Shown here: in pieces, positions 1 to 64,000 of the stretch
How positions within the stretch are numbered: position 1 is the stretch's first letter
Layout: every line of letters starts with the position of its first letter
DNA from: Mesobacillus persicus
Lineage (GTDB): Bacteria > Bacillota > Bacilli > Bacillales > Cytobacillaceae
NCBI RefSeq assembly: GCF_900109925.1
Contig: NZ_FOBW01000010.1
Coordinates: 131,710 to 195,709, forward strand
Direction of reading: 5' to 3'
Length of the DNA: 64,000 nucleotides
Translations under genes and position numbers: made by a program
Notes under the pieces: model-generated
Databases searched by the model: none
What the model was told of the DNA's origin: nothing
What the model saw: only the letters and a program-made list of their open reading frames with translations

Positions 1-2
1 AC

Positions 3-1451
3 TCTAGTAGCAGTGAATACGGCCCGTTAATATTAGGAGGTGTCTTGTTCCTTCTTGTTATCGGCGCGTTAGCCCTCCAGCGGAAAGCACAAGGTGGTAT
101 TTCGCTTGGCAATAAAATGAAAAGTAGCTTAACCAAACCAACCCAGTTGCCCTCGATTTCATTAGATGATATTGGAGGGTTACAGGATGAAATGAAGGAG
201 GAAATTCTTCAAACCCTCTCCATCCTAAGGCAACCTGAACAATCATTAAAAATGGGTATCAAAGCCCCAAAGGGAATTCTTTTCTATGGCCCCCCAGGAA
301 CAGGGAAAACCTTACTTGCACAGGCCATTGCCCATGAGTTGGGCGCTACTTTCTTTTCTAGTAGTGGGTCTGCTTTTAATGAGATGTTTATTGGAGTTGG
401 TGCCTCACGGGTCCGTAACCTTTTTGCAAATGCACGGAAACAAGGGCCTGCTGTTATTTTTATTGATGAAGTTGATGCCCTTGCAGGAAAAAGGAAGCCA
501 CATGGCGGGGAAGAAGGCGAAAAAACACTTACTGAACTTCTTGTCCAACTAGATGGGGGTCATGCGAATGATGGAATTTTGTTTATTGCAGCAACAAATC
601 GGAAAGATATGCTAGATGACGCTTTCCTCCGTCCTGGCAGGATTGACTTTACCTTCCAAGTTCCACTTCCAGATACAAAGGGTAGAAGAGAGATCATCGA
701 AATTCATACAAAAGGGAAAAATCTCTCCGATGATGTTCGAAATTCGCTAGATGAACTAGCCGAAAGCACTTCCGGTTTTTCCGGTGCTGAAATTGCCTCA
801 TTATTCGCCAATGCTGGTCGACTCGCACTCAGGAATGGTCGTGATTCATTGGTCAAGAGTGACCTTGATTCGGCGCTCGACCGAACAATCCTTGGTAGCA
901 GTTCTCGTGCTCTTCAAGATGCCAACGTAAAACGCAGAGTGGCTATCCATGAAGCTGGACATGCACTACTTTCCGCTGTAACAAACCCTGGGTCTATTAG
1001 GAAAGCAACCATTGTCCCACGAGGACAAGCACTTGGATATGTAGCACCCATTGCGAAGGAACTTCAATTATCTACAACTAGTGAATTGCTAGACCGAGTT
1101 GCCATGATACTTGCTGGGGGAGTTGCTGAGCGTATCTACCTTGGCGAACATAGTATCGGCGTAAGTGGTGATGTTCAGCAGGCCAAGCAAATCATTGAAC
1201 AAATGGTAGACACCGGTCTATTACAGGATGAATTTACGCTCACGTTTAACAAAGAAGATAAAGAGGCAAAAATGCAGGTCCTTTTCGAGAATGCTCTCGA
1301 ACGTTCAAAAACGATCATTCGAACTCATGAAGACCAGTTTCAAGGACTTGTTGAAGCACTCTTAAAGAAAGAAACACTTGAAGGAACTGAAATCGAAGAA
1401 ATCGTAAACCAGAACAACCATAAAGCTCCAGAAATGCTAGCTTTCGTATAA
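3..1451 (+). CDS. FtsH-like AAA+ zinc metalloprotease (5' end outside window)
   Basis: Membrane-anchored ATP-dependent protease of the FtsH family. The frame is open to the window edge, so the true start lies upstream; the first visible residues form the end of a transmembrane helix followed by a basic QRK stop. Counting from the TTG at 45, Walker A GPPGTGKT is at residues 82-89, Walker B VIFIDE near 137-142, the second region of homology ATNR near 183, LRPGRID at 195-201, and the zinc-protease motif HEAGH at 302-306, followed by the GDVQQA segment that carries the third zinc-ligand Asp in FtsH. It is shorter than housekeeping FtsH (about 640 residues), so I infer a second, FtsH-like paralogue. 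Substrate unknown. It is followed by its own terminator. Confidence 0.88.
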
Positions 1452-1457
1452 AAAATG

Positions 1458-1495
1458 AGCAGTGATAAATCTAGAAGATTTTCACTGCTTTTTTA
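1458..1495 (+). terminator. Rho-independent terminator after the FtsH-like gene
   Basis: AGCAGTGA at 1458-1465 pairs with TCACTGCT at 1482-1489 and is followed by a T run. Confidence 0.85.
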
Positions 1496-1501
1496 TTAGA
1501 C

Positions 1502-1747
1502 CTAAAACCATACCTTCTGCAGTTCTCTTAAAAATCCTACGTTTATAGGAACCCCTGAGCTCTCCCCGATGATTGAGTCTATGCCGCAATAAGGACATAT
1601 GGCCGTTTCACCATTATCCACCCATTCATCGATTTCTCTAGGATGGAAGATTTTCAAACAGTGAAAACAACCACAAACATGATCCTTCGTCAATTCATTT
1701 CTGTTTTGGCTACTAAACCGATGTGCTTCTGCTAACTCTTTTTTCAT
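1502..1747 (-). CDS. small zinc-ribbon-like cytoplasmic protein
   Basis: 81-residue protein of unknown function. It has two cysteine pairs, C-G-C-F-H-C near residues 25-30 and C-P-Y-C near 51-54, spaced like a small zinc ribbon. No signal peptide or membrane segment. The start is supported by an AGGAGAAAA-type site just upstream on the minus strand. It sits alone between convergent and co-directional neighbours, so context gives no function. Confidence 0.65.
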   Translation of the reverse strand: MKKELAEAHRFSSQNRNELTKDHVCGCFHCLKIFHPREIDEWVDNGETAICPYCGIDSIIGESSGVPINVGFLRELQKVWF

Positions 1748-1817
1748 TTTTTCTCCTTTTTTTCATGTGCCCGAAGAATTTGCGCCTAGAAAAGACTCCC
1801 TACCAGCCTTTCTACAT

Positions 1818-2189
1818 CTAACATTTCCATTCTAAAAGTTCAATCCTATTTCCAAAAGGATCATTCACATAAAAGCGATTGGCGCCTGGTAGCTGATTGT
1901 CTTCAGTAAAAGGAATCCCGTTATTCATTAAGTGAACTTTTAACTCCTCAATATTCTCAACTTCAAATGCAGGATGTGCTTTTTTAGCTGGCGAAAAAGG
2001 CTCCTCAATCCCTATGTGTACTTGCAACTTTCCGCAGCTGAACCAAACCCCACCTCTTTTTTTCAATGCATCCGGTTTCTCAATTTCGTCAAAGCCTAAA
2101 ATATCAACAAAAAATCTTCTTGCAGCATCTTCCGCCCCACTTGGTGCAGCTAATTGGATGTGATCAATGGATTTAAAGACAAAAGACAT
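1818..2189 (-). CDS. VOC (glyoxalase/bleomycin resistance) family protein
   Basis: 123-residue vicinal-oxygen-chelate fold protein. It starts with IDHIQLAAP (first metal-ligand His region) and ends with FYVNDPFGNRIELLEW, whose glutamate is the usual last metal ligand of the fold. The length is that of a single VOC module. Substrate cannot be told from sequence; members include glyoxalases, dioxygenases and antibiotic-binding proteins. A GGAGGTG-type site precedes the ATG. Confidence 0.85.
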   Translation of the reverse strand: MSFVFKSIDHIQLAAPSGAEDAARRFFVDILGFDEIEKPDALKKRGGVWFSCGKLQVHIGIEEPFSPAKKAHPAFEVENIEELKVHLMNNGIPFTEDNQLPGANRFYVNDPFGNRIELLEWKC

Positions 2190-2339
2190 ATTGTGTGCAC
2201 CTCCATATCCATTATTATGATGTTAACCTATCGATATTTAAACTCTTTCATAATGTTTCTATATACGACAAAATGTTAATGATAACCTGTAAGAAAATAA
2301 AAAATACGCCATGAAAAGATTCATGACGTACGCAAAGAA

Positions 2340-2386
2340 CAAAAGCGTAAGCGCCTTGGTCAGCCCCGTGAGTCTAGACGAGCCGA
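2340..2386 (+). repeat. partial copy of the structured repeat seen at 16573-16696
   Basis: The segment around 2343-2371 matches the left arm of the 16.6-kb inner repeat (AAGCGCCTTGGTCAGCCCCG shared); the remainder is absent or diverged. It abuts the hairpin array that starts near 2387. Confidence 0.55.
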
Positions 2387-2612
2387 CAAGAATTGCCATC
2401 AAGTAAGCCTCTAAATAAGGGGAGAAATTCCTCTTATTATGAAAAAAGCACGAAAAATAGAGTAAATAGGGGGAAAGATTCCCCCTATTTACTTCAGAAC
2501 CATGAAAATGAACCATTTTGCTTTGCCTTAACGGGAAAAACTCCCCTTATATCCTCCGAACCTAGCCCTATTCTGAAGGTTAACGGGAAAAACTCCCCTT
2601 ATTTAAACAATC
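2387..2612 (+). repeat. four-hairpin dispersed element, copy 1
   Basis: Non-coding element with four hairpins at 2414-2438, 2462-2492 (perfect 14-bp stem GTAAATAGGGGGAA, 3-nt loop), 2528-2550 and 2580-2604. The hairpins share a core of the form AA(C/G/T)GGGRAAAANTCCCCTTAT. A collinear copy lies at 27991-28212 in the same orientation, with near-identical spacing and similar linkers (for example GCACGAAAAATAGAGTAAAT). Open frames through both copies translate to similar peptides only because the DNA is repeated; I do not regard them as genes. Confidence 0.85.
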
Positions 2613-2759
2613 AGAGGTCTCAATTAAGGATAAGAAAGAAGATTTGCTTCATTCTTCTGCCTCTCAGACAGGGACCTCCCCATTTGTAGCACATCAATTA
2701 GCATGCGAATTTTCATGCCGACAAAATTTATGACACCTTGTTAAAGGGGGTCCTAAACA

Positions 2760-2788
2760 AGAAAACCGTCATGTATGGACGGTTTTTG
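2760..2788 (-). terminator. terminator after the 55-residue gene
   Basis: AAAACCGTC and GACGGTTTT flank a short loop, just downstream of the stop of the minus-strand gene at 2797. It has T runs on both sides and may act in both directions. Confidence 0.7.
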
Positions 2789-2796
2789 AATACTCT

Positions 2797-2964
2797 TTAT
2801 AAAAAATGCTCTATATCTTCATTTTCTGGGTCTATCGCCTCAGCTATTAAGTGAATATCCTTCATAATTTGTACTTTGATTTTTTCATCTCTACATTTTT
2901 TATATTCGTTAAATAATCGTCCCAATTCCTCGATGAAAATTGTAACCTCTTCGGCCTCCGCCAT
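2797..2964 (-). CDS. hypothetical 55-residue acidic protein
   Basis: Short gene starting MAEAEEVTIF and ending DIEHFL. The start has a clear AAGGGG site eight bases upstream (GAAGGGGTAATAACA before ATG) and the stop is followed by a terminator, so I take it as real. Acidic, helix-prone, no cysteines, no membrane segment. Function not recognised. Confidence 0.6.
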   Translation of the reverse strand: MAEAEEVTIFIEELGRLFNEYKKCRDEKIKVQIMKDIHLIAEAIDPENEDIEHFL

Positions 2965-3142
2965 TGTTATTACCCCTTCATTATTTATCCTATATTTTCA
3001 TTACCCTATTAAATGACTTTGACATACACTAACAATCTCCCATCAAGGTCCTTAAAAATGTGGACATTTCTTCTTTACCCTTAGACTTATTTCGTTAAAC
3101 GTTTTATTACAATATTATTAATTTCTACCTACTTATTTTAAA

Positions 3143-3166
3143 AAGCCGCCCTATTAATGGGCGGCT
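3143..3166 (-). terminator. terminator after the 43-residue gene
   Basis: AAGCCGCCC / GGGCGGCTT stem with a 7-nt loop immediately 3' of the minus-strand gene at 3179. Confidence 0.7.
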
Positions 3167-3178
3167 TAATTTCCTATG

Positions 3179-3310
3179 TTATTGCCAATCACTCGTTCTC
3201 TCAAGTAAATGATCAATTTCAATTTGTTTCAGTTGGATGCACGATGCTTCTTCGGCCATATCTGCAGTCTCATCTAGTAATTCATCAATATTGGTGTAAT
3301 TTATCGCCAT
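3179..3310 (-). CDS. hypothetical 43-residue protein
   Basis: Starts MAINYTNIDEL and ends ERTSDWQ. A strong GGAGGT site lies seven bases upstream of the ATG at 3310, and a terminator follows the stop. Acidic, helical, one cysteine. It resembles the 55-residue neighbour in size, charge and architecture but not clearly in sequence. Function unknown. Confidence 0.6.
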   Translation of the reverse strand: MAINYTNIDELLDETADMAEEASCIQLKQIEIDHLLERTSDWQ

Positions 3311-3448
3311 GTCGAACCTCCAATTATGTATCTATTAAAACATCCGCTAGTTTTAACAAGTTTATGGGGGTTGCAAAAAATAATTTTAAATAAATCTGTA
3401 TCAATCATGCAATATGTACTAAAATGAATATCAAATTTTTACTTTTTT

Positions 3449-3520
3449 GCTGTGTTAAAGAACATTATCTATTTATAATCAATTGATTGGAGCGGGGATC
3501 AACAGCCTCGTTTACACAGC
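3449..3520 (+). repeat. internally deleted copy of the MITE-like palindromic repeat
   Basis: GCTGTGTTAAAG at the left and TTTACACAGC at the right form inverted ends. The interior keeps TTGATTGGAGCGG and GATCAACA from the two arms of the 306-bp element at 16457-16762 but lacks its centre. It lies directly upstream of the GNAT gene. Confidence 0.65.
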
Positions 3521-3546
3521 TATTTTTAGAAAAAGGGGATTGGGGA

Positions 3547-4329
3547 ATGATTAGAAAACTGAGAGAAGAAGACAATCAAAACGTTATGGATTTCCTAAGA
3601 GACGAACCATCCATTAACCTATTTATCATTGGTGACATCGAAGCTTTTGGATACAATGCCGATTTCCAGGAGATCTGGGGTGAATTTACTGAGAACCAAG
3701 GATTAAAAGCGATTCTATTAAAATTTCATAATTCGTTTATTCCTTATGCAAAGGGTCCATTCGATATCCATGGGTTTGCAGAAATTATAAAGTCTTATAC
3801 AAACGAACCCTTACTCTCAGGAAAAGCTGACATCGTTGAACAGTTTGAAGGAATCGAAGGGATTGTTCTTGGTAGAAAACAGAAGACTTTCTTTGCAGAG
3901 TGTCAATCAGGTGATCAATTAGGTAAAACAGACCTACCTGTTAAACAGGCTACTATCTCCGATGTTGATCGCATCATTCAACTTCGAAGTTCTATTGACG
4001 AATTTGTTGTAAATGAGAAATCACGAGAAATGCTTGTCCAAGCTTTGGAGACGAACACAGGTAGAACGTACTCTATCGAAGAGGATGGTGAATTAATTGC
4101 CTCTGCCTCTACTACTGCTGAAAACACCTTCTCTGCGATGATCGTTGGAGTATGTACGAGTCCAAAACATCGACAAAGGGGATTGGCAACCTCCGTTATG
4201 CAGAAACTTATTCAGGACGTATTAGATGAGGGCCGGATTCTCTGTTTATTTTATGACAATCCAGCTGCCGGGCGGATATACAAAAGGTTGGGCTTTAAGG
4301 ACATTGGCAAATGGACAATGTATAGATAG
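3547..4329 (+). CDS. GNAT family N-acetyltransferase
   Basis: 260-residue acetyl-CoA-dependent N-acyltransferase with the GNAT fold in the C-terminal half. VGVCTSPKHRQRGLATSVM carries the acetyl-CoA binding R/Q-x-x-G-x-A motif, followed by the typical LCLFYDNPAAGRIYKRLGF segment. The N-terminal half is a second, degenerate GNAT-like region. I chose the ATG at 3547 because AAGGGG precedes it; the longer frame would begin inside the upstream repeat remnant. Substrate unknown. A strong terminator follows. Confidence 0.85.
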   Translation: MIRKLREEDNQNVMDFLRDEPSINLFIIGDIEAFGYNADFQEIWGEFTENQGLKAILLKFHNSFIPYAKGPFDIHGFAEIIKSYTNEPLLSGKADIVEQFEGIEGIVLGRKQKTFFAECQSGDQLGKTDLPVKQATISDVDRIIQLRSSIDEFVVNEKSREMLVQALETNTGRTYSIEEDGELIASASTTAENTFSAMIVGVCTSPKHRQRGLATSVMQKLIQDVLDEGRILCLFYDNPAAGRIYKRLGFKDIGKWTMYR

Positions 4330-4330
4330 C

Positions 4331-4370
4331 TTAAAAAGGTCCTTCTCATTGGCGAGAAGGACCTTTTTAA
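4331..4370 (+). terminator. strong terminator after the GNAT gene
   Basis: Perfect stem AAAAAGGTCCTTCTC / GAGAAGGACCTTTTT with a 6-nt loop; the symmetry allows use from either strand. Confidence 0.9.
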
Positions 4371-4499
4371 GATTGTATTCATTGACCAAAGGGTTAGGTC
4401 TACAAACCTTTCACTTGATTTTTCATTAGAATTAGGTCCATATCCACAGCATTAGCTGTAACCCCTCACCTTTAATCGTTTCATCAATCCAAACAACGT

Positions 4500-5531
4500 T
4501 TATTGGCAGGATGCAGCTACGCGAGAAATCACTTTACTTGCTTGGTTTAGCTGTTCTGTACTAACATCATAATTTGTTACGAATCGAACCAAAGTTGGTC
4601 CAAACCCACCTGCTAGAACTCCTTCTGAATAAAGTTTTGCAACAAACTCCTGTGATGTCACGCCTAACTCCTTTACATCGACAACGACAATATTTGTTTC
4701 AACTTGGTTATCAACCCGAAGACCCTTGATATTTTGAATGTCTCCAGCTAATTTACGCGCGTTCGCATGGTCCTCACCTAGTCGGTCCTTCATTTTGGTA
4801 AGAGCGATTAATCCTGGGGCGGCAATAATTCCTGCCTGTCTCATTCCACCTCCAAGACGCTTGCGCCATTTTCTCGCTACCCGAATAAAATCGGCACTTC
4901 CGGCGATAATGGACCCTACTGGTGCACCTAGACCTTTTGACAGGCAAAATTGGACTGTATCAGCGTATTGAGCAAACTCTTTTACCTCTACTCCAACAGC
5001 TTCAGCTGCATTAAACAAGCGGGCACCATCTATATGTACTGGAACCTTATGCATTTGCGCAATTTCATAAACACTTTTCATATTTTCAATTGGAACGACT
5101 GCTCCGCCAGCACGATTATGGGTATTTTCAATTGAAATCATTCCCGTTTCAGGATAATGAATATCCACACCCCGAATCGCATCACGAACTGCATGAGGAT
5201 CCATCGCACCTCTATGCCCCGAAATCGTTCGCGTTTGAACCCCAGCTAAGGCTGATACTGCTCCGGATTCATAGTAAAAAATATGGGATTCAGCTTCGAG
5301 AATAATTTCCTGGCTAGGACGACAATGTGTAAGAACAGCAATTTGGTTTCCCTGTGTGCCACTCGTTACCAAAAGGGCAGCCTCTTTTCCTAACATATCT
5401 GCTGCTGTTTCTTCTAATTTAAGGACACTTGGATCCTCGCCATACACATCATCCCCAACCTCAGCCTCATACATCGCCTTCCGCATTTCCTCTGTCGGTT
5501 TTGTAACCGTGTCACTTCGTAAATCAATCAT
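4500..5531 (-). CDS. ltaE: low-specificity L-threonine aldolase
   Basis: PLP-dependent aldolase that splits L-threonine/allo-threonine into glycine and acetaldehyde. 343 residues from the ATG at 5531, chosen because AAAGGGGAG precedes it; the longer frame adds 16 residues without a site. It begins MIDLRSDTVTKPTEEMR, the family hallmark, followed by VGDDVYGEDPSV. The Schiff-base lysine is in FCLSKGLGAPVGS, and HIDGARLFNAA carries the PLP-binding Asp and Arg. Complete, usual length (about 340). It is a single gene with its own leader; glycine supply or threonine breakdown is the expected role. Confidence 0.93.
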   Translation of the reverse strand: MIDLRSDTVTKPTEEMRKAMYEAEVGDDVYGEDPSVLKLEETAADMLGKEAALLVTSGTQGNQIAVLTHCRPSQEIILEAESHIFYYESGAVSALAGVQTRTISGHRGAMDPHAVRDAIRGVDIHYPETGMISIENTHNRAGGAVVPIENMKSVYEIAQMHKVPVHIDGARLFNAAEAVGVEVKEFAQYADTVQFCLSKGLGAPVGSIIAGSADFIRVARKWRKRLGGGMRQAGIIAAPGLIALTKMKDRLGEDHANARKLAGDIQNIKGLRVDNQVETNIVVVDVKELGVTSQEFVAKLYSEGVLAGGFGPTLVRFVTNYDVSTEQLNQASKVISRVAASCQ

Positions 5532-5625
5532 CACAAACTCCCCTTTCATACCAACTATCAATTTATTTGTTGGAACCAATTGTTATTATTTTAACAGGAA
5601 TTGAACATTATGGATGAAAAAAAAT

Positions 5626-5665
5626 AAAAACAGCAATAGCAGATATAATCGCCGTTGCTGTTTTT
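5626..5665 (-). terminator. terminator after the LysM-NlpC/P60 gene
   Basis: AAAAACAGCAA / TTGCTGTTTTT stem; on the minus strand it is followed by TTTTATTTTTTTT. Confidence 0.8.
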
Positions 5666-5749
5666 ATAATTAGCTATGAAAAACGAGGAAGTTGATTTCT
5701 GTTCCAATTCCCATGAAGGAAAAACTCGAAATCCAAAGCTAGATTAAAA

Positions 5750-6715
5750 TTAAAATGTTGTCTTTGCTCCAAGGTAACGTGGTTTCCAATAAGAGTTGTT
5801 CATATCACTAATTTCAACACCTCTAGAAGAACCTGCGTGAATAAACTTATTCTCCCCTAGATAAATTCCTGCATGTGAAGGTCCTGATTTATAGGTTTCA
5901 AAGAAGACAAGATCCCCGACTTTTGGTGCAGCAACTGGCTTCGTTGCACTCCAGATTGTTGCTACTGTCCTAGGGATTGAAACTCCAACTTTATTGAAAA
6001 CATATTGTAAATAACCACTGCAATCAAATCCTGCAGGCGTGCTTCCTGCCCAAACATAAGGGACACCAATATGCTTTTTTGCTTCGTTGATAAGAGCTGT
6101 TACTTTAGAAGCCTCAGTTGTGGTATTTACAGGATTAGAGGTTGTGGTTGTTGCAAGTTTTAGGACTTGTCCAACATAAATAATATCTGAGGTTAAGTTA
6201 TTCCACGATTTTAATTGTGCTACCGATACATTATGGCGAACTGCAATATGTGATAGTGTATCTCCGCTCTGAACACGATAAGTGTTTGCAGTCGGAGTAG
6301 CAGGGGCAGAAACAGTTGATTGTTCAACCGTTGTTCCTGACACACGTAATGTCTGACCAGGTTGAATAAGATTTGAAGTTAATCCATTCAGTGTTTTCAG
6401 GTCATTGATCGACATATTGAAATTTCTTGAAATTCCCCATAACGTATCGCCAGATTTCACAACATAGGATGTAGCCGTAGTCGAGACCTGCTTTGTTTCT
6501 GGAGCAGCGACTAGTAGTTTTTGATTCACATAGATGGTCGAAGATGATAATTGATTCCATGTTTTTATATTTTCCATACTGACATTATAAGTTTTAGAAA
6601 GATTCCATAAAGAGTCACCTGATTGTACTGTGTGAACACTAGCACTTGCTGAAACACTAAACGATGTAAATAGTAGACCTGCTGCTGCAGCAATTGTCAC
6701 AAGCTGTTTTTTCAT
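5750..6715 (-). CDS. secreted peptidoglycan endopeptidase, three LysM plus NlpC/P60
   Basis: Cell-wall DL-endopeptidase of the LytE/LytF/CwlS type. 321 residues from the ATG at 6715 (GGGAG eight bases upstream). Signal peptide at about 1-27, then three LysM repeats (near 29-71, 84-127, 146-188; each starts with V-Q/K-S-G-D-S/T-L), a short Thr-rich linker and a C-terminal NlpC/P60 domain from about residue 205. Catalytic Cys is in FDCSGYL and His in SHAGIYLG, with a second His in FIHAGS. It should cleave D-Glu-meso-Dap bonds during growth or cell separation. The upstream region holds TGTAAC-N5-TGAAAT (6902-6918), which resembles a WalR box but is in reverse orientation; I give that low weight. 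Confidence 0.92.
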   Translation of the reverse strand: MKKQLVTIAAAAGLLFTSFSVSASASVHTVQSGDSLWNLSKTYNVSMENIKTWNQLSSSTIYVNQKLLVAAPETKQVSTTATSYVVKSGDTLWGISRNFNMSINDLKTLNGLTSNLIQPGQTLRVSGTTVEQSTVSAPATPTANTYRVQSGDTLSHIAVRHNVSVAQLKSWNNLTSDIIYVGQVLKLATTTTSNPVNTTTEASKVTALINEAKKHIGVPYVWAGSTPAGFDCSGYLQYVFNKVGVSIPRTVATIWSATKPVAAPKVGDLVFFETYKSGPSHAGIYLGENKFIHAGSSRGVEISDMNNSYWKPRYLGAKTTF

Positions 6716-7099
6716 GTTAGCCACTCCCTCGATGTATGTTTACAAGATAATACTAGAGTTTTATTTCCTAGATTCATAGCTGAAAAATTTGGAGCAAATG
6801 GATAACTTCCCCACAAGAAAAAAGCGTTTTCATCAAGCTCTCGAGGGAATCCCAGAAAAGTCAAGGATTTTGCTCTAACTAGCAGACCCCTCCTCTCTCC
6901 TTGTAACAATTTTGAAATACAAGTTTAAAACCGTTGTAACGTTAGTTAATGGAAATTACTTCCTTTAATGTAGAAGAATTGTAACAAACCGGATGATAGA
7001 TACGAATCTATCAACATTATAATGAAACTATATTAAAAGGTATTTGTTGGTGAATACCTTGAATAAGGTGGCATAAAGTTTGACCACTATTAAATAAAA
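6716..7099. other. divergent intergenic region
   Basis: 384 bases between the divergent wall hydrolase and radical SAM genes. It holds a perfect 8-bp inverted repeat AAGGTATT-N8-AATACCTT at 7037-7060, 40 bases before the radical SAM start, which could be an operator. No small gene or RNA structure is evident. Confidence 0.45.
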
Positions 7100-8290
7100 A
7101 TGAAAAGTATGGTGATGAAAATGCATGGACATGGACATAAAAATGGGATAGTTGGAACGGGAATGCCCCCCGGTGTCATTGATTTTAATGTGAATCCATT
7201 TATTGTTATTTGGGAAGTAACTAGAGCTTGCCAACTAAAGTGTGTTCACTGCCGGGCAGATGCTCAAACGGAGCCAGATCCTCGTGAACTCAATCATGAA
7301 GAAGGATTAGATTTAATAGATCAAATTTATGATATGGGAAATCCGATGCTTGTTTTTACCGGCGGGGATTGCATGATGAGGGAAGATCTTTTTGAGTTAG
7401 CTGATTACGCAGTAAAAAAAGGAATGCGTGTCTCGATGACACCAAGTGCTACACCCAATGTAACTAAAGAAAAAATGGCTCGGGCAAAGGAAGTTGGTTT
7501 GTCACGCTGGGGCTTTTCCATTGACGGTCCAACACCTGAAATTCATGACCATTTCAGAGGAACTCCCGGAGCTTTTGATCTGACACTTGAAAAAATTCAA
7601 TACTTAAATGAACTCAACATGCCGCTTCAAATTAACACGGTGATATCTCGTTATAACTATGATCACCTCGAGGAAATGGTCAAGCTTGTGACCGATATGA
7701 AAGCTGTCATGTGGTATATTTTCCTGCTTGTTCCGACTGGCCGTGGTCAAATCGATGACTGCCTCACACCAGCAGAGCATGAAAAAGTTTTCCGCTGGTT
7801 ATACGAGTTAAGCAAAACAGCGCCATTCGATATTAAAACAACTGCCGCACAACATTACCGCAGAGTCGTGTTCCAGCAGAAGGCACGTGAGCATATCGTT
7901 GACAAACATGATATCCGCTACGAAGACACGTTAACGAAAGACATGGCTTCCTCTATAGATGGTTTAAAGCGCGCACCAAAGGGAGTGAATGACGGCAATG
8001 GTTTTGCCTTTGTTTCACATATCGGGGATGTAATGCCGAGCGGCCTACTCCCGATAGTGGGTGGCAATGTTCGCGAAAAACCGCTTGCTGAAATTTACCG
8101 TGAAGCAAAAGTCTTTAAGGAACTACGCCAACCGGACAATTATAAAGGCAAATGTGGTGTATGTGAATACCGCAATGTTTGTGGAGGATCCCGTTCAAGA
8201 ACGTATGCTGTAACGGGTGACTATATGGAAAGTGAACCATTCTGTGTTTACATTCCAGAAGCGATGCGTAAGAAAGCAGTTGTTTTATAA
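7100..8290 (+). CDS. radical SAM/SPASM protein of the AhbD/NirJ-like group
   Basis: Radical S-adenosylmethionine enzyme with two iron-sulfur regions. After a His-rich N-terminus (MHGHGHKNG) the radical SAM cluster motif C-x3-C-x2-C appears as CQLKCVHC, followed by the TGGD glycine motif. The C-terminal SPASM region has C-G-V-C-E-Y-R-N-V-C-G-G-S-R and a later Cys for auxiliary clusters. The overall pattern resembles heme d1/alternative heme enzymes (NirJ, AhbD) and the TIGR04053-type proteins common in Bacillus and actinobacteria, but no haem-pathway neighbour is present, so the substrate is open. Start uncertain: four in-frame ATGs lie within 22 bases (7100-7121); the last, MHGHGH, is also plausible. 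Confidence 0.82.
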   Translation: MKSMVMKMHGHGHKNGIVGTGMPPGVIDFNVNPFIVIWEVTRACQLKCVHCRADAQTEPDPRELNHEEGLDLIDQIYDMGNPMLVFTGGDCMMREDLFELADYAVKKGMRVSMTPSATPNVTKEKMARAKEVGLSRWGFSIDGPTPEIHDHFRGTPGAFDLTLEKIQYLNELNMPLQINTVISRYNYDHLEEMVKLVTDMKAVMWYIFLLVPTGRGQIDDCLTPAEHEKVFRWLYELSKTAPFDIKTTAAQHYRRVVFQQKAREHIVDKHDIRYEDTLTKDMASSIDGLKRAPKGVNDGNGFAFVSHIGDVMPSGLLPIVGGNVREKPLAEIYREAKVFKELRQPDNYKGKCGVCEYRNVCGGSRSRTYAVTGDYMESEPFCVYIPEAMRKKAVVL

Positions 8291-8467
8291 TAAGAGTTGG
8301 AGACTTACGGACAAAGAATCAGCTGGACCTATAAAAGCTCCAGCTTTATTGTGCAGATATATACGAGTTTTGACGTTTTTATGACACCAACATTCTTGGT
8401 GATATTAATCACACAGAAATAAGTCATTGATAGATTACAATATAAGTAACGAAAGGATGGTGCATAC

Positions 8468-8764
8468 ATGATGATTACAATTGAAAACAAAGCTTACAAC
8501 TGGTTTGAGTCTGAGTTCGAAGTACCAAAACCGTTTTTCGTTCGTCTCTATCCCCAATACGCTGGTTTTGGTGAAAAGAACAAAGGTTATAGCCTTGCAT
8601 TTTCACTTGAAAAACCTGCATTACTTGCAACCGAACAAGAAATAGATGGGATTACTTTTTATGTTGAATCAAATGATTCTTGGTTTTTTGACAAAACCAA
8701 TGTAAGTATCCAATTCTGTGAAAATAAGAAAGAAATATTCGCAACTTATGCTGAACTAAACTAA
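8468..8764 (+). CDS. HesB/YadR-like protein, YneR type
   Basis: 98-residue protein of the IscA/HesB fold. ITIENKAYNWFESEF, FFVRLYPQYAGFG and ITFYVESNDSWFFD follow the pattern of B. subtilis YneR. It lacks the conserved cysteines that A-type Fe-S carriers use to bind clusters (only one late Cys), so a direct Fe-S scaffold role is unlikely. An AAGGATGGTG site precedes tandem ATGs. Complete, with its own terminator. Confidence 0.8.
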   Translation: MMITIENKAYNWFESEFEVPKPFFVRLYPQYAGFGEKNKGYSLAFSLEKPALLATEQEIDGITFYVESNDSWFFDKTNVSIQFCENKKEIFATYAELN

Positions 8765-8778
8765 TTCATATATTTAAG

Positions 8779-8811
8779 TAGTCTTTGCAACTAGCAAAGG
8801 CTCTTTTTTAT
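8779..8811 (+). terminator. terminator after the YneR-like gene
   Basis: AGTCTTTGC / GCAAAGGCT stem with a 5-nt loop followed by a T run. Confidence 0.8.
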
Positions 8812-8896
8812 TTTCCGCAAGCAATTCGATGTTATAAAAAAAGTCCTGCACTTTCCCTATTAACTCTCTGATAAGCAATAATGTACTATACTAGAA

Positions 8897-8930
8897 CCAA
8901 AAAAGCAGTGGATAGGAGCCTATCCACTAC
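8897..8930 (-). terminator. terminator after selB
   Basis: GTGGATAGG / CTATCCAC stem; on the minus strand followed by TGCTTTTTT. Confidence 0.8.
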
Positions 8931-8935
8931 TCAAA

Positions 8936-10819
8936 TTACTTCCGCCAAACGCGCTTATTTTCAATCCGCTTTGTTAAGCCCATCGCATCGAGTCGCTCTA
9001 AGAAAGGAATCATATACTTTCTTGATAAGTCGACCGCTTCCTTTGCTTCCCCGACCTCAAATTCAGAACCTGTGTGATTTCGAAGTTTGGCCACAGCTTC
9101 CTCAAATAAATCTATATGCCAGTAGTATTGATCATCTAAAGGCATAATGATTCTCTGCTCCTCTAGATAACGTTTCAATTCCCCAGTTAATTTTTCAGGG
9201 ATTCCGGCGTCTTTAAAATAATCCGTTAAATAACGTACTTTTAAACCATCCTGTTTTATTTCTAGCAGCAGGTTTTCGGTTCGCTTTTCCCAGTTTTTCG
9301 GTACATGTGGTACAAAGGTAGACATCTTAACATACTGGTCCTTACGGCTAAAAACTTCCTTCTGAAATCCATTTTCGATAACAAAATCCAGTAGACTTTT
9401 AGGAAACATTTCTTGCATTCCTGAAAGAATTTCAGCCTTATTCAACCCTGGGCGCATTGGATTTTCACGGTGAAAGTCCTCAAGCTTGTCCGTAATATCG
9501 TCCTCAATAGCCTCAACCAATTTCTTAAGTGTATATTCCTTTGAGTTATAGAAAAGAAACTCTTCACCCATAAGAGTGGATCTCAATGTTTCCTCATCAA
9601 GAGCCGTTCTTTTACTCAACTCTACCATAGACAAACTTTTGGCTTCAAACAAGGCTGCGGTTACCCGCTCGACAGGTGTTCCGACCTTTTTCTTTTCGAG
9701 CTCGGAAATCGTCTGTTCACCAAAGCGGTATTTATTTCCACGCGGATCAATAACCCAACCACCACCGATGGTCTCCTGTGGGCTTGGACGACGGATGATA
9801 AACCGATCGCCACGCTTCGTGACGATTTCTTCCTCCAGGCGTAACTGGCAAAGGATTTCATCACTTTCTTCTTTAAGTTCATTTCGATCGAAAAAGACAA
9901 TCCGGCCCATTACCTCGGCTGTCCCAATATGACACTTAATTGGCGTCCGTTGTTTCACTAAGTATTCGAGGTCCTCGACGACTTTAATTGCCACATCAAT
10001 TGTCCTTGTCACGATGAATTGCTCAGAAGAAACGAGGACCTCTCCCCTTTCGATATCCTCTCTCGAGACACCCGAAAGGTTGATTGCAGCACGCTGACCT
10101 GCAAAAGCAGTAGACGCAGGCTTATGATGCACTTGTAACTGGCGTGCTCGAACTTCGAGCCCCTTTGGCATCACTTTTAACTGCTGTCCTTCCTCAACCG
10201 TGCCCTCATAGACGGTTCCTCTAACAACCGTCCCCTGACCTTTCACTGTAAATACCTGATCAATTGGTAAACGAAAGGCACCGCGAGAATCTCGTACCTC
10301 TTGTTCTTTTAAGGTTTCAATAATGTGAGCCTTTAACTCTTCTATTCCTTTTTTAGAAAGCGAATCAACCATCATAAAAGGAGCATTTTCGAATACTGTC
10401 CCCTCAAGCTCACCTAAAATATCATCTTTGACAAGGTCAATGAATTCTTCCTCCACCCGATCAACCTTCGTTATGGCAATAATTCCAGCTTTAATGCCGA
10501 GAAAACCCAAAATATCGAGGTGCTCCCTTGTTTGTGGCATAACTCCTTCATCGGCCGCAACAACGAGCACAACAAGATCAATCCCTGCTACACCAGCAAT
10601 CATCTGTCTAATAAAACGCTCATGACCCGGAACATCGATTACCGAGATTTGAAGCTCATCATCCTCATATAAAGGAGCGAAGCCAAGTTCTATCGAAATT
10701 TGCCGTTCCTTTTCTTCTTTGAGGCGGTCTGTATCTACATTTGTTAACGCTTTCGTTAAGGTTGTTTTTCCATGGTCGATATGACCAGCCATTCCAATTG
10801 TAAAATATCGTTTGCTCAA
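8936..10819 (-). CDS. selB: selenocysteine-specific elongation factor SelB
   Basis: Specialised EF-Tu-like GTPase that brings selenocysteyl-tRNA to UGA codons marked by a SECIS hairpin. 627 residues, close to the E. coli protein. GTPase motifs are GHIDHGKTT (G1), DVPGHERF (G3) and TKVD (G4); EF-Tu-like domains 2 and 3 follow, then a C-terminal half of winged-helix repeats typical of SelB. I chose the TTG at 10819 (MSKRYFTIG) because AGAAGGTG lies seven bases upstream; the longer frame to 10903 has no such site. selA, selD and tRNA-Sec are not in the window, and no selenoprotein gene is visible; the nitrate reductase at 20.4 kb uses Cys at the Mo site. Co-directional coaW lies 111 bases upstream. 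Confidence 0.92.
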   Translation of the reverse strand: MSKRYFTIGMAGHIDHGKTTLTKALTNVDTDRLKEEKERQISIELGFAPLYEDDELQISVIDVPGHERFIRQMIAGVAGIDLVVLVVAADEGVMPQTREHLDILGFLGIKAGIIAITKVDRVEEEFIDLVKDDILGELEGTVFENAPFMMVDSLSKKGIEELKAHIIETLKEQEVRDSRGAFRLPIDQVFTVKGQGTVVRGTVYEGTVEEGQQLKVMPKGLEVRARQLQVHHKPASTAFAGQRAAINLSGVSREDIERGEVLVSSEQFIVTRTIDVAIKVVEDLEYLVKQRTPIKCHIGTAEVMGRIVFFDRNELKEESDEILCQLRLEEEIVTKRGDRFIIRRPSPQETIGGGWVIDPRGNKYRFGEQTISELEKKKVGTPVERVTAALFEAKSLSMVELSKRTALDEETLRSTLMGEEFLFYNSKEYTLKKLVEAIEDDITDKLEDFHRENPMRPGLNKAEILSGMQEMFPKSLLDFVIENGFQKEVFSRKDQYVKMSTFVPHVPKNWEKRTENLLLEIKQDGLKVRYLTDYFKDAGIPEKLTGELKRYLEEQRIIMPLDDQYYWHIDLFEEAVAKLRNHTGSEFEVGEAKEAVDLSRKYMIPFLERLDAMGLTKRIENKRVWRK

Positions 10820-10930
10820 ATCTGACACCTTCTTTATCTCATCTACCTTTAATACTCTACCGTGAAAGACCTTTTTGTTCAAGGAACGTTTTATGAACAT
10901 CAAGAAAAGTAGTTCAGTGTTTTAAGTTCA

Positions 10931-11734
10931 TTAGACAATCAGGGCACCAATGGCCCCACTATATTCACCATCCTGCAAGAAATTCGGTGACAACCCAACC
11001 ATGGTTGAATAGGATGCCAATCCATCTTTTAGAGATTGGTTCCCAATTAGGCTACTCCCAATATAGACGACCTCACTCAGCTGATGAGCTACTGAAGTCT
11101 GCTTGCTTAAGAGGACAATTGTTTCTGCCATCATATTAACAGTTGATGCCAACTGGTCCGCGGGGGTGTGTTCATTGGTGAATGTAGCCTTAGCAAAATT
11201 ACTCGCGGTTAAATCTCCTCCAATCGGAGATTCAGAGTGATAGATATCCTTTACTAGTAGGTCCACCTTCTCCCGGTCCCCTTCCTTTATTAGATCAACA
11301 AGATTCTGATAATCATCACTCCCCACCAGAAGCTTTCCGAGGCCCATAAAAGTTCCTCCACCAATTCCACTACCTAGTATCCGTTCATTTTTATGACCAT
11401 CAATTAAATACCAAGAGGTACCCGTTCCAATATTGACGAGCAAGTATTTGGCTCCAAGCTTTATTTCATCTTTATTAAGTAAATAGATAGCACCCTCGCA
11501 AGAAGCTTTAAACTCCGGAACCACTCTAGCTTGTTGGAAATAGTTCTCCTTTAGATAATCTGCTCTTCCCCCAGTGAGATTGATTTCAGCATTTCCAGCT
11601 GTCATCTTAAGCCAGTTTGCCATCTCCTTTAGCTCGCTAATCGGGTATTTTTTTAAACGAAACTGTCCATTTTGTTCGAATGCAATCTTTATGAGAGAAC
11701 CGCCGGCATCGATTCCAAGTCTCTGTCTATTCAA
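10931..11734 (-). CDS. coaW: type II pantothenate kinase
   Basis: ATP-dependent kinase for the first step of coenzyme A synthesis, of the eukaryote/Staphylococcus-like type II family. 267 residues. LGIDAGGSLIKIAF is the phosphate-1 loop of the ASKHA fold, VNIGTGTSWYLIDG the second phosphate loop, GSGIGGGTFMGL a glycine-rich segment, and VYIGSSLIGNQ the adenosine region. Type II enzymes escape feedback by CoA, which may matter if a type III CoaX is also present elsewhere. Complete gene. Confidence 0.9.
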   Translation of the reverse strand: MNRQRLGIDAGGSLIKIAFEQNGQFRLKKYPISELKEMANWLKMTAGNAEINLTGGRADYLKENYFQQARVVPEFKASCEGAIYLLNKDEIKLGAKYLLVNIGTGTSWYLIDGHKNERILGSGIGGGTFMGLGKLLVGSDDYQNLVDLIKEGDREKVDLLVKDIYHSESPIGGDLTASNFAKATFTNEHTPADQLASTVNMMAETIVLLSKQTSVAHQLSEVVYIGSSLIGNQSLKDGLASYSTMVGLSPNFLQDGEYSGAIGALIV

Positions 11735-11933
11735 TTCGCTATACCCCTTTACATTATTTTACAACCATTCTATTGTTTATTTCCCGATGTGACAATAGTT
11801 ATAGCTAGGTATCTATAACTTTGTATTTAAAAAACCACCTGGAACAGTCTTTCCTTCTTTGACTTCACTGCTGGACTGTGTGCCCCAAGCGAAAGTCAAC
11901 AACTACGTTAGAACAACCTTCAAAATAGAAAAG

Positions 11934-11959
11934 AAGACACAAACCTGGGTTCGTGTCTT
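11934..11959 (-). terminator. terminator after the sbcDC operon
   Basis: AAGACAC...GTGTCTT stem extended by AACC/GGTT; on the minus strand followed by CTTTTCTATTTT. Confidence 0.75.
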
Positions 11960-11999
11960 TGAGTTATTCTTTTGTTGGATTACTATTTCATGACTTTCC

Positions 12000-14900
12000 T
12001 TACCCGTTCAGAAAATAAAACTCCGTCTTACTTCCTGATTGTGTAGCAATCACTTCAAGTCTAGCATCGATTCGCTCTTTTAATTCCGGAACATGGGAGA
12101 TGATACCCACCAATCGGCCACTGCTTTGGATATCAATTAGTGTTTCAATTGCCTGATCGAGTGATTCCGGATCAAGTGTACCAAACCCTTCGTCAATGAA
12201 CATCGTTTCAAGTGATACACCCCCTGAATAGTTTTGGACGACATCAGCAAGACCTAGCGCTAGTGAAAGGGCTGCCTTAAAACTTTCTCCCCCAGAAAGT
12301 GTTTTGACATGGCGCTCCTGACTTGTATACTGATCAAATACAAGCAACTCAAGACCACTCTGAACATTCCCTTTTGAACGATCCGTTTTCCGAAGAAGAC
12401 GATAGCGTCCACTAGTCATTTTAGCAAGTCTTACATTTGCCTCTGCCAAAATATCGTCCAAGAAGGCTGCAAGAACGAAACGCTCAAAGGTAATTCGATA
12501 GGTATTTTGCCCTTTCGAAATTTCATACAAATGGCCAATTAGCTTGTACCGCTCTTCAAGGGTTTTAATTCGCTCGTTAATACTCTCAACATCTAAGATA
12601 ATCTGTTCATTTTCACGCTTCTTAATGTAGAGATTTTGGTAGTCTTCTTGTATTATTGAAATTCTTTCATCAACCTGATTTAAGGCCGCACGTAACCCCT
12701 CGATATCAGGTTTCTTCACATCCTTTAAAAGCATAGAGTATTCTTCTAGACGATCCGTAACAGAGCGAAGTTCTTCGTGATATTTACGGACTTCAGATTC
12801 AATTGCTTCAATCTTTATATCCGTCCGTTTCGCCTGATGATAATCTGGATACGTATCGAAGCCCTGCTTGTTCATAGTCTCTCTAAAAAGATCGCGCTCT
12901 TTGGCTAATTTTTCTTTCGTTTCTTGGAGTCGTTTTTCTGCTTCTTCAGCCCGAGTTGTTTCTTTGTCCAAGGAATCCTTTGCTGCCTGAAACTGCTGTT
13001 GAGTGGATTCTAGCTGACGAAGCAATTCTTCCTGTCTGTTCACTGCACGATCGTATTGTTGTACAAATGCTTGCCACGATCGCAAGTTCTCAGGGATACT
13101 TTCTGTCATCCGATTCAATGTCGTGTTCTTTTCAGTATATTGAATCGTTAAATTTCGATGGTTTTCAGCGAGATATTTGTTCTTTTCTTGTAAATCAATC
13201 TTCATTTTCTCGAGATTTACAACCTCCTGCTTCACAACAGGAAGTTTTTTCAGCTTAATAGAATGCTGCCTTTGTACCAAAACAAATTGGGCTTGCCTTG
13301 ACTCAATCGTTAATATTGAATCCATTAATTTAGTTGGGTCGAAGTCTGGATGAATCTTTTTAATCTCTAAAAGTAGTTCCTCTCCACTTTTAATAAGTGT
13401 TCTTAAGTTAGAGTCTGTCTCGTAATAACTTTTTTCGAATTTAGTTTTTTCTTTTTCTAGTTGAGTCACTTGCTCTCTTGCCGCTTTTAAATCTTGCTCA
13501 GTTGGAATAAAACCGTTATCAGCGACAGCGAGTTTTGGGTGATGTTCCGATCCACATACTGGGCACTCTTCTCCGTGATGGAGATTACGAGCGAGAATCG
13601 ACGCCTGGGAGTGTAGCCATGTTTGCTCTAACTCTTGAACCAGTGTCTTCGCATCAAGAAGTCTTGCTTCTGCTTTCTCATATTCACTACTGCGATTTCC
13701 CGCATCCTTTTGAGCTAGTTTTACGGAGTTTAGATGACTTTCATATTTTTTCAGCTTATCTAACTCCTGCTCAAGCTTTTCCATTGTTCGTTCATTTTCA
13801 AGGGATTCTAGCTGAGCTCTCTCAATCTCTTCTTTTTCTATTTGTAGATTCTTCAACTTATCTTCAGCTACTAGTAAGGACTTCTCCGCTTGATCCATCT
13901 GTTTAACTACGGTTGAGAGTGACTGAGAGACTTGCTCAGTTTCCTGTTTTAATCCAGCATAAGCCTTTACGTCTTCCCTAATATGTTCGAGTCTGCTCAA
14001 CTCCTCTTGCGCAGCCTTGCGCTCTGGCTCTTTAGAAGTTTGAAGCTCTAGCTCTTGCTCCCTTAGTTTTAACGTTTCCGTTAGTTTTGAGATTTTTGCT
14101 GAGCTCTCATTGAAGTAGGACTCTAGCTGATCCGCATCCTTCTTCAGCCGATGGCATAATTCCTCTTGGCTTTCAAGAAGGGCCGCTTTTTTTGCAAGCT
14201 GTGCTTCCCGTTGTTTTGCTTCAAAAGATGTTTGTTGGCCTTCTAAATTGATTTTTTTCTGACGTAGCTCCTCCATTGCATGGAGCTGTTTCAGAACCGC
14301 TTCTGCTTCAAATGTTTTTTGCTGTAACATATCTCGTTCCTGTTGTTTGTCGGTTCTTTCTTTATTTAAGGTTTCCAGCTTTGACGTCATTGCTGTTATT
14401 TCTTCTTTGATCAGAGGGATCATTAAGGCATCGTTTGTACTTCCTGCCTCGATGTATTCCTTTAATTCCTCATGCTCGAACCAATGGGCACGTTTGAGTG
14501 TGGATCCTCTTTCTTCGGCTTGTGCTTCTACATGTTTTTTTAGCTCAGTTGCTTCTTCTTTTAGACGTTCTTCCACTTTTTTATATATTTCGGTGTGGAA
14601 AAGGCGTTGGAGAATCACCTCTTTGTCTTTACTATCAGAAGTGAGAAGTTTTCTAAATTCTCCTTGAGGGATCATGAGGATTTGACGAAACTGATTGCTA
14701 TCGATGATCATAATCTCTTTTATTTTTTCATCCACATCCCGGACATTGGCAGCAAGTAGCTTTGGAGTATCATCTCCTTCAATAAGGTACAATTCCGCCT
14801 TAGCTCCAACTGTGGTATATCCATCTCCGCGTTCCTTTTTCTTCTCTTGTTGAGGGGAGCGGATAATCCGATATTTTTTTTGTCTTAGTGAGAAATCAAG

Positions 14901-15140
14901 GCTAATCTCTGTCAATAAATCATCCTTGGCAAACTGACTACGAAGATCAGAACCATTACGGTCTTCCCCACTTGCCTTCCCGTATATCGCATAGCTAATT
15001 CCGTCAAAAATGGTGGTTTTCCCAGAACCTGTTTTACCCGATACAACAAACATCGTCCGATTTTCTAGGCTCGTAAAGTCAATGACCTCAGTTCCTGCGT
15101 ATGGCCCAAAAGCCTGTATCGTCAGTTTTAATGGCTTCAT
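12000..15140 (-). CDS. sbcC: SbcC nuclease ATPase subunit
   Basis: Rad50-like SMC-type ATPase that with SbcD opens and trims hairpins and protein-blocked DNA ends. 1046 residues. N-terminal Walker A region VVSGKTGSGKTTIFDGI, long coiled coils rich in Glu/Lys/Gln, the zinc hook CPVCG around residue 527 at the apex, and the C-terminal ABC signature LSGGESF followed by Walker B MFIDEGFGTLD. Complete. It overlaps sbcD by four bases, so the two are translated together. Confidence 0.96.
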   Translation of the reverse strand: MKPLKLTIQAFGPYAGTEVIDFTSLENRTMFVVSGKTGSGKTTIFDGISYAIYGKASGEDRNGSDLRSQFAKDDLLTEISLDFSLRQKKYRIIRSPQQEKKKERGDGYTTVGAKAELYLIEGDDTPKLLAANVRDVDEKIKEIMIIDSNQFRQILMIPQGEFRKLLTSDSKDKEVILQRLFHTEIYKKVEERLKEEATELKKHVEAQAEERGSTLKRAHWFEHEELKEYIEAGSTNDALMIPLIKEEITAMTSKLETLNKERTDKQQERDMLQQKTFEAEAVLKQLHAMEELRQKKINLEGQQTSFEAKQREAQLAKKAALLESQEELCHRLKKDADQLESYFNESSAKISKLTETLKLREQELELQTSKEPERKAAQEELSRLEHIREDVKAYAGLKQETEQVSQSLSTVVKQMDQAEKSLLVAEDKLKNLQIEKEEIERAQLESLENERTMEKLEQELDKLKKYESHLNSVKLAQKDAGNRSSEYEKAEARLLDAKTLVQELEQTWLHSQASILARNLHHGEECPVCGSEHHPKLAVADNGFIPTEQDLKAAREQVTQLEKEKTKFEKSYYETDSNLRTLIKSGEELLLEIKKIHPDFDPTKLMDSILTIESRQAQFVLVQRQHSIKLKKLPVVKQEVVNLEKMKIDLQEKNKYLAENHRNLTIQYTEKNTTLNRMTESIPENLRSWQAFVQQYDRAVNRQEELLRQLESTQQQFQAAKDSLDKETTRAEEAEKRLQETKEKLAKERDLFRETMNKQGFDTYPDYHQAKRTDIKIEAIESEVRKYHEELRSVTDRLEEYSMLLKDVKKPDIEGLRAALNQVDERISIIQEDYQNLYIKKRENEQIILDVESINERIKTLEERYKLIGHLYEISKGQNTYRITFERFVLAAFLDDILAEANVRLAKMTSGRYRLLRKTDRSKGNVQSGLELLVFDQYTSQERHVKTLSGGESFKAALSLALGLADVVQNYSGGVSLETMFIDEGFGTLDPESLDQAIETLIDIQSSGRLVGIISHVPELKERIDARLEVIATQSGSKTEFYFLNG

Positions 15141-16282
15141 TTTTGTGCCTCCTCTTTCAAGACCTTATTTACAATGCCTGCCATTAGCTCGCGCTTTTCG
15201 TCTGTGAACTCAGCGGTTGTCATTTCACGATAAAATTGTTCAAATAAATCCAACTCTGACTTTTTCTCCTCTTTTATCGATGAAAAGTTTCTTAATTGCT
15301 TCTGATCTACAGATTCAATTTTTCGTTCAAGGTGTAGCACATGTGGATAAATTTTCCTTAACTTTCCGATTGGGTCAATTAAAGAACCGTCATCAAGCAA
15401 TGTTACTTTTAAGTAATCATCCGTTTTTTGCTTTTCGTAGAATTTTGGGTCTAGCAATTCTTCTAGATGTCCCTCTAACTCACGCATGTCCTGCCTTGGA
15501 GTAAGCGTACGCTCCCTGATTTCGAAACTGCCGTTTTCGTTCATCTCAATAATAGATATCGTTTTTCGCTGCTTTGCCTCAGAAAAAGAGTATTTCATTA
15601 ATGAACCAGAGTATTTAATTTTGTCGTGTCGAATGGCATCCGGGCTATGTAGGTGCCCCAGCGCTGTATAAGAAAAAGGTGCAAATAAGTCCGAACTCAC
15701 ACATCCAGAACCACCGACCGACAATGTCCGTTCCGATTCACAAGTCTCCCCGCCAAGAACAAAGGCATGTCCAACGAGAATATTGGGCTCATTTGGATTA
15801 AGATTTTGCTCCATTTTCCCGATGACTGCTTTCATGGCATCCTGATGCGAATGTACAGATGAATCATCAAGTAAATGTCGGACGTGTCCGGGTTCTGCGT
15901 ATGGAACTAGGTGGAAATTAACACCCTTAATTTGGACCGGTCGAAAATCATATATCAGCTTCCCAGTTAAATAGAAATGGTTATGACGATACCATGAGCT
16001 GCCAAAGGATAGCCTTTCCGCACTATCATGATTACCGGCTATGGCGACAACCGGAATATTCAATTCCACATTAATTTTAAAAAGAATTTCGTCTAATAGC
16101 TCAACGGCATCTGTTGGTGGAACCGAACGATCATAAAGGTCACCAGCAATCACAACCGCATCAGGTTGTTCCTCTGCAACAACCTCAATAAATTGATTGA
16201 GCAGATAGCGTTGGTCCTCCGTCATATAGATTCCATGAACCAGTTTCCCTAAATGCCAGTCCCCTGTGTGGATAAACTTCAA
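15137..16282 (-). CDS. sbcD: SbcD nuclease subunit
   Basis: Mre11-like metallophosphoesterase nuclease partner of SbcC. 381 residues. Metal-binding motifs in order: FIHTGDWHLGK, VIAGDLYDR, IAGNHDSAERL, ILVGHAFV and GHLHSP. Complete and of usual length. First gene of the sbcD-sbcC operon; its stop overlaps the sbcC start. Confidence 0.96.
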   Translation of the reverse strand: MKFIHTGDWHLGKLVHGIYMTEDQRYLLNQFIEVVAEEQPDAVVIAGDLYDRSVPPTDAVELLDEILFKINVELNIPVVAIAGNHDSAERLSFGSSWYRHNHFYLTGKLIYDFRPVQIKGVNFHLVPYAEPGHVRHLLDDSSVHSHQDAMKAVIGKMEQNLNPNEPNILVGHAFVLGGETCESERTLSVGGSGCVSSDLFAPFSYTALGHLHSPDAIRHDKIKYSGSLMKYSFSEAKQRKTISIIEMNENGSFEIRERTLTPRQDMRELEGHLEELLDPKFYEKQKTDDYLKVTLLDDGSLIDPIGKLRKIYPHVLHLERKIESVDQKQLRNFSSIKEEKKSELDLFEQFYREMTTAEFTDEKRELMAGIVNKVLKEEAQK

Positions 16283-16456
16283 AATCCTTCACCTCTCCTT
16301 TAGGTCATTTTCCAATAATATTATTATATCAGACTAGCTATCTAGTGAATCTCAACAAATTAAGGAAACATTAGTGTAACTAGCATTTCAAACTATAGAT
16401 ACGATAGCACGGAATTCGGCAGAAGAAACCGGCGTTAACTTCATTTTCTATCATTT

Positions 16457-16762
16457 GGCTGTGTTAAAGGACAATGTTGATTTTGAGCAGGTTGATTGGA
16501 GCTCCAGGCACGAAGACTCCTGCGGGAGTGCAAGGCCAAGGGAGACCCCGCAGGAGCGGTAGCGACGAGGAGATAGAAAAGCGGAAGCGCCTTGGTCAGC
16601 CCCGACAAGCGCTGGAAGGCCGGCAGATGAAGTCGTTCTTTGACTTCAACTGACGGACTGAAGCGACTCGAGGGGCTAGGCGCTGGTGCTGGCCAGGCTC
16701 CGGGACTGCCCGCGAACCGCTCGTGCCTGGAGCGGAAATCAACATCCACGTATAATACAGCC
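16457..16762 (+). mobile_element. MITE-like palindromic repeat, interrupted by a second repeat
   Basis: Inverted ends GGCTGTGTTAAAG...GTTGATTT and AAATCAACAT...ATACAGCC, with an internal perfect 13-bp inverted repeat GCTCCAGGCACGA (16501-16513) / TCGTGCCTGGAGC (16721-16733), plus a smaller CTCCTGCGGG / CCCCGCAGGAG pair. No transposase is encoded; the long minus-strand open frame here is an artefact of GC-rich repeat DNA. A different repeat sits inside at about 16573-16696. Related copies are at 3449-3520 (deleted) and 25888-26092 (reverse, diverged). Confidence 0.75.
16573..16696 (+). repeat. structured repeat nested in the MITE-like element
   Basis: About 124 bases. AGCGCCT and AGCCCC near the left pair with GGGGCT and AGGCGCT near the right, giving a long bulged stem; smaller complementary segments lie between. 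Removing it rejoins the flanking repeat as GACGAGGAG|GCTCC, the expected order for the outer element. A partial copy of its left arm lies at 2340-2371. Confidence 0.65.
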
Positions 16763-16803
16763 ATCATTTTAAAAACTACAAAAAGAATAATACCAACGTA
16801 AAA

Positions 16804-16836
16804 AGGATGCACCGAGATAGATTCGCAATGCATCCT
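16804..16836 (-). terminator. terminator after cotH
   Basis: AGGATGCA / TGCATCCT stem; followed by TTTT on the minus strand. Confidence 0.7.
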
Positions 16837-16861
16837 AACTATTTTATCAATAAACAATACT

Positions 16862-17944
16862 CTAACTCAATTTATACAATTGTTCGCTAATGAACTTGCG
16901 GCGGTTTTTAATATAATCATAAATAACATGTGGTTCCTGTTCGAATTGTTTGATTGCATGTTTGGTGTATGGATCTATTACGATATAAGGGTGGAGTTGT
17001 TGAACCAAACCTTCAACCTTCGGTGTCATATGTTCTATGGTAAAATGTGTATTCAACAACTGTATTAATAAACGTTGATACTTTTTTCGAAAATCATCCA
17101 CATCCAATATCCTTGCGGTTAAAGTGTTAAAACCATCAATCGGTACATAATCGGACCTAAGGACCCTACCATGTACATCTCTCCCCCATGTTGCATCATA
17201 ATCCCATGGAATCATTTCAAAACGTCCTGAATCGCCGTTTCTGTATAGAGCATAGTTATGGACAAAACCGTCATAGTTTTGTGTTAGCACAACACCGGCC
17301 AGCCAACGAAGGTATTTTTCAACATTGACCACCTTCTCCACCTCTCTGCCAAACTCCGCCTTGCTAATTGTATTAATTTTGAAAATCATCTCTTTGAGGT
17401 ATCGATCATCTTTCCTATTCCCGACCTTCTTTTGATAGCCTGAGACAAGGGATTTTTTCGTTCCTTTGTTTGAACCACTTTTAAGGGAAAAATTTGCATT
17501 TCCATTTATCGCATAATAGATGGATCCCGTAGGTAATTTCCTTTTAGCTAGGAAATGTTCATCAACTGATTCAAGTTCAAGATATACCCCATGCGCCTTC
17601 CCATTCAAGCCTAAGAAGACATGCTTTGATTCGGGAGAAAGACAGCCAATTTCAGAAAAGAAATCTAGTGATAATTTATTTCTAATCAGGGACGGATCAT
17701 TAAATTCTGCGTTTAGATGAATCTCTTTAGCCCTTTGATATCGTGGTGGGTTGTAAAATTGGATATTGTAAGATTTTTTTTCGAATTCCCTAATATGGGA
17801 ACCTCGATAGGTAATATCAATGTCTAAATGATTTCTATCGATGATAAGATTGGCTGGAACTGGATCATCAATCCAAACGTCACGTTGAAGTTCTTTAAAA
17901 TCTAGGGGATCAATATACAGGTTGTACAAAGGGATGTCCTTCAT
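16862..17944 (-). CDS. cotH: CotH family spore-coat protein kinase
   Basis: Atypical, kinase-fold protein that in B. subtilis phosphorylates coat proteins (CotB, CotG) and controls outer-coat assembly. 360 residues, near the usual 362. It has the family's DITYRGSHIREFEKKSYNI segment, a mid-region H-G-V-Y-L-E-L-E, and the metal-binding WDYDATWGRD motif around residues 247-256, with DYD at 248-250. The start has GGAGGGGG upstream. On the minus strand CATACGATT about 30 bases before the start resembles a sporulation-sigma -10 box, without a convincing -35. It is transcribed away from an unknown gene at 18141, as coat genes in other species flank cotH. Confidence 0.88.
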   Translation of the reverse strand: MKDIPLYNLYIDPLDFKELQRDVWIDDPVPANLIIDRNHLDIDITYRGSHIREFEKKSYNIQFYNPPRYQRAKEIHLNAEFNDPSLIRNKLSLDFFSEIGCLSPESKHVFLGLNGKAHGVYLELESVDEHFLAKRKLPTGSIYYAINGNANFSLKSGSNKGTKKSLVSGYQKKVGNRKDDRYLKEMIFKINTISKAEFGREVEKVVNVEKYLRWLAGVVLTQNYDGFVHNYALYRNGDSGRFEMIPWDYDATWGRDVHGRVLRSDYVPIDGFNTLTARILDVDDFRKKYQRLLIQLLNTHFTIEHMTPKVEGLVQQLHPYIVIDPYTKHAIKQFEQEPHVIYDYIKNRRKFISEQLYKLS

Positions 17945-18047
17945 GTTCCCCCTCCTATTGTTTTTACTTAATCGTATGTTGAAGGGGGAATGTCATCTAA
18001 AACATCCGTCTATTTTTAGCAAAAATACGCAGTTGCCTAATACATTT

Positions 18048-18082
18048 TTAGGTCATTACAGTACCTTATAGTAGAGACCTAA
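18048..18082. promoter_or_regulatory. inverted repeat in the cotH divergent region
   Basis: TTAGGTC at 18048-18054 and GACCTAA at 18076-18082; a further CCTAA at 18036-18040 can also pair with TTAGG. Position between divergent genes suggests an operator, but no regulator is known. Confidence 0.3.
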
Positions 18083-18140
18083 GAAACATCGTGGAGTTTT
18101 AAGCGATTGTTCTTTTAAAGACGAAAAAGGAGGTTTGGTT

Positions 18141-18698
18141 TTGAAACATAATTATTCGAGTTACGATATTGAGCGAGCAGTTGAGCAGGCAGAAGCAAGG
18201 GGATTGGATGAATTTATGTCGAAGGATCCGCGTGGAGGAAAACAAACTACAGATCATTTCGATACAAGAGAAAGTAAGGTTCATACTGACCAAAAAACAA
18301 AGCCACCGCGAAGAAGTATCTTCGACGATCTTATGTTTGGTTCTCGCTCTCCTAAGAACGACGAACTTATATCATCAAGTAGCTTAATAACTAGCAGTAT
18401 GGACTTAACAGGAGATATCCTCGGTACGGATGACCTTCGAACTTGTAATCCATGCGAGGAAGTTCGTGAAATTGTTAAAGGGATTAGAGAAGGCAAATAC
18501 ACACTTCGCTCGACTGGCTTTGAGGAAGACCTTGATGATACTTTTCAGCCTACCCGTCAATCCTCAGGCAAAAATCTTAGATTACCAAAACATTGGAGAA
18601 GCCATCAAGTAGACCCATCCGATGGATTTAAATACCATGAGACTTATTGGGACGGCGGAAATATGGCAGCTTTAAGAATGACAAATAAAGAATTGTAA
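18141..18698 (+). CDS. unknown 185-residue protein divergent from cotH
   Basis: Not recognised. TTG start at 18141, chosen for the AAGGAGG site seven bases upstream. Hydrophilic, low-complexity, Ser-rich middle (ISSSSLITSSMD), one C-x2-C (CNPCEE), no signal peptide, and an unusual C-terminus rich in His/Trp/Tyr (KHWRSHQVD, KYHETYWDGG). These traits and the head-to-head arrangement with cotH would suit a spore-coat or coat-associated protein, possibly a CotH substrate; that is inference only. Confidence 0.7.
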   Translation: MKHNYSSYDIERAVEQAEARGLDEFMSKDPRGGKQTTDHFDTRESKVHTDQKTKPPRRSIFDDLMFGSRSPKNDELISSSSLITSSMDLTGDILGTDDLRTCNPCEEVREIVKGIREGKYTLRSTGFEEDLDDTFQPTRQSSGKNLRLPKHWRSHQVDPSDGFKYHETYWDGGNMAALRMTNKEL

Positions 18699-18703
18699 CC
18701 TAA

Positions 18704-18740
18704 AACGAGTATTCCATGTAGGAATACTCGTTACCTTTTT
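18704..18740 (+). terminator. terminator after the gene divergent from cotH
   Basis: AACGAGTATTCC / GGAATACTCGTT perfect 12-bp stem, 5-nt loop, T run. Confidence 0.9.
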
Positions 18741-18814
18741 GGGTGACGCTTATATATATTCCATAAGTTAATGTAGCCCAGCCAAGTGGCTGAGCTAATA
18801 TGAGAAAATGAAAA

Positions 18815-19012
18815 TTATCTTTTCACAACATTAGATGCTTGAGGTCCGCGTTCCCCTTCAACAACATCGAATGAAACTTCTTGACCTTCATCTAAACTTT
18901 TAAAACCGTCGGTTTGGATAGCGGAGAAATGAACAAATACGTCATTTCCTTCTTCAGTTTCGATGAATCCAAAACCTTTTTCAGCGTTAAACCATTTTAC
19001 TTTACCATTCAT
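18815..19012 (-). CDS. cold-shock protein
   Basis: 65-residue single CSD domain RNA/DNA-binding chaperone. The RNP1 motif KGFGFIE and RNP2 motif VFVHFSAI are intact. Start MNGKVKWFN with AGGAGG upstream. Several paralogues (cspB, cspC, cspD) are usual in Bacillus and cannot be told apart here. A hairpin at about 18776-18798 (AGCCCAGCC / GGCTGAGCT) follows the stop and may terminate it, although its T run is poor. Confidence 0.95.
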
Positions 19013-19126
19013 TAATAGATCCTCCTAGCTTGGCTACATATATAGCCGTGTTGAAATTTTCCCATTTACAACGATTATTATTGCTTTACATACCTCAACT
19101 TATTCAAGCAATTTCAGGCAGAAAAG

Positions 19127-19152
19127 AGCTCTCTGTTTACCTACAGAGAGCC
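19127..19152 (-). terminator. terminator of the nap operon
   Basis: GGCTCTCTGT / ACAGAGAGC stem; TTTT follows on the minus strand, six bases past the napF stop. Confidence 0.85.
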
Positions 19153-19157
19153 TTTTA

Positions 19158-19709
19158 CTATAGCTTTATCCATATTCCCTTATCAACGGATATGCATCGC
19201 GAGACACATAACCCACATCCATTACAATTCTCCGCTATAACAACTGGTTTACCATTATCTAAGTATATCGCTTGAGTCTGCGGACATGCCCTAATGCAAT
19301 AGTCACACATGACATCTTTAAATGCCAAACAGTTGTCTGGTAGAATATCAGCAAAACCAACCACAGCAGATCCACCGTTTGCTATAGTGGTCAATGCATG
19401 TGAAGGGCATACATCGATACATTTTCCACACATTGTACACGGTCTGATGTTCGGATCAATGAACGGAGTATTAGCAAGCTTTGCTCCACTTGCTAGCGAA
19501 AATAAGCTGATGGTTTCTTCAGGACACGCATTCTTACACAATCCACACCTTGTACACAATGTTAAAAATTCAACCTCGGTACTCGCCCCTGGTGGCCGAA
19601 AAAACTCACGTTCGTCGTCAAGTTGAGAAAGAACAAGATTCCCAACAAATCCTACGGTAGCATCCCAGTTCATGGATAAAAACTGGCGCCGATTTAAACG
19701 CTCGTTCAT
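19158..19709 (-). CDS. napF: NapF-type ferredoxin with four 4Fe-4S clusters
   Basis: 183-residue iron-sulfur protein of nitrate reductase systems. Cysteine sets in order: CTRCGLCKNACP, CTMCGKCIDVCP, a variant C-x7-C-x2-C-x3-C (CLAFKDVMCDYCIRAC) and CNGCGLCVSRC. The N-terminus has NRRQFL as in NapF/NapG proteins, but the following segment is not strongly hydrophobic, so I favour cytoplasmic NapF over Tat-exported NapG. NapF is thought to help load or reduce NapA's cluster in the cytoplasm. Last gene of the operon; its ATG overlaps the napD stop (ATGA). Confidence 0.85.
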   Translation of the reverse strand: MNERLNRRQFLSMNWDATVGFVGNLVLSQLDDEREFFRPPGASTEVEFLTLCTRCGLCKNACPEETISLFSLASGAKLANTPFIDPNIRPCTMCGKCIDVCPSHALTTIANGGSAVVGFADILPDNCLAFKDVMCDYCIRACPQTQAIYLDNGKPVVIAENCNGCGLCVSRCISVDKGIWIKL

Positions 19710-19969
19710 TGGTTACTCACAGCCTGCACAAATTGGAGATCTTCCTCAAAATGATTGTAGACAAGACAAACCATTAAGACTCCGTCTATGTGTTTAAACT
19801 TGTCTGAAATTTGATAACTCTGGTCAACTGTTTCGGCCTCAATTGTTAAGACGATTTTATGATTTTCCTCGATATGATGGATTTCCACTCCATTTATTTG
19901 GGCCACAGAATTAGCGGCGCCATGGGCTCTACCAGGTACCGTTTCAATATATAAGCCAGAAATCACCAT
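19706..19969 (-). CDS. napD: NapD chaperone for NapA
   Basis: 87 residues, exactly the size of E. coli NapD. It binds the Tat signal peptide of NapA and holds back export until the molybdenum cofactor is in place. Begins MVISGLYIETVPGRA, the family pattern. I chose the ATG at 19969 because GGAGG lies eight bases upstream; the longer frame starts within the site itself. Confidence 0.88.
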   Translation of the reverse strand: MVISGLYIETVPGRAHGAANSVAQINGVEIHHIEENHKIVLTIEAETVDQSYQISDKFKHIDGVLMVCLVYNHFEEDLQFVQAVSNQ

Positions 19970-19987
19970 AGTTTGTTCCTCCAAATC

Positions 19988-20386
19988 TTATTCTACGCTG
20001 TTAAAAGCTGTTTTCTGATCATTTTGTGTTGCATGGCATTGAATGCAGTTATCGCGGAAAATCTGACCATCTTGATTGCCATCAATATAGTGATCCTCCG
20101 GAGGCTTCGGCGCCCCTGAGGCTCCTACTTGATGGCAGGTTAAACACCCCTCGTGACGTAATTCTGGCACCCAACGATCAATATGATCAGCAGGCTTCGT
20201 TGGGGGAACACCCACTAAACCCATTGTTGCAGCATCCGGGCGTCCTTCTTCTTCTAATTGAATGAGGGTAGGTTTTTCTGCTTCCGTTGTCTCGCCAACT
20301 TCGTCGAAAAAAACAGTCACACTTACAGCAGCTATAAAAACAACGATGAATAACCCGATATAGAGTAGCCTCTTATTGTTTAACAT
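19988..20386 (-). CDS. napB: NapB diheme cytochrome c subunit, membrane-anchored
   Basis: Electron-transfer partner of NapA. 132 residues. Two haem c motifs CLTCH (81-85) and CIQCH (114-118); H68, H78 and H99 are candidate distal ligands. The N-terminus (residues 7-26) is a single hydrophobic helix without an obvious cleavage site, so it probably stays as an anchor, which would keep this small cytochrome at the outer face of a cell with no outer membrane. It lies 15 bases downstream of napA. Confidence 0.9.
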   Translation of the reverse strand: MLNNKRLLYIGLFIVVFIAAVSVTVFFDEVGETTEAEKPTLIQLEEEGRPDAATMGLVGVPPTKPADHIDRWVPELRHEGCLTCHQVGASGAPKPPEDHYIDGNQDGQIFRDNCIQCHATQNDQKTAFNSVE

Positions 20387-20401
20387 TCCATTCCCTCCTC
20401 C

Positions 20402-22936
20402 TTATGCCTTTACTATTTTAACAGCACATTTTTTAAAATCAGGCTGCTTGGAGATCGGACAATAAGCATCCAGTGTGACCAGATTAATGAGGGTTTCTTC
20501 AGCAAAAAATGGTACATAAACAAGTCCTTTCGGGGGAACACCGGTCCCTTTTGTTTCAACTTTAATTGTTACTTCTCCTCTCCGAGAGATGACCTTTACC
20601 ATATCTCCACGCTTAACACCAAGTGACTCTGCGTCTTCTGGATTGATCTCACAGAAGGCTTCTGGTACCGCACGATGCAGTTCAGGTACGCGCCTCGTCA
20701 TCGTTCCTGTATGCCAATGCTCGAGCACCCTACCTGTACATAACCAGAACGGATAATCTGCATCTGGTATTTCCGGGGCATCCTCAAAAGGTCTGAAAAT
20801 AACAGATGGACGATGCTCTGCGGACTTATAAAAATCGATGTTCTGATATTTTCCTTTTTCACCGAATTCAGAGATGCCATACTGGTCAAAACCTTCTTCT
20901 TGTTTGCCATCAGCATATCGCCAGCTAGTTTCCATCCATTCACCATTTACGTTTCGAACCGGCCAGGTTAAGCCTTGCTTTAAATACTCCTCATAAGGAG
21001 CAAGTTGTTTAGCCGTTAGTTTTAATTTTTTCCCTAATTCCTGAACCTCTTTATTTGGGTGTTCGTGAGGATTTGTGAACAGCCGATATTCTTCAAATAG
21101 TGTTTTGTTTAGTTCACGTTCATCCTTGATGACATCGTCCTGTTCATGATCCCATACATTTCCAAATAAAACATCGAAAGCAGGCTTGCCACCAATATCC
21201 CTTCCACTTAGAATCCTTTTGGCCACTTGGATAATTGCCCACAAATCATGTTTTGCTTCACCTGGAGGCTCGACTACTTTTTCAAATATATTGGTTCTTC
21301 TTTCTGCATTCCCAAATTGCCCTTCACGCTCAACCCACATCGCAACAGGCAACACAACATCTGCTAATTCCGTCGATTTTGTCGGATACCCGTCTGATAC
21401 TACGATAAAGGCATCCAAGACCCCTTTTCCATCAGCGTCCTTGCCAAGGAACCTATTTAATTTTGGTAAACTCTGGCCCCAGTTATTCGACATGCTCCAA
21501 AGGAATTTGATGTTTCCGTTCCCAAGCTCCCTGAACATTTTGACTGTATGTAATCCAGGTTTTTCAATTGGATCTAGGTAGCCCTTTGGTAAGTTCCAAA
21601 CCAGCTCCGCATAGTGACGATGCTCGGGGTTATTTACCACCATATCAGCAGGAAGACGGTGTGAAAAGACGCCTACTTCTCTAGCCGTACCACAGGCACT
21701 AGGTTGGCCAGTTAATGAAAATGGACCACTACCTGGTTTCGAGATTTTACCAGTTAACAAATGAAGATTATAAATAAGGTTATTCATCCATGTTCCACGT
21801 GTATGTTGGTTAACCCCCATTGTCCAAAGAGAAACAACTTTTTTGTTAGGGTCAGCAAATTCCATCGCAAGAGCTTCGATATCTTTTGCAGGTACTCCTG
21901 ATAGTTCGGAAACCTTTTCAAAGGTATATTCCCTTAGCTTTTCTTTATATTCCTCAAAAGTAATCGTCCAATTTTTATCTGCTGCTTGTCCTATTTCGGA
22001 CATATCATAGTCATCTTCTAAAGAATGGCCAAGGTTCTCTGTACCTGCTTTAAACTGTATGTGTTCTTTGACAAACTTTTTATCATACTTCTCATTTTGG
22101 ATAAGATAATTGGCGATCGCATTCGCAATGGCTAAATCCGTTTGTGGGCGAAAAACCAATGTAGCGTCAGCAATTTCTGATGTACGGGACTTTCTTGTCG
22201 TTAAGTCATAATGCATAACACCTGGGGTACTTAGTTTTCTAGCTGTCAATCTTGAATATAGCACAGGATGCATTTCCGCAACATTCGCTCCCCAAGTTAC
22301 GAAAACATCGGTTTGATCCAGGTCCGCATATACACCCATTGGTTCATCCGATTGAAATGTACTCATAAAACCTGTGACTGCACTTGCCATGCAAAGCCTG
22401 GCATTAGGGTCAATATTATTGTTAAGCATGCCGGCTTTCCAAAGCTTTGCAGAAGCATAGCCTTCAGTTATGGTCTGTTGACCAGATCCCCAAAAAGCAA
22501 TTGATTTTGGATTTTCTGTGTGAGCCTCAGCCATTTTATTTGCGACTAAGTCTAACGCTTCTTCCCAGGATGCCTCCCTAAAGCCTTCCATCGTCCCTTT
22601 CTTGGTTTTATCTTCGCGAATAAGCGGCTTCGTAATCCGATCTTTTCCAAAGAGAATCTTCCCAACATAATAACCTTTAATGCAATTCAATCCTTTGTTT
22701 GAACGGTTATCCGGGTCACCTTTCGTTGCGATTATCTTGCCTTCTTTTATTCCGATTAGAATACCGCAGCCAGTCCCACAGAATCGACAAACTGAACGCT
22801 TCCACTCATCTGGCTCTACCGTATCAGTTGCCTTTTCAGCGGTGACAGGTTTTCCTTCCGATTGACTACAACCGGCGGCAGCCATGGTTAATGTGACAGC
22901 GGTCGCTTTGAGCAAAGTTCTTCTTTTTAGCTCCAT
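20402..22936 (-). CDS. napA: NapA periplasmic-type nitrate reductase, molybdenum subunit
   Basis: Reduces nitrate to nitrite outside the membrane. 844 residues. Twin-arginine motif KRRTLLK (4-10), then a lipobox-like AAGC with Cys23, so the protein is probably a Tat lipoprotein. The 4Fe-4S motif is C50, C53, C57, C85. The Mo-ligand cysteine is C182 in ARLCMASAV, as in NapA; formate dehydrogenases have Cys/Sec at a similar place but a different surrounding. C-terminal molybdopterin dinucleotide domain ends [14 protein letters not shown]. First gene of napA-napB-napD-napF; no napC or napGH quinol dehydrogenase is in the window. The start has AGGGGGCAAGGA upstream. Confidence 0.95.
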
Positions 22937-23006
22937 TTCCTTGCCCCCTATTCTTTTCTCATATACATCTTTAGCGTATTCTGGAGTGCCTTTATATTCA
23001 ATATCT

Positions 23007-23022
23007 TGTTCACGATTTCACA
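23007..23022 (-). promoter_or_regulatory. possible FNR/CRP-type site upstream of napA
   Basis: On the minus strand TGTGA-N6-GAACA, 71-86 bases before the napA start; the left half fits the TGTGA-N6-TCACA consensus and the right half only in part. Oxygen control of nap would make sense, but the match is weak. Confidence 0.3.
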
Positions 23023-23082
23023 AAACGTTCATGTCTTTATGGCAAATTACATTAGTGGTGAGAATTGTCATACAAAATTAAA

Positions 23083-23112
23083 ACCCGAAAGACTAGTATC
23101 AGTCTTCCGGGC
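23083..23112 (-). terminator. terminator after the 48-bp-repeat gene
   Basis: GCCCGGAAGACT / AGTCTTTCGGGT stem on the minus strand, followed by TTTAATTTT. Confidence 0.85.
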
Positions 23113-23129
23113 TTGTTTAGAAGTTTAGA

Positions 23130-23543
23130 TTATCTTCTACGACGTTTTTTTCTTTTGTCCTTGTCATCATCATCTTGTGCAGCATCAACTAGATCATTGA
23201 TTAGACAACGACGTACTGCGCGACAAATATCTTCACTGTCGATAAATGCTTTCACAGGGACTTTGAAGTTCTCGTCGAAAGCTCCAAGTACATCATCGTC
23301 TTTTCTACGTGGTCTATCAAATGTTCCTGCTACATCGCCAGTTGTTCTTCTCTTACGTGGTCTGTCAAATGCACCTGCTACATCACCAGTTGTTCTTCTT
23401 TTACGTGGTCTGTCAAATGCACCTGCTACATCACCAGTTGTTCTTCTTTTACGTGGTCTGTCAAACGCTCCGGCTACATCACCTCTGCGTCTTTTATCGT
23501 CCCCCGTAAAAAGACCAGCTACATCATCATTGTAATATCCCAT
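23130..23543 (-). CDS. tandem-repeat, highly charged protein, probable spore coat protein
   Basis: 137 residues, not recognised. After MGYYNDDVAGLF come 16-residue repeats of GDVAGAFDRPRKRRTT (DVAG at 7, 22, 38, 54, 70 and a variant DVLG at 84). The C-terminal part, KVPVKAFIDSEDICRAVRRCLIND, is a non-repeated domain with two cysteines, then an Asp run and a Lys/Arg tail. AAAGGAGG precedes the ATG. The promoter is a perfect SigK match (see 23575-23602), so I infer late mother-cell expression and a coat role. Basic clusters beside Thr-Thr recall CotG/CotB-like CotH substrates, though those carry Ser. Confidence 0.75.
   Translation of the reverse strand: MGYYNDDVAGLFTGDDKRRRGDVAGAFDRPRKRRTTGDVAGAFDRPRKRRTTGDVAGAFDRPRKRRTTGDVAGTFDRPRRKDDDVLGAFDENFKVPVKAFIDSEDICRAVRRCLINDLVDAAQDDDDKDKRKKRRRR
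23304..23505. repeat. 48-bp in-frame tandem repeats
   Basis: About four units of 48 bases inside the coding region; the two central units are identical over nearly their full length (CACCTGCTACATCACCAGTT shared), the outer units diverged. Near-identity at silent sites points to recent expansion. Confidence 0.85.
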
Positions 23544-23574
23544 TTAAAGTTCCCTCCTTTCATGCTTTGTACTG

Positions 23575-23602
23575 TATACTATGTATCCTTTGTACATGCT
23601 GT
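23575..23602 (-). promoter_or_regulatory. SigK-type promoter of the 48-bp-repeat gene
   Basis: On the minus strand: -35 AC at 23602-23601, 17-base spacer, -10 CATAGTATA (CATANNNTA) at 23583-23575. Matches the mother-cell SigK consensus in both boxes and spacing, 32 bases before the start codon. Confidence 0.65.
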
Positions 23603-23823
23603 TAAGGCAAACAACTCATTTTAAATGAAAATGGGTGCGATAATTTGAATCCTAACATGTGCAAATCAATCCCTTGTGTGTTAAAATGGCATATTTTTCG
23701 TATTAGCTAATATAAATAATAAAACCTCCTCAATTTTTTATCTGACGACGGTCCTTTCTCCGTTAGATATTTTTCAACTCTATTGTACTCCCTGGAGGAT
23801 CCAACTTTTTAGGGGGGAAGTCT

Positions 23824-23985
23824 ATGCTAGAAATCCTGTTAGTCTTAGCGTTACTATTATTTTTCGTATTTCTTAAAATGGGTATCACATCATACTTCAA
23901 AAAGTCAGACAGGAATTGGCTTTATTTTTCATTTTCCTTTCTAAGTATGGTTGCTCTGGCACTTATGCTTATGTTATTTCCTTAA
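23824..23985 (+). CDS. small two-helix membrane protein
   Basis: 53 residues: two hydrophobic segments (about 3-17 and 35-52) joined by a short basic loop (KKSDRNW). AGGGGGGAAG lies just upstream of the ATG at 23824, and a terminator follows. Function unknown. Confidence 0.65.
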   Translation: MLEILLVLALLLFFVFLKMGITSYFKKSDRNWLYFSFSFLSMVALALMLMLFP

Positions 23986-24002
23986 ACACCCGAACTCCGA
24001 TC

Positions 24003-24036
24003 GCCCCCACTTAACAGTATGTGGGGGAAGTTTTAT
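24003..24036 (+). terminator. terminator after the small membrane protein gene
   Basis: CCCCCAC / GTGGGGG stem with a 10-nt loop, then AAGTTTTA. Confidence 0.7.
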
Positions 24037-24110
24037 AGGACAAGTAGTTTTAAATCTCCATGAACGCTCATAAGATGTAAAAGTTATAACGAGCGTTGGG
24101 AGTGGGAGCA

Positions 24111-24749
24111 ATGAATATTAGTATACAAGTATTGGCCAGCTACATCTTCTTGGGAATCACTTTAGCTGCTCCAATTGGTCCAGTAAATTCGGCTAGGTTG
24201 GATAAAGGAATCAAAAATGGGTTCTGGCATGCTTGGATTGTTGGGACAGGCTCCATGATTGCCGATGGTATTTTTATGGTATTGATCTATATGGGGCTTG
24301 TTAATTTTTTGGACATCCCCATTATTCAAATTTTCCTCTGGCTGTTTGGTGGGTTTGTCCTCATTTATTCTGGGGTTGAGAGTATTCTTAGTGCTAATAA
24401 ATTTTCAATCGATACAACGAGACGAAAGGATTCTCTATTTAGATGCTTTCTGACTGGTTTTGTTATGTCCATCACCAGCCCATTATCCATTCTATTTTGG
24501 TTAGGAATTTATGGATCCGTTCTTGCAAAAACGGCGTCCTCATATGGGACCGGGGATTTGCTTGTGTACAGTAGTATGATTTTTCTGGGACTGGCCGTTT
24601 GGGATTTACTTGTGGCAGCCCTAACTTCAGGTCTAAGGAATTATTTAAATTACAAAAGCCTTATTGTCATTTCCGTATTTTCTGGCTTGTCACTAGTTGG
24701 GTTTGGGGTTTATTTCGGCTATCAAGGAATTCTGGCACTCTTTTCATAG
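24111..24749 (+). CDS. LysE/RhtB family exporter
   Basis: 212-residue, about six-helix amino-acid or small-metabolite exporter. The family signature GITLAAPIGPVNSARLDKGIKNG lies in the first helix-loop. I use the ATG at 24111, preceded by GGGAGTGGGAG; the longer frame begins inside that site. Exported substrate unknown. A second LysE-type gene, of the ArgO branch, lies at 26219. Confidence 0.85.
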   Translation: MNISIQVLASYIFLGITLAAPIGPVNSARLDKGIKNGFWHAWIVGTGSMIADGIFMVLIYMGLVNFLDIPIIQIFLWLFGGFVLIYSGVESILSANKFSIDTTRRKDSLFRCFLTGFVMSITSPLSILFWLGIYGSVLAKTASSYGTGDLLVYSSMIFLGLAVWDLLVAALTSGLRNYLNYKSLIVISVFSGLSLVGFGVYFGYQGILALFS

Positions 24750-24835
24750 AAGTATCATAAGGATCGTAAGAATAATTTACTGTACCGATGTTCATTCTAT
24801 TGTTAAATAATAGGATAATACTAGGGGTGCTAATG

Positions 24836-25153
24836 ATGACCGTTTTTGTTTATCAGACATTTGAAATAAAACAGGATAAATTTAAAGAAGCCATCGACAA
24901 CTTACGTGAGATTCAAAAGTTCAGAAATGAACATTTTGCTCAAAAGGTAGAAATTCTTTCCCCTGTTTCGGGTCAAGACCATACATACGCGCTTTTGTCA
25001 ACGTATGACGGATTAGCCGAGATGGAGTTACAGGATAAAAAAATGTTTGATGATGAAAAGTACTTAAAGTTAATCGGGGATTTCTTTTTAAAAAATATTA
25101 CCCAAGGAAGTATGCATACTCAAATTTACCGGACCACCAATGGAAAAGGCTAA
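24836..25153 (+). CDS. hypothetical dimeric alpha/beta-barrel-like protein
   Basis: 105 residues, starting MTVFVYQTFEIKQDKFKEA. The pattern of one strand, a long helix with a Phe-rich face and later strands suggests an antibiotic-biosynthesis-monooxygenase/NIPSNAP-like fold, by look only. ATG at 24836 has AGGGGTG seven bases upstream; the longer frame does not. Function unknown. Confidence 0.6.
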   Translation: MTVFVYQTFEIKQDKFKEAIDNLREIQKFRNEHFAQKVEILSPVSGQDHTYALLSTYDGLAEMELQDKKMFDDEKYLKLIGDFFLKNITQGSMHTQIYRTTNGKG

Positions 25154-25291
25154 AAACAATAAATATATTCTCAGCCTACTAACGACAAGAAGACCCCACC
25201 ACTCAATTCCGATATTCATGCGGACAATTTTCCTTCTTATGTACTACAGAATAAGCTAAATTGACGCTAAAAAAGGAATGGGAGTGCTTTT

Positions 25292-25786
25292 ATGTATTCA
25301 GGGGTACGTAATACTTTAGCTTGGCATGAAACATTAGAGCTACATGAATTAGTTGCTTTTCAATCCGTTGGTTTAATGAAATTAAAAATGTCATTTAGAA
25401 AGATAATGGATTCTGAATTACGAGGAATATATGAAAAGAGCATTCAGGGTCTAGAGAGAAACATTAACGAGTTGATGCAATTTTACTCTGCCGCACCAGT
25501 TAGAACAGCAAGAAATGAAACATTAACTAATGATTTCGCCTTTTACGCTGGGGATCTACTGGCTTTCTCTAAGGCTTCTGTCCGAAACTATGCGATTGCC
25601 ATTACTGAAACGGCAACTCCTGAACTTAGAAAAGTTCTCACGGACCAGCTCAATCGAGGGATAAAATTACACGAAAGAGTTTTCCGATACATGTATAAAC
25701 ATGGGCTATATCCTTCGTACGACTTAGGTCAATTATTGACTAATGATGTGAATCTTGCCCAAAAAGCTTTATCAATGGATTATTAA
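25292..25786 (+). CDS. CotF-like spore coat protein
   Basis: 164 residues. The opening [24 protein letters not shown] is the typical first helix of CotF-family coat proteins, followed by a four-helix-bundle pattern. GGAATGGGAG precedes the ATG. No clear sporulation promoter could be picked out upstream. Expected in the spore coat; complete, with its own terminator. Confidence 0.82.
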
Positions 25787-25799
25787 TGCAACTTAACTT

Positions 25800-25838
25800 A
25801 AAGGTGTCCTCTTTGAAAAAAGGACACCTTCTTTTATT
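25800..25838 (+). terminator. terminator after the CotF-like gene
   Basis: AAGGTGTCC / GGACACCTT stem followed by CTTTTATTT. Confidence 0.9.
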
Positions 25839-25887
25839 TGAGGGCATTGAAAAGTCCCTTGAAATTTAGAAATGTACTAACACAAAG

Positions 25888-26092
25888 TTATTGATTTCCC
25901 TTTCAGGCGGCTTTGCTTTCCGCGGGCATGCCGGAGAGTCTCCTCGGTGCCTTAGGATCCTGTGGGGTATTCCCGGCCCCGTACTCCCGCAGGACACTGA
26001 AAAGCATCTTCGAATATGCCCATGCACGAGAAAATGTGTAGTTCATTTTCGAGGAGTCTTCCCCGCCCTCCACTCCAATCAATATTGAAAGC
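25888..26092 (-). repeat. diverged reverse copy of the MITE-like repeat
   Basis: Read on the minus strand it ends and starts with segments like those of the 16.5-kb element: TTGATTGGAGTGGAG near 26085, GACTCCT, TCCTGCGGGAGTACGG near 25985, and GGAAATCAA near 25890. About 60 bases without counterpart (about 25995-26053) interrupt it. Coding frames across it are artefacts. Confidence 0.55.
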
Positions 26093-26218
26093 TAATAGGC
26101 AACATCTTCTAAACGAGTTTTCGAAACTTGGTTATGAGTTTAACTCGATGGAGTTACAAAGTACCCTGACTATATTTCCAGTAAATCACAAAAAAACCAT
26201 AATACTTAAAAAAGCCAT

Positions 26219-26833
26219 TTACAAATACAACAATTGAATCCCAATATATACAGCAACAGCCCAAATCATAACAGCTGAAACCTTATTAATGATTTTTAAA
26301 AGTCGCCCATCCGGGTCCAAATGTCCAACCATTCTTCCTGCGATCGCTAGCCCCAAGAACCATATCCAAGAAACAACAATGCAGGCTGCAGAGAACGCCA
26401 CCTTTTCAGCTCCCGAGTAGCTTAGCGAACTTGTCCCAATGACGCCAACCGTATCAAGGATGGCATGCGGGTTTAGAAGCGATACAGACATTGCAAACAA
26501 GATTTGCTTCCTTGGTGCCATCGCCCCATTTTGTTGATTCGATTGTGCAGGTGAGCTATTCCAAATCGACCATCCCATATAAAGCAAAAATAAAAAGCCT
26601 ACAGAAAATAAGGTTGTTTGTAAGAACGGGACTGTCAAAACAAGGACAGATACACCTAGCACAGCTAAAAGAATTAAGAGTGTATCACAAAGGGAAGCTG
26701 TGATGACGACTGGAAAAACCCTCCGAAATAGAGGCTGTGAAGCCCCTTGATTAAAAACAAATACATTTTGGGCACCCAGAGGGAGAATAAGTCCGAATGC
26801 CAAAACAATTCCATGCAACAATGCCACCACCAT
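26219..26833 (-). CDS. LysE/ArgO family amino-acid exporter
   Basis: 204-residue, six-helix exporter. The signature GIVLAFGLILPLGAQNVFVFNQGA and LLNPHAILDTVGVIG are those of the LysE/ArgO branch, which exports basic amino acids. CGAAAGGGGG precedes the ATG. Transcribed divergently from the AIM24 gene. Confidence 0.88.
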   Translation of the reverse strand: MVVALLHGIVLAFGLILPLGAQNVFVFNQGASQPLFRRVFPVVITASLCDTLLILLAVLGVSVLVLTVPFLQTTLFSVGFLFLLYMGWSIWNSSPAQSNQQNGAMAPRKQILFAMSVSLLNPHAILDTVGVIGTSSLSYSGAEKVAFSAACIVVSWIWFLGLAIAGRMVGHLDPDGRLLKIINKVSAVMIWAVAVYIGIQLLYL

Positions 26834-26993
26834 CCGAGTATCCCCCTTTCGGTGTCATAGGACTGCTTTGATCAATCTTTTAGTAAATAGCTTAATAAAA
26901 AATATAATATATGTCGACACTTAATATGAAACTTTTTCCAATAATAATCGTACAAATATGTGGAAGTAGATAAAATATTATGGGGATGATGAG

Positions 26994-27788
26994 ATGAATA
27001 ACCATGAGATTGACTACGAAGTAATTGGCGATGACATGCAGTTTGTTCAAGTAGAACTTGACCCAGGTGAAACGGTAATTGCCGAAGCCGGAAGCTTAAT
27101 GATGATGGATGATGGAATAACAATGGAAACTGTATTTGGAGACGGCTCCAACCAAGGTGGTGGGATAATGGGCAAACTGCTAGGTGCAGGTAAACGCGTG
27201 CTAACGGGTGAAAGTCTATTTATGACGACCTTCACTAATGATCAGAATGGGAAAAAACGTGTTTCTTTTGCCTCCCCTTATCCTGGTAAAATTGTCCCAT
27301 TAGACTTAAGTGAGCTCGGTGGAAAGATTATCTGTCAAAAGGATGCCTTTTTAGCTGCTGCCAAAGGAGTCTCAGTTGGGATTGAATTTCAACGTAAGTT
27401 GGGGGCAGGTTTCTTCGGCGGCGAAGGTTTTATCATGCAAAAGCTCGAAGGCGATGGCATGGCCTTTGTTCACGCAGGGGGAACACTTTATAAGAGGACA
27501 CTGGAACCCGGCGAAGTGCTTCGAATCGATACTGGTTGTCTCGTTGCGATGACAAGCGATGTCGATTACGATATTGAAATGGTTCGTGGTGTGAAAACGG
27601 CCCTATTTGGTGGGGAAGGATTATTCTTTGCAACACTTCGTGGACCAGGGAGCATATGGGTTCAGTCGTTGCCATTCAGTCGACTTGCGAGCCGAGTGTT
27701 CGCTGCTGCTCCACAAACTGGTGGCTCTTCTAAAGGAGAAGGCGGAATTGGTGGGCTGTTTGACCTTTTTGGCGGAGATCGAAACTAG
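26994..27788 (+). CDS. AIM24/TIGR00266 family protein
   Basis: 264 residues of the DUF124/AIM24 beta-helix family. Hallmarks: [34 protein letters not shown]-like [24 protein letters not shown], and a Gly-rich tail ([12 protein letters not shown]). Biochemical role unknown in bacteria; the mitochondrial relative supports inner-membrane complexes. GATGAG spacing before the ATG is weak but the family start matches. Confidence 0.85.
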
Positions 27789-27920
27789 TTTATTTTTAAA
27801 AAACAACCTCCTAATATTAAGGGGTTCTGTTTTGAAGTACAAAATATGAATCAATATTGCTTTACGTATAGTAATTCGCACCATAACTAAAAAGCAACTT
27901 GAGGAGAAAATCGGAAAAGA

Positions 27921-27959
27921 AAAATGCTTCGAGAAATATATGCTTCAAGCATTTTTTTT
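27921..27959 (+). terminator. hairpin with T run downstream of the AIM24 gene
   Basis: AAATGCTT / AAGCATTT stem followed by eight Ts; 130 bases past the stop. Confidence 0.65.
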
Positions 27960-27990
27960 CCCACTGATTAGCGATCTCCAAATCTACAGT

Positions 27991-28212
27991 ATTGCCAGCA
28001 AAACAGCTACTAAAATAAGGGGAGAAATTCCTCTTATTAAGGACATAGCACGAAAAATAGAGTAAATAGAGGGAAAGATTCCCCCTATTTACTCGAAAAA
28101 CATGAAAATGGACCATATTGCTTTGCCTTAACGGGAAAAACTCCCCTTATATCCCCCGACCGAGTCCTAATTTACAGAATAACGGGAAAAAGTACCGTTA
28201 TTTAAACAATCG
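27991..28212 (+). repeat. four-hairpin dispersed element, copy 2
   Basis: Hairpins at 28014-28038, 28062-28092, 28128-28150 and 28178-28203, collinear with copy 1 at 2387-2612. The last hairpin differs in sequence but pairs perfectly (AATAACGG / CCGTTATT), while the fourth stem of copy 1 is imperfect; so pairing is kept while sequence drifts. Confidence 0.85.
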
Positions 28213-28247
28213 AAGATTACACAATTAAAGATATGTCAACAAAAAAG

Positions 28248-28296
28248 AAGTAGCCAATCCAGGTGAATAGGACTGCTAATTGGTTGCTAATTTAGT
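28248..28296 (-). terminator. probable terminator after the ABC ATPase gene
   Basis: On the minus strand AG-CAACCAAT pairs with ATTGG-CTACT and TTCTTTTTTG follows. The loop is long, so this is moderate evidence. Confidence 0.5.
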
Positions 28297-28359
28297 TTTT
28301 GTTTTCGAAATCCAACCCGTTATCCTAAAACTGTAAAGCTAAAGTTTAGCAGGTTGGTT

Positions 28360-29178
28360 TTATTTTTTCTCAGCAAAAGTTTTTATCCGAATCCATGGCC
28401 GTCTATTCTCCCATTCTAGTGAGATTGGCACACGGAAGGTTTGTTCCAACAACGTTTCAGTAAGAGTGGATGATTTATCTCCTTCGGCTACTACCTCTCC
28501 AGACCTAATTAATAGTGCATGGGAAATAGAAGGCACAATTTCTTCAATATGATGAGTGACATACAATAATGTTGGACCACCAGGGGTGGCAATCATCTCT
28601 TCAACTGTTGAAAGGAGTTCTTCCTTTGAATAAATATCAAGACCATTACACGGTTCGTCTAAGATTAATAACTTTGGAGATGAGATCAAGGCCCTAGCAA
28701 TCATGACCTTTCTTCTTTCACCTTGGGATAAAGAAGTAATTAGTTGATTAGCTAAGTGTTTAATCCGAAAGCGTTCTAATAATTCGATTGCCTTGTCCAC
28801 GTCCTGCTTTGTAATTTCTTCATAGAGTCCGATGGAAGCAAACTTTCCACTGATCACAACCTCAAGCGCTGTATCACTAGGTCGGGTATGAAACTGGTCA
28901 TCCAATGATGAACTTACCCATCCAATCGATTTTCTCAATTCTGGTATGTTGGTTTTTCCAAACAGATTCCCCAACACTGTCACTTCCCCGTTATTTGGCC
29001 ATTGATATCCGGTAATCATTTTTAAGATCGATGTTTTCCCAGAACCATTTAGTCCTAATAATGCCCAATGCTCCCCACTACTCACATTCCAGGAAACATT
29101 CTTTAATATGTCTTTCCCATTTCTATGCCATTTGATGTTTTGTAGAGATATTACATCTCCTCTAACTGGCTTACCCAT
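28360..29178 (-). CDS. ABC transporter ATP-binding protein, YlmA-like
   Basis: 272-residue ABC ATPase. Walker A LNGSGKTS, Q-loop region GWVSSSLD, signature LSQGERRKV, Walker B LLILDEPCNGLD and switch His in VTHHIEE. No permease gene adjoins; B. subtilis YlmA is a similar lone ATPase. Substrate and partner unknown. Confidence 0.85.
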   Translation of the reverse strand: MGKPVRGDVISLQNIKWHRNGKDILKNVSWNVSSGEHWALLGLNGSGKTSILKMITGYQWPNNGEVTVLGNLFGKTNIPELRKSIGWVSSSLDDQFHTRPSDTALEVVISGKFASIGLYEEITKQDVDKAIELLERFRIKHLANQLITSLSQGERRKVMIARALISSPKLLILDEPCNGLDIYSKEELLSTVEEMIATPGGPTLLYVTHHIEEIVPSISHALLIRSGEVVAEGDKSSTLTETLLEQTFRVPISLEWENRRPWIRIKTFAEKK

Positions 29179-29248
29179 TTGTATCCCCCCAACGAGTCTA
29201 GTAAATAGTATGTATATTCAGTATATTCTAACTGAACGCGAAAGAAAA

Positions 29249-29305
29249 TAAAAAAGATGGTGGGTTGCGCTAGAAATGAATTAATCACACTAACAACCAC
29301 CATCC
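29249..29305 (-). terminator. terminator after the gamma carbonic anhydrase gene
   Basis: GATGGTGGTTG / CAACCCACCATC stem on the minus strand, followed by TTTTTTATTTTC. Confidence 0.75.
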
Positions 29306-29354
29306 CTATTAACCACTCTTTATGCAAGTCCCACTATATTTAATAGAAACAAAG

Positions 29355-29882
29355 CTATTCTTTCGAAACAATCCCATTATCTCTGAACCGCTTCCCGTTT
29401 CTTTGATAGTGGCTAGCCCCTTCTAAGATTCTTTGCTTTAGCCCCTCATTAATTGGCTTTAATGGTTTTGCTGGTACACCTGCTGCCAACATGCCTTCTT
29501 CGATGATCTTATTTTCACCTACAACAGCACCTGCAGCTACAACGGCTCCCTTTTTTATGTGAGCCCCATTCAAGATTACTGCCCCCATCCCAATCAAAGC
29601 CCCATCTTCAATGGTACACCCATGGATGATGCAGTTGTGACCGATTGTAACATTCTTCCCAATTCGAACAGGATACCCTTCATCAACATGAATGGTCGTC
29701 CCCTCTTGGACATTGCTGCCGCTTTCAATCTTAATTGAATCATTCTCCGCTCGTAGGACGGCATTAAACCAGATTGAAACATCATTCTCTAATGTGACAT
29801 CCCCAATAATATGGGTACCCGGGGCGATATAAACTGATTCATGTACATTTGGTTTCATTCCATCCAACTCGTATAACAACAT
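29355..29882 (-). CDS. gamma carbonic anhydrase family protein
   Basis: 175-residue left-handed beta-helix (hexapeptide) protein. It has the family's NAVLRAENDSIKIESGSNVQEGTTIH, then IGHNCIIHGC with the three zinc-type histidines (H in TIH, GH, IH). Resembles B. subtilis YtoA. Catalytic activity is not certain: many bacterial members are inactive. It lies 25 bases downstream of tctA on the same strand and may be read with it. Confidence 0.88.
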   Translation of the reverse strand: MLLYELDGMKPNVHESVYIAPGTHIIGDVTLENDVSIWFNAVLRAENDSIKIESGSNVQEGTTIHVDEGYPVRIGKNVTIGHNCIIHGCTIEDGALIGMGAVILNGAHIKKGAVVAAGAVVGENKIIEEGMLAAGVPAKPLKPINEGLKQRILEGASHYQRNGKRFRDNGIVSKE

Positions 29883-29907
29883 AACCCACTCCCACTTTAA
29901 ACAGAAT

Positions 29908-31416
29908 TTAAGATGCGATATTTTTTTCGCCCCTCAATTTTGCTCTTCTTTTATTTATCCAGCCCTTAATTAACGGGTAAAGAATACTAACTAGCGCAAG
30001 TAACAGTAAAACTAAGCTAATTGGACGGGTAAAGAAAACAGTGAAGTCATTATTCGCCATTTGCATCGCTCTTCTGAATTGGTCCTCGGCAATGGGTCCC
30101 AGCACGACTCCTAATACAATTGGAGCAAGTGGAAACTTAGCATTCTCAAGGAAATAACCAACTAAACCGAACAATAACATCACGCCGACATCAAAAATAG
30201 AGTTTCTCACCGCAAAGGTACCGATGATACAGAAAAGCACAATCAACGGACCAATAATCGAGTATGGTACTCTAAGAATCTGTGAGAATACTGATATAAA
30301 TGGCTTGGCAATAATTAGAATAAATAGATTCGCAACAAGAAGCCCAATTAAAATCGTATAAACCAAAGGAGCCTGCGTTGTAAACATTAATGGCCCTGGT
30401 TGAATCCCATGAAGGATAAACGCCCCTAGTAAGATGGCCGTCGTAGCACTACCAGGAATACCCAATGAAAGCAATGGAACCATTGCGCCCATCGCAGCAG
30501 CATTATTAGCGGATTCAGGTGCGGCTACTCCTTCTGGAACACCGGTTCCGAATTCTTCCGGTTTTTTTGACCATCGAGCGGCTTCACTATAACTTAGCAT
30601 CGCTGCTGTCGTCGCTCCAATTCCGGGCAATATACCGATAAAAACCCCCATAAGCGATGAACGGCCAATTACACCCGAGATTCGCTTCATAAGATTTAAG
30701 CTCGGGAGTTCGGTTCTAACTTTTTGCTTCCCTGTTTTCCGAGGTCTTTTCTGCACTTGTCGCAGCACTTCAGATATAGCGAACAACCCGATTAAGACAG
30801 GGATAAAATCAATTCCAGACATCAATTGGCCCGAACCAAAAGTAAAACGGGGTGTACCAGTCATGGTATCAAGCCCAATCGTAGCAATAAACAAACCAAA
30901 AGAAACACCGATAAAGCCTTTCACAAGATTTCCAGCGCTCAAGGAGGCCACTACTGTCAAACCCATCACTGCCAGAGCGAAGTACTCTGGAGCAGAAAAA
31001 CTTAAGGCAAATGTCGCCAAGAGTGGAGTTAAGAAGATTAGGATAATGGTCCCAATGACTCCTCCCGTCGCCGAACTAAAAATGGAAACACCTAGGGCTT
31101 TTCCACCTTCCCCTTTTTGAGCCATTGGATATCCATCAAAAACAGTTGCTACTGCCTCTGGTGTACCCGGAGTCCGGAATAAAATCGCACTAATGGACCC
31201 AGAAAATACCGATGTGGCATAAATCGATGTTAATAATAGGAAAGCGGCAGTTGGATCCATTGCATAGCTGACCGGGAGAAGGATAATGACTAACATTGTG
31301 CCACTAATTCCCGGAATCCCACCACCGATAAACCCTAGGAGAATACCAGCGATTAAAATTAGAAGATTAATTGGATCGATTAAATTTCCTAATCCCCCTA
31401 ATAGGCCTTCAATCAT
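29908..31416 (-). CDS. tctA: tripartite tricarboxylate transporter large permease TctA
   Basis: About 12-helix membrane subunit of a TTT transporter, 502 residues. GGGIPGISGTM and the repeated GILPGIGATTAAMLSYSEA / GVPEGVAAPESANNAAAMG segments are the hallmark of TctA. ATG at 31416 chosen for AGGTGAG upstream. Last of tctC-tctB-tctA. The substrates of this family are citrate, tartrate, other di- and tricarboxylates and some sulfonates such as sulfolactate. Confidence 0.93.
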   Translation of the reverse strand: MIEGLLGGLGNLIDPINLLILIAGILLGFIGGGIPGISGTMLVIILLPVSYAMDPTAAFLLLTSIYATSVFSGSISAILFRTPGTPEAVATVFDGYPMAQKGEGGKALGVSIFSSATGGVIGTIILIFLTPLLATFALSFSAPEYFALAVMGLTVVASLSAGNLVKGFIGVSFGLFIATIGLDTMTGTPRFTFGSGQLMSGIDFIPVLIGLFAISEVLRQVQKRPRKTGKQKVRTELPSLNLMKRISGVIGRSSLMGVFIGILPGIGATTAAMLSYSEAARWSKKPEEFGTGVPEGVAAPESANNAAAMGAMVPLLSLGIPGSATTAILLGAFILHGIQPGPLMFTTQAPLVYTILIGLLVANLFILIIAKPFISVFSQILRVPYSIIGPLIVLFCIIGTFAVRNSIFDVGVMLLFGLVGYFLENAKFPLAPIVLGVVLGPIAEDQFRRAMQMANNDFTVFFTRPISLVLLLLALVSILYPLIKGWINKRRAKLRGEKNIAS

Positions 31417-31452
31417 TGAGCTCACCTCTTTTATAGTAAGTTGTGATGTAGA

Positions 31453-31959
31453 TTAATAGAATAGTAAACTGAAGGTACTAAAAATTCCAACTCCCCTAGG
31501 AAAGGGTGTGTTTAATAGAATCGGAAATAGAATGACAGCACCTGCTGTAGCTAAGAATCCAGTTAACAAGCCACGTGTCCATTTACCTATTCCGAAAATT
31601 AAGGACAACGCAAAGATAAAGAGTATGGTGGCAATGATAAACCCTATATACTCGAGAAAAAGCGTGTAAACAACGAGTGTCCCAAATAAATAGAAAAACC
31701 TTTTTGGATAGACTAATTCATCCTCATCATTCGCTAAATCTTCGGCCTGTTCATTGGCTGTTTTCACCTGAGTTTCCTTAACACGAAAGGTTTTTATCAA
31801 TAACACGATGGACAGAACTAACATGATTGTCATCAACGCCCCTGGCCATGAACCTGGTGCGATTAAGTCTCCTGATCGGTTTTCGATTTGAAATGACATC
31901 ACGAGGAAAAAGGTTGAAAAAGCAATCATAAAAATGGAAATAGTCCGTTCAAGTAACAT
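31453..31959 (-). CDS. tctB: tripartite tricarboxylate transporter small permease TctB
   Basis: 168-residue, four-helix small membrane subunit. Starts MLLERTISIFMIAF with AGGGGG six bases upstream (the longer frame lacks a site). The helices pair as usual: two, an acidic loop, two more. Between tctC and tctA. Confidence 0.88.
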   Translation of the reverse strand: MLLERTISIFMIAFSTFFLVMSFQIENRSGDLIAPGSWPGALMTIMLVLSIVLLIKTFRVKETQVKTANEQAEDLANDEDELVYPKRFFYLFGTLVVYTLFLEYIGFIIATILFIFALSLIFGIGKWTRGLLTGFLATAGAVILFPILLNTPFPRGVGIFSTFSLLFY

Positions 31960-32032
31960 GTCTTTCCCCCTAATCGTTACAGCCATAATTTAATATAGAA
32001 AGGCAGGTTCACCTGCCTTCCCATGAAATAAC

Positions 32033-33025
32033 TTAGTTTCCTGCTAGAATCTCTTTATACGTTTCAACTAGTTTTTCTAATTCAGCATCATATTCCTCTG
32101 TAGGAAGCCAGCCTTCACGAAGGTGTAAATAACTTGCTTTTTCATATTCCTTATAATCCGGACGATCCTTTGCTTCTTCCAATGCTTTCGCTAAAACTTC
32201 AACAATCTCATCTGGGGTATCTTTATGAACCATAAATCCTCGGCCCTGACCGTCCGTTACATCAATTCCTAAATCAGTTGAGATTGGAACATCTTCAAAC
32301 CCTTCCATTTTCTTGTCTGTAAAGGCTATCAACATTTTAATGGAACCATCCTCAAGTTGAGCAACTGATGGCCCTGGCTCTTCAGCAATTACATCAATAT
32401 GGCCTCCAAGCAATGCTGCCGTCATTTCCCCAGATCCATCAAAGGAAACATAGTTGAAGTCTGTTCCTGTTGCTTTTTCGAATTGTGCTAAAACTAGCTC
32501 ATCAAACCCTTTTGCTCCGGTACCACCGACAGTAATTTCACCTGGTTTTTCTTTTGCTTGGGCAATCAGATCATCAATATCTTTAAACTTCCCATCACTT
32601 TTTACTTGTAATGTCATTGTATCTTTCTGTACACGTCCAATTGACTTAAACACACTCATGTCATTTGGTTCAGATCCAGACGCAATATTAACAGGATGAT
32701 TCGATGTCATTGACCAAATGGTATAACCGTCAGCTGGCTTCCTCGCCACATAATCAGCTGATGGAATTCCTGCTGCGCCTGGCATATTGATAACGTTAAT
32801 ATTTACACCTAGAATTTCTTGTAGCTCCTTTGTAACCGCACGGGCGAAATTGTCACTACCGCCACCAGCTCCAAAGCCAACGACAACTTCAATTTGTCTT
32901 TCTGGGTAAGTACTACCGCCTTCATCACCTTCATTTGAGGTACCAGCTTCATTTGAATTACAAGCCTGCAAGATCATCCCGATTGTTAGTAAAATAATGA
33001 GAAATGAAAACTTTTTAACTTTCAT
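32033..33025 (-). CDS. tctC: tripartite tricarboxylate transporter binding lipoprotein TctC
   Basis: Extracytoplasmic solute receptor, 330 residues, with a lipobox LQAC (Cys22) after a hydrophobic signal. YPERQIEVVVGFGAGGGSDNFAR and INMPGAAGIPSADYVA are the carboxylate-binding loops of the Bug/TctC family. First gene of the transporter operon, directly behind a sigma-54 promoter at 33187-33205. Confidence 0.93.
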   Translation of the reverse strand: MKVKKFSFLIILLTIGMILQACNSNEAGTSNEGDEGGSTYPERQIEVVVGFGAGGGSDNFARAVTKELQEILGVNINVINMPGAAGIPSADYVARKPADGYTIWSMTSNHPVNIASGSEPNDMSVFKSIGRVQKDTMTLQVKSDGKFKDIDDLIAQAKEKPGEITVGGTGAKGFDELVLAQFEKATGTDFNYVSFDGSGEMTAALLGGHIDVIAEEPGPSVAQLEDGSIKMLIAFTDKKMEGFEDVPISTDLGIDVTDGQGRGFMVHKDTPDEIVEVLAKALEEAKDRPDYKEYEKASYLHLREGWLPTEEYDAELEKLVETYKEILAGN

Positions 33026-33186
33026 ATTAACCCCCCGTTTTTTTCAATCTTTTCGTCTTTCCTACTAATCTGGCAGAAAATCTGTCACTCTGGAAAGCGT
33101 TGTCATTCTTCACCAATGGACTAGCAACATTCACCCCCAAGAACTATCTTCTTTTTCTAATTTTATTAATATTCTAAATTTTATAT

Positions 33187-33205
33187 ATGCAATTATCGTG
33201 CCAAC
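33187..33205 (-). promoter_or_regulatory. sigma-54 promoter of tctCBA
   Basis: On the minus strand TTGGCACGATAATTGCAT: -24 TGGCACG, four bases, -12 TTGCA, a full consensus match. It lies 162 bases before tctC and shares 17 of 18 bases with the one at 43809-43826. Confidence 0.85.
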
Positions 33206-33218
33206 CTTGGAAACCTTG

Positions 33219-33295
33219 GTTTCTAGTGAAACTACAACGATTCCAACTTATAAATGTTCCATTTCGAATCACTCTTAACGATAAGCTTGTTTCAA
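33219..33295. promoter_or_regulatory. candidate activator sites upstream of tctC
   Basis: GTTTC-N4-GAAAC palindrome at 33219-33232 and TTGTTTCAA at 33287-33295. TTGTTTCA/TGAAACAA half-sites also lie above the other sigma-54 promoter. They sit 14-90 bases above the -24 box, where an enhancer-binding protein such as the PrpR-type regulator could act. Confidence 0.45.
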
Positions 33296-33317
33296 TCAGG
33301 AACAATTTGTGAGACTT

Positions 33318-34112
33318 CTATGAAAATTTGAAATTTGGTTTCCGCTTTTCTAAAAATGCAGTGACACCTTCACGGTAGTCCTCTGAAACAAACGATTCAA
33401 TAACAAGATTAGAAGTTTCATTCGAGTCCGTTACATCTCCGTGAAGAACACGATTAATAATTGTTTTCGATCCCCTGACAGACATTTGTGCATTTTGGCA
33501 AATCAGCCGCGCGAAATCATATGTTTGCTTTTCTAATTCGGTACTATCAATGATTTTGTTTATTAATCCCATTTGTAGAGCTTCGCCCGCCTCAATAATT
33601 CTTCCAGTAAACAAAATATCCTTTGCATTAGCAGGACCGACTAAATCAACTAGGTTTTTCGTCCCTGGTGTATTGTAAATCAAACCTAGTTTGGCCGGAG
33701 TAATTCCGAAACGGCCCGTTTCATCGGAAAAACGGAAATCACATGCCACAGCAATTTCACAGCCACCTCCGACGCAAAACCCAGAAATCATTGCAATACT
33801 TGGCTTTGGACTTTTAGCAACCTTTTCTTCTAGTACCATCGTCGCATCATTGTATTTCTCTGCACCCTCTGCTGTATAGCGCATCGTTTTAAATTCTCCA
33901 ATATCAGCCCCAGCTGAAAAAGCCTTTTCAGTCGTACTTCTGAATACAATCACCTTAACTTCACGATTTGCATTACACTCATCCACCAAGTGGGCTAAAT
34001 CAAGCCACATGTCATAAGTGAGGGCATTTCTTTTCTCAGGTCGATTAATGTAAATTGTTCCTACCCCATTTTCCACTTGCAAATACACTTTTTTCTGATC
34101 GGTTGTACTCAA
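33318..34112 (-). CDS. enoyl-CoA hydratase/isomerase family protein
   Basis: 264-residue crotonase-fold enzyme. The oxyanion-hole segments are AFSAGADIGEF and GFCVGGGCEIAVACDF. In crotonases a Glu pair does hydration; here one Glu (CEIAV) is visible and the second position is not the canonical one, so hydratase, isomerase or lyase activity is open. TTG at 34112 chosen (AAGGAGG eight bases upstream). Paired with the CoA-transferase, 13 bases upstream, so it likely acts on the CoA ester made by that enzyme. Confidence 0.85.
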   Translation of the reverse strand: MSTTDQKKVYLQVENGVGTIYINRPEKRNALTYDMWLDLAHLVDECNANREVKVIVFRSTTEKAFSAGADIGEFKTMRYTAEGAEKYNDATMVLEEKVAKSPKPSIAMISGFCVGGGCEIAVACDFRFSDETGRFGITPAKLGLIYNTPGTKNLVDLVGPANAKDILFTGRIIEAGEALQMGLINKIIDSTELEKQTYDFARLICQNAQMSVRGSKTIINRVLHGDVTDSNETSNLVIESFVSEDYREGVTAFLEKRKPNFKFS

Positions 34113-34125
34113 TGTTTTAGCCTCC

Positions 34126-35340
34126 TTATTGATTTGAGACACTTTGGGGATATTGCTTGATGACCCCTCTGTCTATTAATTTTTGAATTCTTTCACTCTC
34201 ATACCCTAGCTCTTGAAGGACTGTTTCACTGTGCTGCCCTAAGAGCGGTGCCGGAGTTTTAATTTCTGCTGGTGTATCAGAGAATTTTGTCGGAGAACCA
34301 ATAACCTTCATCTTCCCAATCACAGGGTGCTCCAACTCTTTGACCATATCTCGAGCTAGGTAATGTTCATTATTCATTGCTTCGCCAAAGTTATTTATCG
34401 GCCCAGCTGGCACACCAGCCTGCTCACACTTTTCAATCCAATAAAAAGCTTCCTGTTGTTTCGTGATTTCTTCTATTTCTTGCTCAAGTTCAGCTACATG
34501 CTGATGACGAAGTGAATTCGTAGAGTATCGATTGTCTGTAATCCATTCAGGTTTTCCAATCACTTGAGTACAAAACTTTTCCCAAGTTCGTTGGTTAGCA
34601 CAACCAATCATCATATAGGCATCTTTTGCTTTTATTGCCTGATAGGGTGCGGACACACGGTGTCTATGACCCGTTGCCTCAGGGATTGTTTGATTAGCAA
34701 AGTAAGCTGCCGCTTCCCATGTGAACCATGGCAACCCACTCTCTGCTAGTGATACATCAAGCATCTGCCCATTTCCTGTCTTTAATTTATGAATATAGGC
34801 AGCTAAGATCGAATAAACCGCTGTAATTCCAGCACCAATATCATAAACAGCAATACCGGATTTTAGTGGCCGCCCTCCAGGCTCGCCTGTCATGCTCATC
34901 AATCCCGTCATTCCTTGGGCAACTAAATCGAATCCTCCTTTGTGAGAGTAAGGTCCCGTTTGGCCATAGCCTGAAATGGAACAATAGATGATTCCATCGT
35001 TTAGTTTTTTTACTGTTTCGTAATCAATACCCAATGATTTTGTAACTCCAGGACGAAAGTTTTCAACAAACACATCCGCTCCTTTAATCAATTCATTAAA
35101 GATTTCTTTTCCTTCTTCTGACTTTAAGTCGATGGCAATACTCTTTTTGTTACGATTAATTTGGTAAAAGCAAGTCGACTCTCCGTTGACAAAGGGACCC
35201 ATTTGCCTGGAATCATCTCCGCCTTGAATCTTTTCAATTTTTGTAACGTCAGCACCTAGATCAGCAAGGACCATCGTACAATACGGACCAGCCATGATCT
35301 GTGAAGCATCAAGAATTTTTGCTCCCTTTAGAGGACCCAT
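34126..35340 (-). CDS. CaiB/BaiF type III CoA-transferase
   Basis: 404-residue family III CoA-transferase. MGPLKGAKILDASQIMAGPYC and LGADVTKIE are the N-terminal hallmarks; the catalytic aspartate is probably in AVYDIGAGI. AGGAGG precedes the ATG. It should activate a carboxylate by moving CoA from a donor such as succinyl-CoA or acetyl-CoA. The nearby transporter and hydratase suggest a small imported acid, but its identity cannot be read. A GntR-type operator at 35432-35446 lies upstream. Confidence 0.9.
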   Translation of the reverse strand: MGPLKGAKILDASQIMAGPYCTMVLADLGADVTKIEKIQGGDDSRQMGPFVNGESTCFYQINRNKKSIAIDLKSEEGKEIFNELIKGADVFVENFRPGVTKSLGIDYETVKKLNDGIIYCSISGYGQTGPYSHKGGFDLVAQGMTGLMSMTGEPGGRPLKSGIAVYDIGAGITAVYSILAAYIHKLKTGNGQMLDVSLAESGLPWFTWEAAAYFANQTIPEATGHRHRVSAPYQAIKAKDAYMMIGCANQRTWEKFCTQVIGKPEWITDNRYSTNSLRHQHVAELEQEIEEITKQQEAFYWIEKCEQAGVPAGPINNFGEAMNNEHYLARDMVKELEHPVIGKMKVIGSPTKFSDTPAEIKTPAPLLGQHSETVLQELGYESERIQKLIDRGVIKQYPQSVSNQ

Positions 35341-35431
35341 TAAGAAAACCTCCTATAATTTTGAAAGATGAACCTTCCACGTAACTATTTTCTGGGGTTT
35401 TTCCCCGTTTCTATTTTTTCACCTATATATA

Positions 35432-35446
35432 TGTATACTGTATACA
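35432..35446. promoter_or_regulatory. palindromic operator upstream of the CoA-transferase
   Basis: TGTATAC-T-GTATACA, a perfect palindrome. The same 7+1+7 site with an A in the centre occurs above the GntR gene at 36420-36434, and the flanking TATATATA is also shared. Confidence 0.7.
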
Positions 35447-35590
35447 GAATACAATATCAATTTTAACGAGATGGATTTTAAAAGTCAATATAATTATCTA
35501 AAAATTTTATATATTTAATCAATTGCGAGAGGCCAGCATTTTTGGAGGTAACTGTGGAATCAAATGGAACGCGAAGCACATATAACGGAA

Positions 35591-35642
35591 CAAAAAAAGA
35601 CTGTAGCTAAGCTCGATTATTTATCGAGTTTGTCTACAGTCT
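35591..35642 (-). terminator. terminator after the GntR gene
   Basis: GACTGTAG...CTACAGTC with an inner CTCGAT / ATCGAG stem; on the minus strand followed by seven Ts. Confidence 0.85.
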
Positions 35643-35672
35643 CAAGCATTTCAGAGGAAATGACTTTTTTGT

Positions 35673-36320
35673 TTATAAATCTTCTAATCCTCTTTTTTGA
35701 TCATTTAACATATGGGTTTCAATGCACTGAATGGATTTCTCAACATCCCTAGTTTTAACTGCTTCAAAAATGCTTCTATGCTCATGATAGATATCCATAT
35801 TATTTTTCGCTTTTTTGTTAATGTTTGCACGATAAATCAGAAGTAACGAACGCACATAATTCAATAGTTGAATCATTCTAACGTTAGGACAATAATTCAT
35901 TAAACATTCATGAAATTGTGTATTAGCCTCTAATATTTTATAAGGATCTTCCTCTTGAATCGCCTTCTCTGATTCTAATAGAATGGATTCAATTTTAGGA
36001 AAGTCTTCCTCTGGAATTAAACCTACAATTGATTTAATTACTTCTTTTTCTAAGACTATACGGGTTTGGTAAAGATCTAAAAAGTCATGTTTATTAATTT
36101 CTACAATCTTCATTGTTGTATGGTCCTGAATTATCAAACCTTCAGATTGGAGTTGCCTTAATGCTTCTCTGAGTGGTGTTCTACTAATCTCATATTGTTC
36201 AGCTAGTTTAGACATGATTACTTTCTCACCTGGTTGGAGCTTACCTGTCACAATCAGTCTTTTTAACTCCTTGTAGGCTTGCTGATATAGAGGTTCTGGA
36301 AAGGTTAAAGCCAACTTCAT
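35673..36320 (-). CDS. GntR family regulator, FadR/FCD type
   Basis: 215 residues. N-terminal winged helix LKRLIVTGKLQPGEKV...YEISRTPLREALRQLQSEGLI, the GntR hallmark, followed by an all-helical FCD ligand domain with the metal-binding pattern (D in LYQTRIVLEKE, H in HECLM, H in YHEHRSIFEA, H in IETHM). It probably represses itself and the CoA-transferase/hydratase genes through the shared palindrome at 36420-36434 and 35432-35446; the ligand is likely a carboxylate. Confidence 0.9.
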   Translation of the reverse strand: MKLALTFPEPLYQQAYKELKRLIVTGKLQPGEKVIMSKLAEQYEISRTPLREALRQLQSEGLIIQDHTTMKIVEINKHDFLDLYQTRIVLEKEVIKSIVGLIPEEDFPKIESILLESEKAIQEEDPYKILEANTQFHECLMNYCPNVRMIQLLNYVRSLLLIYRANINKKAKNNMDIYHEHRSIFEAVKTRDVEKSIQCIETHMLNDQKRGLEDL

Positions 36321-36419
36321 CCCTCGCTTTCTTTTGAAGAAGGGCTTTGATAAAGAGGTATGTTGATATCCGACTCCAATTTGTCTTTTACCAAAGCACT
36401 TGAATAAGTTATATATATA

Positions 36420-36434
36420 TGTATACAGTATACA
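36420..36434. promoter_or_regulatory. palindromic operator upstream of the GntR gene
   Basis: TGTATAC-A-GTATACA, perfect palindrome, about 100 bases before the GntR start; twin of the site at 35432-35446. Confidence 0.7.
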
Positions 36435-36608
36435 ATAAATATAATCCCCTTTGTAGCAGTTGTCAAACCACAGTTAGCGCCTCCTTTGTGCCCCTTTCAC
36501 AAATTACGACCCGGATAATAGGTTTAAACATAACTATTATATTGAACCTTAAGATTAGGGTGTTTAGTAACCAGTGTAAGTAATATTCACATACCAACAG
36601 GGGTATTT

Positions 36609-36728
36609 ATTCCTAGTACAGGGAATATATATTCTCGTACCAGGAATATAACGTCTCTTACCGGGAATATAACGTCTCTTACCGGGAATATAACGTCTCT
36701 TACCGGGAATATATCGAAGTAACCAGGA
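36609..36728. repeat. 21-bp minisatellite
   Basis: About six units of 21 bases in non-coding DNA; the core CGGGAATATAACGTCTCTTAC is identical in three consecutive units and diverged at both ends. On the minus strand it reads as YIPGKRR repeats, but that frame has a weak GTG start and no support as a gene. Confidence 0.85.
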
Positions 36729-36790
36729 GAAAACACCCCAGCGCACCCTCTAAATTGTCCATTAAGGTTAAAAATACCCCGCAAGTTAGA

Positions 36791-36828
36791 GAAAAAAAGC
36801 CTCATTTCCTATGAAATGGGGCTCTTTT
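36791..36828. terminator. terminator below glcF
   Basis: AAGCCTCATTTC / GAAATGGGGCT stem, T or A runs at both sides. The minus-strand glcF transcript would end here after a 150-base trailer. Confidence 0.7.
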
Positions 36829-36980
36829 GATTGCTTTCTATGAAAAAATTTGGTCATTTTAGCAAGTTTCCGATACAAACGGTGCTTCGTGAACAATTCG
36901 CGAATGGCCTATGCCTGTTGCCTCGCCCTTTTCTAGTACAACAATATCATCCGGTCGAGAGTCGGTGTGCGTTGTTCTGA

Positions 36981-38348
36981 TTAGGAAGGGGACTTACTCT
37001 CTGCACGGTCAATTGATTCTACTAAATAATCGACCACATGCTTTGTTTCAATCACCTTTTCCATACCTTCTTTATGGACTCCTAATTTCATTTGCAAATA
37101 ACAACCTGGATTGGCGGTTATTAAGACCGCAGAATCTGTTTCTTTCACTTTTTCCATTTTCTTATCCAAGATTTCATTTGCTAATTCTGGTTGAAGCATA
37201 TTATAAATACCAGCAGAGCCGCAGCAATATTTCTTATCTGGAAGCTCAACATATTCTACATTAGGAACGGTTTTAACTAGTTTAGCAGGTGCATCCTTCA
37301 CTTTCATTACATATTGCAAATGACAGGAAGGCTGGTATGTGACACGTTCACCGCGCCCAACTGTTGCTGGCATCTCACCTTTTTCATGAACAATTTCACT
37401 AATATCACGAATTTTACTTGAAAAGCCTTTCGCCCGCTCGAGCCATACCGGATCATCACGGAAAAACTCTTCATACTCTACTAAAGCCGCTCCACAGCCG
37501 CCTGCATTCGTAATAATATAATCAACCTTCGCCTCTTCAAACGCTATGATATTTGCTTTAGCCAACTCAATCGATTTGTCTGTTTTCCCGCTATGATGGT
37601 GCAATGCACCACAGCAAACTTGCGATTTCGGCGTAACAACGTCAAAACCCGTCTTTGATAAAAGTTTAATAGAGTTATCATTTGTTTCCCTGAACATCAT
37701 ATCCATAAGACATCCTTGAAAGAACGCTACCCTTCCTCTCGAATCTCGTTTCTCATTCGCCCGCGGGGTAAATTCGGGATGGTGCTTACGCTTCGAAGGA
37801 GGTAAAATATCAGGCATAATTCTTTCCATTTGCTGCATTTGTTCCGGGAAGAACTTCATTATTCCAATTGCTCTGGTCACCTTCTGCAAGCCACTCTTTT
37901 GATACATCCATAATAAATTTCCAACTTTATTTAGGTTCTTTTGATCAGCAAGGACCTTATCAAATAGGAATTCTTTTACATTTCGTACAGACTTTGCTTG
38001 TTTTTTTATATCAACTTGGTTCGTATCTAACTTCACGCTCTTCTCATGAAAAGAATCCATCTCTACTGCTGCAGCAATTTGCTCTTTTGCTACCATAACA
38101 ATATCCGGAACCTGGACATCCATCGGACAGGCATCAACACAAGCTGAGCAGAGAAGGCAGCGATCCAACTGATCCTTGATTTCTTGATTTACTGAGATAG
38201 TTCCTTCAAGTAACGCACGGGCCATTAACACCCGTCCTCTAGGTCCATCTGCCTCTCGTCCTGTAATATTTAAGGTAGGACAGACACCACGACAGGCACC
38301 GCAACGCACGCATGTATACATTGACTGTTCAGGTGTAAGTAATTTCAA
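36981..38348 (-). CDS. glcF: glycolate/2-hydroxyacid oxidase iron-sulfur subunit GlcF
   Basis: 455 residues. Two N-terminal 4Fe-4S motifs, CVRCGACRGVCP and CLLCSACVDACP, and two C-terminal CCG-type domains, CCGALHHHSG and CCGSAGIYN. It carries electrons from GlcD to the quinone pool or another acceptor. TTG start with GAGGTGAAATCGT upstream. Last gene of the operon that starts with the aminotransferase. Confidence 0.92.
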   Translation of the reverse strand: MKLLTPEQSMYTCVRCGACRGVCPTLNITGREADGPRGRVLMARALLEGTISVNQEIKDQLDRCLLCSACVDACPMDVQVPDIVMVAKEQIAAAVEMDSFHEKSVKLDTNQVDIKKQAKSVRNVKEFLFDKVLADQKNLNKVGNLLWMYQKSGLQKVTRAIGIMKFFPEQMQQMERIMPDILPPSKRKHHPEFTPRANEKRDSRGRVAFFQGCLMDMMFRETNDNSIKLLSKTGFDVVTPKSQVCCGALHHHSGKTDKSIELAKANIIAFEEAKVDYIITNAGGCGAALVEYEEFFRDDPVWLERAKGFSSKIRDISEIVHEKGEMPATVGRGERVTYQPSCHLQYVMKVKDAPAKLVKTVPNVEYVELPDKKYCCGSAGIYNMLQPELANEILDKKMEKVKETDSAVLITANPGCYLQMKLGVHKEGMEKVIETKHVVDYLVESIDRAESKSPS

Positions 38349-38370
38349 ACGATTTCACCTCATTCCCTCT

Positions 38371-39807
38371 CTAGTTAGGCAGTGCCATTTTCCCTGGATT
38401 TAGGATATTGTTTGGATCAAGTGTCTTTTTTATAGCACGCATGATGTCCATCGCCGGACCATGCTCTACATCCATATACTTCGCACGCACAATTCCAACC
38501 CCATGTTCAGCTGTTGTCGTGCCTTCCATTTTTATCGCCAGATCATGGATATCATCGATCATTTTTTGAACATTTTCCATTTCAACTTCGTTATTGCTGT
38601 TTACAACTGGTCCTGTATGCAAATTTCCGTCACCTACATGGCCATAGATTCCGCAAACGATTCCATATCGGTCTGCTATATTATGAATCTCCCTTAATGT
38701 TTCGGGAAGTCTTGAAATCGGAACACAAATATCCTCGCCACCATAAACCCGGAAACCTCCTGGCTTTAACAAACCAACAGCAGCACCTACCAATTTTCTT
38801 GCCTGCCAAAGTTTTTCACATTCTTCTGGTTCATCACTGAATTTTATATAACTCGCATACTTTTCAACGACTTTCTTTAAGCGGGTCACTTGAGAGGAAA
38901 CCTCTTCTTTCGCTCCATCCACTTCAAACACAAGAATCGCTTCATTATCAATAGGCAGATTTAATTCGGGTTTCATCATATTCACTGCTTTCGTACAGTT
39001 AAAATCCATGATTTCAATCGCAGAGGGCTGGAGGCCTGAAGAAAACACCGCATTAACCGCTGCTCCTGCATCCTCTAGTTCCTTAAAAGAACAAAGGACA
39101 ATTCCCCTTGTCACTGGAAGAGGCAATAATTTTAACCGCAGTCGAGTAACAATGCCTAGTGTCCCTTCTGAACCAATCATCAAATGCGCTAAGTCATAAC
39201 CAGAAACCGATTTTAACGCTTTTGAATGAGCGCCACCGGTCACAATGACATCTCCTGTCGGAAGCACGACTTCCATTCCAAGAACATAATGTCTGGTTAC
39301 CCCGTATTTTACCGCCCTAAGTCCACTCGAGTTATTTGATACCATGCCACCAACGGTACACATATTGGCACTCCCTGGATCTGGGGGAAACCTTAAACCA
39401 TATGGTTTGAGTGCTTCATTCAAATCATTTTGAATGACACCTGGTTCAATCATTACCTGCATATTCCGATGATCAATATCTAAAATCCGATTCATTTTTG
39501 AAAGGTCCATCATAATCCCGCCCTTTGTTGAAACAGCACCACCAGTTTGACCAGTTGCTGCCCCTCTTGGATAAACAGGGATTTTATACTCATTGGCAAG
39601 CTTCACACATTCACTAACTTCTTCCGTCGATAAGGCAATAACCGCAACTTCTGGTTTCCTAGGATTCAATTGTGTTTCAAAGGATGCATCATAGGAATAG
39701 GTAATCATATCGGTGTTATTCGTTAAAACTCGGTCCTCACCGAAGATTTCCGTTAATCGGGATATTACTTTCTTATCTAAAGGAGGTCGCGCCATCGTTT
39801 CTGTCAT
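38371..39807 (-). CDS. glcD: FAD-linked 2-hydroxyacid dehydrogenase GlcD
   Basis: 478-residue FAD enzyme (PCMH-type FAD domain plus FAD-oxidase C-terminal domain). The FAD-binding stretch YPRGAATGQTGGAV and the C-terminal GDGNLHTGP and EHGVGIVRAKY are typical of glycolate/D-lactate dehydrogenases. It oxidises a 2-hydroxy acid to the 2-oxo acid; with GlcF downstream, glycolate is the default. Sequence alone does not exclude D-lactate, malate-type acids or sulfolactate. AAGGAG precedes the ATG, only 12 bases after the regulator gene. Confidence 0.92.
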   Translation of the reverse strand: MTETMARPPLDKKVISRLTEIFGEDRVLTNNTDMITYSYDASFETQLNPRKPEVAVIALSTEEVSECVKLANEYKIPVYPRGAATGQTGGAVSTKGGIMMDLSKMNRILDIDHRNMQVMIEPGVIQNDLNEALKPYGLRFPPDPGSANMCTVGGMVSNNSSGLRAVKYGVTRHYVLGMEVVLPTGDVIVTGGAHSKALKSVSGYDLAHLMIGSEGTLGIVTRLRLKLLPLPVTRGIVLCSFKELEDAGAAVNAVFSSGLQPSAIEIMDFNCTKAVNMMKPELNLPIDNEAILVFEVDGAKEEVSSQVTRLKKVVEKYASYIKFSDEPEECEKLWQARKLVGAAVGLLKPGGFRVYGGEDICVPISRLPETLREIHNIADRYGIVCGIYGHVGDGNLHTGPVVNSNNEVEMENVQKMIDDIHDLAIKMEGTTTAEHGVGIVRAKYMDVEHGPAMDIMRAIKKTLDPNNILNPGKMALPN

Positions 39808-39819
39808 AAATATTCTCCT

Positions 39820-41712
39820 TTATGAATTATTTATTTTCCGCCATAATGTTGTCCGGCCAATTCCTAAAATTTTTGCTGCTTCTGTTTTATTTCCATTCAC
39901 TTGATTCAATACTTCGAGGATGTACTCGCGTTCATATTCTTGAAGTTTCCCTGTATCTTGTTGCTCTCCGTTTTCTTCCTGATTAGTTTTCAGTTGGAGA
40001 AAGTCCTTTCCACCAGCAAGCATGACCGTTTCCTTGCTGATAACTTCATCTGGGGACAAAATCATTGATCGTTCAACTATATTTCGAAGCTGACGAATGT
40101 TACCTGGCCAATGATATTGCTTAAGGATTTCCATTGCTTCAGGAGCAAATCCGAAGATTTCTTTTTGGATATTTGGCTCTAGCTCTTCAATAAAGTGTTC
40201 GCATAACAAAGGCAAATCCTGTATTCTTTGACGTAAAGGCGGGATAGGAATATCCAAAATATTCAAGCGGTAATAAAGATCTGCCCGGAACTTTCCTTCC
40301 TCGACCATAACCTCAAAGTCACGGTTTGAGGCAGCAATTACCCGAATATTGATGGGAATAACCCTTTCGTCGCCCAGACGCATCACTTCACCTTCTTGAA
40401 GAACCCTTAAAAGTTGCGCCTGAACGGACTCTGCTAATTCACCAATTTCATCGAGAAAAATGGTTCCCTGATGGGCTAATTCAAAGAGACCCGTTTTTCC
40501 TCCCTTGCGCGCTCCCGTAAATGCACCATCTACATACCCAAACAATTCACTTTCGAGTAAATTTTTCGGAATAGCGGCGCAGTTTACTGCCACAAAGGGT
40601 CCATCTGAGCGTTTGCTTAGGCTATGAATTAAATGGGCAAAGACTTCCTTTCCCACTCCTGTTTCGCCTGTCAATAAAACCGTCGAATCTACCTGTGAAT
40701 ACTTTTTTACCTTATCAATCGCTTTTTGATACGATTTACTTTCGCCGACAATATTCTCTAGCTCGTATTTCGTCACATGGCCACGATGTAATAATTTCTT
40801 TCGAATTTCCTGTTCCTGCTGCTGAAGCTTTTGGAGTTCTTGGAAGGTACATACGGCACCAAATACTTTGTTCTCATGTAGAATCGGGATTCGATTGGTA
40901 ATGATTTTAACGCCATTTTCATCCTGAATTCGATTTAGTTCCTCTTTTCCGGATAAAATTACCTTTTTCATTCTGGAATTTAGCAAAATATCGTCAATCC
41001 GTTTGCCAATTACATTTTCAAACTGGATGCTGAGAATCCGGTGAGCGGAAGGATTGCAGACGGTAATGATGCCGTTTTCGTCAACAGCGATCACACCATC
41101 AGCAATAAAATCCAGAATGGCTTGCAGCTGTTTCGTCCGTTTCGCTTCTGTACGTCGCACATCAAGTATGCTCTTAGCCTCTTGAATTGCTTGGATTACT
41201 GATTCTACACCGGATGTAAGCACAACCGTCTTAACATTAGGGTCATTTACTTTGTTAACGTAGACACTTTTACCAATTAGAACATCAATCTTACGACTCA
41301 CCAGTGTTCTAACGGCACTTTCTACTTGATCAATCTTGTCGATTGTATACTTCTCTATTGATAACCCTAGTGCCGCTTCTATTGCTTCGACTCCTTGAAG
41401 GACATCTACAGTATCTGCAATTCCAATTTTCAGCCCGTATTTTCTCGCTTCGGTTATGGTTCGCAATAAGTCATAGCCTGTTATCGGAATTTGAACGACC
41501 GGTATATTGAGTGTTGATTCGGTCATTTTTGCCCCTACAGTTCCTCTACTAATAATGACCTCTGTACCACTTTGTTCAAGTTGTTTAGCGATGGAGATTG
41601 CATTATCAAAATTTATTTTTTTGATTATGAAACTTTCCCCGGTTCTACTACAAGCTTCCTCAGCAACCGGTATGATTTCATCGATGGGAGCTAGAATAGC
41701 GATTTTAGACAT
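39820..41712 (-). CDS. sigma-54-dependent activator, PrpR N-terminal type
   Basis: 630-residue enhancer-binding protein. N-terminal PrpR-type sensor (periplasmic-binding-like, about 1-175), a PAS domain (about 195-300, ILDFIADGVIAVDENGI), AAA+ domain with Walker A LTGETGVGKE, the sigma-54 contact loop GAFTGA and Walker B GTIFLDEIGE, and a Fis-type helix-turn-helix at the end (GNKTEAAKILGIGRTTLWRKI). ATG at 41712 chosen (AGAGGTG upstream). It sits between genes read from one of two sigma-54 promoters in the island and is the obvious activator of both. Confidence 0.93.
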   Translation of the reverse strand: MSKIAILAPIDEIIPVAEEACSRTGESFIIKKINFDNAISIAKQLEQSGTEVIISRGTVGAKMTESTLNIPVVQIPITGYDLLRTITEARKYGLKIGIADTVDVLQGVEAIEAALGLSIEKYTIDKIDQVESAVRTLVSRKIDVLIGKSVYVNKVNDPNVKTVVLTSGVESVIQAIQEAKSILDVRRTEAKRTKQLQAILDFIADGVIAVDENGIITVCNPSAHRILSIQFENVIGKRIDDILLNSRMKKVILSGKEELNRIQDENGVKIITNRIPILHENKVFGAVCTFQELQKLQQQEQEIRKKLLHRGHVTKYELENIVGESKSYQKAIDKVKKYSQVDSTVLLTGETGVGKEVFAHLIHSLSKRSDGPFVAVNCAAIPKNLLESELFGYVDGAFTGARKGGKTGLFELAHQGTIFLDEIGELAESVQAQLLRVLQEGEVMRLGDERVIPINIRVIAASNRDFEVMVEEGKFRADLYYRLNILDIPIPPLRQRIQDLPLLCEHFIEELEPNIQKEIFGFAPEAMEILKQYHWPGNIRQLRNIVERSMILSPDEVISKETVMLAGGKDFLQLKTNQEENGEQQDTGKLQEYEREYILEVLNQVNGNKTEAAKILGIGRTTLWRKINNS

Positions 41713-41833
41713 ATACACACACCTCTAACTTCTCTATTATTTAGACAATCCTTATCTTTATTTTAAACGATTGTACAATAATGTTAAGAAAAATTAGAAA
41801 ATTATCTGTATAAAGTTCCTATTTATTTTTGAT

Positions 41834-42556
41834 TCATACCTTTTGATTGAGGATATGTTGAGCTTTAATTTTAACAACACTTTCAACTTGACCTAGTGGA
41901 CCAGAAGGAGAGATGATAGCGACCGTACCTCCTAGTTCGTCTAGTTGTTTAATCAAGCTTACTCTTTCCCCTTCATCTAGTTGGCTTATTACTTCTCCAC
42001 CGAAGATAATTCCCCAGCCTGCCAAGCTATCATTGAAGTAGCCTCTTAAATAGTCACAAATTGCATCGACATCCGCGGTACCCTTAAACCTCCCGCTTAA
42101 TTCAACATAAATACTTTCTGGAATGGTCATCTGCATTTTGCCCGTTGCTAAACATTTAGCCATTCCTGCAGGAGAAATCTTAATGGGAATGGAACCAAGT
42201 GCCCCTAATTCAGCAACTCGGTCATCCACTCCAGCAATGACTTTTCCTTCAAGTAAATCAACTTGTTTTTTCAAGACTTGAATTCTATTAGTTCCATGAA
42301 TAATTGGTAAGCCTTTCGCATTCGAAAACTGCCTTATATCTGACCAATGCTCAGATGCGATAGCAGTCTCATTGGCCATAATCATACAGCGAGGATGCTC
42401 GATGGCTTTGTATCCTAATTCGCAAAAATTCCTTATGACATTTAAACTATTTTCTCCTGATAGAAAAAGAATATCGGGTGTCAGTAAGTTTCGTTCCCCT
42501 GGGGCAGTCTGGTCCAGTTGGCTACACCGGGCTAGATTTATTTCAATAATATTCAC
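41834..42556 (-). CDS. aconitase/LeuC-like protein without the cluster cysteine motif
   Basis: 240 residues. The second half follows the LeuC/aconitase pattern: DDRVAELGALGSIPI (110-124), MAKCLATGKMQMTIPESIYVELSG (132-155), a DAICDYLRGYF segment and a G-E-V-I...L-D-E-G-E-R-V-S-L-I segment. In active dehydratases the first of these reads GDSHT(C/S)T-x-GA-x-G with iron-ligand cysteines; here it is DDRVAELGALG with none, and the other ligand cysteines are also missing. It is less than 60% of LeuC length. I infer a non-catalytic or altered member. GTG start with AAAGGGGAG upstream. Confidence 0.7.
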   Translation of the reverse strand: MNIIEINLARCSQLDQTAPGERNLLTPDILFLSGENSLNVIRNFCELGYKAIEHPRCMIMANETAIASEHWSDIRQFSNAKGLPIIHGTNRIQVLKKQVDLLEGKVIAGVDDRVAELGALGSIPIKISPAGMAKCLATGKMQMTIPESIYVELSGRFKGTADVDAICDYLRGYFNDSLAGWGIIFGGEVISQLDEGERVSLIKQLDELGGTVAIISPSGPLGQVESVVKIKAQHILNQKV

Positions 42557-42589
42557 CTATCCCACTCCCCTTTAGGAAAGGTACACATA

Positions 42590-43756
42590 TCAGCAGTTTG
42601 GATTTTCAAGCCAATGTCTTTGTGCTCCGGAGACCCCAGCACCAAGCTCTACTTCATGACCGCTTTTCTTTAATGCTAACTCCATCGCAGCAAACATTTT
42701 TAACATATCAGCTGCGTCGGTATAGCCCATGTGTCCAAGTCTTAAAATTTTATTTTTCACCTTGCCCAGTCCTCCACCTAGTGCAATGTGAAACTCTTCT
42801 CTCATCATCTTGCGAAAAGCGTCGGCATTGTCTAATTTGACAGCAGTCAAAGTCGGACTCGCAGCAGCATCTTCTACTAATAATTCTAGACCCAATGCTC
42901 TGACCCCAGCTCGTGTCATATCACGAAGGGCTGCATGGCGCTTGTATTCGTTTTCTATCCCACCGCCACGTTCAATCATGTTACAAGCTTCTCTTAATCC
43001 ACAGACAAGGGCGATATTCGGTGTGTAAGGCGTGCCCAATCCTGATTCAAGTCCTTTTTTGTATTCTTTAAGATCAAAGTAGAAGGACGGACATTGATGG
43101 TTTTCAATCACATTCCAAGCTTTCTCACTCATCGTGATCAGCGCAATGCCTGGAGGAAGCATTAATGCTTTCTGTCCACCTGTTGCAACGATATCAATTC
43201 CCCACTCATCCATATAAAGTGGTGCTCCAACAATAGAACTTACAGCATCAACCATAAAAATTGCTTCTGTTTCCTGAACAATCGCTGCGATTTCTTTTAT
43301 ATTGTTAAGTGCTGATGTAGAAGTTTCACAATGGGTTGCAAAGACTGCCTTTGCTTCCGGGTTTTCTTTCAATGCTTTTCGAACATCTTCAGGATCTACA
43401 ATTTCTCCCCACTCAGCATCGACGCGAACAACTTTACAACCAATATGATTGGTAATGCCTTGTAGGTATTCCCCAAAATACCCGACAACACAAAGAATAA
43501 TGGTATCATTAGGTCCAATCGTATTAATAATAGCCGTTTCTAGCGCTGATGCCCCACTAGCAGTTAAAGGAATAACTAGATTATTTGTCTGGAAAATCAT
43601 CTTCGATTTTTCAATGGTTTCTTGTAATACTTCCTGAAAAGCAGGGTTTCGATAATCCATCATTGGATGATCAAAACTTTGCTGCATAGCAATCTGAATT
43701 TCTTTAGGTACTTGCACTGGTCCCGGTAATCTTAAGTCCATTTTTTCTGAAAACAT
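42590..43756 (-). CDS. class V aminotransferase, alanine/serine-glyoxylate type
   Basis: PLP enzyme of 388 residues that would transaminate glyoxylate or a similar 2-oxo acid. RLPGPVQVPKEIQ starts the family; HCETSTSALNNIKEI, MVDAVSSIVGAPL and ATGGQKALMLPPG (Schiff-base lysine) follow. ATG at 43756 chosen for AAGGGGAG seven bases upstream. First gene behind the sigma-54 promoter at 43809; glyoxylate made by GlcDF would be its likely substrate. Confidence 0.9.
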   Translation of the reverse strand: MFSEKMDLRLPGPVQVPKEIQIAMQQSFDHPMMDYRNPAFQEVLQETIEKSKMIFQTNNLVIPLTASGASALETAIINTIGPNDTIILCVVGYFGEYLQGITNHIGCKVVRVDAEWGEIVDPEDVRKALKENPEAKAVFATHCETSTSALNNIKEIAAIVQETEAIFMVDAVSSIVGAPLYMDEWGIDIVATGGQKALMLPPGIALITMSEKAWNVIENHQCPSFYFDLKEYKKGLESGLGTPYTPNIALVCGLREACNMIERGGGIENEYKRHAALRDMTRAGVRALGLELLVEDAAASPTLTAVKLDNADAFRKMMREEFHIALGGGLGKVKNKILRLGHMGYTDAADMLKMFAAMELALKKSGHEVELGAGVSGAQRHWLENPNC

Positions 43757-43808
43757 TCTGACTCTCCCCTTAGTGAATATAATTTTGAAAATTCTATACT
43801 CTCTCTTA

Positions 43809-43826
43809 ATGCAATTATCATGCCAA
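43809..43826 (-). promoter_or_regulatory. sigma-54 promoter of the aminotransferase operon
   Basis: On the minus strand TTGGCATGATAATTGCAT: -24 TGGCATG, four bases, -12 TTGCA. It lies 53 bases before the aminotransferase start. Confidence 0.85.
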
Positions 43827-43870
43827 CTTTGAAAAGGCACTATTTATCACGTTGTCACATTGTTTAATTT

Positions 43871-43925
43871 GTTTCACGTTCCATTACGGAACAACTATTG
43901 AAACACATGCGCTCCTATTGAAACA
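43871..43925. promoter_or_regulatory. candidate activator sites upstream of the aminotransferase operon
   Basis: GTTTCA at 43871, palindrome GTTCC-ATTAC-GGAAC at 43878-43892, and two direct repeats CTATTGAAACA at 43895-43905 and 43915-43925, exactly 20 bases (two helical turns) apart. Spaced 45-115 bases above the -24 box. Confidence 0.5.
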
Positions 43926-43979
43926 AAAGAAAGGTGCTGTCACCACCCATTTTATGGGAGGTCACAGCACCTTTCTTTT
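43926..43979 (-). terminator. strong terminator after the TauE/SafE gene
   Basis: AAGAAAGGTGCTGTGACC / GGTGACAGCACCTTTCTT long stem with T run; it separates this unit from the sigma-54 operon below. Confidence 0.9.
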
Positions 43980-43990
43980 TGTTAGTCAAA

Positions 43991-44034
43991 GGCTCTTTAT
44001 AAAACTTTGTTGCTTTTGGATACAAAACTGAGAT
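43991..44034 (+). repeat. short dispersed repeat, copy A
   Basis: GGCTCTTT, then AAACTTTGTTGCTTTTG, shared with 54948-54984. No coding content. Confidence 0.5.
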
Positions 44035-44099
44035 TTAAATATAAGTAAAAAGTTTGCAAACATATTAAAACGACAAATTCCCTTACGAAACCAACCTTA

Positions 44100-44873
44100 T
44101 CAAATCAACTTTAATCCACTAATTAGAATCATTAGAGCCATAATCGCTCTTAATGGTTTGGCAGGTATTTTAGCTGAAAAGGTACTTCCAATAATGACAC
44201 CTGGGATGGAGCCCAATAATAAGTTTACCATTAGCAGGTAATCTACATTGCCTATTCCTGCATGCATAAGACCCGCTGCCGTGACTAGAAAGAAAGCGTG
44301 GGCAATATCGGTTCCCACCAACTCCGTCGGACTCATTCTATATAGATACAACATTACCAATGCAAATAATGAGCCAGAACCGATTGACGTTAAACCGACT
44401 AAAAAGCCTAGTACTGCCCCAACCACGATAGTCAAAGTTTTTTTCTCCTCTAATGGCTTTAATTGAATTCGATTTGATTCAAATCTTCCCTTCATGAAGG
44501 TTTTAACCAAGGTAGCTAAAGCAACTAAGATTAAAACATAGCCCAGCGCGTGTTTAATTACAGCTTCCTGGTTATTAAAAAATGAATCAAATAGTTGCAG
44601 CATCCCTACCGCTATTATTGCACTTGGAATACTTCCAATTGCAAGGTATTTCATTAGCTTTAGGTTGATTGTCTTTTGTTTCCAATGCTGCACAGAACCG
44701 AAAAATTTGGTTATAGAATTATAAGCAAGATCGGTTCCCACTGCAATGGCTGGATTTATCCCCATTAAGACTAAGACAGGAGTTAACAGGGCCGCTCCCC
44801 CTACGCCTGTTAGTCCGACCATAAATCCAATAAATAGGCCCATTACAATCATTCCGATACTCATTAGGTGCAC
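44100..44873 (-). CDS. TauE/SafE family anion transporter
   Basis: 257-residue membrane protein with about eight helices and the duplicated family motif (GFMVGLTGVGGAALLTPVLV near the start and GFLVGLTSIGSGSLFALVML after the middle). Members export sulfite, sulfoacetate or other organic anions. Given the sulfite- and sulfolactate-making genes about 2 kb away, sulfite or sulfolactate transport is a fair guess, but glycolate-type anions are possible too. Confidence 0.85.
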   Translation of the reverse strand: MHLMSIGMIVMGLFIGFMVGLTGVGGAALLTPVLVLMGINPAIAVGTDLAYNSITKFFGSVQHWKQKTINLKLMKYLAIGSIPSAIIAVGMLQLFDSFFNNQEAVIKHALGYVLILVALATLVKTFMKGRFESNRIQLKPLEEKKTLTIVVGAVLGFLVGLTSIGSGSLFALVMLYLYRMSPTELVGTDIAHAFFLVTAAGLMHAGIGNVDYLLMVNLLLGSIPGVIIGSTFSAKIPAKPLRAIMALMILISGLKLI

Positions 44874-45125
44874 ACTCCTACAAATTCCTTTTTTTTACAT
44901 ACCACCAATTTATGAATAGGTTATATGCCTTGTGACCTAATAACAGGATTGAGGAGGGCCCAAATTGTAAAAAGCAAAGGGCTGTGTTTTTTTGTAAAAT
45001 CCCAAGCCGATTTTAACGTGAGAAATAGTTATCCATGCTCTCCTCTCTAAAATAAATGCCTTTTTACAGTGAACCAAAGCTTTAACCATCATAGTTATAT
45101 CAAATGTTAGATTCAGAAAAAGACA

Positions 45126-45156
45126 AAAAAACAAGCCCTATTTATACGGGCTTGTT
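45126..45156 (-). terminator. terminator after the 93-residue gene
   Basis: AACAAGCCC / GGGCTTGTT stem; seven Ts follow on the minus strand. Confidence 0.9.
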
Positions 45157-45168
45157 CCCAGCGTATGT

Positions 45169-45450
45169 TTATTCTTCCTTTTGATCTTTTAATGTGATCT
45201 TTTTACAACCGACATATAGGCAGGATAGTATATCTAATCCCGGCTTTGCTTTTGCTAACCCTTTTATATAAGGTGTAACCAAATCCTTGAAATCCTCTCC
45301 AACGCCTTCCTCTTCTAAGATGCCGTATACAAAGAGTTTCTTTTCATCAAATAAAAACGCCACGTTTCCAACTGCCTTATTCTTTGTGTCCACTACATTC
45401 AACACTTGAAACTGTGGGGTAATAACCTCAGGTGAAAAGTAAATTTGCAT
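45169..45450 (-). CDS. unknown 93-residue protein downstream of the MFS gene
   Basis: Starts MQIYFSPEVITPQF; ATG at 45450 chosen for AAGGAGTGGG upstream. Predicted alternate strands and one helix, two cysteines near the end (LSCLYVGCKK). It starts 12 bases after the MFS stop, so the two are probably one transcript. Function not recognised. Confidence 0.65.
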   Translation of the reverse strand: MQIYFSPEVITPQFQVLNVVDTKNKAVGNVAFLFDEKKLFVYGILEEEGVGEDFKDLVTPYIKGLAKAKPGLDILSCLYVGCKKITLKDQKEE

Positions 45451-45462
45451 CAATCCCACTCC

Positions 45463-46707
45463 TTACGTTAACTGCAATTTTTCGAACAATGTATCGCTAT
45501 TTTCCGATGGCTTTGCTTTTTTAACATGAATTAACATGAGACATAATAACGCGACGATTAATGTTAAACCCGCTGTTATGAGAAACATTCCGGTCCGATT
45601 CCACGCCATTAACGCACCGTATATCGGTGGACCAATTGCCACACCTAAAAATCTTACAGACCCATACAACGAGGTAACAAACCCTCTTCGGTCCGTAGGA
45701 ACCGAACCTGTAATAAAACTATTGATACATGGTAATGCCAACCCAGTTCCAATACTACTGACAACGAGGACAGAAAAAAATGGAACCAGACTTTTAAACA
45801 AAACCAGTGCCGAGAAAGAAGCAGTCATTAATAATAGTCCTAAAACAATGAGTGATTTCATAAGCCCCATGTTTTTCCCAATTTTACTACCGGTGATATA
45901 AGAGGTGGTTGTCATGAACAATAAAGGAATCGCTAAAATCGCGCCTTTTAGAACTCCATCAATCTTATAGTTCGTTTCTAAAATATCGGAAATATAAAAT
46001 AAAATCCCAAATAGAGTAAATAAACAAGTTGCACCGGTTAAATAGGCAGCAAATAACCATCGACCTTCTGTTTTAAAAACAGAAATCAACCCTTTTACAT
46101 ATTTACCAACTGGCGGTGGTTCTTTTTCTTTCTTCTTTTCTTTGATAAAAAAGATAGCAAGCAATACAGAGAGGGCACAAAAAATGGGAAAGGCAAAAAA
46201 TGCTGCATACCAAAAGAGCAGAGCTAGAAGAGAGCCAATAATTGGACTAATGACTTTTCCAAATCCATTTGAGGCTTCAACAATCCCTAGCACCTGACTT
46301 TGCTCTCCACCTTTGAATAAATCTCCCGCCAATGCCATCGCAATCGGTGCTGTTCCAGCAGCTCCAATTCCTTGGGTAATCCTCCCTGCTAAAATCCATG
46401 GATAGGCATTGGAGAACCAGGCCGCTGCCGCACCAGCTAATACCCCACCGATTCCGTATAGAATGAGAGCTGGAATGATGACAGCTTTACGGGAAAATCG
46501 ATCCGACAAATATCCAAGGATTGGTATGGAAATAGCTGCAGCAACCGAAAAAGCTGTAATGACTAAACTAACTTGGAACTGAGATATCCCTAGCTCCGAT
46601 TTCATTTGGGGAAGAACCGGTATAAGCATTGAGTTCCCTAGCACGAGAATTAAAGGAATTGAGCCGATTGCTGTTATCGTCAGACCCTTATGTTTTTGCT
46701 TTGACAA
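45463..46707 (-). CDS. MFS transporter, 12-helix drug/metabolite antiporter type
   Basis: 414 residues. Motif [14 protein letters not shown] after helix 2 and motif C-like [17 protein letters not shown] are typical of drug:H+ antiporters. TTG at 46707 chosen from AGGAGT upstream (the GTG at 46716 is too close to that site). Divergent from the sulfolactate operon; an efflux role for a product of that operon is possible but unproven. Confidence 0.82.
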
Positions 46708-46785
46708 TGAAAGCACACTCCTAACTGAAAGAATAAGCTTTCCTATTTTTTGGAGGAACCGTTCGAATTATACAAGGGCAAACGC

Positions 46786-46812
46786 CTATATTTCTTGAAA
46801 ATAGCCTATAAT
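46786..46812 (+). promoter_or_regulatory. possible SigE-type promoter of the sulfolactate operon
   Basis: ATATT at 46788-46792 and CCTATAAT at 46805-46812 resemble the SigE boxes (ATATT and CATACAAT); the spacer of 12 is short by one or two. Confidence 0.3.
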
Positions 46813-46874
46813 TTACACAATCGCCCAATATTTGAATAATCTATCCTAGAAAAATGGAGGAGGGCACTTTCCCT

Positions 46875-47660
46875 ATGGAATTTTTGAAACTACCTAAGAG
46901 AACCACTGGAGATAGGAGTTATGGGTTGACTTCCATTGCTGATTTCGGAACACCAGTTGGCCGTTTAATCAGTATTTTGGACGATTATAGTCATATCATC
47001 GATATAGCAAAGATGGGTATTGGTTCTGCTTATATAACCCCTAATATTCAGCAAAAGATTGATTTATATAAGGAATATCAAATCAAACCTTATTGTGGTG
47101 GTACTTTATTTGAAAAATGTTACCAACAAAATAAAATAACCGAATACCTTGCCTACTTAAAGAAGCTAGGCATCGAATGGATTGAAGTATCAAATGGTAC
47201 TTTAGACATTCCCCTCGAAGAACGACTTACGATTATCGAGCGGGCAAAAGAAGACTTTCATGTGATTGCCGAGGTAGGATCCAAGGATTGTGATCTTGAC
47301 ATGTCCATATCTGAATGGCAAGAGGAAATCCAGATTTTTTTAGAGGCTGGGTGTGAATATGTCATTACAGAGGGAAGGGATTCTGGAACGTCTGGAATCT
47401 ACGAAAAGAGCGGGCAAATTAAATCCGAATTGATTGATGAGCTTATTAAAGGAATTGATCCTAAAAAAATTATCTTTGAAGCACCTACTGCAAAACACCA
47501 GATGTTTTTCATTAACCAGATTGGCCCTAATGTTAATTTAGGAAATGTAAAACTAGATGATGTATTGACTCTTGAGGCCCAGCGCAATGGACTTCGAAGT
47601 GAAACCTTTTATTTGGAGGAACAAAATGCAAATTACATTAATCAGGCACCTGCCCACTGA
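46875..47660 (+). CDS. comA: phosphosulfolactate synthase (ComA/YitC)
   Basis: Joins sulfite to phosphoenolpyruvate to make (2R)-phospho-3-sulfolactate. 261 residues of the ComA TIM barrel. TSIADFGTPVGRLISILDDYSHIID, KMGIGSAYI, CGGTLFEKCY, IEVSNGTLDIPLEER and ITEGRDSGTSGIY are the family's active-site segments. ATG at 46875 chosen (GGAGGAGGG upstream); 46854 has no site. First gene of comA-phosphatase-cysH-sat-cysC. B. subtilis YitC is the homologue, tied to spore 3-sulfolactate. Confidence 0.9.
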   Translation: MEFLKLPKRTTGDRSYGLTSIADFGTPVGRLISILDDYSHIIDIAKMGIGSAYITPNIQQKIDLYKEYQIKPYCGGTLFEKCYQQNKITEYLAYLKKLGIEWIEVSNGTLDIPLEERLTIIERAKEDFHVIAEVGSKDCDLDMSISEWQEEIQIFLEAGCEYVITEGRDSGTSGIYEKSGQIKSELIDELIKGIDPKKIIFEAPTAKHQMFFINQIGPNVNLGNVKLDDVLTLEAQRNGLRSETFYLEEQNANYINQAPAH

Positions 47661-48165
47661 ATGGAATAAAAAAACTTGGCTACAAGGGAGAAAAGATATC
47701 CATATTTCCCCGTTAACAAGTGCTCTTCGACAGGGGATATCAGAAAACCAACAACATCTCAGCCAAAACTCACCTTTTGATATCGTTTTGGCCAGTTCAT
47801 TAATTAGAACCCATCAAACAGCAATGCTCTATGGTCAACGAGCGGAGACTGAAAACTTATTGGATGAATTGGACTTCGGCAATTTTGAAGGCTGCCCAAA
47901 ACAAACGCTTTTCGATGCTCATGGGGATACCTGGATAAACAACCCAAAGTCATTGGTTTTAGGAGAAAGTGTTGCCAACCTCGAAGATCGCATTACTCAA
48001 TTTCTAGAAAAATACAAGGATTATAACCGAATCCTTGTATTTGGTCACGGTTCATGGATTAGAGCTATTTCATCCTATTGGAAATACGGGACGATCAACC
48101 ATATGAACCAATTCACCGTGGAAAACAATGAATGCCTTTCATTAGAGTTTATCACGGTTGTATAG
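47626..48165 (+). CDS. histidine phosphatase, probable phosphosulfolactate phosphatase
   Basis: 179-residue phosphoglycerate-mutase-like phosphatase. Catalytic RH in LIRHLPTEWN, second Arg in SSLIRTHQTA, and VFGHGSWIRA. ATG at 47626 has GGAGG six bases upstream and overlaps the comA stop by 35 bases. Its place in the operon suggests it removes the phosphate from phosphosulfolactate, a job done by the unrelated ComB in methanogens; this role is inferred. Confidence 0.82.
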   Translation: MQITLIRHLPTEWNKKTWLQGRKDIHISPLTSALRQGISENQQHLSQNSPFDIVLASSLIRTHQTAMLYGQRAETENLLDELDFGNFEGCPKQTLFDAHGDTWINNPKSLVLGESVANLEDRITQFLEKYKDYNRILVFGHGSWIRAISSYWKYGTINHMNQFTVENNECLSLEFITVV

Positions 48166-48180
48166 AGAGGAGAGCTGAAA

Positions 48181-48891
48181 TTGCCTGAACATTTCACTTA
48201 CGAAAATTGGAACGAGGAAAGCGTATCCTCCTTTTTAGATAAACATTCAGATTACCTCGAAATATTAAAATGGGCTTTTAAAGAATATAAAGAGGATATC
48301 GTATATGCCTGTAGCTTTGGTGCTGAAGGCATTGTCTTAATTGATTTAATTTATAAAGTAAACAAAGAGGCTACGATTATTTTCCTAGATACAGGAGTTC
48401 ACTTTCGAGAAACTTATGAGTTAATTGATAAAGTAAAAGCACGCTACCCATCCTTAAACATAAATATGGTGAAGCCAAGTATGACATTAGAGGAACAAGC
48501 AAAAGAACATGGAGATGAACTTTGGAAACATAATCCCAATTTGTGCTGTCATATTAGAAAAGTTGTCCCTCTCCAAACCGCTTTATCTGGTAAAAAAGCA
48601 TGGATTTCTGGTCTAAGGCGGGAGCAATCTCCTTTAAGGAGTAAAACTCAATTTATTAACAAAGATGATAAATTTAAAAATATAAAAATTTGCCCACTTA
48701 TCCATTGGACTTGGGAAGACATCATGACCTATATCGAATTAAACAACCTACCTTACAATCCTCTTCATGACCAAGGTTATCCTAGCATCGGTTGTGCTCC
48801 CTGTACTCAACCTGTTACGAATAGCGCAGATCCACGTTCAGGCAGATGGTCTGGACAATCAAAATCAGAATGTGGGCTTCATTTAAATTAA
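48181..48891 (+). CDS. cysH: APS/PAPS reductase CysH
   Basis: 236 residues; reduces (phospho)adenylyl sulfate to sulfite with thioredoxin. [16 protein letters not shown] (PP-loop-like) and [15 protein letters not shown] are the nucleotide motifs. CC in NLCCHIRK and CxxC in GCAPCTQP form the 4Fe-4S site of the APS-using type, and the catalytic Cys is in ECGLHLN. TTG start with GGAGAG upstream. CysC in the same operon also makes PAPS; Bacillus enzymes use both. Confidence 0.94.
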
Positions 48892-48927
48892 TGCAAGAGC
48901 ATTTTAGAACAAGAGGAGGAAATTGTT

Positions 48928-50076
48928 TTGAGTAAAAGTGTGCCTCATGGCGGAAAACTGGTCAATCGATTTAACCCAGAACAGCCTATCGATTATTCAT
49001 TGAACTATATTGAGTTAGACAACTTAGAGTTAAGTGACTTAGAACTCATTGCCAACGGTGGTTATAGTCCACTTGAAGGGTTTATGGGAAAATCAGATTA
49101 TACCTCTGTTGTTCAGGATATGAGACTTTCTAACCAACTCCCATGGTCGATTCCGATTACTTTGGCTGTATCAAAAGAAAAAGCGTCGGAATTAACCTCA
49201 GGTGAAACCATCAACCTTATACAGAACGGAACGATTTATGGAACGATTGTAATTGAGGAAATTTATCTACCTGATAAGAAGATAGAGGCTGAAAAGGTTT
49301 ATCAGACAACAGAAAACAAACACCCTGGAGTAAAACGGTTATACAACCGTGCAGATGTATATATCGCTGGCCCGATTACAATGACTAAAAAACCAAAAAA
49401 ATCCAAGTTTGAAGACTATTATTTAGATCCTATTCAAACAAGAGAAGTTTTTAATGAATTAGGCTGGGAAACGGTTGTAGGTTTCCAGACTCGTAATCCT
49501 GTTCACCGAGCACATGAATACATTCAGAAGACAGCTTTAGAAACGGTTGATGGATTATTTTTAAACCCACTTGTCGGTGAAACGAAATCAGATGATATCC
49601 CAAGTGATATTCGCATGAAAAGCTATGAAGTTCTTTTAAAGAATTACTATCCAAAGGATCGAGTATTTCTTTCTGTATTTCCTGCAGCCATGCGCTATGC
49701 GGGGCCTAGAGAAGCAATTTTCCATGCCATAGTCCGTAAAAATTATGGGTGTACCCATTTTATTGTGGGTCGGGATCATGCCGGTGTCGGTGATTATTAT
49801 GGTACCTATGACGCCCAGAAGATTTTCACCAACTTCAATGAAGAAGAACTAGGAATTAAGCCCATGTTTTTCGAACACAGCTTCTATTGTAAAAAATGTG
49901 AAAACATGGCCTCAGAGAAAACCTGTCCACACGATAAAGATCATCATGTCATCTTATCAGGTACAAAAGTAAGAGGTATGTTAAAAAATGGTCAGCAGCC
50001 ACCGAAAGAATTCAGTCGACCTGAAGTTGTCGAAATTCTCATCAACGGAATGCAGGAAGTCTATATCAAAAACTAA
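48928..50076 (+). CDS. sat: sulfate adenylyltransferase
   Basis: ATP sulfurylase, 382 residues: sulfate plus ATP to APS and PPi. [15 protein letters not shown] contains the catalytic QxRNPxHxxH, and [17 protein letters not shown] the second motif. The Cys/His set [15 protein letters not shown] suits a zinc site. TTG start with GAGGAGG eight bases upstream. Homologous to B. subtilis YitA, whose gene lies next to yitB and yitC. Confidence 0.95.
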
Positions 50077-50088
50077 AGGGTGTCGATA

Positions 50089-50688
50089 ATGGGAAAAAGC
50101 ACAAACATTACATGGCATAAAGCAACCATTACAAAACAGGAACGCCACCGCCTAAATGGCCATAAGAGTTGTGTTCTCTGGTTTACAGGATTATCGGGCT
50201 CGGGTAAATCAACGCTTGCAAATGCAGTTGATCGTGAGTTACACGACCAACAATACAAGAGCTATGTTCTAGACGGTGATAATATTAGACATGGATTAAA
50301 TAAAGATTTAAGTTTTAATAAAGAAGACCGGCAAGAAAACATCCGCCGTATTGGCGAAGTAGCAAAACTTTTTGTAGATAGTGGGCAAATTATCTCGACT
50401 GCGTTTATCTCGCCATTTCGTGAGGACCGTGATATCGTGCGCGGGATGTTCGAACCAAACGAGTTTATCGAGGTTTTCGTTAACTGTCCGATGGATGTAT
50501 GTGAAGTCCGAGATCCAAAGGGATTATATAAAAAAGCAAGAAACGGAGAAATTCCAAATTTCACAGGAATATCCTCCCCTTACGAGGCACCCGCCAATCC
50601 GGAAATTATCATCCAAACGGACACATTTTCGATTGACCAATCTGTTGAAAAAATCATTTCCTATTTAAAAAGTAAGAAGATCCTTTAA
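50089..50688 (+). CDS. cysC: adenylyl-sulfate kinase CysC
   Basis: APS kinase, 199 residues. P-loop [11 protein letters not shown], then [15 protein letters not shown] and the [10 protein letters not shown] segment; [19 protein letters not shown] is near the C-terminus. ATG at 50089 chosen (AAGGGTG upstream). Last gene of the operon, followed by a two-way terminator. Equivalent to B. subtilis YisZ. Confidence 0.95.
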
Positions 50689-50701
50689 TTGGGATCTTCT
50701 T
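50674..50701. terminator. two-way terminator between cysC and the YitT gene
   Basis: AAGAAGATCC / GGATCTTCTT stem, serving both convergent genes; it overlaps the cysC stop. Confidence 0.85.
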
Positions 50702-51317
50702 ATCTTTTTCTCCAGTTTGCTGTTAAAAATCTAGGCCTAGGAATTTTTAATGTATGAATAAAATCAATAATGTTTGTCGAGAAAAATTGACATATGACAG
50801 CGTAAATCACAATTTTATAATTGATTACTGCAGAGGTTAATACAAAAATGAGCATATTAATCCAAAACATCACTCTACCCGGTGGCCAATTCTTATAATT
50901 AGAAATCATTAGGGCGGGGATTACCATTCCACCACTTGACGCCCCCGCCTTAATTAACATTCCGACTCCAATCCCAAACAGGATGCTCCCCATGGCCATA
51001 TCTGGGATGAGATGCATTTTTTCATTGGATGCATAATTTGTCACAATACTAACTGTCAATGAGGTCACACCTACGGCTATTATGGTCCGAAGCACCCACC
51101 TGAAACCAAAGTATTGTAAGGCAAACAGCAAAAATACAGCGTTTGCAAGCCATAAGGCAAATCCGAGTGGAAAACCAAGTAAGTGATTCATAAGGAGAGC
51201 TAGGCCTGCTCCTCCTCCAGAAGGAATGGAGTGCGGGAATAGAAACAGAGACATCGAAAGCCCTTGAAGAATCGCACCAGTTAGTAAGAAAACATATATA
51301 CTAAGCGTTCTATACAT
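50700..51317 (-). CDS. YitT family membrane protein
   Basis: 205 residues with about five helices; the SIPSGGGAGLALLMNHLLGFPLG segment is the YitT/DUF161 hallmark. It lacks the C-terminal DUF2179 domain of full-length YitT proteins and is shorter than those (about 280). Role unknown; convergent with cysC. Confidence 0.8.
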   Translation of the reverse strand: MYRTLSIYVFLLTGAILQGLSMSLFLFPHSIPSGGGAGLALLMNHLLGFPLGFALWLANAVFLLFALQYFGFRWVLRTIIAVGVTSLTVSIVTNYASNEKMHLIPDMAMGSILFGIGVGMLIKAGASSGGMVIPALMISNYKNWPPGRVMFWINMLIFVLTSAVINYKIVIYAVICQFFSTNIIDFIHTLKIPRPRFLTANWRKR

Positions 51318-51632
51318 CTTTGGTAAAATAATCCTTTTTCGAGATATAATTCACTTTATTCCCCCCTGACAAGTCCCCTTGTCCATTTTATGAAGGACAA
51401 GGAAGGAATATGAGAAGCCGATGATTAGTTTAGTCTTTTATGGTCGAGCAGGAGAATCATTTATAGGATTGGTCTGTAAAGACACAGCCTTTATTATAAT
51501 AGATTAAGGTGAAATTAATCATTATATAAAGATATGATTATATAATTAGGGAAAGGAATGATGTTTGCAGCGCCGCTGATAACTAGGTTCCGGTTAAACT
51601 CAGCACCAACTACCTTTTATTATGTAATAACT
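51318..51632. other. non-coding region
   Basis: 315 bases between co-directional minus-strand genes. Only a perfect hairpin CCTTGTCC / GGACAAGG at 51377-51402 stands out, without a T run; it may end the precorrin-2 dehydrogenase transcript. No S-box, T-box or tRNA is visible. Confidence 0.4.
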
Positions 51633-52265
51633 TTATTCTTTAACTTGAAGCAGTTTCATAAACAGCTTTTCCCTCTCTTCAAATTCGCCTAATTGAGTAA
51701 GCTTTAAAAAATCATCCGTTAGAAGTTGCTCAAAGATACGCTTTCTGTCTTCAGGGTTTTTCACCTGCTGTTTTACCACTTCCCTACAACTTTTTAGAAA
51801 ATCAAGATAGTTTCCGTACGATGCGTCATACTGATTTGCCAAGTCCCTTTTGATTTTTTTGGCCAATCCTGGGCTCGCCCCAGATGTCGAGATTGCTATT
51901 GTCAAGTGTCCTTGGCGAAAGGTTGATGGCACGATAAAATTACTTTTTTCAGGATGATCAACGATATTAATTAATTGGTACTCATTAACAGCCTGAAAGA
52001 CCTTTTCATTTACATCCCTTTGATTGGTCGCAGCAATCACTAAAAAGGCATCATTTACATCTCTTGGTTCAAAATCTTTACTTATCCAGGTTAACTGCAT
52101 GTCTTTCGCCCATTGTTTAATTGGTTCTGTAACATCAGGACTAACGACAACTACACTTCCTCCTGCTTGAAGTAAGGAATCAATTTTCCGCTCAGCTACC
52201 TTTCCTCCTCCAATCACAGTCACTTTCTTCCCTGTAAGCCGAATCATCGCTGGATACTCACTCAT
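51633..52265 (-). CDS. precorrin-2 dehydrogenase (sirohaem synthesis)
   Basis: NAD-dependent enzyme that oxidises precorrin-2 to sirohydrochlorin, 210 residues, like B. subtilis YlnF. VTVIGGGKVAERKIDSLL is the Rossmann motif, then FLVIAATNQRDVNE and STSGASPGLAKKIKRDL. ATG at 52265 chosen (GGGTGTGC upstream). Sirohaem is the cofactor of sulfite and nitrite reductases, which suits the nearby sulfate genes, but the other sirohaem genes are not here. Confidence 0.88.
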   Translation of the reverse strand: MSEYPAMIRLTGKKVTVIGGGKVAERKIDSLLQAGGSVVVVSPDVTEPIKQWAKDMQLTWISKDFEPRDVNDAFLVIAATNQRDVNEKVFQAVNEYQLINIVDHPEKSNFIVPSTFRQGHLTIAISTSGASPGLAKKIKRDLANQYDASYGNYLDFLKSCREVVKQQVKNPEDRKRIFEQLLTDDFLKLTQLGEFEEREKLFMKLLQVKE

Positions 52266-52369
52266 AATGCACACCCATTCCAAATGTTTTATATAACACA
52301 CTCATATTACGATCAACAAGATAGTCTTCACTCTCGTCCAAATATTCAACTCTCCTCCCCTACTATAGA

Positions 52370-52402
52370 CCAGGCATCATCCAGTAAATGGATGGTGCCT
52401 GG
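52370..52402 (-). terminator. hairpin after the ABC permease operon
   Basis: CCAGGCACCATCC / GGATGATGCCTGG on the minus strand, 15 bases past the permease stop; T run poor. Confidence 0.5.
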
Positions 52403-52416
52403 CACCTTACATTTAT

Positions 52417-53214
52417 CTACAAATGCAAGTCTTTCTTTTTGTAATAGTGATAGGTGGTGAATGTTAGCACGACCACAATGATCAATGATAATCCCAAAAA
52501 AACTGGATCTAGGCCACTGGTATTTAGAATTGACTCGGCTTCAAAGTATTTAAACGGGGTTATATACCTTAATGCCTCAAGCCTCTGGTCCAAGTTGATG
52601 ATGATAGCCAATAGGAAGGTGATTAATAGAATCCCCGTCGAAATAGCTCCTGCTTTTTTGGCATTTTTATAAACCGCTGCTATTGCCGTACCAATGACCA
52701 AGAAAATGATTTGCAAGCAAAACATCCCGACCATGAGGAGAACAATGTCTCCTACTACCTTCTCTCCTTCAGCAGATCTTCCCACTATTATAATAGATGA
52801 AACTAGCGTGACCAAATTAACCACAAACACATTTAAAAGTGCAGCTACTAATTTGAAACTAATTACTTTCACTCGAGAAATCGGTTTAACTAGCAAAAAC
52901 TCTACAGTTTTATCCAGCTCCTCCTTGGCAATAATATTTGCACCAAGCATGACTGCATGAATAGTAGCCATGACAATCAGATATAAATAGAGCAATCCAT
53001 AAAACCCCAATGCTTTGGAAAGGTCAAAACCGGCTGTCCCCATGATTGCTTGGAGCGAATCTGGCATTTCCGCCATCAACTCATTCATCGTCTCGCCCGA
53101 ACCACCCATGCCAGCATATTTTCCCATCCCAGCACCGACCATGAACAAAACCCCTATACTCCAAATGATAAGAGATTTTAAGTTGGCCTTCATTTCGCGT
53201 GTAATGATATTCAA
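52417..53214 (-). CDS. ABC-2 type permease
   Basis: 265 residues with six helices; ABC-2 family. TTG at 53214 fits the AAGGGGGTGATGG site better than the ATG at 53220. It has the typical helix-1 segment after an N-terminal basic stretch, and the KPISRVKVISFKLVAALLNVF loop. Second of two similar permeases in the operon; they probably form a heterodimer with the ATPase at 54030. Substrate unknown. Confidence 0.85.
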   Translation of the reverse strand: MNIITREMKANLKSLIIWSIGVLFMVGAGMGKYAGMGGSGETMNELMAEMPDSLQAIMGTAGFDLSKALGFYGLLYLYLIVMATIHAVMLGANIIAKEELDKTVEFLLVKPISRVKVISFKLVAALLNVFVVNLVTLVSSIIIVGRSAEGEKVVGDIVLLMVGMFCLQIIFLVIGTAIAAVYKNAKKAGAISTGILLITFLLAIIINLDQRLEALRYITPFKYFEAESILNTSGLDPVFLGLSLIIVVVLTFTTYHYYKKKDLHL

Positions 53215-53227
53215 AACCATCACCCCC

Positions 53228-54025
53228 TTAAACAGAATGGATATCTTTTTTACGGTAAATAGAATAACTAGCAAACACCGTAACAAGGATGATTGCCATG
53301 CTAATCCATATGAACTCAGTCTCATAGCTTAAGTTTTGAATGATATATTGATCATTAAAATAATTAAACGGGGTTAAAAAACGCAATCCTTTATCATCGG
53401 TACTCGAACTAATCATTCCAATCATAAAGAAGGCGAAGACCGTCCCTAAGGAAACGGAAATGACGGACTTATTTTTCGGGAATAGGACCGCTATTAATAT
53501 CCCTAACCCAAGAAAAATCATTTGTAAAAATAACAGAGTGATAGCAATCATAAACAATGCTTTCATACTATAATCTTGCGTTTTAACTATTGAGACCATT
53601 AGAAATAATGCTACCAGAAATCCTATGTTTGTTACTAACAAGGAAGTAATTGCGGCAAGGAGCTTGGAGGTCATCACTTGAACACGAGTAACTGGTTTTG
53701 TAAATAAGAAGTCAGCCGTTTTATCCCTTGTTTCCTTCGAAACAACCGAAAGACCGAGATTCATTGCTTGAATCGCTCCGCTAAGTTTAATATATAAGAA
53801 CGCATAGGAAAAGAAGCCTAGAATAGTAGCGAGCGTATCAATCGTCAGTCCGAGAGCTTTTTTCAATTCTTCCGGGAAGCCCTCAAGTACCTTCATAAAT
53901 TGTTCGGCATCCTGTGCAAAGGAAGGAAACAGCGTTAAAAATAGTACGACTATAGCCATCAGCGAAATCGTCCAAATCATTGTTGACTTCCGATAAGCTT
54001 TGAGCTCATGAACATACATATTCAT
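53228..54025 (-). CDS. ABC-2 type permease
   Basis: 265 residues with six helices. Same architecture as its neighbour (TKPVTRVQVMTSKLLAAI loop; ends YRKKDIH against YKKKDLHL), so the two arose by duplication. GGGAGGAG lies upstream of the ATG. Four bases after the ATPase gene. Confidence 0.87.
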   Translation of the reverse strand: MNMYVHELKAYRKSTMIWTISLMAIVVLFLTLFPSFAQDAEQFMKVLEGFPEELKKALGLTIDTLATILGFFSYAFLYIKLSGAIQAMNLGLSVVSKETRDKTADFLFTKPVTRVQVMTSKLLAAITSLLVTNIGFLVALFLMVSIVKTQDYSMKALFMIAITLLFLQMIFLGLGILIAVLFPKNKSVISVSLGTVFAFFMIGMISSSTDDKGLRFLTPFNYFNDQYIIQNLSYETEFIWISMAIILVTVFASYSIYRKKDIHSV

Positions 54026-54029
54026 CCCT

Positions 54030-54914
54030 TCACTCCTCCCTTTGATAAAAATGCATAAAGATTTCTTCCAAATCAGGCTCCTCTACCCATAGATTTGCGA
54101 TTTCAACGGTGGATACTTTTTGCATAACCGTATTAATATCCCCTCTAAAAATAAATGAAGTAGTTGTTCCTTTCACTTCCAATTGGTTTACCCCAGGCAT
54201 TTCAAAGTAATCCCCCGACAACGGGAGGACTGTTTCTATCTTGAATTTCTTGTAATTATTCTGTTTTAGCTCACTAATCTTTTCAACCTGAACGATGGCC
54301 CCATCCTTAATAATTGCAACACGATCACATAGTCGCTGAACTTCACTTAAAATATGAGATGAAAATAAGATCGTGGCCCCTTTTTGATTCTCCTTTTCTA
54401 GTAAATCGAAGAATCTCTGTTGCATGAGCGGATCTAAGCCACTCGTCGGTTCATCGAGAATAATCAATTTTGGCTCATGCAATAACCCTTGGACGATTCC
54501 AACCTTCTTCTTATTACCCAGTGATAGGTCATCGATTTTTTTGGTTAAATCCAGCTCCATCACTTCTGCCAATTCAGTTATTCTTTTCGTGCAGTCTTTT
54601 TTGTAAAAACTAGCCGAATACTTAAGCAGATCGATTACCTTCATATTGTCGTAATAGAAAACTTCTGATGGTAAGTAACCAATCTCTTTTTTTATTTCTG
54701 GAGCAAACTTAACTACATCTTTCCCGAAAATCGTTGCACTTCCACTTGTCGGATAGATTAGGGATAATAATAATCGGATGGTCGTTGATTTCCCTGCACC
54801 ATTTGGTCCGATAAAGCCAAAGATTTCCCCTTCTTCCACAGAAAAACTAACGTCAGTAATCCCTCTTGATTTTCCATACATTTTCGTAAGACGATTGATT
54901 TCAATTACATTCAT
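54030..54914 (-). CDS. ABC exporter ATPase
   Basis: 294-residue ATPase of the drug/lantibiotic exporter type. Walker A GPNGAGKSTT, signature LSLGNKKKVGI (variant of LSGGQ), Walker B LIILDEPTSGLD, switch His in FSSHILSE. The C-terminal 80 residues form the usual extra domain. First gene of the ATPase-permease-permease operon, downstream of the TetR gene. Confidence 0.92.
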   Translation of the reverse strand: MNVIEINRLTKMYGKSRGITDVSFSVEEGEIFGFIGPNGAGKSTTIRLLLSLIYPTSGSATIFGKDVVKFAPEIKKEIGYLPSEVFYYDNMKVIDLLKYSASFYKKDCTKRITELAEVMELDLTKKIDDLSLGNKKKVGIVQGLLHEPKLIILDEPTSGLDPLMQQRFFDLLEKENQKGATILFSSHILSEVQRLCDRVAIIKDGAIVQVEKISELKQNNYKKFKIETVLPLSGDYFEMPGVNQLEVKGTTTSFIFRGDINTVMQKVSTVEIANLWVEEPDLEEIFMHFYQREE

Positions 54915-54947
54915 GCTTATCCCTCCCGATAGGGCTCTTTTATTTAT

Positions 54948-54984
54948 GGCTCTTTTCTCAAACTTTGTTGCTTTTGATTTAATA
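54948..54984 (+). repeat. short dispersed repeat, copy B
   Basis: GGCTCTTTT, then AAACTTTGTTGCTTTTG, as at 43991-44034; lies between the TetR and ATPase genes. Confidence 0.5.
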
Positions 54985-54990
54985 AAAGCC

Positions 54991-55614
54991 TTATTTATAA
55001 AAAGATTTTTTCAATATTTCAATGTAAACATCCGCTTCGGCAAATTCATCAGTAAAGTCGTTGTCGCTTTGACCTAATAATTCTGTTTTCTCCATCACTT
55101 GCTTGCTAAATCCTTCAAGGACCCAAAACACGATTTGGACTGCTCTGTTCATATCGACCCCTTCCCTAAATTTTGACTGATCGATATCTTCGAAAATCTT
55201 CGCATAACTACTGTGCATAAGTGCATGATGGTTATGATCCAACTCATGTTTGACCTCACTAGAACTCTCCATATAAGCTGACATGAGAAAGTTAAAAATT
55301 TCGGGATGCTTTTTCATCATCTGACTCTTCATCATCATGATATTTTTTATTCGAACAAAAACATCCGGTTCATCAAACTGTAATTCTGAAAAAAATTCAG
55401 TTTTCAAGACCTCAACAAAATGTTGATGTAAGAACAAATACAAATCCTTTTTACTCTTGAAATAGTGAAACAGCAGACCTTTTGAAATACCAGCGGATTT
55501 GACTATCTCGTTAGTAGAAGCTTGATCGTACCCTTTTTGCGCAAACTCATATATGGCTGCATTTAGGATTCTAAGTTGCTTTTCTTCATCAAGATTAAAA
55601 AACCTGGAAGCCAA
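54991..55614 (-). CDS. TetR family regulator
   Basis: 207 residues. Helix-turn-helix in AAIYEFAQKGYDQASTNEIVKSAGISKGLLFHYFKSKKDLY. TTG at 55614 chosen (AAAGGGAGG upstream); the longer frame would run through the operators. Probably represses itself and the ABC exporter operon downstream. Ligand unknown. Confidence 0.88.
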   Translation of the reverse strand: MASRFFNLDEEKQLRILNAAIYEFAQKGYDQASTNEIVKSAGISKGLLFHYFKSKKDLYLFLHQHFVEVLKTEFFSELQFDEPDVFVRIKNIMMMKSQMMKKHPEIFNFLMSAYMESSSEVKHELDHNHHALMHSSYAKIFEDIDQSKFREGVDMNRAVQIVFWVLEGFSKQVMEKTELLGQSDNDFTDEFAEADVYIEILKKSFYK

Positions 55615-55635
55615 CAGACTACCTCCCTTTCCCTT

Positions 55636-55652
55636 TTGACCAATCTGGTCAA
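55636..55652. promoter_or_regulatory. TetR operator 1
   Basis: TTGACCA-ATC-TGGTCAA, perfect palindrome of 7+3+7, 22 bases before the TetR start. Confidence 0.75.
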
Positions 55653-55669
55653 TTGTATTATATTCCCTT

Positions 55670-55686
55670 TTGACCATAATGGTCAA
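55670..55686. promoter_or_regulatory. TetR operator 2
   Basis: TTGACCA-TAA-TGGTCAA, perfect palindrome, 34 bases from operator 1 (centre to centre), so on nearly the same face of the helix. Confidence 0.75.
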
Positions 55687-55793
55687 TGATATAGGAAACA
55701 AAAAATGCTGATTCCTAAATCTTCAATAAGTGTGCAGGATAACACTGTTTCTTAGTGATAAATGGTACGATGGTGAGGCAAGGAGGGGAACCT

Positions 55794-56273
55794 ATGATTA
55801 TAAAATGGCTGGCCGTCAATATCCTTACCATTTTGGCGATTATCATTTGGAGCCAAATACAAGGCTATCAATCAAACAATATTTTTTTAGGAAAAGTAAT
55901 CGCTCAAGTTGCATTTGTTTTTTTCCTAATCAATTTAAATATGTATTTCGTCTTTCTAATGATTCGAAAAAGCAAAATAAGAGATGTTAAGATTAAGCTA
56001 GCAAGAATATCAAAGAAAATGATGAAGTTCCACGTACCCCTTGCGATAACAGCAACGACACTCATCATTTGCCACGCAGTTATCATGTTTTATGCTCAGT
56101 CTGATCTCCTGAATTACAAAACGGTAACTGGCGTCTTTCTTTTTGGAGTGCTGTCTATCCTTTTATTTAGTGGAATATTGCGGAGAAAAAAAGCAACAGG
56201 AAAACGAAGAAAATTTCATTATACGATGGCATTCCTATTCTTTGGATTGATACTTTTACATATTTTCATTTAG
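55794..56273 (+). CDS. small membrane protein with bis-haem histidine pattern
   Basis: 159 residues with five helices (about 3-19, 33-56, 80-99, 110-127, 142-158). Histidines H80/H94 in one helix and H142/H156 in another, each pair 14 apart, as in ferric-reductase/cytochrome b561-type proteins that hold two b haems. No flavin domain is fused. ATG at 55794 with AGGAGGGG. Divergent from the TetR gene and so near its operators. Function unproven. Confidence 0.7.
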   Translation: MIIKWLAVNILTILAIIIWSQIQGYQSNNIFLGKVIAQVAFVFFLINLNMYFVFLMIRKSKIRDVKIKLARISKKMMKFHVPLAITATTLIICHAVIMFYAQSDLLNYKTVTGVFLFGVLSILLFSGILRRKKATGKRRKFHYTMAFLFFGLILLHIFI

Positions 56274-56304
56274 GCTTTAGGCTTTTAATGAGCCTACCCT
56301 ATAA

Positions 56305-56332
56305 AATCCCTTCATCAAAAGATGTTGGGATT
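56305..56332 (+). terminator. probable terminator after the bis-haem protein gene
   Basis: AATCCC / GGGATT stem with a long loop, followed by ATTCGTTTT; weak. Confidence 0.4.
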
Positions 56333-56469
56333 ATTCGTTTTACTAACCTAAAATGTTTTAAAAAACACTCCCCTATTCCACTAATAATCAAAGCAGACTT
56401 CCGCACGATTAAAAAGGTATAATGGTAAAACAAACCACTTTCGAATTTATATTAGTGAGGATGTAGACC

Positions 56470-57588
56470 ATGAAGAAAATTATCGTTGTAGGCGCTGGAA
56501 TCCTGGGTGCATCTACGGCCTATCAATTATCAAAAAAGAATGTTGAAGTGCTGATTGTCGATCGAAAAGATAAGGGGCAAGCCACAGACGCTGCCGCTGG
56601 AATTGTCTGTCCCTGGGTTTCTCAACGGCGCAATCAAGCTTGGTATCAGCTTGCCAAAGCAGGGGCACGTTTTTATCCGGGTTTAATTGAGGAATTGGAG
56701 CTCCAAGGGGAAACAGCAACAGGCTATGCTCAGGTTGGAGCATTAAGCCTGCAAAAGGATCTAGAGAAATTACACAAAATCAGTGAACGGACGTTAAAAA
56801 GAAAGGCAGATGCTCCTGAAATTGGAGACGTCACCATTCTTAATGAAGATCAAACAAAAGCATATTTCCCTCCAGTTGATAAAGAGTATGCATCTGTTCA
56901 TGTAAGTGGGGCCGCACGAGTAGACGGTAGAGCCCTCCGAGATGCTTTAGTACGTGCTGCGCAAAAAAATGGTGCGAAACTAATTAATGGCGATGCAAAC
57001 CTTTTATATTCAGAAAATCGGGTGACTGGAATTAATGTCGGAGGAGAAGTGTACAAATCTGATATGGTGGTAGTCTGTGCCGGTGCATGGGCTAGTTCAT
57101 TGTTTATGCCATTAGGGATAGATTTCAAAGTGACCTTCCAGAGAGCGCAAATTGTTCACTTAGAGTTGCCTAATACAAACACAAATGATTGGCCTGTCCT
57201 TATTCCCCCTGGCAACCAATACCTAGTAGCATTTGAGAATAGTCGTTTAGTTGCTGGATCAACCCATGAGGATGTAACGGAATTTGATAAACGGGTAACC
57301 GTGGGTGGGTTACAGGAGGTAATCAATAAAGCGACCGAGACGGCTCCTGAGCTTACTAGTAGCACCTTGTTAGAGGTGAGGACAGGTTTCCGCCCCTATA
57401 CTCCAGGGTTTCTCCCTATAATCGGCCCTTTACCTAACTGGGAAGGAATTGTAGTTGCAAATGGATTAGGAGCCTCAGGGTTAACCATGGGTCCATATAT
57501 TGGAAATGAATTAGCTAAGCTTGCAGTCGGAGAAGAATTAGAGATTGATTTAAGCCTATATTCGGTTGCGGGCGCAATTGAAGAATAG
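56470..57588 (+). CDS. FAD-dependent D-amino-acid/glycine oxidase family protein
   Basis: 372 residues of the DAO family. Rossmann FAD motif IIVVGAGILGASTAYQLSKKNVEVLIVD at the N-terminus, and the C-terminal GFRPYTPGFLPIIGP and NGLGASGLTMGP segments. Resembles B. subtilis YurR. Likely oxidises a secondary or D-amino acid; substrate unknown. Confidence 0.87.
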   Translation: MKKIIVVGAGILGASTAYQLSKKNVEVLIVDRKDKGQATDAAAGIVCPWVSQRRNQAWYQLAKAGARFYPGLIEELELQGETATGYAQVGALSLQKDLEKLHKISERTLKRKADAPEIGDVTILNEDQTKAYFPPVDKEYASVHVSGAARVDGRALRDALVRAAQKNGAKLINGDANLLYSENRVTGINVGGEVYKSDMVVVCAGAWASSLFMPLGIDFKVTFQRAQIVHLELPNTNTNDWPVLIPPGNQYLVAFENSRLVAGSTHEDVTEFDKRVTVGGLQEVINKATETAPELTSSTLLEVRTGFRPYTPGFLPIIGPLPNWEGIVVANGLGASGLTMGPYIGNELAKLAVGEELEIDLSLYSVAGAIEE

Positions 57589-57601
57589 GAAAGTTCCGTT
57601 T

Positions 57602-57645
57602 AAAAAAGCCGTCAAAGTAGTATGGATACTTTTGACGGCTTTTTA
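57602..57645. terminator. two-way terminator
   Basis: AAAAAGCCGTCAAAAGTA-type stem, GCCGTCAAAGTA / TACTTTTGACGGC, with T/A runs on both sides; between convergent genes. Confidence 0.88.
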
Positions 57646-57718
57646 TATTACACTCAATTATAGAACTCGCTGATTTAACAAGACATTAATTAGATCAAAA
57701 AACCGTTTAACATTCCGC

Positions 57719-58969
57719 TCATTTTAGGGAAGAGCTAGGAGTGAAGGTAATATGAAAGAGAGACCCTTTTCCTAGTCTACTACTGACCTTTACTTTTCCT
57801 TTCATGGCCTCAATAATGCTGTAGGTTACCATAAGGCCAAGCCCTGTTCCTTTTTTCCCCTTCGTTGAGTAATATGGCTCTCCTAGTCTGTTTAATTGTT
57901 CCTCAGTCATTCCAATGCCTGTATCTTTTATAATGATGTGGACATTGCCTGCTGATACCATCGCTTCAACTGACATACCCCCACCATTTGGCATCGCTTC
58001 TAGTCCATTTTTAATTATGTTGATAAAAGCTTGATGAAATTTCTGGCGATCACCAATCACACTTATTTCTCTACCGTAGGACTGACTGATCTCTACGGCA
58101 TTCATATTTGCTAACGGCATTAGGACGTTTAATACATGATTTAATTCTTTCTGTATATCAATCTCTTCTGAACGATCTAAGGCAGGTCGTGCAAACGTCA
58201 AATAGTCACTAATAACCTGTTCCGCCCGGTTCAACTCATCAACGGCAATCTGGATGAACTCTCTTTTCCTCTCCTCTGGGTAGTCCTTCTCTCCGAGTAG
58301 CTGTAAAAAGCCTTTGACACTTGTTAGCGGGTTGCGAATTTCATGAGAAATCGCCGCACTCATATGACTTACTGCCTCGATTTTTTCTGCCTTTACAAGT
58401 TGTTTCCGCATCAAAGTGTTTTGCCGAATCAACTCAATCGTATAGGAAATGATCCCCGTAGCTAGTGCTGGTACGATTAAAAAGCTGGTCCACACCTCTG
58501 TTATGTGTATAGGTTCTTGTTTTAATAAACTAAAAATCATTAATAAAAGAGAAGTCATAGTAGAAAAAAGCATGGTAACTCCTACGCGCTGGTTCGCTGT
58601 TAACTTCAAGAACCAATTCCGTACCAATATAAACAGACAGGCTACAATAATAAAGACGAACAGAGTTACCCAGAACCCGTAATTCACTCCGATGATGCCT
58701 CTAACCAAAATCACAACAAGTAATAACGGAAACGCAAGCCCAGAGTAAAGACTTCCGATAATAAATGGTACCTGACGTAAATCAAATTGGACCCCATCCG
58801 CTACTTGGGTAGACAATAAGATGCATGAAATTATACTTAAGCTATAGAATAAAAAGGTTGTCCAGCGGATCATCTCCTTTTTAAGCTGTCTTTCTTTTAT
58901 CATTTGCATGAAAAATAATAAGACCAATAGTATTGAGAAATTTAAAAGTAAGTTTTTTGTAAATTCCAA
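57719..58969 (-). CDS. sensor histidine kinase, KinB-like
   Basis: 416-residue membrane kinase. Five to six N-terminal helices of the 5TMR-LYT type (VQFDLRQVPFIIGSLYSG is its hallmark), then HisKA with the phospho-His in SHEIRNPLTSVKGFLQLL, and HATPase with N-box IIKNGLEAM, G1 KDTGIGM and G2 GTGLGLMV. This is the architecture of B. subtilis KinB, which feeds the sporulation phosphorelay. No partner response regulator gene adjoins, as for phosphorelay kinases. TTG at 58969 chosen for TTGGAGAGTG upstream. Confidence 0.87.
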   Translation of the reverse strand: MEFTKNLLLNFSILLVLLFFMQMIKERQLKKEMIRWTTFLFYSLSIISCILLSTQVADGVQFDLRQVPFIIGSLYSGLAFPLLLVVILVRGIIGVNYGFWVTLFVFIIVACLFILVRNWFLKLTANQRVGVTMLFSTMTSLLLMIFSLLKQEPIHITEVWTSFLIVPALATGIISYTIELIRQNTLMRKQLVKAEKIEAVSHMSAAISHEIRNPLTSVKGFLQLLGEKDYPEERKREFIQIAVDELNRAEQVISDYLTFARPALDRSEEIDIQKELNHVLNVLMPLANMNAVEISQSYGREISVIGDRQKFHQAFINIIKNGLEAMPNGGGMSVEAMVSAGNVHIIIKDTGIGMTEEQLNRLGEPYYSTKGKKGTGLGLMVTYSIIEAMKGKVKVSSRLGKGSLFHITFTPSSSLK

Positions 58970-59059
58970 TATGTCACTCTCCAAGATAGCAATAAAGACC
59001 TCAATAAAGATTTTACCGACCCTAAGGGCTAACGGCAACACTTTTATCGACCAAGTTAC

Positions 59060-59089
59060 TTATAAGCACATCGCTGTATTTATTAGCAT
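59060..59089 (-). other. short upstream open frame before the KinB-like gene
   Basis: A strong GGGGGAGGTGA site is followed by ATG and nine codons (MLINTAMCL) to a TAA that is in frame with the kinase; kinase translation can restart at the TTG 90 bases on. It could be a leader peptide or an ancestral start now cut off by a stop. Confidence 0.4.
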
Positions 59090-59270
59090 CACAAAAAATT
59101 CACCTCCCCCTATACGTTCCCATACACTAAGAATAATAAGGTTTATACTGCCTAAACAAAGAGTTTATCTCATTAGAAATGATTGAGATTAACTTCATCT
59201 ATGCTTTACACACAATTGAAAGTTGCCCCTATTTTTTCGTGACAAACTGCTAAATGGAGATGTGATCACC

Positions 59271-61343
59271 ATGGAATTACCTACTATTTTATCTGGGCCG
59301 ATTCTCCGTCGGGTTGAAAAACATCAAGTATATATCTGGATTGCTACAAGTCTTCCTTTGAAAATAATGGCGGAGCTCTATACGATTGAACGAGGCTCCG
59401 AACTAGAAACATTCGAGTACCATCTTCTTAGCAACCAATCGAACACGAACACCGTTCAAATGGGAGAAAAATTATTTATTCATTTAATCAACATCACGCC
59501 ACAGCAGGGCTCGTTTCCAACTGAGACTCTATTAGGCTATAATCTTTTCTTTTTAGATGGTTCCAAAAAAATGGATTTAGATTCATTCGGATTACTCTCT
59601 ACTAGGGATAACGATTCGATAGTATACGGTGGCTTGAAATACCCGTCCTTTTTTATTAATGATCAATTAGAAAGCCATATTCTATACGGTTCTTGCCGAA
59701 AGCTGCATGGAGATGGAGAAGATGCTCTAGCCGCTGGGGACGAGGCAGTATGGGAGTCCTATCTGAACTTAGAAAAACGACCTAGTTCTCTTTTTATGGT
59801 TGGTGATCAAATCTATGCAGATGACGTTGCCGATCCGATTGCCCCTTATATTTTCAAACTTGGGAAAGAATTGATAGGAGCGAATGAACTCTTATCCCTA
59901 TCTAAGCTTGATCATCGGCTTGATAAAACGGTATATCAAGGGAATTTAGCTAAAGTTCATGGCAGAAAGCCCATCATGGATGATTTATGCCAGTTCACCT
60001 CAAGGAAAAGTGATAATCATCTGATGACCATTGGGGAGTATGCAGCGATGTATTTGTTGTCGTGGAGTCCTCAACTTTGGGAGCTAGATGAAAATACATC
60101 ATTTGACCGTCTAGTGGAAGAAGATTCTTACTTTATGTACTACCAAATCAGTGAGGAACTTGAAAGCATTGATACTTATACCCTCGCTCGGAAAGAAAAG
60201 AAATTTAGAGACCAGCAAGAGCAACTAGATAATTTCCAAAACACCCTCCCTCAAGTGCGAAGACTTATGGCAAACGTCCCTACTTATATGATTTTTGATG
60301 ACCATGATTTAACGGATGATTGGAATCTATCATTAGAATGGAAGCAAAAGGTTTCTGAGTCTCCCTTAGGTAGGCATGTGATTGCTAATGGGTTAGCTGC
60401 TTATTGGGCTTTCCAAGGTTGGGGAAACGCCCCATCAGCTTTTAACAATAAATTCCTTAAGACGATGAGAAAACATTTTCAAACTCTTTCAGTTGAGGGA
60501 AGTTCATATGAAAAATGGGCCCAGGTTTTATGGGAATTTGACTCCTGGTCGTTTATTGCTCCAACACAGCCAACAACGGTGTTCCTTGATACTAGAACTC
60601 AAAGAGAGTATCAACACCCCCTCGCAAAGAATGGTTCTCTCAGAGAATGGGTCAAACAAACCATGGAGGGGCCAGAACTAGTAAATCAAAACGGGTGGGA
60701 TAATGTATCGAAGCAATTAGCCGAAAGTGGCTGGGAAGCGGGTAAACCCTTGGTCATTGTTTCACCTGTCCCCTTTTATGGTATTGATTTAATTGAAACC
60801 TTTCTATACAATTACGTCTCTCCATTAAAACTCATAGGAATCCCTGTTCATACATTTTTTGACCTAGAAGCTTGGAAATATAATGGGAAAGGCTTCACTC
60901 AATTTTTACGGACCGTTTCAAACTGGAATCCAAGTACTTGTATTATTTTATCGGGAGATGCGCATTCGGCATCATCGGCCATCTCACACATCCACGGTGA
61001 AGATAGCAAAAATTTAGACATTACCCAGTTTACGAGCAGCCCAATGAAGAATCCAACCTTCTCTGGTTTTCCAGGTGTTTTATTAAAGGGTGCTGTTTGG
61101 TTATTTGAAAAAGATAATCATGCGCCTACTGTACATCGGTACTGCGATTCTAAGTACGCCCTTTATCAAAGTACCGGGAAAACCCCACCTAATCTAACTG
61201 ATTCTATTTGGTCAGAGGAGATCCGTTATCTTCCAATGGAAGACGGGGGAATCATGAAAACGAAAAATAACCTTGGACATTTATGTTTCAAAACTAATCA
61301 TGCGATGAACAATGATTTTCTTGATAATAACAATAAAAATTAA
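59271..61343 (+). CDS. PhoD-like metallophosphatase, no signal peptide
   Basis: 690 residues. PhoD-type metal motifs: ILYGSCRK, FMVGDQIYADDV, MIFDDHDLTDDWN, and ILSGDAHSAS. ATG at 59271 chosen (GGAGATGTGATCACC before it). Secreted PhoD enzymes have a Tat signal; none is visible here, so the protein should be cytoplasmic. It would cleave phosphate mono- or diesters with Fe/Ca; substrate unknown. Confidence 0.85.
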   Translation: MELPTILSGPILRRVEKHQVYIWIATSLPLKIMAELYTIERGSELETFEYHLLSNQSNTNTVQMGEKLFIHLINITPQQGSFPTETLLGYNLFFLDGSKKMDLDSFGLLSTRDNDSIVYGGLKYPSFFINDQLESHILYGSCRKLHGDGEDALAAGDEAVWESYLNLEKRPSSLFMVGDQIYADDVADPIAPYIFKLGKELIGANELLSLSKLDHRLDKTVYQGNLAKVHGRKPIMDDLCQFTSRKSDNHLMTIGEYAAMYLLSWSPQLWELDENTSFDRLVEEDSYFMYYQISEELESIDTYTLARKEKKFRDQQEQLDNFQNTLPQVRRLMANVPTYMIFDDHDLTDDWNLSLEWKQKVSESPLGRHVIANGLAAYWAFQGWGNAPSAFNNKFLKTMRKHFQTLSVEGSSYEKWAQVLWEFDSWSFIAPTQPTTVFLDTRTQREYQHPLAKNGSLREWVKQTMEGPELVNQNGWDNVSKQLAESGWEAGKPLVIVSPVPFYGIDLIETFLYNYVSPLKLIGIPVHTFFDLEAWKYNGKGFTQFLRTVSNWNPSTCIILSGDAHSASSAISHIHGEDSKNLDITQFTSSPMKNPTFSGFPGVLLKGAVWLFEKDNHAPTVHRYCDSKYALYQSTGKTPPNLTDSIWSEEIRYLPMEDGGIMKTKNNLGHLCFKTNHAMNNDFLDNNNKN

Positions 61344-61452
61344 TATCTCCTATCCAACAAAAATTATATTTTTTATGAACCAAAAATGTAGTAATAGCTT
61401 TCGTTCGCTCAAGAGATAATAATCTCGTTGAGTTGAAAGGGGGATATTTCTT

Positions 61453-61863
61453 ATGAGATGGCAAAGGGAACTTTTGAAAATTATGCAAAATAATCGGGAC
61501 AAAAAGCTTGCGCTGGTGATTGACACATCAAGCAATCAAACCGATCATCAAGTGATTGAAAATGTGATTAAATTTGTTGGGGAAATGAATCCTGAGGCAA
61601 CACTGATTCAAGCGGATTTTAAAATTCGCAGCATTGATAAGATTAAGAAAACACCAGCAATTAAATATTATTCTCATGGAAAATCATCGTACACGGAAGT
61701 ATTTGAGTGGGCAAATGCAGAAGAAATTGAAACGCTCATGTATGTAACAGATGTAACAGGCTTTTTATATGACGAACTAGAGGTAAAACCATTTGTTTAT
61801 TGGCTAATACCTGACCAATACAAGCCAAAGGTTCCCTTTGGGAAGCTTCTAAACGTTGTTTAA
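61453..61863 (+). CDS. stand-alone VWA-like (DUF2201 C-terminal) protein
   Basis: 136 residues. LALVIDTSSNQ matches the start of a VWA domain but the metal-binding DxSxS reads DTSSN; IQADFKIR, GKSSYTEVFEWAN and LMYVTDVTGFLYDE follow the pattern of the DUF2201 VWA-like C-terminal half. The N-terminal metallopeptidase-like half seen in full-length DUF2201 proteins is absent. GGGGG precedes the ATG. It may be a small single-domain paralogue or a relic. Confidence 0.6.
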   Translation: MRWQRELLKIMQNNRDKKLALVIDTSSNQTDHQVIENVIKFVGEMNPEATLIQADFKIRSIDKIKKTPAIKYYSHGKSSYTEVFEWANAEEIETLMYVTDVTGFLYDELEVKPFVYWLIPDQYKPKVPFGKLLNVV

Positions 61864-61874
61864 TAAAAGCAAAA

Positions 61875-61903
61875 GTGCCTGACCCCTTAAAGGGTTCAGG
61901 CAC
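61875..61903. terminator. two-way terminator
   Basis: GTGCCTGA-CCC / GGG-TTCAGGCAC stem between convergent genes. Confidence 0.8.
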
Positions 61904-61907
61904 ATCT

Positions 61908-62912
61908 TTATACTCCTTGTTTCATTACTCCTAAGTTTTCTTGTGACGTCCTGATTTCTACGGTTAAGGTACCCTCTCCATAGATAGCTTTTACTAATAA
62001 TGGAACACCAGTTGTATTTAGAAAGCGGAAGTCCTTGCCACCATAAGAGACCGTCGCATCCCTTCCTTCTGGTACATATCCAACCGAAAGAGAGTGATGA
62101 TGCCATTCAACATAGTCGACCCCTAATTTATCCACTGCATTAAATAAGGTGGAAGAGGTTTGGCAGATTCCACCGCCTATGCCCATAACCAATTTCTTAT
62201 TGACTATTTCTTGGGCTGGTTGATAGCCATGAGCGGCATCACTTGGTCCAACTGTATCATTAAAGGAGAAATGGTCGCCTACCCCAAGGATTACATTGTC
62301 AATCGCATCCGCTGAAAGCTCGATATTCTTATTCCTTCCCGCTACTCCTCTATTAAAATACGTAGTGTATGCGGCAACTACGACTTCACCCAATCGGTCA
62401 ACATCCTCTTCCTTGTAGCCACTTGCAGTAATATAAAGCGGTAGTTCAATTTCTCCACCTTCTTCAGAAGCCTGCACAATACTCTCCACCAACTCAGCTT
62501 CTTCAAGAACAACCATCGGTTGCCCCTTTATAATTTTTCCATTTTCATCAATTTGATCGAGTGTGTTCTTCTGATCGTAACCTGGTTTTGAATCCGTCCC
62601 TCTGGCAATCTCCTTTGCCCATTGGGCTATTTCCTTTTCATACTTTTCGTCATCTGTGCCATACCCCATTACTTCAGGTACAATTGTTCTTACAATCTGG
62701 CTGGTCGTTGGGTCGACAACATCTACGGATACAGGCACTGGTGCTGGTTCTGCGATTGGGGTTATTTCAACAACTTCTTCTGCTTCCGGTTCTGTTTCCT
62801 CTGTTATTTCTTCCTCTTGTTGCTCCACTTCCACTCTTTCTGTTGCACAGCCAATTAAACCAATGAAACTACAAATCAATAAAACAAGTATTGCCCATGA
62901 ATGTTTCCCCAT
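61908..62912 (-). CDS. VanW family lipoprotein
   Basis: 334 residues. Lipobox IGC with Cys22, a Glu-rich linker (27-50), and the VanW domain with HFSFNDTVGPSDAAHGYQPA, MGIGGGICQTSSTLFNAV and GKDFRFLNTT. ATG at 62912 chosen (GGGGG five bases upstream). VanW-type domains occur in surface proteins of Firmicutes; function unknown beyond cell-envelope location. Confidence 0.87.
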   Translation of the reverse strand: MGKHSWAILVLLICSFIGLIGCATERVEVEQQEEEITEETEPEAEEVVEITPIAEPAPVPVSVDVVDPTTSQIVRTIVPEVMGYGTDDEKYEKEIAQWAKEIARGTDSKPGYDQKNTLDQIDENGKIIKGQPMVVLEEAELVESIVQASEEGGEIELPLYITASGYKEEDVDRLGEVVVAAYTTYFNRGVAGRNKNIELSADAIDNVILGVGDHFSFNDTVGPSDAAHGYQPAQEIVNKKLVMGIGGGICQTSSTLFNAVDKLGVDYVEWHHHSLSVGYVPEGRDATVSYGGKDFRFLNTTGVPLLVKAIYGEGTLTVEIRTSQENLGVMKQGV

Positions 62913-63179
62913 GTTTTCCCCCACCCCGGATCTCTTTTTTTATATTAAGCTCTTCCTAAGGTATTACCGGAAATAACCAAAGGAATATATTTACATTCCC
63001 TTATTTTATTCCGTCTACAATATGAGTATTCCTGCCTATATGAAGTTTTTTTACAATCAATTTACATTTTTTTTAAAATTTTCATTCAATTGGAGTATAG
63101 GTATTATAAAATAGATACATAGTGTTTCGAAATGATATGTTGAAAAACTCAAAGTATTAGTAGAAAGGAGCATCTGAAA

Positions 63180-64000
63180 ATGAATCAAGTTTCAACCTTT
63201 AAGATTGCAAATAAACTGATTACCGGTAAGGGCGCAACAGAAAAACTACTTGAGGAGATACAACGGCTAAATATAAAAAATCCTTTGATCGTGACGGATA
63301 AAGTTTTAGAGGAAATTGGGGTTGTGGAACGATTATCTCAATTAATCAAGGGACTTCCGTTTGGTGTCTATACCGGGGTTAAGCCTGAGCCTGAAATAGC
63401 GATTGTTGAAGAATGCAAAGAAGTTTTTCTCTCAGGTGGTCATGATGGCTTTATTGCGCTAGGTGGTGGAAGTGCCATTGATATTGCAAAAGCTGTCTCT
63501 GGCTTCGCCGCTTTTGATGGAGCCATTGAAGAGTTATTTGGCACAGATTTAGTCCCGCAAAAGGGAGCCCCGATTATCGCCATTCCTACAACAGCAGGAA
63601 CGGGATCAGAGGTAACAAATATTGCTATTCTTTCGGATACAAAAGCACAGTTGAAAAAGGGAATAGTCAGCGATTATCTTCTTCCTGACGTTGCCATTGT
63701 CTCACCGGAGATGACCATGACGATGCCAAAATCTGTGACCGCGGCAAGTGGCATAGATGCCCTCGTTCATGCGATTGAGGCCTATATTTCGGTGAATGCC
63801 TCTCCAATTACGGACGCATTAGCCATCGGTGCGATGAAAATGATATCAACTTACCTACCTAAGGCATACGCTAATCCTCAGCATCTTGAAGCGAGAGAGA
63901 ATATGGCTACCGCAAGTTTAATGGCTGGAATGGCTTTTGGAAATGCCGGGGTTGCTGCTGTCCATGCCCTCGCCTATCCGCTTGGCGGACGTTACCACAT
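63180..64000 (+). CDS. iron-containing alcohol dehydrogenase (3' end outside window)
   Basis: Class III, Fe-dependent NAD(P) alcohol/aldehyde dehydrogenase. Visible 273 residues: GGGSAIDIAKA for NAD binding, PTTAGTGSEVTNIAI, DALVHAIEAYIS and GNAGVAAVHALAYPLGGRYH with the metal-ligand histidines. ATG at 63180 has AAAGGAG upstream. The frame runs off the window, so length and exact class are unknown. Confidence 0.92.
   Translation, partial: MNQVSTFKIANKLITGKGATEKLLEEIQRLNIKNPLIVTDKVLEEIGVVERLSQLIKGLPFGVYTGVKPEPEIAIVEECKEVFLSGGHDGFIALGGGSAIDIAKAVSGFAAFDGAIEELFGTDLVPQKGAPIIAIPTTAGTGSEVTNIAILSDTKAQLKKGIVSDYLLPDVAIVSPEMTMTMPKSVTAASGIDALVHAIEAYISVNASPITDALAIGAMKMISTYLPKAYANPQHLEARENMATASLMAGMAFGNAGVAAVHALAYPLGGRYH

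Follow-up and report, generated by a model that had tools for sequence, protein, structure and literature searches.

The 64-kb window analyzed here, a contiguous stretch of the Mesobacillus persicus genome, holds a tctCBA transporter and an aminotransferase operon, each preceded by a −24/−12 sequence, and raises the question of whether they are run as one sigma-54 regulon and what a truncated LeuC-like protein would do in it.

Two sigma-54 promoters and their genes

An earlier note on this DNA had described the two −24/−12 sequences as differing at one base. Both are present on the minus strand with the letters as described, although the interval given for the tct promoter (33187-33205) was one base too long and relatives do not preserve the near-identity seen in the GATAA spacer. 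The promoters and the genes behind them are as follows.

43809..43826, minus strand: sigma-54 promoter (−24/−12) of the aminotransferase operon, TTGGCATGATAATTGCAT at 43826-43809
42590..43756, minus strand: class-V aminotransferase, 388 aa (the listed 416-aa ORF would overlap the promoter)
41834..42556, minus strand: truncated LeuC-like (aconitase-fold) protein, without Fe-S domain or DSH motif
39820..41718, minus strand: sigma-54 activator with PrpR_N, PAS, AAA+ (GAFTGA), and Fis-type HTH
38371..39807, minus strand: GlcD-like FAD-linked 2-hydroxyacid oxidase subunit
36981..38348, minus strand: GlcF-like Fe-S subunit
36790..36823, minus strand: probable terminator after glcF, a hairpin then a T run, read from the sequence (the automated listing gives this hairpin on the plus strand only)
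33187..33204, minus strand: sigma-54 promoter (−24/−12) of tctCBA, TTGGCACGATAATTGCAT at 33204-33187
32033..33025, minus strand: TctC substrate-binding protein
31453..31986, minus strand: TctB-like small membrane subunit (by position and inspection; place kept in 6/6 extended relatives)
29908..31425, minus strand: TctA-like large membrane subunit (by position and inspection; place kept in 6/6 extended relatives)
29355..29882, minus strand: hexapeptide-repeat protein of the gamma-carbonic-anhydrase/CaiE/PaaY type (by inspection)

The hexapeptide-repeat gene starts 25 bp past tctA, follows it in all six extended relatives, and is probably the last gene of the tct unit. The aminotransferase is nearest to glyoxylate-using class-V enzymes, scoring below the cut-off for the BhcA aspartate-glyoxylate aminotransferase (NF045640, 271.3 of 650 bits), and the GlcD-like subunit scores below that for glycolate oxidase GlcD (TIGR00387, 406.8 of 567.9 bits). 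The aminotransferase alignment that served as search query was built from 10 of the 17 sequences.

A GG-N10-GC −24/−12 element, as in a sigma-54-dependent operon, lies upstream of the operon. The pattern TGGCAYN5TTGCW matches the window twice, at the two promoters alone, against a chance expectation of 0.11, and none of 100 shuffled windows held two matches. Genome-wide, the stricter TTGGCAYN5TTGCW has 12 matches versus three for a backwards control pattern; judged from 3-kb contexts, ten of these lie just upstream of a correctly oriented gene and two inside coding frames (C16:47481 and C25:19639). A site at C38:5403 has no activator close by. A genome search with TTGGCAYGATAATTGCA returned six further copies at 1 and 2 mismatches, none of which was retained: L003, L004, L006, L007, and L008 fall within frames (L006 less certainly, with only a short frame on the site's strand, or one on the opposite strand), and L005 precedes a different gene in the vicinity of a different activator.

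The −24/−12 elements are kept in 16/16 relatives' loci for the aminotransferase and in all 15 that hold the start of tctC, in both cases over two genera, counts that are not independent, given how close many of these relatives are to one another. The loss of conservation that the earlier note had named as refuting its proposal was thus not encountered. Since spacers differ between relatives while the −24/−12 letters stay, the one-base difference is partly coincidence, and we discarded the near-identity of the spacers as evidence. Gene order is similarly stable: aminotransferase, (LeuC-like), activator, glcD, and glcF follow one another in 16/16 loci as well as in L079 and L090, and in G186/L114 the same core order occurs without the LeuC-like gene. 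The tct genes stay beside the operon in relatives, and in Ammoniphilus the place after the operon that tct has in the window is taken by a TRAP-type transporter (by inspection) behind a second sigma-54 site.

A predicted activator site and its likely reader

Above both promoters the earlier note had seen half-sites, including two CTATTGAAACA copies. These copies are real, but the full element is a palindrome, TGTTYC-N5-GRAACA, common to both promoters.

43895..43925, minus strand: a further pair of TGTTTCAATAG half-sites at 43895-43905 and 43915-43925 (20 bp apart; read from the sequence, CTATTGAAACA on the plus strand)
43877..43893, minus strand: TGTTCCGTAATGGAACG, a predicted activator site that precedes the −24 element of the aminotransferase operon by 68 bp
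33288..33304, minus strand: TGTTCCTGATTGAAACA, a predicted activator site that precedes the tct −24 element by 101 bp

Comparing the upstream half-sites across relatives, as the earlier note had proposed, showed the palindrome to be conserved over two genera, with further half-sites also present there. In the window the two copies have 0 and 1 mismatch, the tct copy being perfect. Scored with a consensus derived from these very promoters, the palindrome occurs with at most 2 mismatches in 13/16 tctC promoters and, at −67 to −70, in 17/17 aminotransferase promoters; Peribacillus glennii (L079) and Ammoniphilus resinae (L090) have perfect copies upstream of their aminotransferase genes. No palindrome is recognizable at the remaining three tctC promoters (L069, L071, L072) or at the second Ammoniphilus site, and the groups place it at different distances from the tctC promoter (−101 versus about −147). 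None of eight other sigma-54 promoters of this genome has it at 1 mismatch or fewer, and one (L029) has it at 2. Genome-wide, the core is no commoner than its backwards control (13 versus 12 strand matches).

The likely reader of this site is encoded in the second operon, where the earlier note had located the window's single enhancer-binding protein. No other strong sigma-54 activator is indeed encoded in the window, though the genome has eight in all, and this one is the only protein of the whole genome with a PrpR_N domain; it carries GAFTGA and a Walker motif, and the genome has a single sigma-54 gene (sigL). Its gene lies inside the operon in 16/16 relatives' loci and is broken in one of them (L076). 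It scores below the NCBIfam equivalog cut-offs for both PrpR (TIGR02329, 391.1 of 499.2 bits) and PrdR (444 of 795 bits).

Between the two operons lie three further genes.

36412..36433, minus strand: operator GTATACTGTATACATATATATA ahead of the GntR gene
35673..36320, minus strand: GntR/FCD regulator
35424..35445, minus strand: operator GTATACAGTATACATATATATA ahead of the CoA-transferase gene
34126..35340, minus strand: class III CoA-transferase (CaiB family), probably of the GntR unit in this genus
33318..34142, minus strand: crotonase-family protein, probably of the GntR unit in this genus

These genes share a conserved GntR-type operator, TGTATACNGTATACA, and in this genus they probably form a separate GntR unit outside the sigma-54 regulon.

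On these sequence comparisons, we consider it highly probable that two sigma-54 promoters under one PrpR_N activator form the core of the regulon. It is tempting to ask whether the −24/−12 letters could be look-alikes or minor promoters, with sigma-A promoters and the GntR regulator mainly running the genes, given that a conserved GntR-type operator is present in the same cluster. However, no such operator was found ahead of tctC or the aminotransferase, where the best match has at least 4 mismatches everywhere, sigma-70-type matches in the region are no commoner than in shuffles (37 versus 43.6), and every locus tested retains the −24/−12 elements despite drifting spacers, which makes this explanation hardly credible. 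Alternatively, there might be two separate sigma-54 units, with the PrpR_N protein serving only the aminotransferase operon and another of the eight strong activators reading the tct promoter; the missing or weak sites at three of the tctC promoters and the unlike distances in the two groups would fit such a split. Yet the other seven activators each have a strict sigma-54 site of their own within 6 kb on the same contig, the eight promoters near or assigned to other activators lack the palindrome at the 1-mismatch level that the tct promoter surpasses, most tctC promoters do have it, and the tct genes remain beside the operon, so that we regard two units as quite improbable.

The truncated LeuC-like protein

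The protein between aminotransferase and activator is an aconitase-family subunit that ends just before the Fe-S domain. It resembles LeuC in sequence over residues 1-220, and its aconitase-family fold, seen in a predicted model only, is confidently modeled, with a query TM-score of 0.84 against LeuC (e.g., MJ0499). A LeuC-type hydro-lyase has a DSH motif and three Fe-S cysteines; the LeuC-like protein lacks both, and DSH/DGH, CTN, or CxxC was found in none of 29 rows (alignments A1 and A3, which overlap in genomes). Because of the missing motifs, we rejected a LeuC enzyme. Thus, the odd LeuC-like protein of the earlier note holds as an operon member but is without what such a hydro-lyase needs. 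An equivalence of its GQVES tail with the far C terminus of full-length proteins, suggested by the alignment (7 of 9 candidate full-length proteins past the filter), was rejected; full-length proteins carry, for example, GEVEATYRI right after the same strand, making a simple C-terminal truncation the better reading.

Could the protein be a functionless, decaying remnant on its way to being lost? Its catalytic motif and Fe-S domain are gone, its median pairwise identity is 41% versus 89% for the aminotransferase, the C terminus in L074 is unlike all others, as after a frameshift, and G186 lacks the gene with the operon otherwise intact. Against this, the frame is unbroken in 15/16 relatives (the exception, L076, has broken frames in several other genes too) and recurs in Peribacillus and Ammoniphilus at about 30% identity; the protein has invariant residues besides its confident fold model, and the gene accompanies 17/17 close aminotransferase orthologues in the family. 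Moreover, dN/dS is 0.19-0.50 in 13 of the 15 printed pairs, those that were computable (medians were taken over 120 pairs, 105 for GntR and tctC; L076, from G049 with its broken frames, was left out of the dN/dS table and of alignments A1-A3). Judged by these substitution patterns, the protein changes far faster than its neighbors, yet is under purifying selection. We therefore hold a remnant to be possible but rather doubtful.

In the tree, two full-length LeuC-like proteins, each a single copy from distant Bacillota and among the nearest full-length relatives in the sample, fall into one group with the protein, and both are encoded near PrpR_N sigma-54 activators (L145 directly adjoining, L152 five frames downstream); the length-and-motif filter, passed by 24 of 37 candidate full-length loci, biases this tree against full-length copies without motifs, and L148, whose start sequence equals that of L146, was left unmapped. 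Among viral contigs, 62 stretches matched a pattern and none was a relative; 26 plasmid records, all below 60% identity, seem from their names to be ordinary members of the aconitase family. Searches of the open-access literature found nothing specific on Fe-S-less or shortened LeuC proteins. One may speculate, as a long shot, that the Fe-S-less protein partners the PrpR_N activator as a non-catalytic co-sensor, anti-activator, or scaffold tuning the sigma-54 regulon; the aconitase-fold domain would then, just as speculatively, be what is left of a catalytic hydro-lyase subunit, now serving as a ligand- or protein-binding part.

The putative regulon and its relation to known systems

From the promoters, their shared site, the conservation of both, the gene content, and the single sigL, we infer binding, activation, autoregulation, inducer, and chemistry. 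The PrpR_N activator would bind TGTTYC-N5-GRAACA 68 and 101 bp upstream of the two promoters, sense a carboxylic-acid metabolite through its PrpR_N and/or PAS domain, and have sigma-54 RNA polymerase opened at both. The tct promoter would yield the importer TctCBA and the hexapeptide protein, and the other promoter the aminotransferase, the truncated LeuC-like protein, the activator itself, GlcD, and GlcF. GlcDF might oxidize the 2-hydroxy group of the imported acid, or of its product, to a 2-oxo acid, which the aminotransferase would convert to an amino acid, while the separately GntR-controlled CoA-transferase and crotonase may handle a CoA-linked branch; such hydroxy-acid chemistry is plausible but somewhat short of an even chance. 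The LeuC-like protein would descend from an Fe-S hydro-lyase subunit, be incapable of the hydro-lyase reaction, and be selected for another role. The conserved promoters and palindrome, the sigma-54 gene, and the activator within the operon support the earlier linking of transporter, oxidase, aminotransferase, and LeuC-like protein into one system.

Sulfolactate was considered as the likely core function, as suggested by a phosphosulfolactate synthase gene (46854-47660) and an adjoining TauE-type exporter, and was rejected: in the stretches fetched, these neighbors lie beside the operon in 4/4 same-genus relatives and in 0/12 of the other genus, they lack a strict sigma-54 site, and the sulfolactate genes are oriented oppositely.

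A sigma-54 regulon of Mesobacillus, Cytobacillus, and a few other Bacilli, which we did not find described in the open-access literature (a scope outside which most subscription papers fall), thus gains a predicted activator, site, and target set, and a carboxylate importer and an oxidase become testable as one system. The LeuC-like protein offers a natural example in which a subunit of an Fe-S enzyme has shed the domain for its cluster while remaining next to an activator of transcription. Since aconitases elsewhere have a second role as regulators (IRP1), it is reasonable to ask what this protein does. It is like LeuC, the isopropylmalate isomerase large subunit (MJ0499), in predicted fold and in sequence over its shared stretch, and unlike it in ending before the Fe-S domain, with neither DSH nor Fe-S cysteines. 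The enzymes recall glycolate oxidase and glyoxylate aminotransferases in their GlcD/GlcF families and glyoxylate-type class-V aminotransferase; in contrast to the glycolate oxidase system, none reaches an equivalog cut-off and the operon has no separate GlcE.

In the enterobacterial prp (propionate) regulon, PrpR combines PrpR_N, a sigma-54 activation domain, and a Fis-type HTH, and its gene adjoins its targets. The window's activator shares all of this, but it adds a PAS domain, its cluster has no prp genes, and its gene lies inside the operon that it presumably activates. For Clostridiales sigma-54 regulons, a published study gives the promoter consensus TTGGCATNNNNNTTGCT, activator sites of the form TGT-N10-12-ACA, activator genes beside their targets, and PrpR_N among the sensor domains (PMC6615313). 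Its main text contains none of the words isopropylmalate, aconit-, threonine aldolase, and GntP (PMC6615313). Compared with those regulons (PMC6615313), organisms and gene content differ, whereas the promoter consensus is the same, the site found here, TGT-N11-ACA, fits, and the activator beside its targets and the PrpR_N domain are alike. The locus would thus be a familiar kind of sigma-54 regulon, puzzling in one component, an aconitase-family stump.

Organization and conservation of the cluster

The cluster, part of a 4.64-Mb draft genome (40 contigs), comprises the aminotransferase operon (unit B) and the tctCBA importer operon (unit A), with genes for a GntR/FCD regulator, a class III CoA-transferase, and a crotonase placed between them.

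43826-43809, minus strand: sigma-54 promoter of unit B
43756-42590, minus strand: class-V aminotransferase, unit B gene 1
42556-41834, minus strand: LeuC-like protein (aconitase-family subunit), unit B gene 2
41718-39820, minus strand: sigma-54 activator, unit B gene 3
39807-38371, minus strand: GlcD, unit B gene 4
38348-36981, minus strand: GlcF, unit B gene 5
36412-36433: predicted operator GTATACWGTATACATATATATA ahead of the GntR gene
35424-35445: predicted operator GTATACWGTATACATATATATA ahead of the CoA-transferase gene
33204-33187, minus strand: sigma-54 promoter of unit A
Unit A, minus strand: tctC, tctB, tctA, hexapeptide-repeat protein, in this order

As read from the sequence, a hairpin and T run lie 3' of glcF. 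The aminotransferase ORF as listed (416 aa) runs over the unit B promoter; translation is better placed from the ATG at 43756, which has a ribosome-binding site. Between glcF and GntR, positions 36617-36713 hold a tandem repeat (4.6 copies of the 21-bp unit TACCGGGAATATAACGTCTCT). The neighborhood at 44100-50076 encodes a TauE-type exporter and an MFS transporter and, on the other strand, phosphosulfolactate synthase, with phosphoglycerate-mutase-like, CysH-like, and Sat-like genes after it; it was kept beside the cluster in all four same-genus relatives and in none of the 12 of the other genus.

Free-standing LeuC-like proteins resembling the window's were found, among the matches listed, in 16 of 192 further genomes of the family, taking matches down to an E value of 1.8e-24 (most weaker matches listed were long LeuC-type proteins). 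All 16 neighborhoods, including L076, which was counted despite several broken frames, kept the order aminotransferase, LeuC-like gene, activator, glcD, glcF, together with the CoA-transferase and crotonase genes. GntR was present in 15 (exception, L066), as was tctC, the L075 stretch stopping short of it. A -24/-12 element preceded the aminotransferase gene at 16 of 16 relatives' loci and tctC at 15 of 15 (TGGCA in 5, CGGCA in 10). The near-identity of the two promoters put forward in the earlier note, a one-base difference, is real but partly a coincidence, since the spacer is free to change and varies between relatives. In three extended Cytobacillus-group stretches the CoA-transferase and crotonase genes are located between tctC and tctBA; the extended stretch L160 carries a second tctC, and genes for a hexapeptide protein and an ABC ATPase follow tctA in six of six extended relatives.

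Three further loci were observed. Cytobacillus firmus NBRC 15306 (L092, 8748-9964) shows a natural deletion of the cluster: nothing is left but the sigma-54 promoter and 62 initial aminotransferase codons, followed by the ABC ATPase gene. In a Gracilibacter MAG (L089, 9832-11040), an aminotransferase gene with 87% identity stands by itself in unrelated surroundings that lack a strict sigma-54 site, reflecting either transfer or a binning error. In an Alicyclobacillus MAG (L091, 760-5431), a CoA-transferase, crotonase, CoA-transferase, aminotransferase series has a sigma-54-like site close to its beginning, linking these enzymes without GlcDF.

Sigma-54 sites and their predicted regulators

The two unit promoters are the sole matches to TGGCAYN5TTGCW in the 64-kb window (0.11 expected), and none of 100 shuffles of the window gave two. 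Genome-wide, the strict site TTGGCAYN5TTGCW matched 12 times, compared with 3 for the backwards pattern; 10 of the 12 immediately precede a gene in the correct orientation, and two lie inside frames. All 12 share one strand orientation on their contigs, which, according to a reverse-complement search, is no search fault. The genome encodes one sigma-54 factor and eight strong sigma-54 activators, the unit B activator being its one PrpR_N protein. For all seven remaining activators, a strict site is present on the same contig no more than 6 kb away. Besides the unit A site, the only promoter-like strict site without a nearby activator is C38:5403, ahead of a gene that by inspection looks like DctP.

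A palindrome, TGTTYC-N5-GRAACA, is visible in the aligned promoters and was scored within 150 bp upstream of each. With up to two mismatches it was found at 17 of 17 aminotransferase promoters, at -67 to -70 (11 with up to one), and at 13 of 16 tctC promoters (10 with up to one), counts made in the same promoters from which it was derived; what gives it weight is its fixed position together with the controls. Among eight further sigma-54 promoters in the genome, none matched at up to one mismatch and a single one (L029) did at two. Its distance from the tctC promoter depends on the group: Mesobacillus-group copies lie at about -101 to -103 and those of the other group at about -135 to -149, and within the same limits it was absent in L069, L071, and L072. 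Perfect copies stand upstream of the aminotransferase gene in Peribacillus glennii and Ammoniphilus resinae, and a copy with two mismatches in G186, a genome with a 73%-identical aminotransferase; the second Ammoniphilus sigma-54 site has none in 150 bp. Genome-wide, the palindrome core is at background (13 strand hits versus 12 for the backwards pattern). An activator encoded inside its own sigma-54 operon, with an importer operon carrying the same site, is consistent with substrate-induced catabolism.

The middle genes follow another pattern. The near-identical 22-bp element GTATACWGTATACATATATATA occurs twice in the window (chance expectation, 0.00). Matches to TGTATACAGTATACA stand ahead of the CoA-transferase gene at all five Mesobacillus-group loci, window included (up to one mismatch), and ahead of GntR at four of the five (up to two; L075 has four). 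In the other group they precede GntR at 10 of 11 loci (up to three mismatches; L072 has six) and the CoA-transferase gene at none of 12 (best, at least five). Ahead of tctC, the aminotransferase gene, and the activator gene, the best match had at least four mismatches in every locus. Judged by this distribution, GntR, CoA-transferase, and crotonase probably form a second, GntR-type regulatory unit within the cluster. Therefore, for this genus at least, the one linked system of the earlier note is better read as a sigma-54 regulon plus a GntR unit.

The LeuC-like protein

Residues 1-220 of the LeuC-like protein align to MJ0499, and its predicted model (pLDDT 87) matches that protein with a query TM-score of 0.84; its C terminus is the point where the Fe-S domain would start. 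None of 29 alignment rows (overlapping genomes) had DSH/DGH, CTN, or CxxC. Its sequences share a median of 41% identity across all pairs, versus 69% for GntR and 79 to 90% for the activator, aminotransferase, GlcD, and GlcF; dN/dS, for the printed pairs that allowed calculation, is 0.19 to 0.50, compared with 0.01 to 0.08 for the aminotransferase, 0.06 to 0.13 for the activator, and up to 0.30 for GntR.

Of 193 family genomes, 18 have an aminotransferase orthologue, and the LeuC-like gene accompanies all 17 orthologues with at least 87% identity. G186 (73%) lacks it but retains the promoter, aminotransferase, activator, GlcD, GlcF, and GntR, so the core system is able to dispense with it. Next to the G186 operon, L114 5033-9031 holds another glcF/glcD pair, divergent at 40 and 39% identity, with a further gene.

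In thinly drawn samples, truncated proteins were found in the genome itself plus G053 (order, 397 genomes; one full-length protein besides) or G702 (class, 398 genomes; 12 full-length besides); in the phylum sample (398 genomes), all proteins from other genomes among the matches listed were full-length. The best of these is from G1301, and that of G1099 ranks eighth; both have DGH in place of DSH and keep the Fe-S cysteines. Their genes accompany activators assigned to PrpR_N, an assignment that covers these two stretches. In G1301 (L145) the gene adjoins the activator gene, near genes for a beta-eliminating-lyase-family enzyme, a GntP carrier, and a class-V aminotransferase, and no -24/-12 match was found in the stretch. 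In G1099 (L152) it lies downstream of activator and oxoacid:ferredoxin oxidoreductase genes, with a MatC carrier downstream; a sigma-54-like site, also upstream of it, falls within the next frame when that frame is read at its longest. Neither stretch yielded a small subunit in a simple motif search. By inspection, most other high scorers have a LeuD-looking neighbor and belong to clusters of another kind. In a tree of the N-terminal part, which has long branches and a small, filtered sample, the truncated proteins are united (UFBoot 100) and joined by those of G1301 and G1099 (94).

Substrate and comparison with known systems

The nearby transporter differs by lineage: TctCBA in the window, a TRAP-type set with its own sigma-54 site in Ammoniphilus (by inspection), and a MatC-type carrier, further downstream, in G186. 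This variation suggests a small di- or hydroxycarboxylate as substrate. The aminotransferase is closest to glyoxylate-using families, whereas the closest matches of GlcD are glycolate oxidase and lactate dehydrogenases; none passes an equivalog cut-off, and we therefore assign no substrate.

Regulons of this design are well known, as excerpts of PMC6615313 and PMC3162934 indicate, and we found no description of the present one in the open-access library searched. The predicted regulon is thus new within a known design, with the LeuC-like protein as its odd component. For fifteen Clostridiales activator groups, TGT-N10-12-ACA sites are reported in excerpts of PMC6615313, and the Mesobacillus site, TGT-N11-ACA, falls within this pattern.
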